DNA from: Rhodocyclaceae bacterium
Lineage (GTDB): Bacteria > Pseudomonadota > Gammaproteobacteria > Burkholderiales > Rhodocyclaceae
Length of the DNA: 35,462 bases
NCBI GenBank assembly: GCA_030682175.1
Contig: JAUXOM010000029.1
Span: forward strand, 1 to 35,462
Direction of reading: 5' to 3'
Shown here: piece by piece, positions 1 to 35,462 of the stretch
How positions within the stretch are numbered: position 1 is the first letter of the stretch
How the letters are laid out: each line of letters begins with the position of its first letter
Notes under the pieces: model-generated
Database searches by the model: none
What the model saw: only the letters and a program-made list of their open reading frames with translations
Told to the model about the DNA's origin: nothing
Translations under genes and position numbers: made by a program

Positions 1-313
1 TGTTGAAGCGGGGCAGGATGCCCACTGCGGCAAACGACAGCGCCAGGTTCTTGATGGTGTTGATGCCCAGATAGACGACCGACTGCCCGACCGAGGTGAT
101 CTTGTTGGGCAGGCCGTAGTAGGCCGAGTTGATGACGCGCAGGATCTTGATGGTCATCACCGGATCTTTCTCGATGACTCCGACCAGGTTTCTGGGCAGG
201 CAGTTGATATCGCGCGTCATTTCCAGAATCACCTGCACGCTTTTCGGAAAGGCGGGCATACGCTCGACCGCGGCGGTCAGCTTGCGTTCTAATTCCAGCG
301 TGATTTGTGCCAT
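1..313 (-). CDS. HDOD-domain protein, N-terminal part (cut by window edge)
   Basis: The first 104 residues are visible; the rest lies beyond position 1. The protein starts MAQITLELERKL and continues with the classic HDOD opening: a helix followed by MPAFPKSVQVILEM, then VIEKDPVMTIKILRVINSAYY and VVYLGINTIKNLALS. HDOD proteins are helical, HD-like modules without the full metal site, used in bacterial signalling and regulation; the partner or output domain cannot be seen here. The start at 313 has no clear Shine-Dalgarno sequence. It lies 52 bases after the TauD-like gene in the same direction, so it may belong to that operon. The family call is firm; the specific role is unknown. Confidence 0.85.
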   Translation of the reverse strand, partial: MAQITLELERKLTAAVERMPAFPKSVQVILEMTRDINCLPRNLVGVIEKDPVMTIKILRVINSAYYGLPNKITSVGQSVVYLGINTIKNLALSFAAVGILPRFN

Positions 314-365
314 TGGCGCGAGACAGGTTTGAATGAAGCCGTCCCGATTATATCGGCAGGAATGC

Positions 366-1250
366 TCAGCTTGTCTTTACCCGATCGTAGTAACGCGCCC
401 GGTAGAGCAAGCGGTGTTGGTCGGGGAGTTCCGTGAAGCCGCTGCGGTCATGCAAGACGTTATTGCAGACCAGTCCCATCCCCGGCTCCAGTCGGCCGCG
501 CAATGTCCAGGCGGTTGGCTTTGCCAGGATGCGCGCGAGTGCGGCAATGGCCGCCTGCGTCAGTCGGTCGGCGCGCCAGAGAATACTGACGGTGCGTGCT
601 GTATAGCGCATATGCAGGAAGCCGTTAGTGTCGACAGAAAAAACCGGGCCGGGTTGTGCCGGGCGCGCCACGCCTTCCTCGCTCATGCGCGGAGGGATGG
701 TCATGGTATCGGCAGCAGACAGTGCGCGGATGAAGTCAGGGTTTTCGTCGCGCAGCAGGATGTAGGCAATTTCCTGGTCGAGCAACTGGTTTTCCCCTCC
801 CGTTGCCGCGCTCTGCACACAATGCAGCAGCAGGCCGCGAATGGTGCGTTCGGGAGGGTTGTAATAGCCGTCGGTGTGCCACTTGATCGGCTTGTCTGTG
901 TAGGGAATGAATTCCTTGCGCTCACCGCGCTCCGCAGCCCCGCTCACCGAGATCGGGGAAACGGCATCATCGTCGGTGAGCCAGTGGCTGTCGATGCGTG
1001 ACAAGCCAAGCTGGGCACCGAGTTGGCGCGGTATCTGCTTGTCGGGATCCGCGCCGGTCTGGCCGACGTAGATGGCCATGTTGCAGCGGGCGTTCAGGTC
1101 GAGAATCCGTTGGCGCTCGGCCGCTTTCAGGGCGCGCGGATCGTTGATTTCAACGATGATATCGGTCAGTCGTCGGGGGGCGGTGTCGAATTTATGTTCG
1201 CGCCACCGCGTATAGGCTGGTGCATCGGCAAGGTCGAAACAGCCTGGCAT
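366..1250 (-). CDS. TauD/TfdA-family Fe(II)/2-oxoglutarate-dependent dioxygenase
   Basis: The 294-residue protein has the facial-triad pattern of the TauD/TfdA superfamily: His125-x-Asp127 in KWHTDGYYNPPERT and the distal His267 in NNVLHDRSGF, followed by an arginine near 280 (HRLLYRARYY) suited to binding 2-oxoglutarate. Length and motif order match single-domain members. Such enzymes couple 2-oxoglutarate decarboxylation to hydroxylation of a substrate, which cannot be predicted here; taurine use is not implied. An AAGGAA ribosome site precedes the ATG. It is the last clear member of the minus-strand group that begins next to dsrA, following the unknown gene at 1361-1930 across a gap filled with short tandem repeats. 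Family call strong, substrate unknown. Confidence 0.85.
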   Translation of the reverse strand: MPGCFDLADAPAYTRWREHKFDTAPRRLTDIIVEINDPRALKAAERQRILDLNARCNMAIYVGQTGADPDKQIPRQLGAQLGLSRIDSHWLTDDDAVSPISVSGAAERGERKEFIPYTDKPIKWHTDGYYNPPERTIRGLLLHCVQSAATGGENQLLDQEIAYILLRDENPDFIRALSAADTMTIPPRMSEEGVARPAQPGPVFSVDTNGFLHMRYTARTVSILWRADRLTQAAIAALARILAKPTAWTLRGRLEPGMGLVCNNVLHDRSGFTELPDQHRLLYRARYYDRVKTS

Positions 1251-1273
1251 GTTATTTCCTTCTGCGCCCCTGG

Positions 1274-1369
1274 CGCCGTCCCGGTTTTGTCGGCGCGACG
1301 GTTATCGCCGTTCCCATGATGTCGGCGTTTCGGCTAGCGCCGTTCCGCCAGCGCCGACTTTCATTTGGT
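1274..1369. repeat. Three imperfect 32-base tandem units related to the dispersed repeat
   Basis: Units begin at 1274, 1306 and 1338, each opening with CGCCGT and spaced exactly 32 bases. Units 1 and 2 match at about 23 of 32 positions (shared CGCCGT and TGTCGGCG). Unit 3 ends in CCGCCAGCGCCGACTTT, the core of the repeat found elsewhere in the window. The block fills the gap between the unknown gene and the dioxygenase gene and overlaps the last codons of the former. Confidence 0.7.
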
Positions 1370-1930
1370 GGTGGGGTGAAACAAACCGGCCAGGGTCTTC
1401 TCAAGTACCTTGAGGGCTTCTGGCGCCTCGATGTCCATGGCCTGGTCGACAGCCCACAGCCTGTCCTTTTCCGGCAAGCCCTCGCGCAGGCAGGCGGCAA
1501 AATAGCGCTTGAAGCCAAAGTCCGGGCCGTTCTCGGCGTAGCCGAATTCGGCGTAATCGGCGCCGCGCCGATTGAACAGGTCAAGAAAATGACGCGCGGT
1601 TTCGCCGGTGGGGGCTGCGCCCAATAGCCGGTCGCTGTTTTCTTCGACCATTTCGGCCAGTTTTTTGGCGAGCGCGGTAGTGAAGGCGACGCGATCATCT
1701 GCTGTGAGTTCGCGGTAGGCGACGCGATCCGCCGCCTGCGCCAGGAACACCACAAATTCACAGATGAAGTCGAAATACGGTCGGCCGACGTCGATATCAT
1801 AGTCGGCCTGGCGCATGCGCTTGATGGCTTCGATGGCCAGCTTCCAGGACAAAACAGCCGCGACGCCGGCCAGCACCGCGGGAGAGCGGGGCTGGCCACC
1901 GGGGAAGTGGGAGCGGATTTTTATGGCCAT
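1361..1930 (-). CDS. Conserved-looking hypothetical protein, helical, 189 aa
   Basis: I do not recognise this family. The product is predicted to be mostly alpha-helical and soluble, with a mildly hydrophobic segment near residues 18-36 (AVLAGVAAVLSWKLAIEAI), two cysteines (FICEF, FAACL) and an aromatic stretch around RGADYAEFGYAENGPDFGFKRYF. No enzymatic motif is visible. Codon use resembles its neighbours, so it is probably a real gene. The ATG sits close to the edge of a dispersed repeat and lacks a good ribosome site, so the true start may be further inside. It lies between the DsrC paralogue and the TauD-like dioxygenase in the same orientation, which suggests a shared role with that group. 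Confidence 0.7.
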   Translation of the reverse strand: MAIKIRSHFPGGQPRSPAVLAGVAAVLSWKLAIEAIKRMRQADYDIDVGRPYFDFICEFVVFLAQAADRVAYRELTADDRVAFTTALAKKLAEMVEENSDRLLGAAPTGETARHFLDLFNRRGADYAEFGYAENGPDFGFKRYFAACLREGLPEKDRLWAVDQAMDIEAPEALKVLEKTLAGLFHPTTK

Positions 1931-1940
1931 CTCGGATTAT

Positions 1941-2042
1941 CGCCGTCCTGCCAGCGCCGACTTTTGCCAGCAACAAACTCGCCGGGCCGCACCAAGGGCT
2001 GGTTGGCCGCTTGGGGGGAAGAGCGCGCGTAGCGCACTCTTC
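1941..2042. repeat. Dispersed repeat copy plus hairpin between two operon genes
   Basis: Positions 1941-1965 carry the core CCGTCCTGCCAGCGCCGACT. At 2018-2042 there is a hairpin with arms GAAGAG and CTCTTC, a C/A mismatch and inner GCGC/GCGC pairs. The pair of elements fills the gap after the DsrC paralogue stop codon. No T-tract follows on the minus strand, so it looks like an intercistronic repeat rather than a terminator. Confidence 0.65.
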
Positions 2043-2050
2043 GGGCGGGA

Positions 2051-2389
2051 TTAATAGCCACCTTTGCCTTTGGGCTGCGGCAGGCCGGCCACGCGGCAAC
2101 CCTGCTTGGCGGCGCCGCCATCCGGGAACAACTCGAACAAAAGTGCGCTGTCGGCATTCGGCATATCGCCCTCGTCCTGCAGACCCTTGATCAGGTTGCG
2201 CAGGTTCGGGGTATGGCCATCTTCCTTGTATTTTTCGCGCAGGAAATTGATGACTTTCATGTGATCGTCGGTCAGCTGGATGTTATCGGCAGCGGCGATG
2301 ACTTGCACTGCTTCGTCGCTGAAATCCGGCTCCAGCAGATAGTTGTAGCTATCTACCTCCTTTTCAACACCATTGATGACGTAGCTCAT
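2051..2389 (-). CDS. DsrC/TusE-family paralogue keeping only the upstream cysteine
   Basis: This 112-residue protein aligns along its length with the operon DsrC at 7176-7508: NIQLTDDHMKVINFLREKY corresponds to SINLTDAHWEVINFLRDYY, and both end in an AKQ-x-C-x2-AGLP arm. DsrC carries two C-terminal cysteines 11 residues apart; TusE-type proteins keep only the penultimate one. Here Cys98 (the upstream, CysB position) is present and the penultimate Cys is gone, the tail being QPKGKGGY. That is the reverse of TusE. It therefore cannot form the intramolecular disulfide or trisulfide chemistry of DsrC as known. A strong AGGAGGAG site sits upstream of the ATG. It follows the Cas6-like gene by 52 bases. 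Confidence 0.85.
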   Translation of the reverse strand: MSYVINGVEKEVDSYNYLLEPDFSDEAVQVIAAADNIQLTDDHMKVINFLREKYKEDGHTPNLRNLIKGLQDEGDMPNADSALLFELFPDGGAAKQGCRVAGLPQPKGKGGY

Positions 2390-2441
2390 GGGCTCCTCCT
2401 TTGACTGTGGGTTAGACTGAAAAAAAAGCGAATTCGGACGA

Positions 2442-3119
2442 TTATTCTAGCGTTCCCACGGCTGCCATCGATTTGTGGGGAACAAAAATTCCGCAGCCGC
2501 GCTTACGTTCGTCGCCAAGCCCATGCCGTTGTATTTGCCGGGTGGCGTCGGCGCCGAGTCCGGCCAGCATGAGGCTGAAACCGTGCAGGGTGCCGGCGGA
2601 AGTCTGCGCACGCTGCGCCTTGCCGCAGATCAGGCGCGGCGTCAGGCCCATTGCCGTCAACTGTTGCTGGCAGAGTGTCTGAAAATCGGCCTCGCTCATC
2701 GTTGTTTCGGCAAGGGGCGTGGTAGCAGTGACGGCAAAGGTGACAAATCGGGCGTAGAGAACAGCGGTATGTGTCAATTCGCGTACGTTGGCGGCACCCA
2801 CTTCAATCTGGTTGGCGCCCAGTTGCAGGCGGGCTCCCGACAGTGCTGCGCTGGCCAGATCAACCTGCTGGCGAGCCAGACGCAAAGCGAGGCGGGTGCG
2901 ACCAGAGATATACCATTCGCCCTCGCCGGGACTGAGTCCCGACAGGAAGTGCAGGCCCGCCAGCCCGTCGGTTTCCATCCAGGGTAGAACGCCGCGCACT
3001 TCCGCCCAGAGGGCGTCGATGTATTCGTAAGGGACCGCATAGCCCTGCAACGGGAATTGCAGGTCGACAAATTGTTCCGCCGGGCTTGCTGCATCAGTCA
3101 TGGGCGAGTTAATTATCAT
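2442..3119 (-). CDS. Orphan Cas6/Cmx6-like (RAMP-fold) protein
   Basis: The 225-residue protein resembles the Cas6/Cmx6 family of type I-MYXAN CRISPR systems. Visible hallmarks are VDLQFPLQGYAVPYEYIDAL at the start, a GLHFLSG segment with His57 (the family usually has a His here, a candidate catalytic residue), WYISGRTRLALRL, LYARFVTF, and near the end RHGLGDERKRGCGIFVPHK, which is the glycine-rich loop pattern G-x-G-x5-G-x-G (Gly200 to Gly210). Cas6 proteins bind and cut hairpin RNA. There is no CRISPR array or other cas gene in this window, so a CRISPR role is doubtful. The ATG at 3119 overlaps the previous stop codon as ATGA, implying translational coupling; an inner start at 3101 is possible. 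Confidence 0.8.
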   Translation of the reverse strand: MIINSPMTDAASPAEQFVDLQFPLQGYAVPYEYIDALWAEVRGVLPWMETDGLAGLHFLSGLSPGEGEWYISGRTRLALRLARQQVDLASAALSGARLQLGANQIEVGAANVRELTHTAVLYARFVTFAVTATTPLAETTMSEADFQTLCQQQLTAMGLTPRLICGKAQRAQTSAGTLHGFSLMLAGLGADATRQIQRHGLGDERKRGCGIFVPHKSMAAVGTLE

Positions 3120-3343
3120 TGCTGCGGCGCGGCCAACTGCTGCTTCGACCAGGCGGCCATGACATCGGCCCAGCGCCCGGCCGTCAGCGGGTCGATGTCG
3201 AAAATGGTGAACCGGGTTCCCTCGCGAATGCGCAGTCGCAACAGCGGCATGCCGCCTCCCTGGAGTTCGATCTGCTGAAGTTCGATTTGTTGATTGCCGA
3301 TGGGCACGCGGAACTTGTCCAGGCTGGTAATCTGATTGTCCAC
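3116..3343 (-). CDS. Small DUF6967-like protein
   Basis: The about 75-residue product contains LDKFRVPIGNQQIELQQIE, GGGMPLLRLRIREGTRFTIF and DIDPLTAGRWADVMAAW, which match my memory of the DUF6967 family, small proteins of unknown function. The start is uncertain: I chose a GTG at 3343 because the family begins close to this point, but an in-frame TTG at 3397 would add 18 residues; neither has a clear ribosome site. Its stop overlaps the start of the Cas6-like gene by four bases (ATGA), so the two are almost certainly co-translated. It is the first gene of the minus-strand operon facing away from dsrA. Confidence 0.65.
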   Translation of the reverse strand: MDNQITSLDKFRVPIGNQQIELQQIELQGGGMPLLRLRIREGTRFTIFDIDPLTAGRWADVMAAWSKQQLAAPQQ

Positions 3344-3659
3344 GATAGTATGTATGGGTCGCAAGGCAGTTTTAAAATTCGGGCGGCCAGCAAGCAAGCG
3401 CCAGTAGCCCCGGGGATGCTACTCACCGACATATGGGGATAGACTATCGCATCGCAAGCCGGGAGTGACCATTCCCTGGTGGGAGTGAGGGAATCTAACC
3501 CTTGTGGGTAGGTTCACTTAACCCCTCTAAAAGGGTTAATCTACCCTCCGGAAGTATGGCGTTCCGACAGGATCAAACCGAAAATGCTCAGCAATCCGGC
3601 GCTGAGCGCACGCCACGCGATCAGTTCCCCAACAGCCACAAATAAATAAAGGAGACAAC
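3344..3659. promoter_or_regulatory. Divergent control region upstream of dsrA, with inverted repeats
   Basis: This stretch separates the leftward DUF6967/Cas6-like operon from the rightward dsr operon. Two inverted repeats stand out: ATTCCCT (3471-3477) with AGGGAAT (3488-3494), and TTAACCC (3518-3524) with GGGTTAA (3533-3539). Related half-sites CTAACCC (3495), GGGTAGG (3506) and CTACCC (3541) give five GGGT-A-type half-sites within about 50 bases, which looks like a binding region for a multimeric regulator. The dsrA ribosome site AAGGAGA lies at its right end. I could not place a convincing -35/-10 pair. Confidence 0.5.
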
Positions 3660-4955
3660 ATGGCCAAACAGCCTCATGCAACCCCCTTACTTGACGAACT
3701 CGAAAAAGGTCCCTGGCCGAGTTTTGTTACGGGTTTAAAGCGTCTCGCCAAGGATAAGGATTACGTCGTCGATGTGCTCGGTCACCTCGAGCATTCTTAC
3801 AAAACCCGCAAAGGCTACTGGAAGGGCGGTACGGTGGGCGTAATCGGTTACGGCGGTGGCGTGATTCCCCGTTTCACCGAAATCAAAAACGAAAAGGGCG
3901 AAGCGACCTTCAAGGACGCCGCCGAGTTCCACACGATTCGCATCATGCCGCCGGCGGGCATGCACTACGATACCAACACCCTGCGTCAGTTCTGCGACAT
4001 CTGGGAGAAGTTCGGCTCCGGCCTGATTGCCATGCACGGCCAGACCGGCGACATCATGATGCAGGGATGCACCAGCGAGAACGTGCAACCGGCCTGGGAC
4101 GAGTTCAACAAGATGGGCTTCGACATGGGTGGTGCCGGCCCGTCCGTGCGCACCGTCATGTCCTGCGTTGGCGCGGCGCGTTGCGAGCAGTCATGCTTCG
4201 ACGAGGCGAAGGTCAATTTCAACGTAACCAACCGCTTCCTCGACGACATCCATCGCCCGGCGCTGCCCTACAAGTTCAAGTTCAAGATTTCCGGCTGCGC
4301 GAACGACTGCATGAACGCCATCCAGCGTTCCGACATGGCCATCATCGGTACCTGGCGCGACAACATGCGCAGCGACGAAAAGATGGCGCGCGCCTGGTTC
4401 GCCAAGCATGGCGTGAATGAACTGGTGAATGACGTCATCAACCTGTGCCCGAGCCGCGCCATACAGCTCAAGGATGCCGGTTCCGTCAGCAAGGACGCGC
4501 ACATCACCGCCGTCAAGGTCAGCGACACCCAGGCCCTGGAAATCAACAACAAGGACTGCGTGCGCTGCATGCACTGCATCAACGTCATGACCGGCGCGCT
4601 GGCCGCTGGCAAGGACAAGGGTACCGCAATCCTGATCGGTGGCAAGAGCCACCTCAAGATTGGCGCGCTGATGGGCACCCTGGTCGTTCCCTTCATGAAG
4701 CTGGATACTGACGAAGACCACGAGAAGCTCGTTGATCTGGCCCAGACCGTCATCGACTTTTTCGCCGAAAACGCCCTGGAGCACGAGCGCACCGGTGAAA
4801 TGATCGAGCGGATTGGACTCGCCAACTTCCTCGAGGGTATCGGCCTTGAGGTTGACGCCAACATGGTATCCAGCCCGCGCTCGAATCCCTATGTCAATAC
4901 TGGCGACTGGGACGAAGAAGTGGCGCGCATGAACGCCAAAAAAGCGGCAGCCTGA
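3660..4955 (+). CDS. dsrA: Dissimilatory sulfite reductase alpha subunit (reverse type)
   Basis: DsrA and DsrB form the cytoplasmic alpha2beta2 siroheme enzyme that, in sulfur oxidisers, converts DsrC-bound sulfane sulfur to sulfite. The 431-residue protein shows the coupled siroheme-[4Fe-4S] ligands Cys169-x5-Cys175 (SCVGAARCEQSC) and Cys213-x3-Cys217 (SGCANDC), then a ferredoxin insert with Cys300-x2-Cys303-x2-Cys306 (CVRCMHC) plus Cys263 (NLCPSRA). Length is normal for the oxidative type. An AAGGAGA site lies just before the ATG. It opens a long operon, with dsrB starting 30 bases downstream. The oxidative assignment rests on context (dsrEFH, dsrL, dsrN, no dsrD). Confidence 0.97.
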   Translation: MAKQPHATPLLDELEKGPWPSFVTGLKRLAKDKDYVVDVLGHLEHSYKTRKGYWKGGTVGVIGYGGGVIPRFTEIKNEKGEATFKDAAEFHTIRIMPPAGMHYDTNTLRQFCDIWEKFGSGLIAMHGQTGDIMMQGCTSENVQPAWDEFNKMGFDMGGAGPSVRTVMSCVGAARCEQSCFDEAKVNFNVTNRFLDDIHRPALPYKFKFKISGCANDCMNAIQRSDMAIIGTWRDNMRSDEKMARAWFAKHGVNELVNDVINLCPSRAIQLKDAGSVSKDAHITAVKVSDTQALEINNKDCVRCMHCINVMTGALAAGKDKGTAILIGGKSHLKIGALMGTLVVPFMKLDTDEDHEKLVDLAQTVIDFFAENALEHERTGEMIERIGLANFLEGIGLEVDANMVSSPRSNPYVNTGDWDEEVARMNAKKAAA

Positions 4956-4985
4956 TCACAATAGCGAAGACGGAGACAATTACAA

Positions 4986-6059
4986 ATGACTCAAGCTCAA
5001 GCGCGCAAGCCGGTCGAGGGTTTCCTCGACAACAAGAAATTCTTGCACCCGAAGTTCGTCGCCAACTATGGCAACTGGAAGTATCACGACCGCCCGCGGC
5101 CTGGCGTCCTGCATCATGTCGCCCATTCGGGTGATCAGGTGTGGACGGTGCGTGCCGGCACCCAGCGGCAGATGGATCACTACACCATCCGCAAGCTGTG
5201 CGACATCGCCGACAAGTTTGCCGAAGGGTTCGTTCGTTTCACCATTCGCTCCAACATCGAATTTTCCGTGTCCTCCGAAGCTCAGGTGGCGCCGCTGATT
5301 GCCGAACTGGAGAAAAATGGTTTCCCCGTCGGTGGCACCGGTCCCTCGGTGTCGATGGTTTCCCATACCCAGGGTTGGTTGCACTGCGACATTCCGGGTA
5401 CCGATGCTTCCGGCGTGGTCAAGTCGATGATGGATAATCTCTACGAGGAATTCAAGAGTGAGGAAATGCCCAACCGGGTTCGCCTCTCCACGTCCTGCTG
5501 CGAGATCAACTGTGGTGGTCAGGCCGATATCGCGGTCATCATCCAGCACACCAAGCCGCCGAAAATCAATCACGAGCAGGTCGCCAACGTCTGCGAGCGC
5601 CCCACCGTGGTTGCCCGTTGCCCGGTCGCGGCGATCCGCCCGGCGCTGGTCAATGGCCGGCCTTCGCTTGAAGTAGACGAGAAGAAGTGCATCTGCTGCG
5701 GCGCCTGTTATCCGCCTTGTCCGCCCATGCAGATCAACGATCCTGAGCATTCCAAGCTGGCGATCTGGGTCGGTGGCAAGAACTCCAACGCCCGTTCCAA
5801 GCCGACCTTCCACAAGCTGGTTATCGCCGGCCTGCCGAACAACGCTCCGCGTTGGCCGGAAGTGAATGCGATCGTCAAGAACATCCTCATGACTTACAAG
5901 GCGGATGCCCGTCCGTGGGAGCGCATGGCTGACTGGATCGATCGTATCGGCTGGCCGCGTTTCTTCGAGAAAACCGGCTTGCCCTTCACCAAGTACATGA
6001 TCGACGATTGGCGTGGTGGGCGTGCAAACCTCAACGCTTCGGCGCACATCCGTTTCTGA
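4986..6059 (+). CDS. dsrB: Dissimilatory sulfite reductase beta subunit (reverse type)
   Basis: The partner of DsrA, 357 residues long. Features include STSCCEINCGG (Cys171, Cys172, Cys176) and WLHCDIPG (Cys134), the siroheme-[4Fe-4S] region, and a ferredoxin domain KKCICCGACYPPCPPMQI (Cys235, 238, 241, 245) with RCPVAAIRP before it. In the known heterotetramer the DsrB siroheme is catalytically active and the DsrC C-terminal arm reaches into the DsrA-DsrB interface. A GGAGA site precedes the ATG. The dsrE start follows the dsrB stop by 13 bases. Confidence 0.97.
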   Translation: MTQAQARKPVEGFLDNKKFLHPKFVANYGNWKYHDRPRPGVLHHVAHSGDQVWTVRAGTQRQMDHYTIRKLCDIADKFAEGFVRFTIRSNIEFSVSSEAQVAPLIAELEKNGFPVGGTGPSVSMVSHTQGWLHCDIPGTDASGVVKSMMDNLYEEFKSEEMPNRVRLSTSCCEINCGGQADIAVIIQHTKPPKINHEQVANVCERPTVVARCPVAAIRPALVNGRPSLEVDEKKCICCGACYPPCPPMQINDPEHSKLAIWVGGKNSNARSKPTFHKLVIAGLPNNAPRWPEVNAIVKNILMTYKADARPWERMADWIDRIGWPRFFEKTGLPFTKYMIDDWRGGRANLNASAHIRF

Positions 6060-6072
6060 GGATGGCACAGCG

Positions 6073-6465
6073 ATGAAGTTTGCAATTTTAGTAAGCGAAG
6101 GGCCTTATACCCATCAGGCCACCGACACCGCCTTCCTGTTCGCGCAGGCGGTGTTGGCCAAAGGTCACGAAATCTTTCGGGTGTTTTTCTACCATGATGG
6201 CGTGTATAACGCCACGCGCCTGACGACCCCGCCGCAAGATGATCGCAATATCGTCAAGCGTTGGACCGAGCTGGCCAAGGCAAACAATCTTGACATGGTG
6301 GTCTGCGTGGCAGCGGCCCAGCGTCGCGGCATCGTCGATGACGGTGAAATGCAGCGTAATGGCAAGGATGCCACCAATCTGGCTGAACCGTTTCGTATCT
6401 CTGGTCTCGGCCAGTTGATCGAAGCGGGCATTCAGGCTGACCGTCTCGTTGTGTTCGGCGATTAA
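6073..6465 (+). CDS. dsrE: Sulfurtransferase subunit DsrE
   Basis: DsrE is the catalytic subunit of the DsrE2F2H2 sulfur-transferase that passes persulfide sulfur to DsrC. The 130-residue protein begins MKFAILVSEGPYTHQATDTA and carries the single conserved Cys78 in DMVVCVAAAQRRG, the persulfide-bearing residue in characterised homologues. The ATG at 6073 was chosen because it gives the normal family start; an in-frame upstream start at 6013 would add 20 non-family residues overlapping dsrB. It is followed closely by dsrF and dsrH. Confidence 0.95.
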   Translation: MKFAILVSEGPYTHQATDTAFLFAQAVLAKGHEIFRVFFYHDGVYNATRLTTPPQDDRNIVKRWTELAKANNLDMVVCVAAAQRRGIVDDGEMQRNGKDATNLAEPFRISGLGQLIEAGIQADRLVVFGD

Positions 6466-6478
6466 GGGAGACGACAGC

Positions 6479-6841
6479 ATGACTACAAAACAATTCATGA
6501 TCGTCAACCGCAAGGCGCCTTACGGCACGATTTACGGCTGGGAAGCGCTTGAGGTTGTCCTGATCGCCGCTGCTTTTGAGCAGGACGTATCGATGGCTTT
6601 CCTGGATGATGGTGTCTATCAGATCAAGAAGGGCCATCAAACCAAAGGCATTGAAATCAAGGCGTTCGAAAAGACTTTTCGCGCTCTTGAGGACTACGAC
6701 GTCACCAAGATTTACGTCGATCAGGAGTCACTGACAGAGCGCGGACTTACCGCGGATGACCTAACCATTCCTGTTGAAGTGCTCTCCCGCGCCGAAATTG
6801 GCAAGCGCATGGAAGAGCAGGACATCGTCCTGGCGTTCTGA
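6479..6841 (+). CDS. dsrF: Sulfurtransferase subunit DsrF
   Basis: DsrF is the structural TusC-like subunit of the DsrEFH complex in the cytoplasm. The 120-residue protein starts MTTKQFMIVNRKAPYGTIYGWEALEV and contains FLDDGVYQIKKG, the usual DsrE/F fold signature. It has no cysteine, in line with a non-catalytic role. The ATG at 6479 has a GGGAG site and is preferred over an in-frame codon at 6449 that would overlap dsrE. The gene sits 13 bases after dsrE. Confidence 0.95.
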   Translation: MTTKQFMIVNRKAPYGTIYGWEALEVVLIAAAFEQDVSMAFLDDGVYQIKKGHQTKGIEIKAFEKTFRALEDYDVTKIYVDQESLTERGLTADDLTIPVEVLSRAEIGKRMEEQDIVLAF

Positions 6842-6851
6842 GGAAAAATAT

Positions 6852-7145
6852 ATGTTGCATATCATCAACAAGTCGCCATACGATCGCCCGGCCCTCGACT
6901 CGGTTCTCAAAACTGGCACAGGCGCGATTCTCCTGATCGAGGATGGCGTGTATGCTGTCGCCAAGGGCGGTGCAGCAGAGCCTAAAGTCAAGGCCGCCCT
7001 GGGCAAGTTCAAGATTTATGCCCTGACGCCTGACATCGAAGCGCGCGGCATTGCCGATCGCGTCACGGATGGTGTCATACAGGTCGACTATGCTGGTTTT
7101 GTCGATCTTGTGGCCGAAAACAAGACCAATCAATCGTGGCTTTAA
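6852..7145 (+). CDS. dsrH: Sulfurtransferase subunit DsrH
   Basis: DsrH (TusB-like) completes the DsrEFH hexamer. The 97-residue protein starts MLHIINKSPYDRPALDSVLK and has the family segment GAILLIEDGVYAVAKGG. It contains no cysteine at all, whereas characterised DsrH has one near residue 20; that residue is known not to be essential. Start chosen at 6852 with a GAGGAAAA site; the longer in-frame reading from 6774 overlaps dsrF. dsrC follows 30 bases later. Confidence 0.93.
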   Translation: MLHIINKSPYDRPALDSVLKTGTGAILLIEDGVYAVAKGGAAEPKVKAALGKFKIYALTPDIEARGIADRVTDGVIQVDYAGFVDLVAENKTNQSWL

Positions 7146-7175
7146 CAGATTCAGAGATTACTCAAGGAGAAAGAA

Positions 7176-7508
7176 ATGGCACTAGAAGTTAATGGCAAGA
7201 CCTACGAAACCGACGAAGAAGGCTACCTGATTGCACTTGGTGACTGGAATGAAGAAGTTGGCAAGTTCCTGGCTCAACAGGAAAGCATCAACCTTACCGA
7301 TGCGCACTGGGAAGTCATCAACTTCCTGCGTGACTACTACACCGAGTTCCAGATTGCGCCCGCCGTGCGCGTTCTGACCAAGGCCATCGGCAAGAAACTC
7401 GGCGCTGACAAGGGCAACAGCCAGTATCTCTACGAACTGTTCCCCTACGGCCCGGCCAAGCAGGCGTGCAAGATTGCCGGCCTGCCCAAGCCCACCGGCT
7501 GCGTTTAA
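7176..7508 (+). CDS. dsrC: Sulfur-carrier protein DsrC with both redox cysteines
   Basis: DsrC is the soluble substrate carrier of the pathway: its C-terminal arm takes sulfur from DsrEFH, presents it to DsrAB and is re-reduced or oxidised by DsrMKJOP. The 110-residue protein ends AKQACKIAGLPKPTGCV, giving Cys98 and the penultimate Cys109, the two residues that form the trisulfide or disulfide. Other family marks are INLTDAHWEVINFLRDYY and YLYELFPYGPAKQ. An AAGGAGA site precedes the ATG. A strong hairpin follows the gene, which may allow dsrC to be expressed at a higher level than the genes after it. Confidence 0.97.
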   Translation: MALEVNGKTYETDEEGYLIALGDWNEEVGKFLAQQESINLTDAHWEVINFLRDYYTEFQIAPAVRVLTKAIGKKLGADKGNSQYLYELFPYGPAKQACKIAGLPKPTGCV

Positions 7509-7520
7509 GCAGACGGTGAC

Positions 7521-7551
7521 CAGCGGAACAGCTTAGTGAGCAGTTCCGCTG
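7521..7551 (+). promoter_or_regulatory. Intercistronic hairpin after dsrC
   Basis: A perfect 9-base stem, CAGCGGAAC (7521-7529) pairing with GTTCCGCTG (7543-7551), with a 13-base loop, begins 12 bases after the dsrC stop. No T-run follows, so it looks like an mRNA-stability or processing element rather than a standard terminator. The dsrC-dsrM gap (155 bases) is the largest in the dsr operon. Confidence 0.55.
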
Positions 7552-7663
7552 TGGAATTAATGACGTGACACGGCGTCAGAATCGCAGCTTCAATTAGTTG
7601 GCTGGTTTCTGCGCCGGGTTAAGTCACGGGTTTGATCGCTATATTCGCCGTGGTGCACTACCA

Positions 7664-8386
7664 ATGACAATGTTCCTCGCGATCCTGTTTTACCTCGCCT
7701 TCGTGATTTTCGTCGCAGGTGTAGCCTACAAGATCTACGACTTCGCACGCACGCCAGCGCCCCTGTCGATTCCGACGACACCCGCGCCGACCACCAAGGG
7801 TGGCGTAGCGCTTCGGATGGCTCGGGAAGTGGTCTTCTTTGAAAGCCTCTTCAAGGCTAATTTGTGGATTTGGCTGTTCGGCTGGCTGTTTCACATGGCC
7901 CTCCTGCTGGTGCTGATTCGTCATTTGCGTTACTTTACCGAGCCGGTCTGGAACTGGGTAGCCATACTTCAGCCTTTTGGTCTCTACGCCGGCTTTGCCA
8001 TGGCGGCCGGGCTTGCCGGGCTTTGGGCGCGCCGCATCCTGGTTGAGCGCATCCGCTACATTTCCACACCTTCCGATCACCTGATGCTGGTCCTGCTGCT
8101 CCTGATTGCGTTGTCCGGTCTGGGCATCAAGTTCTTCATGCATACCGACATCACTGCCGTCAAAGTCTTCTTCTTGGGACTCATGATGTTCGACATTCAG
8201 CCATTGCCGTCGCATATCGGTCTGTATGTCCATTTGCTGCTAGTTGCCCTGCTGATGATCATATTCCCCTTCAGTAAGTTGCTGCATGCACCAGGCGTAT
8301 TTTTCAGCCCGACCCGCAACCAGGCAGACAATCCACGGGAAGTACGCCATCTGGCACCGTGGGCCGCCCAGATCGAGAAGAACTGA
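7664..8386 (+). CDS. dsrM: DsrM, membrane b-type cytochrome subunit of DsrMKJOP
   Basis: DsrM is the NarI-like di-heme b membrane subunit that exchanges electrons between the quinone pool and DsrK. The 240-residue protein shows about five hydrophobic helices (roughly residues 2-22, 65-85, 100-125, 143-163 and 185-210) with histidines at their ends (HMALLLVLIRHL, HVHL-like HIGLYVHLLLV, KLLHAPG) suited to heme binding. The ATG at 7664 (MTMFLAILFYLAF) starts right at the first helix; the upstream in-frame start at 7598 would add 22 residues unlike the family. The ribosome site is weak. dsrK begins one base after its stop codon. Confidence 0.93.
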   Translation: MTMFLAILFYLAFVIFVAGVAYKIYDFARTPAPLSIPTTPAPTTKGGVALRMAREVVFFESLFKANLWIWLFGWLFHMALLLVLIRHLRYFTEPVWNWVAILQPFGLYAGFAMAAGLAGLWARRILVERIRYISTPSDHLMLVLLLLIALSGLGIKFFMHTDITAVKVFFLGLMMFDIQPLPSHIGLYVHLLLVALLMIIFPFSKLLHAPGVFFSPTRNQADNPREVRHLAPWAAQIEKN

Positions 8387-8387
8387 C

Positions 8388-9920
8388 ATGGCTGATCAAG
8401 CATTCAAGATTCCAGAGTACCGCGAATTTCCGACGATCCCGGCTCTCGTTCCGGGCGCGATGGCTCACTCCAAGCCATATGTCGCCAACGAGAAGATCCA
8501 GCAGGAAATGGGTTTCCCCGGTCAGCTTGTCGATAACTGGGAAGAAAAGGCCATCGAGAAATTTGGCGAGTTGCTGGGCAAATACCGCTCGCTGAAGGTC
8601 TTCATGGACTCCTGCGTGCATTGTGGCGCTTGTACCGACAAGTGCCATTATTTCATCAGCACGGGCGACCCCAAGAACATGCCAGTGGCGCGCCAGGACC
8701 TGATGAGAAGCGTTTATCGGCGCTATTTCACCTTGCCTGGAAAGCTGTTTCCGAGCCTCGTTGGCGCCCGCGATCTGACCAAGGAAGTCCTTGACGAGTG
8801 GTTCTCCTATTTCTGGCAATGCTCGGAATGCCGTCGTTGCTCCGTGTTTTGCCCGTATGGCATTGACACCGCCGAAGTCACCATGGCTGCCCGCCACATC
8901 ATGGATTCGGTCGGCTATGGGCAGAAATATTCCAACGAAATCATTCTCAAGCTCAACAAGATCGGTAACAACCTCGGCCTGCCCGGTCCGGCGCTTGAAA
9001 ATACCCTGGAAGGCCTGGAAGAGGATGTCAAGGATGATACGGGTGTCGATGTCAAGTATCCACTCAACGTCAAGGGTGCTGAAGTCCTGCTGGTCACGCC
9101 TTCCGCGGATTTCTTCGCCGAGCCGCACATCGAGAGTCTGATTGGCTACGGCAAGGTATTTCACGCCGCCGGGATTTCCTGGACGCTGTCTTCCTACGCT
9201 TCTGAAGCAGGTAACTTTGGCCTCTTCAACGGAAGTTACGAGCATATGCGCGAGGTTGCCCTGCGCGTTCGAAAAGCTGCCCTGGAACTCGGCGTCAAGC
9301 GTATCGTCGTTGGCGAGTGCGGCCATGCCTGGCGCGTGGCCTACGCTTTCTGGAATACGCTTGCCGGCCTGGGCGCTGGCGCCAAGGATCCGTTCGCCAT
9401 CGAACTGCAGAATCAGCTCGACCCGCGTCATATGCAGCCTTCGCATATCTGCGAATTTACTTGGGACCTGATCCAGCAGGGGCGCCTGAAGTTCGACAAG
9501 GAAAAAAACGATCACCGTATCATTACCTTCCACGACTCGTGCAACGTAGCGCGCGCCTCGCGGATGGGCAATTTCCCTGGCGGCCAGTTCGAGATTCCGC
9601 GCAACGTCATCAAGGCGGTGGCAAATAACTACGTCGAGATGGCACCGGACACAATTTGCGAGAGTACCTTTTGTTGCGGCGGTGGCGGTGGTGTGCTCAC
9701 CGATGACTTGATTGAACTACGCGTCAAAGGCGCCTTTCCCCGCATGGAGGCCTTGAAGCAGGTTGCCGACGGTCAAGGCGTGAATTTTATGGCGACGATC
9801 TGCGCCATTTGCAAAGCGCAATTCAGCAAGGTGCTTCCCTATTACGGCTTTGATATGCGCCTGGTGGGCGGTATTCACCAGTTGGTCAGTACGGCCATTC
9901 GCCTTGGCGATGAGCAGTAA
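8388..9920 (+). CDS. dsrK: DsrK, HdrD-like iron-sulfur subunit of DsrMKJOP
   Basis: DsrK is the cytoplasmic catalytic subunit thought to act on the DsrC disulfide/trisulfide. The 510-residue protein has two [4Fe-4S] motifs, CVHCGACTDKC (Cys76-Cys86) and CSECRRCSVFC (Cys145-Cys155), followed by HdrD-type CCG elements: HDSCNVARASRMG, STFCCGGGGG and TICAICKAQF, which bind the special cluster in heterodisulfide reductase-like proteins. The ATG at 8388 gives the family start MADQAFKIPEYREF. It follows dsrM almost without a gap, implying coupled translation. Confidence 0.95.
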   Translation: MADQAFKIPEYREFPTIPALVPGAMAHSKPYVANEKIQQEMGFPGQLVDNWEEKAIEKFGELLGKYRSLKVFMDSCVHCGACTDKCHYFISTGDPKNMPVARQDLMRSVYRRYFTLPGKLFPSLVGARDLTKEVLDEWFSYFWQCSECRRCSVFCPYGIDTAEVTMAARHIMDSVGYGQKYSNEIILKLNKIGNNLGLPGPALENTLEGLEEDVKDDTGVDVKYPLNVKGAEVLLVTPSADFFAEPHIESLIGYGKVFHAAGISWTLSSYASEAGNFGLFNGSYEHMREVALRVRKAALELGVKRIVVGECGHAWRVAYAFWNTLAGLGAGAKDPFAIELQNQLDPRHMQPSHICEFTWDLIQQGRLKFDKEKNDHRIITFHDSCNVARASRMGNFPGGQFEIPRNVIKAVANNYVEMAPDTICESTFCCGGGGGVLTDDLIELRVKGAFPRMEALKQVADGQGVNFMATICAICKAQFSKVLPYYGFDMRLVGGIHQLVSTAIRLGDEQ

Positions 9921-9963
9921 CCCGCGCACACACAAATAAACAACGATTACTACGGAGACGACA

Positions 9964-11943
9964 ATGTCAGCGACCACTGAAATTCAGACCGAAAAATTGA
10001 CCTTCCGCAAATACAAGGAGGGCGATACGCTTGAATACAAGCGCATGCAAGATAAAATCTTTCAGGCCAGCTGGTCTTACAAATGTCCTACATACGTGCA
10101 GTCCACGCCCCCTTGCCAGGGCTCCTGTCCGTCTGGCGAGGATATCCGCGGCTATCTGAATATCGTGCGTGGCGTCGAGAAACCTCCGCTTGGCGCCGAT
10201 GGCAAGCCTGTCATGCCGATGGAAGAGTATGCCTGGCGTCGCCTTACCGAAGCCAACCCGCTGCCCGCCGTCATGGGACGGGTATGCCCGGCACCCTGCG
10301 AAACCGGTTGTAACCGCAACATGGTTGAAGATCACGTCGGCATCAACTCCGTTGAGCATTTCCTCGGCGAGTATGCAATCAAGAATAACCTGCAATTCAT
10401 CAAACCTACCAAGCTTACTGGCAAGAAGGTTGCGGTACTTGGTGGTGGTCCCGCCGGTCTGTCGGTAGCCTATCAACTGGCCCTCAAGGGACACAGCGTC
10501 ACGATCTTTGACGACCATGAATATCTGGGTGGCATGATGCGATACGGCATTCCCGGCTATCGTACTCCGCGCAATGTTCTCGATGCAGAGATCCAGCGCA
10601 TCATTAATTTGGGTGTCGAGGTCAAGCTGAAGACCAAGGTTGGCGTCGACATCAGCATGGAACAGGTTAACAAGGACTTCGATGCGGTATTCCTTGGCTT
10701 GGGTGCTCAAGGTGGCCGTGCCCTGCCTGCCGCAGGTGCGGAGAATACTCCCAACGTCGTTACCGCCACGGCATTCCTCAAGGCCTACAACGATGGTCGC
10801 CTGCAAGCTGTGGGGCGCAATGTCGTTGTTGTCGGCGGTGGCGATACGTCGATGGACGTGGCGACTGTCGCGCGTCGCCTTGGCCATATCGAAAACGCCA
10901 AACCGACTGATTTCGAAGCAGCCATCGCCGGCCAATTGGCACAGGACGTTGCCGATATCTCAATGCGCAAGGGTGCCGATGTGGTCCTGACCTCGGTTTT
11001 CCCAATCGACAAGATGCTGGCCAGCAAGGGCGAACTCGAACACGCCCAGTCTGAAGGCATCGATATCATGGGTGGCTGGATGCCGGTTGCCGTGGTTAAA
11101 AGTGCCGATGGACGTGCCACGGCACTGCGCGTTTGCCAATGCGAAGCCAAAATGGTTGGTGCCAATCTCGAGATCAAGAAGCTCGAAGGTACGGAAAAGG
11201 ACCTGCCCGCCGATTTGATCGTTTCAGCCATCGGTCAGACGCTTGACCTCACCGGTCTTGAAGTATTCAGCAACGGCAAAGGTGGCGTCAATACCGACCG
11301 TAGCTATCAGGTGCAGGGCAAGCCTGGCGTATATGCCGGTGGTGACGTACTGCGCCCGCATCTGCTGACTACCGCCATCGGACATGGCGCCATTGCGGCT
11401 GACGGCATAGACCAGTTCCTGATGAGTGGTGCCGAATCAGTCCGTCGTCCGAAGATTGACGTGCATGTGTTCGACCTGATGCGCAAGTATGTCGAGAAAG
11501 GCATTGCCGTCGAGGAAATCAAGGAGCCGTTGCGCGGTACGAGTGACTCCAAGGGTGCTGTGCATAACTACGACAACCGCTCGGACCGTTATGTGATTAC
11601 CCATAAGGAACTGTTCCTCGGGCACTTCCAATACACCCCACGCAACATGCGCCACATCACGCACCTCAACAAGGAAACGGCGCTGGGCAACTTCATTGAG
11701 CGACTTGATCCGCTCGACGACAAGCAGGTTGTCGCCGAAGCCAAGCGCTGCATGAGTTGTGGCCTGTGCTTTGAGTGCGATAACTGTGTGGTGTATTGCC
11801 CGCAGACTGCCGTCAGCCGCGTCAAGAAAACCGAGGCAACCACGGGGCGTTATGTGACAACCGACTACGATAAATGTATCGGTTGCCATATTTGCCGCGA
11901 TGTTTGCCCGACCGGCTACATCCAGATGGGTCTGGGCGAGTGA
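9964..11943 (+). CDS. dsrL: DsrL, FAD/iron-sulfur NAD(P)H oxidoreductase
   Basis: DsrL is a GltD-like flavoprotein that, in sulfur oxidisers, exchanges electrons between DsrAB and NAD(P)(H). The 659-residue protein has an N-terminal cysteine domain (CPTYVQSTPPCQGSCPSGED, Cys41-Cys55, and CPAPCETGC near 108-116), an FAD-binding VLGGGPAGLSVAYQL (160-170 region), a second nucleotide site VVVVGGGDTSMDVA, FAD motif GVYAGGDVLRP, and a C-terminal two-cluster ferredoxin (CMSCGLCFECDNCVVYC and CIGCHICRDVCPTGY). The C-terminal ferredoxin is what separates DsrL from ordinary GltD. A GGAGACGACA site precedes the ATG. Confidence 0.96.
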   Translation: MSATTEIQTEKLTFRKYKEGDTLEYKRMQDKIFQASWSYKCPTYVQSTPPCQGSCPSGEDIRGYLNIVRGVEKPPLGADGKPVMPMEEYAWRRLTEANPLPAVMGRVCPAPCETGCNRNMVEDHVGINSVEHFLGEYAIKNNLQFIKPTKLTGKKVAVLGGGPAGLSVAYQLALKGHSVTIFDDHEYLGGMMRYGIPGYRTPRNVLDAEIQRIINLGVEVKLKTKVGVDISMEQVNKDFDAVFLGLGAQGGRALPAAGAENTPNVVTATAFLKAYNDGRLQAVGRNVVVVGGGDTSMDVATVARRLGHIENAKPTDFEAAIAGQLAQDVADISMRKGADVVLTSVFPIDKMLASKGELEHAQSEGIDIMGGWMPVAVVKSADGRATALRVCQCEAKMVGANLEIKKLEGTEKDLPADLIVSAIGQTLDLTGLEVFSNGKGGVNTDRSYQVQGKPGVYAGGDVLRPHLLTTAIGHGAIAADGIDQFLMSGAESVRRPKIDVHVFDLMRKYVEKGIAVEEIKEPLRGTSDSKGAVHNYDNRSDRYVITHKELFLGHFQYTPRNMRHITHLNKETALGNFIERLDPLDDKQVVAEAKRCMSCGLCFECDNCVVYCPQTAVSRVKKTEATTGRYVTTDYDKCIGCHICRDVCPTGYIQMGLGE

Positions 11944-11995
11944 CAAGGTTTCTGGGGCGCGAGTGAATCTAGTGAATCGAGGGGACAGGAGACTG

Positions 11996-12409
11996 ATGGT
12001 GCGACTGCTTGCGTTGATGGCTTTTCTGATAATGGGAGCGGTCGCGTCATTTGCGATTCATGCCGCTGGCGTACCTAAACCAATGGTGAAGGTTGAAGGT
12101 TCCGGTCAGTGTATTGCCGCAACCGAGGAAATGCGCATAAACCACATGAACATGCTCGGCCATCAACGCGACCGTTCCCTGCGTCAGGGTATTCGTGGCG
12201 AAAAGGCGAGTCTCATCGGGTGTGTTGACTGTCACGCCAGCAAGTCGACCGGCTCCGTGCTTGGCAAGGATGGCTTCTGCGAAAGCTGCCACGCCTTTGC
12301 CGCCGTCAAGGTTGACTGCTGGCAATGCCACCAACCCAAGGCCAACTTCAAGGCTGCGGGTAACGCAGGTGCTACTGGAGCCGCAGGCGCTGTTGGAGCC
12401 AAACCATGA
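11996..12409 (+). CDS. dsrJ: DsrJ, periplasmic triheme cytochrome c
   Basis: The 137-residue protein has an N-terminal membrane anchor or signal (residues 1-24) and three heme c sites: CVDCH (76-80), CESCH (95-99) and CWQCH (108-112). Cys39 in GSGQCIAATEEMRINHM corresponds to the unusual cysteine heme ligand of DsrJ. It is the periplasmic electron-carrying part of DsrMKJOP. The tail is Gly/Ala-rich (AGNAGATGAAGAVGAKP), likely flexible. The start at 11996 has an AGGAG site; the longer reading from 11900 overlaps dsrL. Its stop overlaps dsrO by four bases (ATGA). Confidence 0.94.
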   Translation: MVRLLALMAFLIMGAVASFAIHAAGVPKPMVKVEGSGQCIAATEEMRINHMNMLGHQRDRSLRQGIRGEKASLIGCVDCHASKSTGSVLGKDGFCESCHAFAAVKVDCWQCHQPKANFKAAGNAGATGAAGAVGAKP

Positions 12410-13158
12410 CTGAACCAAACGATAAATCACGCCGTGGCTTTCTCGGCGCAGCTGCAGTCGGCGCCGCCGGCCTGGGGGTTGCGGCAATTGCACCGGGTTT
12501 GCACCTGATCGAGGTATCGCAAGCCAGCGCGCCGGGCAAAGGCGCTTCCAGCAAGGTCCGCTGGGGCATGCTGATCGATACGACCAAGTGCGCCAGCGAT
12601 TGCAATGCCTGCGTCAATGCTTGCAATAGCGAAAATGGCATCAATGAGGTACTCAAGGATCCGCGGCAAGGTTCGCAGTGGATTCGCAAGATCGACCTCA
12701 AGGATTCCAAGAGCGGCATTACCCATTCGCTGCCGATGATGTGCCAGCACTGCGAGCATCCGCCCTGCGTCGATGTCTGCCCGACGCACGCCTCGATGAA
12801 GCGTGCCGACGGTATTGTCCTGGTTGATCGCCATACCTGCATCGGCTGCCGTTACTGCATGCTGGCTTGCCCTTACAAGGCACGCTCGTTCGTGCACATG
12901 ACGCTCACCGAGCAAAATCCGGAGGTGCCGCGTGGTCAGGGTTGCGTTGAGTCCTGCACCTTCTGTGTGCACCGAGTGGATAAGGGCCAGATCCCGGCTT
13001 GTGTCGAGGCCTGTGCCAACGCCGAGCATAACGCGATGCTCTTTGGAGATCTCAATGATCCGAACAGCGCAATCGCGCAACGGATCGCCGAGGTTAAGAC
13101 CACCCAGGTGCGCGCCGATCTCAAGCTCAATGTCGGCGTGCGCTACCAAGGAATCTGA
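12406..13158 (+). CDS. dsrO: DsrO, Tat-exported ferredoxin-like subunit
   Basis: DsrO is the periplasmic iron-sulfur subunit that pairs with DsrP. The 250-residue protein opens with a twin-arginine signal (SRRGFLGAAAVGAAG, cleavage probably after SQASA). It then has four clusters of cysteines: CASDCNACVNAC, CQHCEHPPCVDVC, CIGCRYCMLAC and CTFCVHRVDKGQIPACVEAC, as in PsrB/DmsB-like ferredoxins. The ATG overlaps the dsrJ stop (ATGA), and dsrP follows 5 bases after its stop. Confidence 0.95.
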   Translation: MTEPNDKSRRGFLGAAAVGAAGLGVAAIAPGLHLIEVSQASAPGKGASSKVRWGMLIDTTKCASDCNACVNACNSENGINEVLKDPRQGSQWIRKIDLKDSKSGITHSLPMMCQHCEHPPCVDVCPTHASMKRADGIVLVDRHTCIGCRYCMLACPYKARSFVHMTLTEQNPEVPRGQGCVESCTFCVHRVDKGQIPACVEACANAEHNAMLFGDLNDPNSAIAQRIAEVKTTQVRADLKLNVGVRYQGI

Positions 13159-13163
13159 CGGCC

Positions 13164-14369
13164 ATGATGATCCAGCAACAGACAAAAACAGTTGACGGCG
13201 CATTTTATTTCGCGTTGGCGGTAGGCGGCCTGATCAGTGCCATCGGCGTTGCAGCGGCGTTGTACATGGAAATCATGGGCCACCAGGTGAGCGGCATGAA
13301 CAATCAGATTTTCTGGGGTCTGCCGCATGTCTTCGGCATCTTCCTGATTGTCGCCGCTTCGGGAGTACTCAACGTCGCCTCGATTGGCTCGGTGTTTGGC
13401 AAGAAGGCCTACAAGCCGCGCGCCCCCCTCTCAGGTCTGCTGGCAATTGTTCTGCTGGCGGCCGGTCTGGCCATCATCATGCTCGATCTTGGACGTGCGG
13501 ATCGTGTGCTGATCGCGGCAACCCACGTTAATCTGACGTCGGTGTTTGGCTGGAACATGATTCTGTATCCGGTGTTCTTCGGCCTGGTCGGTTTGTACGT
13601 CTGGACCCTGATGGATCGCAGCAAGAACCAGTATTCAAAGGCTGTCGGCACGGCAGCTTTTATCTGGAGGCTGGTGATGACTACCGGCACTGGTTCGATT
13701 TTCGGTTTCATCGTTGCCCGGCAGGCCTATCAGTCGGCAATTCTGGCGCCGATGTTCATCATCCTGTCCTTTGCCTGGGGCCTGGCGATTTTCCTGATCG
13801 TGCAGGAAATCATGTATGCAAGGAGCAAAATGGAGCTGCATCCGCAGCTGCGCGCCCGGATGAAGAATCTGCTCGGTGTGTTCATCGGCGCGGCGATGTA
13901 TTTTGTTGCGGTTTATCACCTAACCAACGTCTACTACGCCAAGCAGATTGAGTTCACCCATTTCATTCTGGTTAGTGGCGGAATTTTCCCGCTGTTGTTC
14001 TGGGGTGGTTTCGTCCTGCTCGGCTCGGTCGTTCCGCTGCTCCTGCTGTATGCCCCTGGCTTTAGCGCGAACAAGGGTTCCGTGACTGCCGCCTCCTATC
14101 TGACTGTCGCCGGCGGACTTTGCCTGCTCTTCGTCTTCATCATTGGCGGGCAGGCTTATCCGATGGACATGTTCCCCGGGATGCAGGTTACCAGCAGTTT
14201 CTTTGACGGCAAGATCGACAGCTACACGCCGAGTCTGCCGGAAATCCTCCTGTCGGTGGGTGGCTTCGCCATCGCTTTCACCATGACGCTGGTGGGCGTG
14301 CGCGTGCTCCGTTTCATGCCGCAGGACGATGTTGCCAAGCTGCAGTCGGCCGGGTATCTGCACGATTAA
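13164..14369 (+). CDS. dsrP: DsrP, NrfD/PsrC-like integral membrane subunit
   Basis: DsrP is the polytopic membrane protein that connects DsrO/DsrJ to menaquinone or ubiquinone. The 401-residue protein is dominated by about ten hydrophobic segments, beginning at FYFALAVGGLISAIGVAAAL and ending at LLSVGGFAIAFTMTLVGVRV, typical of the NrfD family. There are no cofactor cysteine motifs. Start at 13164 (MMIQQQTKTV); a second ATG directly after is possible. It is the last of the DsrMKJOP complex genes; dsrN follows 38 bases later. Confidence 0.94.
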   Translation: MMIQQQTKTVDGAFYFALAVGGLISAIGVAAALYMEIMGHQVSGMNNQIFWGLPHVFGIFLIVAASGVLNVASIGSVFGKKAYKPRAPLSGLLAIVLLAAGLAIIMLDLGRADRVLIAATHVNLTSVFGWNMILYPVFFGLVGLYVWTLMDRSKNQYSKAVGTAAFIWRLVMTTGTGSIFGFIVARQAYQSAILAPMFIILSFAWGLAIFLIVQEIMYARSKMELHPQLRARMKNLLGVFIGAAMYFVAVYHLTNVYYAKQIEFTHFILVSGGIFPLLFWGGFVLLGSVVPLLLLYAPGFSANKGSVTAASYLTVAGGLCLLFVFIIGGQAYPMDMFPGMQVTSSFFDGKIDSYTPSLPEILLSVGGFAIAFTMTLVGVRVLRFMPQDDVAKLQSAGYLHD

Positions 14370-14383
14370 TTTCCCTGACGGCG

Positions 14384-14399
14384 GAGCGCTAAAGCGTTC
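14384..14399 (+). promoter_or_regulatory. Weak hairpin between dsrP and dsrN
   Basis: GAGCGC and GCGTTC form a six-pair stem with one G-T pair around a TAAA loop, followed by GGTTTTAT. It might cause partial termination before dsrN but is too weak to call a terminator. Confidence 0.3.
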
Positions 14400-14407
14400 G
14401 GTTTTAT

Positions 14408-15778
14408 ATGCATCGCTTTCTCGTCTCTGCCGCGCACAAGTCGTCCGGCAAAACCACACTTAGCATCGGGCTGACGGCTGCCCTGCAGAGGCGTGGCCTG
14501 ACTGTGCAGCCTTTCAAGAAAGGGCCGGACTATATCGATCCGCTCTGGCTGGGTCTGGCGGCCCGGCGCGGTTGCCGCAATCTTGATTTCTTTCTCTCGC
14601 CCCACGAAGAAATTCGCACCCAGTTTGCGCGCGGCCATGCAGCCGATGTTTGCCTGGTCGAGGGCAACATGGGTCTATTCGACGGCCTCGCGCTCGATGG
14701 CAGCGACAGCAATGCCGCTCTGGCACGCCTGCTCGATCTGCCGGTAGTTCTGGTGCTAGACACGCGCGGCATGACGCGCGGCGTCGCCCCGCTGATCCTT
14801 GGTTATCAGGACTTCGATCGCAACCTGCGCATCGCCGGGGTCATTCTCAACCGCGTGGGCGGGCGTCGTCATGAACAAAAACTGCGCAGCATCATCGAGC
14901 ATTACACGGATGTGCCGGTGCTCGGCGCCGTACAAGAAGATGCAGAACTTGCGCTGGTCGAGCGTCATCTGGGCCTGATGCCGGCCAATGAGGCCGCTGA
15001 AGCTGGCCGCATGGTCGCTACAATCGCCGAGCGCGTTACCAGTCAGGTCGACCTGGAGCGGCTGCTGGTGCTTACGGCTACATCAGTGCCGCTGCCCGCG
15101 CCGCCATTGGTGGTCCCCACCGGCGAACCGCCGCTGCGTATCGCCATCGCCCAGGACGCTGCCTTCGGGTTTTATTACACAGATGATCTCGATGCACTCG
15201 TAGCCGCCGGGGCAGAGCTGATCCCTTTCGACACCCTCAAGGATAATCGCCTGCCTGCCTGCGACGCCTTGTTTATTGGTGGTGGATTTCCTGAGTCGTT
15301 TCTTGACGAGCTTGCGGCCAACACCGCCCTGCGGACTGACATTCGCGTTGCCATAGAGCGTGGCTTGCCGACCTATGCCGAATGCGGCGGTCTGATGTAT
15401 CTGTCCAACAGCATCACTTGGCACGGCAAGACCCGGCCCATGGTCGGCATTATTGATGGCGCGGTGACGATGCACAAAAAGCCGGTTGGCCGCGGTTACG
15501 TGATCCTGGAACCACTGAGCGCCCATCCTTGGAATTCCACGGACCGCCCGCATATTCATGCACACGAATTCCACTACTCAGAAATTCTCGGCCTGCCAGA
15601 AAATACTCGTTTCGCCTATGCCGTGCGCCGCGGTCATGGTGTTGATGGCCAGTATGACGGGATCGTGCTGCACAATCTTCTGGCCTCCTATGCACATCTG
15701 CGCGCCACCGCCGGATGCGACTGGACGTCGCGTTTTGTTCAATTTGCCCGGTCCTGCCGGGCCCAACCTCACCCTTGA
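14408..15778 (+). CDS. dsrN: DsrN, siroheme amidase (cobyrinate a,c-diamide synthase-like)
   Basis: DsrN amidates siroheme to the siro(heme)amide used by DsrAB; it belongs to the CbiA/CobB glutamine amidotransferases. The 456-residue protein has an ATP-binding P-loop AHKSSGKTT (10-17), KGPDYIDP and VEGNMGLFDG in the synthetase half, and a class I glutaminase-like half with ECGGLMYL (Cys near 326) and HEFHYSE. Length and motif order match CobB. In a dsr operon this points to siroheme, not cobalamin. dsrR follows 11 bases later. Confidence 0.94.
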   Translation: MHRFLVSAAHKSSGKTTLSIGLTAALQRRGLTVQPFKKGPDYIDPLWLGLAARRGCRNLDFFLSPHEEIRTQFARGHAADVCLVEGNMGLFDGLALDGSDSNAALARLLDLPVVLVLDTRGMTRGVAPLILGYQDFDRNLRIAGVILNRVGGRRHEQKLRSIIEHYTDVPVLGAVQEDAELALVERHLGLMPANEAAEAGRMVATIAERVTSQVDLERLLVLTATSVPLPAPPLVVPTGEPPLRIAIAQDAAFGFYYTDDLDALVAAGAELIPFDTLKDNRLPACDALFIGGGFPESFLDELAANTALRTDIRVAIERGLPTYAECGGLMYLSNSITWHGKTRPMVGIIDGAVTMHKKPVGRGYVILEPLSAHPWNSTDRPHIHAHEFHYSEILGLPENTRFAYAVRRGHGVDGQYDGIVLHNLLASYAHLRATAGCDWTSRFVQFARSCRAQPHP

Positions 15779-15789
15779 AAGATTGCACC

Positions 15790-16179
15790 ATGATCAATCT
15801 CACCCCCAGCGCCGCCGAACAGATTATTCATGCCTCCTCCGAACTGGATGACCCACAGGAGTTGCCGTCTCTGCGGCTGGCCGCAAAAGTCGAGGACGGT
15901 GAAATCGTCTATGGCATGGGCTTTGACGAGGAACGCGAAAGCGACGTCGTGCATCAAGTCGCCGGCGTTACGCTGCTTATTTCCCCGCGTAGCCAGGAGT
16001 TGCTGAAGGGCACGACGCTCGATTTCGTCGAATTCCAGCCGGGCGAGTTCAAGTTTATTTTTGTTAACCCGAATGAGGCACCACCGGCCGTCGGTGGCTG
16101 TGCCAGCCGTAGCAGTGGCTGCGGCTCCTGCGGCAGCACTTCCGGGGGTAACGGCAGCGGCGGTGGAGGCTGTGGTTGA
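15790..16179 (+). CDS. dsrR: DsrR, IscA-like protein with Cys/Gly-rich tail
   Basis: DsrR is an A-type (IscA-like) fold protein that, in purple sulfur bacteria, affects dsr expression after transcription and is described as lacking the cluster-binding cysteines. The 129-residue protein has [15 protein letters not shown] and [23 protein letters not shown]-type IscA fold features, and no cysteine in the core. Unusually, its last 28 residues are Gly/Ser-rich with Cys104, Cys111, Cys114 and Cys128 ([14 protein letters not shown]). Start chosen at 15790; a longer reading from 15715 overlaps dsrN. The next gene, cobA, starts one base after its stop. Confidence 0.88.
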
Positions 16180-16180
16180 G

Positions 16181-16966
16181 ATGACGACTTTGCTCCCCGA
16201 TTTCCCCAGCCGCGGGTCGGCCGTTCCCGGAACGGTCTATCTGGTCGGCGCAGGTCCTGGCGACCCCGAACTGCTGACCTTGCGTGCGCTGCGCATTATC
16301 GCCGAGGCGGATGTGCTGGTGTATGACAATCTCGTTTCGCAGCCGATTCTCGATCTGGTGAATCCGGCGGCAGAACGGATGTATGCCGGCAAGGAGCGCG
16401 GCAACCACGCCGTGCCGCAGGATGACCTCAATCTGCTACTGGTCAAGCTCGCCAGGCAAAACAAGCGGGTGGTACGCCTGAAAGGCGGCGATCCATACAC
16501 TTTTGGTCGCGGTGGCGAAGAAGTCGAAACCCTCAAGGAAAACGGCATTCCCTTCGAGGTGGTTCCCGGCATCACCGCGGCTGCCGGGGTGGCTGCTTAT
16601 GCCGGTATTCCGCTCACCCATCGCAATTACGCGCAGGCCTGCGTTTTCGTCACCGGCCACCTCAAAGACGGCAGCATGAACCTCGACTGGCCGGGGCTGG
16701 CGCGCCGCCGCCAGACCGTCATTATCTACATGGGTCTGCATGGTCTGGCTCATCTGTGCGCTCAGCTTGTTGCCCACGGCCTGCCTCCGGAGTGGCCAGC
16801 CGCCATCGTGCAGCAGGGCACGACCCCCGAGCAACGCACCGTCACGGGAACGCTGGCTACGCTGCCTGCGCTTGCGGAAGCGGCGCAGCTAAAAGCACCA
16901 ACCTTGATCATCGTTGGCGAAGTCGTCAGGTTGAAAGACCGCCTCGCGTGGTTTGAGCAGGGGTAA
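16181..16966 (+). CDS. cobA: Uroporphyrinogen-III C-methyltransferase (SUMT)
   Basis: SUMT makes precorrin-2, the common precursor of siroheme and cobalamin. The 261-residue protein has the family motifs [35 protein letters not shown] and [22 protein letters not shown]. No dehydrogenase/chelatase domain is fused, so it is CobA-type rather than full CysG. It starts one base after dsrR and presumably is part of the dsr operon, providing siroheme for DsrAB together with DsrN. The ATG at 16181 is preferred over a codon at 16061 inside dsrR. It ends 9 bases from the oppositely oriented hypC. Confidence 0.94.
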
Positions 16967-16975
16967 CGCTGTCAG

Positions 16976-17248
16976 CTAGCGACTTGCCAGGTCCGCTGGC
17001 GTGTCTGTCGCTGTACCTGATGCGCCACCCATCTCGGCACTCATTTCGGCAAACAGCGCGAGCGTTTTTGCTGCCTCGTCGGTATCCAGCTTGTTGAGGG
17101 CGAATCCGACATGGACAATGACGTAGTCACCCACGCTAACGTCGTCGACCAGCGCCAGCGAGATTTCCTTGCGCACGCCACTCAGATCGACAATGGCGGT
17201 GTCGGCGCAGGGCAGTTCAACGACCCGGGCGGGAATGGCCAGGCACAT
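16976..17248 (-). CDS. hypC: Hydrogenase maturation chaperone HypC
   Basis: HypC is the small chaperone that with HypD carries the Fe(CN)2CO unit for [NiFe] hydrogenase. The 90-residue protein starts MCLAIPARVVELP with the functional Cys2, and has GDYVIVHVGFALNKLD. The tail (GGASGTATDTPADLASR) is longer and more polar than usual. GGAGG precedes the ATG. It is the last gene of the hypA-B-F-C run on the minus strand; hypD and hypE, its normal neighbours, do not follow, since cobA ends convergently 9 bases away. Confidence 0.94.
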   Translation of the reverse strand: MCLAIPARVVELPCADTAIVDLSGVRKEISLALVDDVSVGDYVIVHVGFALNKLDTDEAAKTLALFAEMSAEMGGASGTATDTPADLASR

Positions 17249-17261
17249 GTTATGCCTCCGT

Positions 17262-17352
17262 TGGGCCGCCCCAAGGGGGCATATGCCACCCGGTCACCGC
17301 TTCGGGTGATTTCATGGGGGGCAGCGAGTCAAGTTTGTGAGCGTGGGGGGCC
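17262..17352. repeat. Dispersed GC-rich repeat between hypF and hypC
   Basis: Read on the minus strand it contains CCCCCCACGCTCACAAAC and TCGCTGCCCCCC, then CCCCCTTGGGGCGGCC, closely similar to the elements at 26650 and 34404. A hairpin-forming ACCCGAAGCGGTGACCGGGT-like centre lies between. It fills the whole hypF-hypC gap and looks like a REP-type element. Confidence 0.6.
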
Positions 17353-17353
17353 A

Positions 17354-19654
17354 TTAATTATTCTCCAGTTGGTGCAAGGCGACCCATGCTTGTCCCAGCG
17401 ACAAACCGCCGTCGTTGGGGGGCAGGGCGCGCGCCTCGATAAAGCGTAATCCGCGGGTCGGCAGGTCTTCGCGCAGGGCCGTGGACAACAAGCGATTCAG
17501 AAAACAGCCGCCAGCGCCGACCACCGTCTGCAGACCGGTGCGCAATCCGGCCTGTTCAACCCAGTCAAGCAGTGCTGCGGCAAGCGTTGCGTGGAAGCGT
17601 GCCGCCATCAATCCTAACGCTTTCGGCGGCGCAGTGGCCAGTTCTTGCAGCAATGGGCGCAGATCAAGCGTACCGTCCGCGGCCATCCGCCAACCATTCG
17701 CCAGTGGGGGCGTTAGCCCATGTCGCGTCGCCAGACCTTCCAGCAGCATTGCGGCTTGTCCCTCGAAGGCGCTGCGCCGCCGCAGGTCCAGCAGGCCGGC
17801 CGCTGCGTCGAAATAGCGACCGGCACTAGATGTGGTTGGACTGTTGATGGTTCGTTGCAACATCTGCGTCACCGTGGCGGCAGCCGGCTCGTCGGCAAAG
17901 CGCGCAGTAATTGTTTCACCCTGCCCGAGCAAATGCAGGGCTGCGGCCGCCATGCGCCAGGGTTCGCGCGCCGCCACGTCGCCGCCAGGCAGGCTCAATG
18001 GCATGAAATGTCCGAGCCGCTCGCAGTGCATCCCGTCGACGCGCAGCAATTCACCACCCCAGGCCATGCCATCGCTGCCCAGGCCGACACCGTCGAGCGC
18101 CAGCCCGAGCACGGGAGTGTCGATGCCATGCTCGGCGCACACCGCGGCGATGTGCGCGTGGTGATGCTGTACGCCGATGGCCGGGATGCCATGTTCGGCT
18201 GCATAGCGTGCGGCAAAACGGGTTGAATGAAAATCCGGATGCAGGTCATGCGCCACTGCCGTCGGTTCGATTGCCAGAGTGCGCAACTGGTGGGCGATGG
18301 TGTCCTCGAAAAAGCCGCAGGTGGCCGCGTTGTCGAGATCGCCGACATGCTGCGACACAAAGGCCGCGTCGTCGCGCGTGAGGCAAATCGTGTTCTTGAA
18401 CCAGCCGCCGACCGCCAATACGGCCGGCCCGGCTTTGGGCAACTTGATGGCGCATGGCGTATAGCCACGCGCCCGGCGCACCAGGCCGCTGCCGCGGCGC
18501 ACGCTGTCGTCGCAACGCACGGCGATGTCGCGGTCGTGCAGCAGGTAGGCATCGGCAATACCTGCGAGACGGGTCAGGGCCTCGTCGTTGCCGATCACCA
18601 GCGGTTCGCCATGCGGATTGGCGCTGGTCATCACCAGCGCAAGCGACGGGGGCTGGTTCAGCCATGCCGTGCCCGCCGGGCGACCGGCAGCTTCGTGAAA
18701 GAGCAGGTATTGAATGGGCGTGACCGGCAGCAGCAGCCCCAATTCGGCAAGACCGGGCGCAATGCCGGGTAACTGTGCATCGGTGTCGGGCAGCTTCGGC
18801 AACAGCACAATCGGGCGTTCCGCGCTTTCCAGCCAGTGTCTGTCCGCATTATTCAATGTTGCAAAAGTCGGTGCTGGCGGGACGGCGTGTGCGTTGGCCA
18901 CCATCACGGCAAAGGGTTTTTCTTCACGTTGCTTGCGGACCCGCAAGCGGGCGACCGCGCCGGCATCTTGCGCATCGCAGGCCAGATGAAAGCCGCCCAG
19001 CCCCTTGATGGCGACAATTCTGCCTGCCTGCAGCAGCGCAAGCGCTGCGCCAACCGGGTCGCCCGACAGGGCAGCACCGCTTGCGTCGAGCAAAGCCAGG
19101 CGTGGGCCGCACGCGGGGCAGCAGGTGGTTTCGGCATGAAAGCGCCGATCGGCGGGGTCGTTGTATTCGCGCTGACAGTCCGGACACAAGGGAAATGGCG
19201 CAAGACTGGTCTGGGCGCGGTCATAAGGCAGGCGGTACGTCACCGTGAAACGGGGGCCGCAGTGCGTGCAGGTGATGAAGCCGTGGCGCCAGCGCCGACT
19301 TTGCGGATCGAACAGTTCGGCAAGGCAGGCTGCGCAGGGCGCGGTATCGTGACCGATGGCCGTCGCCAGCCGGCCACCGCCACTCGGGGTGATGGTGAAG
19401 TCACGGCAACCCGTCGCTTGTGCCGTTTGTGCGATGACCGCATCGACGCGTGCCAGCGGGGGCGCATCGCACTTCAGACGGCGGACCAGTTCTGCCAGCA
19501 CCTCAGGTTTGCCCTCGATGTGCAGTTCAACGCCCTGTGCGTCATTGCGCACCCAGCCGACGATGTCGAGTTCTTTTGCCAAACGCCAGACGAAGGGCCG
19601 AAAGCCGACGCCCTGGACGACCCCGGTGACGCGAATGTGTGCCGCTTCAGGCAC
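17354..19654 (-). CDS. hypF: Carbamoyltransferase HypF
   Basis: HypF makes the thiocarbamate on HypE that becomes the cyanide ligands of [NiFe] hydrogenase. The 766-residue protein shows the domains in order: acylphosphatase-like ([14 protein letters not shown], residues 8-21), two zinc fingers (Cys107/110/129/132 and Cys157/160/179/182), a YrdC-like domain ([25 protein letters not shown]) and a Kae1-like domain ([41 protein letters not shown]). I chose the GTG at 19654, which overlaps the hypB stop by eight bases and gives a family-like start; the in-frame codon at 19714 would add 20 odd residues. A dispersed-repeat core codes residues 257-265. Confidence 0.95.
18863..18887. repeat. Dispersed repeat core inside hypF
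   Basis: The bases AAAAGTCGGTGCTGGCGGGA and the following CGGCG match the reverse-strand form of the repeat core with one change. They encode AVPPAPTFA in HypF, in a linker of the YrdC-like domain that is variable in the family. Confidence 0.55.
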
Positions 19655-20471
19655 GCACTTGTGCTGCCAGGACACCCTGCCTGATCCAGGCCAGCCAGTC
19701 CGCCATGCCAGCACCGCTGGTGGCAGATACCTGCAGTACTTCGATGTGGGGATTGACCCGTCGCGCGTTGGCGATGGCCTGTTCGGTGTCGAATTGCAGG
19801 TATGGCAGCAGATCGCACTTGTTGAGCAGCATCAGCCGCGCGGCACGGAACATGTCCGGATACTTGAGCGGCTTGTCCTCGCCCTCGGTCACCGAGAGGA
19901 TCACCACCTTGCCGGCTTCGCCAAGGTCGAAAGCGGCGGGGCACACCAGATTGCCGACGTTTTCGATCATCAGCACGCTGTTTCCATCGAGCGGCAATTT
20001 CCCCAGGGCGTGGCCGACCATGTGGGCGTCAAGATGGCAACCCTTGCCGGTGTTGATCTGGACTGCCGGAGCCCCCGCGGCATGGATGCGCTCGGCATCA
20101 TTGCTGGTTTGCTGGTCCCCTTCGATCACCGCGACGGCGAGTTCTCGGCCCGCGGCATGGAGGGCCTCGATGGTCTTCACCAGCAGCGTGGTTTTGCCGG
20201 AGCCGGGACTGGAAACCAGATTCAGCGCGAATATGCCGCGCGCGGCCAGCCAGGCGCGGTTTTGGGCGGCATAGCTGTTGTTTTTGGCCAGAATGTCCTG
20301 TTCGAGCTTGACGCGGCGGCCCGTGCCGGGGGTGTAGGCATGGCTGGGGGCATGGCTGTGCGTTGTGCCATCCGCGTGGGTATGGATGTGTCCATGGTCA
20401 TTGTCATGGTCATGTAGCGGCTGGCCCGCCAGCCTGGTCTCGCCTTCACCGCAACCGCAGGTCGTACACAT
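19647..20471 (-). CDS. hypB: Nickel-insertion GTPase HypB
   Basis: HypB is the GTPase that with HypA delivers nickel to hydrogenase. The 274-residue protein has the N-terminal high-affinity metal motif [11 protein letters not shown], a histidine-rich stretch (residues 20-44, about ten His) for nickel storage, the P-loop SSPGSGKTT (87-95), and the G-domain metal site [10 protein letters not shown]. Start at 20471 has a GGAGT site inside the end of hypA, from which it is 5 bases apart. The stop overlaps the hypF GTG start. Confidence 0.95.
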
Positions 20472-20476
20472 AAGAA

Positions 20477-20818
20477 TTACTCCACTTCAAGGTCGATGAC
20501 ACGCATCGCGCTACCACCAGTGACTTCGACAGGATAGGCGCCGCAGAGTTCGCAGGGGTCATATACGGTCGCCAGTGCGCTGGCCTGTCCGCATTGCGGG
20601 CAGCGCCCGCAGCCCGGCGTGGCGATGATGTCGAGTCGCGCGCCTTCTGCCAGACTGTCCTGCATCGCCAGATCGAAACAGAACTCGAAGGCCGACCGCT
20701 CCACCCCGGAAAGTTGGCCGATCTCCACCCGCACGCTGCGCACCCGGGTGAACCCATCGCGCAACGCGGCCTCCTCGATCAACTGGCGAACGCCCTCGAC
20801 GAGCGACATTTCATGCAT
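20477..20818 (-). CDS. hypA: Nickel-binding hydrogenase maturation protein HypA
   Basis: The 113-residue protein begins MHEMSLVEG, providing the His2 nickel ligand, and has the structural zinc site with Cys73, Cys76, Cys89 and Cys92 ([13 protein letters not shown]). HypA works with HypB to insert nickel in [NiFe] hydrogenase large subunits. It is the first gene of the hypABFC run. A good promoter lies directly upstream at 20831-20859. Confidence 0.95.
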
Positions 20819-20830
20819 CGGCTAATCCGG

Positions 20831-20859
20831 ATTATATGCAAATACAATACTAAGGTCAT
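20831..20859 (-). promoter_or_regulatory. Predicted sigma70-type promoter for hypABFC
   Basis: On the minus strand, ATGACC (20859-20854) and a perfect TATAAT (20836-20831) are 17 bases apart. The expected start near 20824 lies only about six bases before the hypA ATG, so the mRNA would be almost leaderless. Confidence 0.5.
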
Positions 20860-20931
20860 AATTGTAATATGGAATGGCAAGTGGTGGTTCTGCAGGCCGG
20901 TGGCGCGCCGCACAGAGTGCCGCGCAGAGTG

Positions 20932-20960
20932 TGTACAGGCCTTGATTTTTCACTTATTAT
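20932..20960 (+). promoter_or_regulatory. Possible promoter before the argD leader terminator
   Basis: TGTACA (20932-20937) and TATTAT (20955-20960) are spaced 17 bases. A start near 20967 would give a leader that meets the strong hairpin at 20978 almost at once. The match is moderate (4/6 at -35). Confidence 0.3.
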
Positions 20961-20977
20961 GACTTCCCGCAGAAAGT

Positions 20978-21010
20978 ACGGCGGCCACTTTGAGGCCGCC
21001 GTCTTTTTTT
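20978..21010 (+). terminator. Strong intrinsic terminator upstream of argD
   Basis: A perfect nine-pair stem, ACGGCGGCC (20978-20986) with GGCCGCCGT (20994-21002), loop ACTTTGA, is followed by C and seven T. It faces argD and has no annotated + strand gene before it, so it ends a short untranslated transcript or acts as an attenuator. Confidence 0.75.
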
Positions 21011-21060
21011 CAGATCATGAATCACCGTATGTTGCGGACGTTATTTTCGCGGAGTGAAGC

Positions 21061-22233
21061 ATGTCGCACCTGATGAACAACTATGCCCGGCAGGCCGTGG
21101 CGTTTACCCATGGCACCGGTTGCCAACTGTTTGACGAGCAGGGCCGCCGCTACCTTGACGGGCTGGCCGGCATTGCCGTGAATACGCTCGGGCACAACCA
21201 CCCGCGCCTGGTTGCCGCCCTGACCCAGCAAGTCACCAAACTGATCCATGTTTCCAATGTGTATCGCATCAAGGAGCAGGAAGTGCTGGCCGACCGCCTC
21301 GCGGCATTGTCCGGCATGGATGAAGCGTTCTTCTGCAATTCCGGTTGCGAGGCCAACGAGGCGGCGATCAAGTTGGCGCGCCTGTTCGGTCACCAGAAAA
21401 ACATCGACCATCCCGCCATTGTCGTGATGGAGCAGGCCTTCCACGGCCGCACCCTGGCGACCCTGTCGGCAACCGGCAACCGCAAGGTGCAGGCCGGTTT
21501 CGAGCCACTGGTGCCCGGCTTTGTGCGCGTGCCGTTTGCCGATCTGGCGGCGATCGAACAGGTCGCGGCAAAAAATTCCAATGTTGTCGCTGTCCTGTTC
21601 GAACCGGTACAGGGCGAGGGCGGCATCCGCATTGCCGACGATGATTTCTTGCGCGGTTTGCGGCGCATTTGCACCGAGCGCGGTTGGCTGTTGATGGTCG
21701 ATGAAGTGCAATGCGGTATCGGTCGTACCGGCAAGTGGTTTGCCCATCAACACGCCGGCATCAAGCCCGACGTGATGACCCTGGCCAAGGGCCTGGGGTC
21801 GGGTGTTCCGATCGGCGCCTGCCTGGCAGCGGGGCCGGCGGCGAATGTCTTCAAGCCGGGCAATCATGGCTCAACCTTTGGCGGCAATCAACTGGCTTGC
21901 ACCGCTGCGCTGACAACCCTGGCCGTGCTGGAGGATGACCAGTTGCTGGACCGGGCAAGCGCCCTCGGTGATCACATGCTCGCGCGGCTGCGCGAGCGGC
22001 TGGTCGATCTGCCGGCGGTTGTCGAGATCCGCGGTAGCGGCCTGATGCTCGGTATCGAACTGGATCGTCCCTGTGCCGCACTGGTAGCGGCCGGACTGGA
22101 AGCTGGCATATTGATCAATGTCACGGCCGACAAGGTGGTGCGCTTGCTGCCGCCGCTGGTGATGACCGATGCCGAGGCCGACGAGCTTGTCGATAAACTG
22201 GCTGTGGTGCTGAAAGTCTTTCTAGCTGGCTGA
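21061..22233 (+). CDS. argD: Acetylornithine aminotransferase
   Basis: ArgD transaminates N-acetylglutamate semialdehyde to N-acetylornithine in arginine synthesis. The 390-residue class III PLP enzyme has RYLDGLAGIAVNTLGHNHP, FCNSGCEANEAAIKLAR, FHGRTLATLSATGN, LFEPVQGEGGI, VDEVQCGIGRTG and the PLP lysine in TLAKGLGSGVPIGA. Length is typical. GGAG precedes the ATG by six bases. It is followed 9 bases later by argF, forming an arg operon. Confidence 0.95.
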   Translation: MSHLMNNYARQAVAFTHGTGCQLFDEQGRRYLDGLAGIAVNTLGHNHPRLVAALTQQVTKLIHVSNVYRIKEQEVLADRLAALSGMDEAFFCNSGCEANEAAIKLARLFGHQKNIDHPAIVVMEQAFHGRTLATLSATGNRKVQAGFEPLVPGFVRVPFADLAAIEQVAAKNSNVVAVLFEPVQGEGGIRIADDDFLRGLRRICTERGWLLMVDEVQCGIGRTGKWFAHQHAGIKPDVMTLAKGLGSGVPIGACLAAGPAANVFKPGNHGSTFGGNQLACTAALTTLAVLEDDQLLDRASALGDHMLARLRERLVDLPAVVEIRGSGLMLGIELDRPCAALVAAGLEAGILINVTADKVVRLLPPLVMTDAEADELVDKLAVVLKVFLAG

Positions 22234-22242
22234 GATTTGCCT

Positions 22243-23166
22243 ATGACAACCCCAAGACATTTCCTGCAATTCAAGGATTTCAGCCGCGCCGAATTTGAGT
22301 ACCTGTTCGAGCGCACGCGCCAGATCAAGCAGCAATTCAAGGCCTACCAGAAATATTGGCCGCTCACCGATCGCACCCTGGTGATGATCTTCGAGAAAGC
22401 CAGCACGCGCACCCGGCTGTCCTTCGAGGCCGGCATGCATCAGCTCGGCGGTACGGCGATCTATCTCAATACGCGCGACTCACAGCTTGGCCGCGGCGAG
22501 CCGGTCGAAGATGCGGCCGAGGTGATTTCGCGCATGAGCGACATCGTCATGATCCGCACCTATGAGCAGGACATCATCGAGCGTTTTGCCGCCCATTCGC
22601 GGGTGCCAGTGATCAACGGCCTGACCAACGAGTACCACCCCTGCCAGATCCTTGCCGACATCTATACTTACGTCGAGCACCATGGCTCGATCCAGGGCAA
22701 GACGGTGGCCTGGATCGGCGACTCGAACAACATGTGCAACACCTGGCTGCAAGCCGCCGAAGTGCTCGACTTCAACGTCCATGTGTCGACCCCGCCCGGT
22801 TATGAAGTCGAGCCCGAGCGCGCCGGCCTGTATGGCACCGACCACTTCGAGGAGTTTGCCGATCCGATGGATGCCGCGCGCGACGCCGACCTGGTGACCA
22901 CCGACGTGTGGACCTCGATGGGTTTCGAGGCCGAGAACGAGGCCCGCTGCAAGGCCTTTGCCGACTGGCAGGTCGATGGTGACATGATGAAGGTCGCCAA
23001 GCCGGAAGCCTTGTTCATGCACTGCCTGCCGGCCCATCGCGGCGAGGAAGTTGCCGCCGAAGTGATCGATGGGACGCGCAGCGTGGTCTGGGAAGAAGCC
23101 GAAAACCGGCTGCACGCGCAGAAGGCCTTGCTCGAATTCCTGTTGCTTGGCAGATTGCAATCATGA
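22243..23166 (+). CDS. argF: Ornithine carbamoyltransferase
   Basis: ArgF forms citrulline from ornithine and carbamoyl phosphate. The 307-residue protein has the carbamoyl-phosphate loop EKASTRTRLSFE (STRTR at 54-58), EYHPCQILADI, WIGDSNNMCNTW and the ornithine loop MHCLPAHRGEE. The ATG at 22243 is chosen over an in-frame TTG six bases before. Its stop overlaps the following cytochrome gene by four bases (ATGA). Confidence 0.96.
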   Translation: MTTPRHFLQFKDFSRAEFEYLFERTRQIKQQFKAYQKYWPLTDRTLVMIFEKASTRTRLSFEAGMHQLGGTAIYLNTRDSQLGRGEPVEDAAEVISRMSDIVMIRTYEQDIIERFAAHSRVPVINGLTNEYHPCQILADIYTYVEHHGSIQGKTVAWIGDSNNMCNTWLQAAEVLDFNVHVSTPPGYEVEPERAGLYGTDHFEEFADPMDAARDADLVTTDVWTSMGFEAENEARCKAFADWQVDGDMMKVAKPEALFMHCLPAHRGEEVAAEVIDGTRSVVWEEAENRLHAQKALLEFLLLGRLQS

Positions 23167-23612
23167 AGCCATTGCCTGTCCTGCCGGTGTTGTTCGCCAT
23201 GTTTTGCGCCGTCCTGCCAGCGCCGACTCTGGCCGCTGACGCGGACCCGCGCCAGTTCGTGGAGATGGCGCCCGAAGCACGCGCCACCCTGCGTGCCGAG
23301 ATGCTCGACAATCAGCTGGCGCTGCACCAGATCATCGGTGCGCTGGCCGAAGGCAAGTATGCCGCGGCTGCCGACATCGCCGAAAAGGAACTCGGCATTG
23401 GCGCGATGGGCAAGCATCGCCAGCTGCCGGCGAACGCCCGTCCGGGCATGTTCATGACGGATGAGATGCATGCCCTCGGCCGTGCCTCGCATGTCGCCGC
23501 CAGCGACTTCGCCAAGCTCGCCAGGACGGGCGACCCGGCCACCGCACTGACTGCTTTGCAGGGCATCACCGGCGCCTGCGTCGCCTGCCATCGCAGTTAC
23601 CGCACCCAATAA
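23163..23612 (+). CDS. Periplasmic cytochrome c'-like protein
   Basis: The 149-residue protein has a Sec signal peptide (about residues 1-25, ending PTLAA), a helical body and one heme c site at the very C-terminus, CVACHRSYR (139-147), the arrangement of class II cytochromes c'. Such proteins bind small gases or carry electrons in the periplasm; the role here is unknown. It overlaps argF by four bases and precedes argG by 19 bases, so it is embedded in an arginine operon with which it has no evident link. Part of the signal peptide is encoded by an exact 22-base copy of the dispersed repeat core. Confidence 0.82.
23207..23228. repeat. Dispersed repeat core inside a signal peptide
   Basis: These 22 bases, including CCGTCCTGCCAGCGCCGACT, are identical to 1941-1962. 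They encode AVLPAPT-like residues (about 16-22) of the cytochrome signal peptide. Confidence 0.6.
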
Positions 23613-23631
23613 TCTTTTTCGGGAAACAGCA

Positions 23632-24927
23632 ATGAACCAAGCCAAAAAAGTCGTCCTGGCCTATTCCGGTGGCCTCGATACCTCCGTCATCCTCAAGTGG
23701 TTGCAGGACACCTACCAGTGCGAAGTGGTGACCTTCACCGCCGACCTTGGCCAGGGCGAGGAACTGGAGCCGGCGCGTGCCAAGGCGGTCAAGCTCGGTA
23801 TCAAGCAGAAGAACATCTTCATCGACGATCTGCGCGAGGAGTTTGTGCGCGACTTCGTCTTTCCGATGTTCCGCTGCAATACGATCTATGAAGGCGAATA
23901 CCTGCTTGGCACCTCGATCGCGCGGCCGCTGATCGCCAAGCGTCTGGTCGAAATCGCCAGGAAGACCGGTGCCGACACCATTTCGCATGGCGCCACCGGC
24001 AAGGGCAATGATCAGGTGCGCTTTGAGCTGGGTGCCTATGCTTTGATGCCCAACGTGAAGGTCATCGCGCCGTGGCGCGAATGGGATCTGCTCTCGCGTG
24101 AAAAGCTGCTGGCCTATGCCGAGAAAAACGGCATTCCCATCGAGATGAAGCACAAGAAGGGTGGTTCGCCCTATTCGATGGATGCCAACCTGCTGCATAT
24201 TTCCTTCGAGGGCCGGCACCTCGAAGATCCGGCTGCCGAAGCCGAAGAATCCATGTGGCGCTGGACAGTCGCCCCGGAAAAAGCGCCGGCCAAGCCCGAG
24301 TATCTCGATCTTGAATTCGCCCATGGTGATCTGGTGGCGATCAACGGCAAGAAAATGAAGGCGCACGAGTTGCTGGCGGAGCTCAACAAGCTGGGCGGCA
24401 AGCATGGCATCGGCCGTCTCGATCTCGTCGAGAACCGCTATGTCGGCATGAAGTCGCGCGGCTGCTACGAGACGCCGGGCGGCACCATCCTGCTCAAGGC
24501 GCACCGCGGCATCGAGTCGCTCTGTCTCGACCGCGAAGTCGCGCATCTCAAGGATGACCTGATGCCGCGCTATGCCAGCCTGATCTACAACGGCTACTGG
24601 TGGAGCCCGGAGCGCAAGGCCCTGCAGGTGCTGATCGACCACACCCAGCAGAGCGTCAATGGCTGGGTGCGCGTCAAGCTCTACAAGGGTAGCGTGTCGG
24701 TGGTGGGGCGCGATTCGAAGACCGATTCGCTGTTCGACTCGACCATCGCCACCTTCGAGGACGATGCCGGTGCCTATGACCAGAAGGATGCGGGCGGCTT
24801 CATCAAGCTCAACGCCCTGCGCATGCGCATTGCCGAAAATGCGCGCTTGAAGCGCAGCGCCGGCGGGCGGGCCAAAACGGCCAGCAAGTCAAGCAGCAAG
24901 TCGAGCAGCAAGTCACGCAAGGGCTGA
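23632..24927 (+). CDS. argG: Argininosuccinate synthase
   Basis: ArgG condenses citrulline with aspartate using ATP. The 431-residue protein has the PP-loop [18 protein letters not shown] (8-24), [26 protein letters not shown]-like [17 protein letters not shown] and [13 protein letters not shown]. The body is a normal approx. 400-residue enzyme; the last about 25 residues are an unusual Ser/Lys-rich tail ([14 protein letters not shown]) that looks disordered. It follows the cytochrome gene by 19 bases and a small membrane protein starts 13 bases later. Confidence 0.95.
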
Positions 24928-24940
24928 AGAACCTAAAGAC

Positions 24941-25162
24941 ATGCCGGGTACGCTGTTCGGTTATACCGAAGCACAGGTCGCCGCGTTCGGAGTGAGCTTC
25001 GGGCTCGGCGCCTTCATCCTGTTCATGTTGTTTATCATCGGCGAACTGGCGTATCGCTCGAAGGCCGGCAAGATCGGGACTTTCGCCCTGTTTTTCGTGC
25101 TCGCCTTCGGCATGCTGGGTTTTATCGCCAAAACGATTATCGAAAAATTGTGGGGAATTTGA
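24941..25162 (+). CDS. Small membrane protein, DUF2788-like
   Basis: The 73-residue protein has two transmembrane helices (about 15-36 and 47-65) separated by a short basic loop, [13 protein letters not shown]. Sequence and length resemble the DUF2788 family seen in betaproteobacteria, function unknown. It lies 13 bases after argG and its stop is close to ppnP, so it is probably part of the same transcript. Confidence 0.7.
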
Positions 25163-25172
25163 GGTGACACAG

Positions 25173-25487
25173 ATGGAAAATCAATTCGAAAATGTTGCCG
25201 TGACCAAGAAGGCCAATGTCTATTTCGACGGCAAGTGCGTCAGCCATACCGTGCAGCTCGCCGACGGCACAAAGAAGAGTGTCGGCGTGATCCTGCCCGC
25301 CACCCTGGTCTTCAACACCGGCGTGCCCGAGGTCATGGAAACCGTGGCCGGCGCGTGCCGCTATCGCCTCACCGGGGCCGACTGGAAATCCTGCGCTGCT
25401 GGCGAGTCATTCGCCGTGCCGGGCAACTCGTCGTTCGACATCGAAGTGACGGGCGAGCCCTACCATTACGTTTGCCATTTCGGTTGA
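25173..25487 (+). CDS. ppnP: Pyrimidine/purine nucleoside phosphorylase PpnP
   Basis: PpnP (formerly YaiE/DUF1255) is a small cupin that cleaves nucleosides with phosphate. The 104-residue protein shows [49 protein letters not shown] and YHYVCHFG, the usual family order. The ATG at 25173 has a GAGGTG site; a GTG at 25164 would add three residues. The YajQ gene follows 12 bases later. Confidence 0.85.
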
Positions 25488-25499
25488 AGGGAAAACGCG

Positions 25500-25994
25500 A
25501 TGCCCTCATTCGACATCAGCTCCGAAGCCGACCTGGTTGCCCTGAAGAATGCCGTCGATGTGGCGGGGCGCCACATCGGCAATCGCTACGACTTCAAGGG
25601 TACTTCGGCCAAGGCCGAGCTCAACGAGAAGGACAAGCTCATCACCGTGTTCGGCGATTCCGAGTTTCAACTCAGTCAGGTCAAGGACATCCTGTTCCCG
25701 GAGATGGAAAAGAAGGAACGCGAAAGCACCAAGCGTCTCGATATCGGTGCCGTGCAGAGCGTGTCCGGCAACAAGGCCAAGCAGGAACTGAAGATCAAGA
25801 CCGGGGTCGAGCAGGAACTGGCGAAGAAAATCGTCAAACTCGTCAAGGACAGCAAGCTGAAGGTGCAGGCCACTATCCAGGGTGATGCCGTGCGCATTAC
25901 CGGCGCCAAGCGCGACATATTGCAGGAGGTGATCGCACTGGTGAAGCAGGCAATTACCGACTATCCACTGCAGTATGGCAATTTCCGCGACTGA
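25500..25994 (+). CDS. YajQ-family nucleotide-binding protein
   Basis: The 164-residue protein starts MPSFDISSEADLVALKNAVD and has YDFKGTSA, KRLDIG and QVQATIQG-type KVQATIQGDAVRITGAKRDILQ, diagnostic of the YajQ family. Members bind cyclic di-GMP or other nucleotides in some species, but the exact ligand here is not known. Length is normal. It lies between ppnP and the retropepsin-like gene on the same strand. Confidence 0.93.
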   Translation: MPSFDISSEADLVALKNAVDVAGRHIGNRYDFKGTSAKAELNEKDKLITVFGDSEFQLSQVKDILFPEMEKKERESTKRLDIGAVQSVSGNKAKQELKIKTGVEQELAKKIVKLVKDSKLKVQATIQGDAVRITGAKRDILQEVIALVKQAITDYPLQYGNFRD

Positions 25995-26002
25995 GTGACG
26001 GC

Positions 26003-26641
26003 ATGGCGCTGGCACGGAGCTGTCTCGCCCTGTTGTTGTGCGCCTGGAGCCTTGGTGCGCTGGCGGCCGATGTTGCCCTGGTCGGCCTGTTGCCCGGCAA
26101 GGCACTGGTGGTGATCGATGGTGGCAAGCGCCAGACCCTGGCCGTTGGGGCTGCGACAGCCGAGGGCGTAAAACTGCTGGCTCTCGAATCCGGCGCCGCC
26201 GTATTCGAGATCGACGGCAAAGCGCGACGCGTGGCACTTGGTCAGAGCGTGGTATCCACACCCGGTGCCGAGCGGCCTGCCACAACCCTGATAGCCGATG
26301 CGCGTGGCCACTTCGTTGTGCCTGGCAGCATCAATGGGGTGGGCATGCGTTTTCTGGTGGACACTGGTGCGACCTTCATATCGCTGGGAGCTGCAGATGC
26401 GCGGCGGGCACGCATCGATGCATCGAAAGGCACGCCGGGCATGACCATGACGGCGAATGGGCCGGCACGCGTCTGGCGTGTCCGACTGGAGAGCGTCAAG
26501 CTGGGCAGCATCACGCTGCGCGATGTCGACGCCTCGGTGCATGAGCAGGACATGCCGGTGGTTCTGCTGGGCATGAGCTTTCTCAATCGCATGGAAATCC
26601 ACCGCGACGGATCTTCGATGACACTGACGCAGCGATACTGA
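26003..26641 (+). CDS. Exported retropepsin-like aspartic protease (TIGR02281-type)
   Basis: The 212-residue protein has a signal peptide (about 1-21, ending GALA), a beta-rich first half and a retropepsin module with the catalytic Asp120 in MRFLVDTGATFISLG and VLLGMSFLNRMEI near the end. The layout is that of the TIGR02281 clan-AA family in proteobacteria, believed to act as periplasmic dimeric aspartic proteases; the substrate is unknown. It starts 8 bases after the yajQ-family gene. Confidence 0.85.
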   Translation: MALARSCLALLLCAWSLGALAADVALVGLLPGKALVVIDGGKRQTLAVGAATAEGVKLLALESGAAVFEIDGKARRVALGQSVVSTPGAERPATTLIADARGHFVVPGSINGVGMRFLVDTGATFISLGAADARRARIDASKGTPGMTMTANGPARVWRVRLESVKLGSITLRDVDASVHEQDMPVVLLGMSFLNRMEIHRDGSSMTLTQRY

Positions 26642-26649
26642 ATGGTCCC

Positions 26650-26697
26650 TCGCGCTCACTTTTGTTCGCTGCCTCGCTTGGGGCGGCCCGGGGAGTG
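26650..26697. repeat. Dispersed GC-rich repeat before the Nudix gene
   Basis: CGCGCTCACTTTTGTTCGCT followed by GCCTCGCTTGGGGCGGCC resembles the elements at 17262-17352 (opposite strand) and 34404-34449. It lies between the protease stop and the Nudix start. Confidence 0.55.
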
Positions 26698-26706
26698 TCC
26701 GAGATC

Positions 26707-27294
26707 ATGCAAGTGACGGTCGATTGGCTGCGCCAGCGTCTTTCCGCTGAGCGGCCGCGGGCCGTAATTCGCGAGGCTCCCATGCCAACGGGGATGTCGG
26801 TAGCCGCTGCGGTGCTGGTGCCGATTGTGAATCGACCCAGCGGGTTGACCGTGCTGTTGACGCAGCGCACTGCCCATTTGCGCGACCATGCCGGGCAGGT
26901 CAGCTTTCCGGGCGGCTGTTGCGAGCCTGCCGATGCGTCACCGGTGGCGACCGCACTGCGCGAAAGCCATGAAGAGGTGGGAATCGCTCCTGATCAGGTT
27001 GAAATATTGGCAAGCCTGCCCGACTACTTCACCAGCACCGGTTACCGGGTCACTCCTGTGGTGGGTCTGGTGATACCCCCGCTCAATTTACATCTCGACG
27101 ATTTCGAAGTGGCCGAAGTGTTTGAACCGCCACTGGAGTTTCTGCTTGATCCGGCGAGTTACCACCAGCATGCGCTTGAGCGGGACGGTACAGTGCACCA
27201 TTATTGGGCAGTGCCGTGGCAAGGACACTTCATCTGGGGGGCGACTGCGGGCATGCTGGTCAACCTGCGCCAGTGTCTTTTTGCACAGGATTGA
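26707..27294 (+). CDS. CoA-type Nudix hydrolase (NudL-like)
   Basis: The 195-residue protein has the signature of CoA pyrophosphatases: LTQRTAHLRDHAGQVSFPGG just before the Nudix box GCCEPADASPVATALRESHEEVGI (about 70-93), with the REx2EE core. It probably hydrolyses CoA or related dinucleotides. Start chosen at 26707; an in-frame TTG at 26662 would lie inside a repeat. It is followed by the CobD-like gene. Confidence 0.88.
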   Translation: MQVTVDWLRQRLSAERPRAVIREAPMPTGMSVAAAVLVPIVNRPSGLTVLLTQRTAHLRDHAGQVSFPGGCCEPADASPVATALRESHEEVGIAPDQVEILASLPDYFTSTGYRVTPVVGLVIPPLNLHLDDFEVAEVFEPPLEFLLDPASYHQHALERDGTVHHYWAVPWQGHFIWGATAGMLVNLRQCLFAQD

Positions 27295-27364
27295 CCGTGG
27301 CATCGCAATGTTGCGGCGCGGGGGAGTGTGATATCTTCGTCCTGCCAGTTGCCCGTTATCAGCC

Positions 27365-28330
27365 ATGACCTTCCTCAGCATAATTCTCGCTCTTGTCCTT
27401 GAGCAAATCAAAGCCCTGCCCGCACGGCGTATTGCCCTCTGGCAGACGCAATACGCTGATTTTCTGGAGCGCCAGTTCAACGGCGGCGAGCGACAACATG
27501 GCACCATAGCCTGGGTACTGGGGGTCGCCCTGCCGGCACTGCTGGTGCTGTTGCTGCATGCTGCCGTGGATGCGGTTCACCCGCTGCCGGGTTTCATTGT
27601 TGCGGTGGCCGTGCTGTATCTCACCATGGGCTTGCGCCAGTTCAGTCATTACTTCACCGACATCCAGATGGCTTTGCGCATGGGCGAAATCGATCGCGCC
27701 CGTCGTTTGCTGGAGGAGTGGCGTGGCCGGAGCGCGGCGCGGCTGAATGCGACGGAGATTGCGCGTCTGGCGATCGAGCAGGGCATCGTCGCGACGCATC
27801 GCCATGTCTTTGCGCCATTGCTGTGGTTCGTCGTGCTCGGGCCGGCAGGTGCTGTGCTTTACCGCTTGAGCCTGTGCGTGATGCAGTGCTGGGGGGCGAC
27901 GGCGCCGCCAGATGCCGATAAGTCGGTAGTGGCGAGTCCTTTTGCGCGCTTTGCCCAGCAGGCCTTCCAGGTGCTCGACTGGTTGCCGGCGCGCCTGACC
28001 GCGGCAACCTTTGCCATCGTCGGTGATTTCGAAGATGCCATCTATTGCTGGCGCACGCAGGCCAGCCAGTGGGCGCAAGCCGTCCCGGCGGAGCAGGGCG
28101 CCGACATGGCCTCGGGGATACTGTTGTCGAGCGCGGCGGGTGCGCTGGGTGTCAGGCTCGGCCTGCCCCTGCCTGATGAGACTGGTTTCGACGCCCGGCC
28201 CGAACTCGGTCTGGGCGACGATGCCGATGTCGAGCATCTGCAAAGTGCGGTCGGTCTGGTCTGGCGCGCTTTGGTGTTGTGTCTGTTGTTGTTGGCTCTG
28301 TTGACCGTGGCAAGCTGGGTCGGGCCGTAA
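27365..28330 (+). CDS. CobD/CbiB-family membrane protein
   Basis: The 321-residue protein has about four to five hydrophobic helices (first at MTFLSIILALVLEQIK, then ALPALLVLLLHAAVDAVH, GFIVAVAVLYLTMGLRQFSHYF, and the last LVLCLLLLALLTVASWV). GDFEDAIYCWRTQA and the WLPARLTAATFAIVGD stretch are typical of the CobD/CbiB clan, which also includes AmpE-like proteins. In betaproteobacteria such stand-alone genes are usually annotated as CobD/CbiB family; there is no cobalamin operon here, so adenosylcobinamide synthesis is not assured. Confidence 0.8.
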   Translation: MTFLSIILALVLEQIKALPARRIALWQTQYADFLERQFNGGERQHGTIAWVLGVALPALLVLLLHAAVDAVHPLPGFIVAVAVLYLTMGLRQFSHYFTDIQMALRMGEIDRARRLLEEWRGRSAARLNATEIARLAIEQGIVATHRHVFAPLLWFVVLGPAGAVLYRLSLCVMQCWGATAPPDADKSVVASPFARFAQQAFQVLDWLPARLTAATFAIVGDFEDAIYCWRTQASQWAQAVPAEQGADMASGILLSSAAGALGVRLGLPLPDETGFDARPELGLGDDADVEHLQSAVGLVWRALVLCLLLLALLTVASWVGP

Positions 28331-28355
28331 TTCACCAAATCAAGGAGTGGTATAC

Positions 28356-29540
28356 ATGTCGAATAAAGAAGTTGTTGCACTGAGCGCGGTGCGCTCTGCC
28401 GTGGGTGCCTTTGGCGGCGCGCTGAAGGATCTGGAACCCGCCGAACTGGGCGGCATGGTGATCAAGGAGGCGATAGCCCGTGCCGGCGTCGATGCCAGGC
28501 AGGTCAGCTTTGCCACTGTCGGCAACTGCATCCCGACGGAAGCGCGCTATGCCTACGTTGCGCGGGTCGCCACCATTCAGGGCGGCATGTCGATGGACTC
28601 CACGGTGTTCGCCGTCAATCGCCTGTGCGGTTCTGCCCAGCAGGCCATCGTCAGTTCGGCACAGGCCATCATGTTGGGCGATGCGGAATATGCCCTGGCC
28701 GGTGGCGTCGAAGTCATGTCGCGCGGCGCCTATCTGCTGCCGGCTTTGCGCACCGGCGCACGCATGGGCGATACCCAGGCGATCGACGCCATGGTCGCCG
28801 TACTGACCGATCCCTTCGGCGTTGGCCACATGGGCATCACCGCGGAAAATCTGGCCGCCAAGTGGGGAATCACCCGCGAGGAGCAGGATGCCTTCGCGCT
28901 CGAGTCGCAGACGCGCGCCGCCAAGGCCCAGGCGGCCGGCTATTTCAAGTCGCAGATTGCCCCGATCACCCTGAAGACCCGCAAGGGCGAGGTGGTGTTC
29001 GATGCCGACGAACACCTGAAACCGACCACCACCCTTGAGACATTGGCCAAGATGCGCCCCGCGTTCAAGAAAGATGGCACCGTCACCGCCGGCAACGCTT
29101 CCGGTATCAATGACGCCGCCGCCTTCCTGGTGTTGGCCGATGCCGCCAAGGCCGCGGCTGCCGGCCACAAGCCGCTGGCCCGCCTGGTGGCCTATGCGAT
29201 CGCCGGCGTGCCGAATGACGTGATGGGTGAAGGGCCGATCCCCTCATCGAAAACCGCGCTGCAAAAGGCCGGCCTGACGCTCGACCAGATGGATGTCATC
29301 GAGTCGAACGAAGCCTTTGCTGCCCAGTCCATCACCGTGGCCAAGGGCCTTGGCCTCGATCCGGCCAAGACCAACCCGAACGGCGGCGCCATCGCCATCG
29401 GCCACCCGGTCGGCGCCACCGGCGCGGTGATCGTCACCAAGTTGTTGCACGAAATGCTGCGGGTGAATGCCCGTTACGGCATGGCCACCATGTGCATCGG
29501 CGGTGGGCAGGGCATCACGACGATCTGGGAAAAAATCTAA
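28356..29540 (+). CDS. bktB: Acetyl-CoA acyltransferase / beta-ketothiolase
   Basis: The 394-residue thiolase has Cys91 in NRLCGSAQQA, His350 in IGHPVGATGA and Cys380 in MCIGGGQG, the full catalytic set. Overall similarity, including GTVTAGNASGINDAA, is closest to BktB/PhaA-type biosynthetic or broad-range beta-ketothiolases; which acyl chain is preferred cannot be told from sequence. AAGGAG precedes the ATG. The gene ends before a repeat-rich gap. Confidence 0.85.
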   Translation: MSNKEVVALSAVRSAVGAFGGALKDLEPAELGGMVIKEAIARAGVDARQVSFATVGNCIPTEARYAYVARVATIQGGMSMDSTVFAVNRLCGSAQQAIVSSAQAIMLGDAEYALAGGVEVMSRGAYLLPALRTGARMGDTQAIDAMVAVLTDPFGVGHMGITAENLAAKWGITREEQDAFALESQTRAAKAQAAGYFKSQIAPITLKTRKGEVVFDADEHLKPTTTLETLAKMRPAFKKDGTVTAGNASGINDAAAFLVLADAAKAAAAGHKPLARLVAYAIAGVPNDVMGEGPIPSSKTALQKAGLTLDQMDVIESNEAFAAQSITVAKGLGLDPAKTNPNGGAIAIGHPVGATGAVIVTKLLHEMLRVNARYGMATMCIGGGQGITTIWEKI

Positions 29541-29544
29541 AGGG

Positions 29545-29771
29545 AAGGCCCACCCCCTCCCGGCCTCCCCCTCGCGGGGGAGGTGACGGTGGCTCGCTGC
29601 GCTCGTCTATTACGGGGAGCCCCCGTTCATGTTTGGGAGCGGATTGCGCCTGGCGGCGCGTGGCGTCCAGGCTTGGGGCGGCCCGGCGCCCGGACTGCTG
29701 TTGTATGGTGGATTTGCCACCGTCCTGCCAGTCCCGAAAAGGGGATTTCCTTCGGTCACGCCGACTTTTGA
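29545..29771. repeat. Composite repeat block after the thiolase gene
   Basis: Contains a perfect hairpin CCTCCCCC (29564-29571) with GGGGGAGG (29576-29583), a second one ACGGGG/CCCCGT around 29615-29630, and at 29719-29770 a copy of the dispersed core split in two: CCACCGTCCTGCCAG and ACGCCGACTTTTG are separated by about 27 bases able to form a CCGAA/TTCGG hairpin. No coding sequence is supported here. It may serve as a bidirectional end region for the thiolase and the SOR-like gene. Confidence 0.6.
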
Positions 29772-29777
29772 AATCGC

Positions 29778-30230
29778 TCAGGGTGCGTTGGCGTAGGATT
29801 CCTTGGCTTCGCGTGCCTTGGCGGCCTCGTCTTCGGAATAGGCCTTGCCGGACCACAGCATGCTGTAGGCGATTTCTTCGTTGCCGTTCTCGCACAGTTC
29901 AAGCACCTGCTGGAACAGCGGCTGGAAGGTCTTGCTGCGGTGTGACGCTTCATGCTCCTTGAAGGAGCGCCAGAAGGTGATGATGAGCGCCTCGCGGTCC
30001 TTGAGCTTGCTCTTGACCGCCTTGCCGATGGTGCTGCCTTCGTTGGATACCTGACCACTGTTCAGGACGACCATGCCGCCGACAAAGCCGGTGTCGGAGT
30101 GATAAGTCTTGACGTTCTCGCAAAGCATGGCAACGCGCTCTTCGAGATCATCGACGGTGAATTCCGGTTTGAGAATGATGCGATTGACGGTGACGATGCC
30201 GTCGCTGTCGAAGCCGGGAATGAATGACAT
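29778..30230 (-). CDS. Sulfur oxygenase reductase-like half-length protein
   Basis: The 150-residue protein resembles the iron-containing N-terminal half of sulfur oxygenase reductase (about 310 aa). TFWRSFKEHEASHR parallels the SOR segment TFWKDWKDHEEMHR, keeping the His-x3-His iron ligands (His93, His97). Cys37 lies 56 residues before His93, as Cys31 does 55 before His86 in Acidianus SOR, and GFVGGM matches GFVGFQ. Candidate third ligands are Glu114, Glu118 or Glu119. SOR disproportionates elemental sulfur with oxygen; activity here is inference. The ATG at 30230 has an AGGAG site; an in-frame codon at 30260 would add ten residues. A generic dimeric alpha-beta-barrel protein is the alternative. 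Confidence 0.65.
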   Translation of the reverse strand: MSFIPGFDSDGIVTVNRIILKPEFTVDDLEERVAMLCENVKTYHSDTGFVGGMVVLNSGQVSNEGSTIGKAVKSKLKDREALIITFWRSFKEHEASHRSKTFQPLFQQVLELCENGNEEIAYSMLWSGKAYSEDEAAKAREAKESYANAP

Positions 30231-30254
30231 CACATTGCTCCTTTGCGGTTGCGT

Positions 30255-30267
30255 GATCACTATGATC
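30255..30267. promoter_or_regulatory. Small palindrome between divergent genes
   Basis: GATCA (30255-30259) and TGATC (30263-30267) form a perfect inverted repeat around CTA in the 86-base divergent gap between the SOR-like and Nudix genes. On the minus strand a TTGAAC hexamer lies upstream. It could be an operator; evidence is limited. Confidence 0.25.
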
Positions 30268-30316
30268 TGGTGGCGTTCTGTTAAAGTTCAAGCCACAACA
30301 AACTTCAGCGTACAAC

Positions 30317-30880
30317 ATGAACGAATCCGATTTTATAGAGGAAACGCTGACCAGCGAGCAGGTTTTCGACGGTCGGCTGCTCAAGGTGTTTGCCGACAAG
30401 GTGCGCCTGCCGGATGGGCGCGAGACGTCCCGCGAAATCATCCGGCATCCCGGCGCGGTGGTGGTGATCGCCGTGCTCGATAACGGCAAACTCCTGTTCG
30501 AGCGGCAGTTCCGCTATCCGCTGCGCCGCGTGCTGCTGGAAATGCCGGCCGGCAAGGTCGATCCGGGCGAGCATATCCTGGATACCGCACGCCGCGAACT
30601 GCGCGAGGAAACCGGCTACAAGGCAGCGTTGTGGCGTCATCTGGGTGTCATGCACCCGTGTGTCGGCTATGCCGATGAGCGCATTGAAATATTCTGGGCG
30701 CAGGGCCTGAGTTATGTCGGCGCGGAACCCGACCATGACGAAATACTCGACGTCGCGGAGCTGGCCGTTGCCGATGCGCTGCTGGCCGTGCGTGACGGCG
30801 AAATCACCGACGCCAAGACCATCACGGCCCTGCTGTGGGCCGAGAAAACCCTGTCGGGGGCATGGCCCTTGCCGCTGTAA
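30317..30880 (+). CDS. Nudix hydrolase, ADP-ribose pyrophosphatase type
   Basis: The 187-residue protein has the Nudix box GKVDPGEHILDTARRELREETGY (79-101) preceded by LLEMPAG, and RQFRYPLRR, a layout typical of NudF/ADP-ribose pyrophosphatases that split ADP-ribose into AMP and ribose 5-phosphate. Length is somewhat short but normal for the betaproteobacterial forms. It begins 86 bases from the divergent SOR-like gene. Confidence 0.88.
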   Translation: MNESDFIEETLTSEQVFDGRLLKVFADKVRLPDGRETSREIIRHPGAVVVIAVLDNGKLLFERQFRYPLRRVLLEMPAGKVDPGEHILDTARRELREETGYKAALWRHLGVMHPCVGYADERIEIFWAQGLSYVGAEPDHDEILDVAELAVADALLAVRDGEITDAKTITALLWAEKTLSGAWPLPL

Positions 30881-30974
30881 GCAGCGCCGACCGACACTGC
30901 GAAGGCGGTAGAATGCCGTGCTTGGAGAACAGACCACCGTTAAGGTGGCTTCGACCACAGAGGAGCATAATTTC

Positions 30975-32216
30975 ATGAGTGCCACCGCTACGCCCCAGGC
31001 CGTCGTGCCGGAAGTGGATAGCGACGAGCGCACGCGACTGCTGGCGCTCAATGTCTTTTCCGAAGTATCGGCCAATCTGGTCGATGAAGATGATGTCGAG
31101 GAACTGCTCGGGCGCTTCCTCGGCACCATGCTGCGCCTGGCCAAGGCCGATGCGGGTGCCGTGCGCGTGCTGACCACTGATGGCCGGCATTTGCGCCTGG
31201 TGGCGGCACGCGGACTGCCGCACGAGGTCGTCGAGCAGGAGCGTCTCGTGTCGATCGATTGCGGACAGTGCGGCGTCGCCGTGCGTGACAATCATTGCCG
31301 CTACGAAATCGACCTGCACGCCTGCGCGGTACGCACCAAACATCCCTATTTCGACCGCGACTGCAAGGCGATGGTGGTAGTCCCGCTGCAGCATGGCAGC
31401 AAGTTGCTGGGTGTTTACAACCTGTTTTTATCCGAGCGCTTCGAACTGCCCGAGGAACTGGTCCTGTTATTTCGCTCGATTGGCGAACACCTGGGCATGG
31501 CGCTGGAAAACACGCGTCTCAAGCGCGAGAACCTGCGCATCACGTTGATGAACGAACGGCAGATGATGGCCGCCGAAGTGCATGATTCACTGGCGCAGGC
31601 GCTGTCCTACATGAAAATGCGCATGGCCTTGCTGGTGGACTCGATCAGCGAGTGCGATGAAGAGAAAGCCGGCAAATACGCCGGCGATATCGGTCAGGCG
31701 CTCGATGATGCCTATATCCAGTTGCGCGAACTGCTGGCACAGTTCCGCAGTCGCATGGATCCGCTCGGCCTGCAGCAGGCGCTGAGGCGGCAGGCGGACA
31801 GTTTTTTCGACCGCACCGGCATTGCGCTCGAATTCGACAATCGCGTCGTTGACCTGCGCCTGTCGGTCGACCAGGAGGCACAGGTGTTCTTCATCGTGCA
31901 GGAGGCGCTGGCCAATGTGCGACGTCACTCCAAAGCGACGCAAGCCTGGCTGACCCTGGAGGGCACCTGCGACCATTACATCATCACGGTGGATGACAAT
32001 GGGCGCGGCGCCCAGGGTTTTTTCCCGATTGCCAACCGTACCGGCGATTCAGACGAACTTCCCTATGAGCGCGACCACTTTGGCTTGTCGATCATGCGCG
32101 AGCGTGCCCGCCTGGTCGGCGGGCGCGTCGAAATGGTCAACCTGCCGGAGCGCGGTTTCCGCGTGCGGCTGACTTTCCCGGCGATCAGCCCATCCAACCC
32201 CAAGACAGCGGCATGA
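30975..32216 (+). CDS. GAF-domain sensor histidine kinase (NarX-like, Cys-rich GAF)
   Basis: The 413-residue cytoplasmic kinase has no transmembrane helix. A GAF domain (about 25-180) contains five cysteines, Cys96, 99, 108, 117 and 130 (DCGQCG, NHCRYE, HACAV, RDCKAM). It is followed by a HisKA_3 phospho-acceptor AAEVHDSLAQALSY (His203) and an HATPase domain (QEALANVRRHSKAT, VDDNGRG, GLSIMRERA). This is the NarX/NreB type kinase core. The cysteines might bind an iron-sulfur cluster or act as redox sensors. AGGAG lies before the ATG at 30975; an earlier in-frame codon at 30918 is less likely. Its stop overlaps the regulator gene (ATGA). Confidence 0.88.
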   Translation: MSATATPQAVVPEVDSDERTRLLALNVFSEVSANLVDEDDVEELLGRFLGTMLRLAKADAGAVRVLTTDGRHLRLVAARGLPHEVVEQERLVSIDCGQCGVAVRDNHCRYEIDLHACAVRTKHPYFDRDCKAMVVVPLQHGSKLLGVYNLFLSERFELPEELVLLFRSIGEHLGMALENTRLKRENLRITLMNERQMMAAEVHDSLAQALSYMKMRMALLVDSISECDEEKAGKYAGDIGQALDDAYIQLRELLAQFRSRMDPLGLQQALRRQADSFFDRTGIALEFDNRVVDLRLSVDQEAQVFFIVQEALANVRRHSKATQAWLTLEGTCDHYIITVDDNGRGAQGFFPIANRTGDSDELPYERDHFGLSIMRERARLVGGRVEMVNLPERGFRVRLTFPAISPSNPKTAA

Positions 32217-32884
32217 ACGACACCAAACCCATCCGTGTTGTGCTGGTCGATGACCATACCCTGTTCCGCAAGGGGCTGGCCGAGTTGCTTGAGCAGCGCA
32301 GTTCGATCAACATCGCCGGCATTGCCGGCAATGGCGACGAGGCGATCGAATTGCTGAAAACCATCGAAGTGGACGTGGTGATCACCGATCTCAACATGCC
32401 GCCACACGGCGGTCTGGCCTTGCTGCGAAAAATACGTGCCGAGGGCTGGAAGTTTCCGGTATTGGTGCTGACCGTCAGTGACGCCAAGGATGACCTGGCC
32501 AACGCGATGGGTGCCGGTGCTCAGGGATATCTGCTCAAGGATATGGAACCCGACGACGTCGTGGATGCCGTGCAACGCGCGGTGCGCGGTGAAACGGTGG
32601 TGGCACCGGCCATGACCCTGAAACTGGTGCATTTGCTGCAGAGTGGGGGACAGCCGCCCAAGGCTGAAGCCTTGCACCAGCTGACGCCGCGTGAGCGGGA
32701 AATTCTCGAACACCTGTCGCGCGGCTTGTCGAACAAGGCTATTGCGCGGGAGCTCGACATCAGCCATGACACCGTCAAGTTGCATGTGCGCCACGTTCTG
32801 GCCAAACTGAATCTCACCTCGCGCGTTGAAGCCGCGGTGTTTGCCGTCGAGCAAAAAGCCGGACAGCAATACAGCAAACCCTGA
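32213..32884 (+). CDS. NarL/FixJ-family response regulator
   Basis: The partner of the preceding kinase, overlapping it by four bases. The 223-residue protein has a receiver domain with VLVDDH, the phospho-acceptor Asp59 in VVITDLNMPPHGG and the Lys of LLKDM, and a LuxR-type helix-turn-helix, LTPREREILEHLSRG with ISHDTVKLHVRHVLAKL. It resembles NarL, but no nitrate reductase gene is in the window, so the target is unknown. Confidence 0.93.
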   Translation: MNDTKPIRVVLVDDHTLFRKGLAELLEQRSSINIAGIAGNGDEAIELLKTIEVDVVITDLNMPPHGGLALLRKIRAEGWKFPVLVLTVSDAKDDLANAMGAGAQGYLLKDMEPDDVVDAVQRAVRGETVVAPAMTLKLVHLLQSGGQPPKAEALHQLTPREREILEHLSRGLSNKAIARELDISHDTVKLHVRHVLAKLNLTSRVEAAVFAVEQKAGQQYSKP

Positions 32885-32934
32885 TGCATGCATGACGCTT
32901 GCTTGCGGGCGCGCTTTGCTCCAGAACTTGCCCC

Positions 32935-33708
32935 ATGCTCGAAATCCTTTACCGCGACGATCAGCTGATCGCCATTGACAAGCCGGCCGGTCTGCTGGTG
33001 CATCGCGGCGACATCGATCGTCACGAAACCCGCTTTGCCGTGCAATTGCTGCGCGACCAGATCGGCCGCCGCGTGCAGCCGGTGCATCGGCTCGACAAGG
33101 GCACTTCGGGCGTGCTGCTGTTTGCCTTCGATGCAACGGTGGCGCGGGAGATGGGGCGCCAGTTCGAAGGCGGTGCAGTCGAGAAGACCTACCTTGCCGT
33201 GGTGCGCGGCTGGCCGGCGGAATCCGGTGTCATCGACCATGCGTTGTCGCGCCAGCACGACGACTATGGACGCAAACTGCCCGCAGCCACCGCCCAGCCG
33301 GCTGTCACCCATTACCGGCGTCTGGCGACCATCGAATTGCCGGTGGCCATCGACCGTTATCCGAACTCGCGCTATGCGTTGCTGGAACTCAAGCCACTCA
33401 CCGGGCGACACCACCAGTTGCGCCGCCACCTGAAGCACATCAGCCACCCCATCATTGGCGACGCTACGCATGGCAAGGGGTTGCACAACCGGTTTTTCCA
33501 GCGCGAATTCGGCTGCCACCGTCTGCTGCTGGCTTGTGTCGGAATGGCCTTCCGCCATCCGGTCAGTGGCGCCAGCATCGTTATCGACCGAAGCATCATG
33601 CGCCACCGGGTAAAAGTCGGCGCTGGTGAAACGGCGCCGGATCAGTTCGCGGCGCTGCTGGAAAGATTTGATTGGAGCCAGGCGATTGCGCCGCGCCCGG
33701 CGGCTTGA
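32935..33708 (+). CDS. truC: tRNA pseudouridine synthase TruC
   Basis: TruC makes pseudouridine 65 in tRNA. The 257-residue RluA-family protein has the catalytic Asp54 in HRLDKGTSGVLLFAF, and family-specific AIDKPAGLLVHRG, YLAVVRGWP, PAVTHYRRLA and GRHHQLRRHLKHISHPIIGDATHG, matching TruC rather than RluD. Start at 32935 (MLEILYRDDQLI) is the usual one. The last about 30 residues contain a dispersed-repeat core (KVGAGETA), and the gene overlaps the convergent flavoprotein gene by 67 bases. Confidence 0.9.
   Translation: MLEILYRDDQLIAIDKPAGLLVHRGDIDRHETRFAVQLLRDQIGRRVQPVHRLDKGTSGVLLFAFDATVAREMGRQFEGGAVEKTYLAVVRGWPAESGVIDHALSRQHDDYGRKLPAATAQPAVTHYRRLATIELPVAIDRYPNSRYALLELKPLTGRHHQLRRHLKHISHPIIGDATHGKGLHNRFFQREFGCHRLLLACVGMAFRHPVSGASIVIDRSIMRHRVKVGAGETAPDQFAALLERFDWSQAIAPRPAA
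33612..33636. repeat. Degenerate dispersed repeat core in the truC 3' end
   Basis: AAAAGTCGGCGCTGGTGAAA followed by CGGCG matches the reverse-strand core with about three changes. It encodes KVGAGETA near residue 226 of TruC, in its poorly conserved C-terminus. Confidence 0.5.
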
Positions 33709-34958
33709 CCGCTGGCAAAACAGGCAGTGAGCAGATAGCCACCGGTCGGCGCTTCCCAGTCGAGCATTTCTCCCGCGCAGAACACGCCGGGCAGGGCGCG
33801 GAGCATCAGTCGGTCATCCAATGACACAGCCATCACGCCGCCGGCGCTGCTGATGGCCTCATCGAGCGGGCGCGGCGCGTCAAGTCGCAGCGGCAGTGCC
33901 TTGATCGCGGCAGCCAGGCGCGCCGGGTCGGCGTAGTCGTCCCGGGCCGCCCATTCGCGCAGCAAACCGGCCTTGACGCCGGCAATGCCGGCACGGCTTT
34001 GCAGATGGCTGGCCATCGAGCGTGCGCCGCGTGGGTGGGCGATTTCACTGATCAGCCGCTCCAGAGTTTTGCCGGGGGCGAGATCGAGTTGCAGCGTGGC
34101 GCTGCCGCGTGACGCGATGGCATCGCGCAATGGCGCGGCGAGGGCATAAATCAGGCTGCCCTCGACGCCGTGTCGGGTGATGACGAAATCACCCTGGCGC
34201 CGTTCCCCGCCAAATGTCGCCACCACCGACTTGACCGGTTGGCCGGCGAACTTGGCGCGAAAATGTTCGCTCCAGGCAATCTCGAAACCGCAGTTGGCGG
34301 GCTTGAGCGGTGCAATGACGACGCCGCGCGCTTGCAGCAGCGGCACCCAGGCACCATCGGAACCGAGTTTGGCCCAGCTGCCGCCGCCCAGCGCGAGAAT
34401 TAGACAGCCCCCACGCTCACTTTGTTCGCTGCCCCCACAGGGGGCGGCGTCTTCCTCGGGACGGCTCTTCGGAAGACGCGCCGCCGTCCCGCCAGCGCCG
34501 ACTTTTATTGCACCGGTTGGCGTGGTGAAGCGCAAATCGCCCTGTTCATCCCAGCCCAGCCAGCGGTGACGCATATGAAAATGCACACCTGTTGCGCGCA
34601 GCCGATGAAGCCAGGCGCGCAGCAATGGCGCGGCCTTCATGTCAGTCGGAAACACGCGGCCGGATGAGCCGACAAAGGTGTCGACACCCAGATCGCGCGC
34701 CCAGTCACGCAGGGTCTCGGGTTCGAAGGCGGCGAGCCAGGGCGTCACCCAGTCGCGTTTTTCGCCATAGCGGCTGACAAAAGTGGCGAAGGCTTCGGCA
34801 TGGGTGAGATTGAGCCCGCTCTTCCCCGCCATGAGGAATTTGCGGCCAACCGAGGGCATGGCGTCATAAACCTCGACGCGCACGCCGGCCTGAGCCAGCA
34901 CTTCAGCCGCCATCAAGCCGGCCGGCCCGCCGCCGATGATGATCACATTTCCGTTCAT
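33642..34958 (-). CDS. FAD-dependent oxidoreductase, TIGR03862/HI0933-type, with repeat insertion
   Basis: The 438-residue flavoprotein has an N-terminal dinucleotide fold [37 protein letters not shown], and a C-terminal FAD motif [20 protein letters not shown], as in the HI0933/BaiN group, subgroup TIGR03862; the substrate is unknown. Residues about 151-184 ([15 protein letters not shown] to SEQSERGG) interrupt the normally continuous strand before [19 protein letters not shown]. These residues are encoded by a dispersed repeat, read in frame. Start at 34958 gives the usual [11 protein letters not shown]. The 3' end overlaps truC by 67 bases. Confidence 0.9.
34404..34506. repeat. Dispersed repeat inserted in frame in the flavoprotein gene
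   Basis: The element joins two motifs seen elsewhere separately: CCCCCACGCTCACTTTGTTC with GCTGCCCCC at its left, and CCGTCCCGCCAGCGCCGACT with TTT at its right. Between them GGCGGCGTCTTCC and GGAAGACGCGCCGCC can pair into a long hairpin. It codes for about 33 residues without a stop. Confidence 0.75.
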
Positions 34959-34971
34959 GTTCAACAGTCTA

Positions 34972-35010
34972 CTTGACGCGTCTGCGATAATGTATGGTTG
35001 CACGGCCGCT
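34972..35010 (+). promoter_or_regulatory. Possible promoter of the DEAD-box gene
   Basis: The divergent gap holds TTGACG near 34974 and an extended -10-like TGCGATAAT near 34984-34992, not ideally spaced. A leader of about 55 bases would precede the ATG at 35050. Only a tentative call. Confidence 0.25.
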
Positions 35011-35049
35011 TTGGCCAGCCTTGATTTCCCGCCCAGAGGCGGACACGCC

Positions 35050-35462
35050 ATGACCCAACCTATCGAAACATTTGCCGCGCTGCAATTGCCGGCGTCCCTC
35101 CTGACGGCCCTGACGGACGTCGGCTACGAAATTCCGACGCCGATCCAGGCCGCCTGCATCCCGCATTTCCTGGCAGGGCGCGACCTGCTGGGCGAGGCGC
35201 AGACCGGCACCGGCAAGACGGCGGCTTTCGCCCTGCCACTGCTGGCGCGACTCGACCTCGCCAAAAAGCTGCCACAGGTGCTGGTGCTGACGCCAACGCG
35301 CGAACTGGCCATCCAGGTTGCCGAGGCCTTCCAGAAATACGCGCACAACATGCCTGGCTTCCATGTCCTGCCGGTGTATGGCGGGCAAAGCATGGTGATC
35401 CAGTTGCGCGCGCTGTCGCGCGGCGTGCATGTCATCGTCGGCACGCCGGGCCGCATCATGGA
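35050..35462 (+). CDS. DEAD-box RNA helicase, N-terminal part (cut by window edge)
   Basis: The first 137 residues are visible. They show the Q motif (GYEIPTPIQ), Walker A AQTGTGKT (50-57), motif Ia [11 protein letters not shown] in YGGQS and TPGRI (motif Ib). This is the usual start of a bacterial DEAD-box RNA helicase such as RhlE or DeaD; the C-terminal part needed to choose is outside. It is transcribed away from the flavoprotein gene. Confidence 0.9.

Follow-up and report, generated by a model that had tools for sequence, protein, structure and literature searches.

The window analysed here is the whole stretch of 35,462 nucleotides of contig JAUXOM010000029.1 (assembly GCA_030682175.1, Rhodocyclaceae bacterium). 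On its minus strand lies an open reading frame of 150 codons plus a stop codon, encoding a protein of 150 residues, P0001, that resembles one half of a sulfur oxygenase reductase (SOR). A previous description made without database searches (the sequence-only reading) had delimited this frame and placed Cys37, His93 and His97 in it, and both the limits and the positions turned out to be exact (Table 1). Since copies 74-83% identical to P0001 are present in 18 other genomes among 199 of the same family, P0001 corresponds to a gene and not to a chance frame. Altogether, 26 of these 199 genomes gave a match, 19 of them (including that of the window) at an identity of at least 74% and seven at 35-44%. 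The genome of the window carries two copies, P0001 and a second one, 38% identical, on another contig (C125). A promoter scan revealed no promoter-like site, and a terminator scan returned one terminator-like site versus 1.1 expected.

The attribution of the protein to an organism with a Dsr system also holds, as the window contains a dsr cluster with dsrA (3690-4940) and dsrB; dsrN is 14 kb away from the P0001 gene. A second, diverged gene of the DsrC/TusE family (TIGR03342, 82.6 bits) was found upstream of the cluster, at 2051-2389 on the minus strand. The dsrA of the window scores 493 bits, similar to those of five genomes with the half-length gene from outside the class (474-521 bits), whereas most dsrA genes over the cut-off in the class sample described below score 540-660; it possibly represents a different dsr lineage.

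Table 1. Features identified in the window and the evidence on which each assignment is based.
Feature	Position	Strand	Basis
P0001, SOR-like protein of half length (150 aa), subfamily A	29778..30230	-	ORF, Pfam, profile, predicted fold
Cys37 codon, equivalent to catalytic Cys31 of SOR	30120..30122	-	Sequence and hhalign
His93 codon, equivalent to iron ligand His86 of SOR	29952..29954	-	Sequence and hhalign
His97 codon, equivalent to iron ligand His90 of SOR	29940..29942	-	Sequence and hhalign
Cys113 codon, paired with second Cys of SOR CxxC	29892..29894	-	BLASTP
Glu119 codon, equivalent to iron ligand Glu114 of SOR (E-x-x-Y)	29874..29876	-	BLASTP
NUDIX-like gene, divergent neighbour of the P0001 gene	30317..30880	+	Label by eye, no family search
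NarX/NarQ-type sensor kinase-like gene	30918..32216	+	33% identical to L175 NarQ/NarX-like kinase
NarL-type response regulator-like gene	32213..32884	+	46% identical to L175 regulator, 58% to L156 regulator
dsr gene cluster (dsrA ... dsrN)	3660..15778	+	dsrA and dsrB identified; remaining genes assigned by tblastn queries from L175 or from their position

Relation to sulfur oxygenase reductase

The likeness to SOR had been pointed out in the sequence-only reading, which proposed a search with the SOR profile PF07682 as a check. SOR was the only Pfam family matched by P0001 at E-values up to 10 (E 0.0012), with a score that stayed below the cut-off (18.3 versus 25 bits). Similarly, the only NCBIfam match was SulOxRed (NF047630; E 8e-4), with 18.4 bits versus a cut-off of 400. 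When 91 members of the family were scanned, PF07682 was matched by 58 at E-values up to 1 (best 1.1e-4), and the ABM family PF03992, for which P0001 itself gave no match at E up to 10, by 25 (best 6.9e-4), so that profile searches lean towards SOR over ABM. A profile built from the 91 members and run against the sequences in the PDB retrieved SOR 6m35 in first place (E 3.6e-5), followed by triosephosphate isomerases at chance level (E 0.086 and above).

The same profile was aligned with hhalign to four SOR sequences, namely two PDB chains and two sequences from a metagenome-assembled genome (MAG) of Thioalkalivibrio paradoxus (L138 and L141). L138 matches PDB 6qpa at E 2e-101; both MAG sequences remain under the NCBIfam cut-off for SOR (232 and 170 bits, respectively, versus 400). 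The alignment covered residues 12-117 with 24% identity (E 1.2e-6, score 48.3), with Cys37 facing the catalytic Cys of SOR and His93-Glu94-x-x-His97 facing its HExxH motif. When each half of SOR was evaluated separately, the score was 47.6 for the N-terminal half and 18.8 for the C-terminal one, while 20 column-shuffled controls gave 10.1-17.4 and one reversed control 15.2. Pairwise BLASTP of P0001 with L141 was weak (E 0.001), and paired Cys113 with the second Cys of the CxxC motif and Glu119 with the Glu preceding a Pro. By these comparisons, the P0001 family shares homology with the N-terminal, iron-binding half of SOR and does not match its C-terminal half. The resemblance is thus above chance in Pfam, in NCBIfam, in the profile search of the PDB and in the profile-profile score against shuffles, and the suggestion of a half-SOR is borne out by a match restricted to the iron-binding half; the finding holds on stronger grounds than the sequence-only reading had given it.

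In the available part of the study on the enzyme of S. tokodaii, the iron is described as held by His86, His90 and Glu114, and no activity was detected after changing any of these residues or Cys31 to Ala, while changes in Cys101 and Cys104 lowered activity about tenfold (PMC7398979). The distance from the Cys to the first His, which had been put forward as matching that of SOR, is 56 in P0001 and 55 in SOR (Cys31 and His86 in the numbering of the same source). A counterpart of the third ligand, absent from the earlier description, is the invariant Glu119. The GFxG, TxW, HExxH and E-x-x-Y motifs and the catalytic Cys are all in register with SOR (PF07682, NF047630; PDB 2cb2, 6m35, 6qpa). The differences are as clear: SOR has about 310 residues in two related halves, whereas P0001 has 150 (123-158 in relatives that are complete within their contigs) and no second domain; the pair Cys101/Cys104 of the SOR pocket is replaced by a single Cys (Cys113) at another spacing; and the distance from the second His to the Glu is 22 in P0001 and 24 in SOR. 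SOR is further characterised by a hollow 24-mer assembly and by O2-dependent disproportionation of sulfur. As P0001 is too short, lacks the second domain and scores below both curated cut-offs, it should not be classed as SOR, and the half-length protein is not a bona fide SOR.

Conservation of the site was recounted without any motif filter in 228 cellular rows (183 distinct sequences). Wherever a row reached the position, Cys37 was kept in 182 of 182, His93 and His97 each in 181 of 181 and Glu119 in 182 of 182. Among 30 viral rows (26 distinct) the figures were 25 of 25 for Cys37, one row being short of it, and 26 of 26 for each of the other three. Cys113 was present in 179 of 182 cellular and 24 of 26 viral sequences, i.e. 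lost in three and two, respectively. Rows short of a position are fragments at contig ends (L161, L162 and L261). It should be taken into account that the profile used to find these rows derives from alignment A2, itself built on a set filtered by a Cys motif, and that some of the peptide patterns used for retrieval contained Glu119 (Cys37 or Glu119 for viral rows), while His93 and His97 were in none. The 121 distinct rows obtained through pattern-free genome searches gave 120/120 for Cys37 and Glu119 and 119/119 for His93 and His97. Alignment A2 comprises 91 of 92 selected rows, L152 having been omitted because it is cut by the contig end, and is invariant (91/91) at N16, C37, V40, K41, F49, G52, V54, G59, S62, G65, T85, W87, H93, E94, S96, H97, F102, F106, E119, Y122, L125, W126 and G128. 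The sequence-only reading had named as its refutation a placement in another dimeric barrel family, with no conservation of Cys37, His93 and His97 among homologues; such a lack of conservation was not found. Judged from these alignments, counterparts of the SOR iron ligands and of the catalytic Cys are all present in the family; the metal itself is inferred.

A first structure model based on 17 sequences (pLDDT 74) was superseded by a second AlphaFold2 model of P0001 based on 91 (mean pLDDT 92.9, pTM 0.82), with strands at 12-20, 49-56, 80-87 and 118-123, helices at 26-44, 90-98, 103-110 and 133-147, and a short helix at 63-66. The predicted fold is that of one ferredoxin-like unit of a dimeric alpha+beta barrel, from which a homodimer is inferred; SOR is a fused dimeric barrel. 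In Foldseek searches against the PDB, the first ranks were occupied by ABM-type proteins (FasU, SnoaB, TT1380 and others), which are single subunits of dimeric barrels, and no SOR was among the first 50 rows with either model; against viral models nothing was found below E 0.001. ABM-type barrels (PF03992; SnoaB, 3kg0) share the single ferredoxin-like unit with P0001 (TM by target 0.87-0.88), but their family gives a weaker sequence match than SOR, SnoaB is titled cofactor-independent, in contrast with the putative iron site of the half-length family, and ABM-type barrels are not known to be tied to sulfur oxidation.

Two subfamilies could be distinguished: A, of about 150 residues and with an EHEASHRS-type motif, and B, of about 126-140 residues in complete cellular rows, with an EHEKSHAD-type motif and 31-39% identity to P0001. 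The A-type rows in A2 are at least 66% identical to P0001, including that (L144) of a genome of about 1 Mb (G482). In a tree of 110 rows, A rows were split from B and viral rows by a fully supported branch, and viral rows appeared among B rows, a placement that requires no fewer than three label changes on branches with good support; these changes between cell and virus may be gains or losses. The four SOR rows were on very long branches, so the tree cannot be rooted and does not decide between an ancestral and a reduced origin of the half-length form.

Occurrence in sulfur oxidizers, gene neighbourhoods and viral contigs

In a sample of 369 genomes of the class, the half-length gene was found in 72, in at least two of them (G423 and G294) only as contig-end fragments, and dsrA in 119 (E below 1e-30; 112 over the cut-off and 7 partial). 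Both genes were present in 63 genomes, the SOR-like gene alone in 9, dsrA alone in 56 and neither in 241 (Fisher p 5.7e-28, uncorrected for kinship). Eight of the nine carriers without dsrA had soxB over the cut-off, the exception being a genome 75% complete, and dsrA or soxB was present in 71 of the 72 carriers. Among sampled genomes, soxB was detected in 3 of 30 with neither the half-length gene nor dsrA, and in 17 of 20 both with the two genes and with dsrA only, so that it does not discriminate carriers among dsrA genomes; it is also present in the genome of the window. Since 56 of the 119 dsrA genomes lack the half-length gene, Dsr does not depend on it as a component. In a sample of the phylum, 8 of 299 genomes carried the gene, and dsrA was present in all seven carriers checked, five of which are outside the class. 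Four carriers have genomes of about 1.0-1.1 Mb (G369, G482, G577 and G514). PF00124 was matched in none of 78 carriers and in none of the 56 genomes with dsrA only. The sample therefore contains no phototrophs and is uninformative as to an absence of the gene from anaerobic phototrophs.

The subfamily A gene was also found in ten named Thioalkalivibrio strains (L045, L050, L066, L070, L072, L073, L075, L076, L080 and L101). In the available part of a study of this genus, none of the ten, compared by strain name, is among the six strains listed with rDsr, an Hdr-like operon is reported in all but two of the genomes, and one of the ten, ALMg11, is listed with full-length SOR (PMC6382920). Full-length SOR was not found in two of the ten strains, nor in Thiobacillus denitrificans RG. 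The T. paradoxus MAG carries two full-length SOR homologues together with the half-length gene; one of the two, L141, is divergent (35% identical to L138; genome G595). A scan of 41 related genomes with PF07682 gave no matches, but the controls and P0001 were also silent, so absence is not demonstrated.

Clustering of 80 named loci indicated that the A gene stands alone, with neighbours that are lineage-specific only, and the idea of an operon partner was dropped. A NUDIX-like relative adjoins it in 20 of the 80 loci, in 18 of them together with NarX-like genes, in betaproteobacterial or unassigned records. The dsr genes were 3.7 and 6.1 kb away from the A gene in two cases (L077 and L053). 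B genes show stronger links to sulfur gene clusters. In one locus (L175, genome G532), the B gene lies inside the dsr operon, flanked by dsrP and dsrN and in the same orientation as these, in the order dsrA-B-E-F-H-C-M-K-L-J-O-P-[B]-N, where NCBIfam named dsrA, the DsrC family, a PRK12771-type protein at the DsrL position, DsrP (below cut-off) and a CobB-type protein at the DsrN position, the remaining labels being assigned by gene order. The family of this genome includes 27 carriers among 60 genomes, with loci that span about 10 kb or less on each side, and in three further loci from these carriers (L191, L198 and L208) the B gene is found 0.9-3.1 kb past dsrP and in the same orientation. 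In another locus (L156) it is located between a dsrL-J-O-P-N-cobA run and aprB. The B gene in the genome of the window (C125) is divergent, at 183 bp, from a molybdoenzyme gene (L163:9660-13142) that we read as SoeA-like, NCBIfam giving only related families below cut-off, PhsA first. Elsewhere, a B gene follows a cco-like cluster in which CcoG was named (L164), and another has a convergent DsrC-like gene at 28 bp (L178). Most of the remaining B loci examined lack links of this kind. NarXL-type genes were observed near A or B genes in three settings (window 30317-32884; L175:791-3240; L156, about 5537-7280), and this proximity could be a regulatory link or a coincidence.

No match to P0001, a subfamily A query, was obtained at 1e-5 in collections of plasmid and phage records. 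In one scan of IMG/VR, relatives were identified on 30 contigs, with 32-43% identity across the aligned part; these copies (L232-L261) are B-like and have the site conserved. Neighbouring genes were named with PHROGs on four of five contigs queried (L249, L245, L254 and L236; the protein of L233 was unmatched), the names being baseplate wedge subunit, tail proteins, DnaB-like helicase, DNA polymerase, primase and HNH endonuclease. Relatives of such structural or replication genes are present on 16 of the 30 contigs, two of the matches being weak (24% and 28%), and the viral status of the remaining contigs, apart from L236, rests on the IMG/VR classification. To call these contigs "T4-like" would be a reading. 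By Pfam names, an IscA-like gene is present on 12 of the 30, an IscU-like gene on two and DsrC on three. A 374-residue protein (L260:8346-9467), with no Pfam match at 1e-5, has relatives on nine of the 30 contigs, in eight of which its gene starts 3-5 bases downstream of the SOR-like gene; by eye it looks like the alpha subunit of a ring-hydroxylating oxygenase in which no Rieske motif can be recognised. Among the genes carried by sulfur phages, one study names dsrA, dsrC/tusE, soxC and soxD, and its main text contains no word beginning with "oxygenase" (PMC8190135).

Proposed function and significance

The half-length protein most likely works like the catalytic half of SOR, an activity that is inferred. 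The gene, the prediction of its fold, the homology, the invariance of the site and the association with sulfur oxidizers are demonstrated, as is, in the case of B-type genes, the association with sulfur gene clusters. On this basis we propose, with a probability of around one half, that P0001 acts in cytoplasmic sulfur oxidation as a homodimeric sulfur (persulfide) oxygenase with non-heme iron, in which metal, dimer and reaction are inferences. The alpha+beta barrel dimer would hold one Fe(II) per subunit on His93, His97 and Glu119; Cys37 would bind sulfane sulfur as a persulfide or polysulfide, and the iron would activate O2, the terminal sulfur being oxidized to sulfite. This oxidation could feed or relieve a reverse-Dsr or Hdr-like route in the cytoplasm. 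Given its occurrence with Dsr and, according to the Thioalkalivibrio literature, with the Hdr-like system, we read the protein as an accessory to the oxidation of sulfane sulfur in the cytoplasm and not as a Dsr subunit. The type of reaction proposed is that of ETHE1-like persulfide dioxygenases (sulfur dioxygenases), which convert sulfane sulfur and O2 into sulfite; their fold is that of metallo-beta-lactamases, unlike that of the half-length protein, and Pfam and NCBIfam scans of the family gave no match to persulfide dioxygenase.

The site could also be non-catalytic, in an iron/thiol sensor or persulfide carrier in which Cys37 would hold sulfane sulfur and the iron would signal O2 or the redox state, either to a regulator or to partners in the Dsr/Hdr systems. 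A small standalone protein would suit such a role, as would the occurrence of NarX-like kinases close to the A gene in 18 of 80 loci, the NarXL-like genes near B genes (L175 and L156) and the DsrC-like gene beside one B gene and on three viral contigs. We nevertheless consider it unlikely: the kinases at these sites are merely 29-34% identical, so the NarX link may be a coincidence, and the entire catalytic set of SOR is invariant, which we infer to be stricter than a sensor needs.

After it in plausibility, and doubtful as well, comes an O2-independent function as a sulfur transferase or reductase, or as a factor for the supply or repair of iron-sulfur clusters, where the same site would carry out persulfide chemistry without oxygenation. 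Iron sites with three ligands and open positions are typical of O2-activating enzymes, which speaks against this. The IscA- and IscU-like genes on viral contigs would fit such a function, as would the reductase activity that SOR itself has according to the available part of PMC7398979, but IscA and NifU are in any case common on sulfur phages, as the accessible text of PMC8190135 reports. That P0001 is instead a dimeric barrel enzyme of the ABM type with an organic substrate, resembling SOR through the shared superfamily alone, is very improbable, in spite of the first Foldseek matches and the weak PF03992 matches, in view of the more numerous and better matches to SOR, the invariant Cys/His/His/Glu set at SOR positions and the near restriction of the gene to genomes with dsrA or soxB.

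If the oxygenase function proposed for P0001 is extended to the family, a broader picture can be drawn, to which we give only tentative credence: a single-domain, homodimeric family of SOR-type oxygenases working beside reverse-Dsr and Hdr-like oxidation in sulfur oxidizers of the beta- and gammaproteobacteria and of some other proteobacterial groups, sometimes in the dsr operon, surviving in genomes of about 1 Mb and serving as an auxiliary gene of tailed phages, which would be the living counterpart of the half that was duplicated into SOR.

No description of a half-length SOR relative or of a viral SOR-like gene was found in the open-licence literature (subscription papers and preprints were outside the scope of the search). 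SOR is regarded as rare: in the survey of 75 Thioalkalivibrio genomes it is reported in three strains, under a criterion of more than 30% similarity and more than 50% query coverage (PMC6382920), which a half-length relative at about 24% identity would miss. A small unnamed protein of many sulfur oxidizers and some phage-like contigs, related to the iron-binding half of SOR and with its key residues kept, may be an overlooked enzyme of sulfur oxidation. Should its function be a different one at the same site, it would show what the iron site of SOR can do in a minimal protein. If sulfane sulfur is indeed oxidized with O2 by this protein, lists of sulfur-phage genes may lack an auxiliary gene, and current models of cytoplasmic sulfur oxidation would be missing an enzyme.
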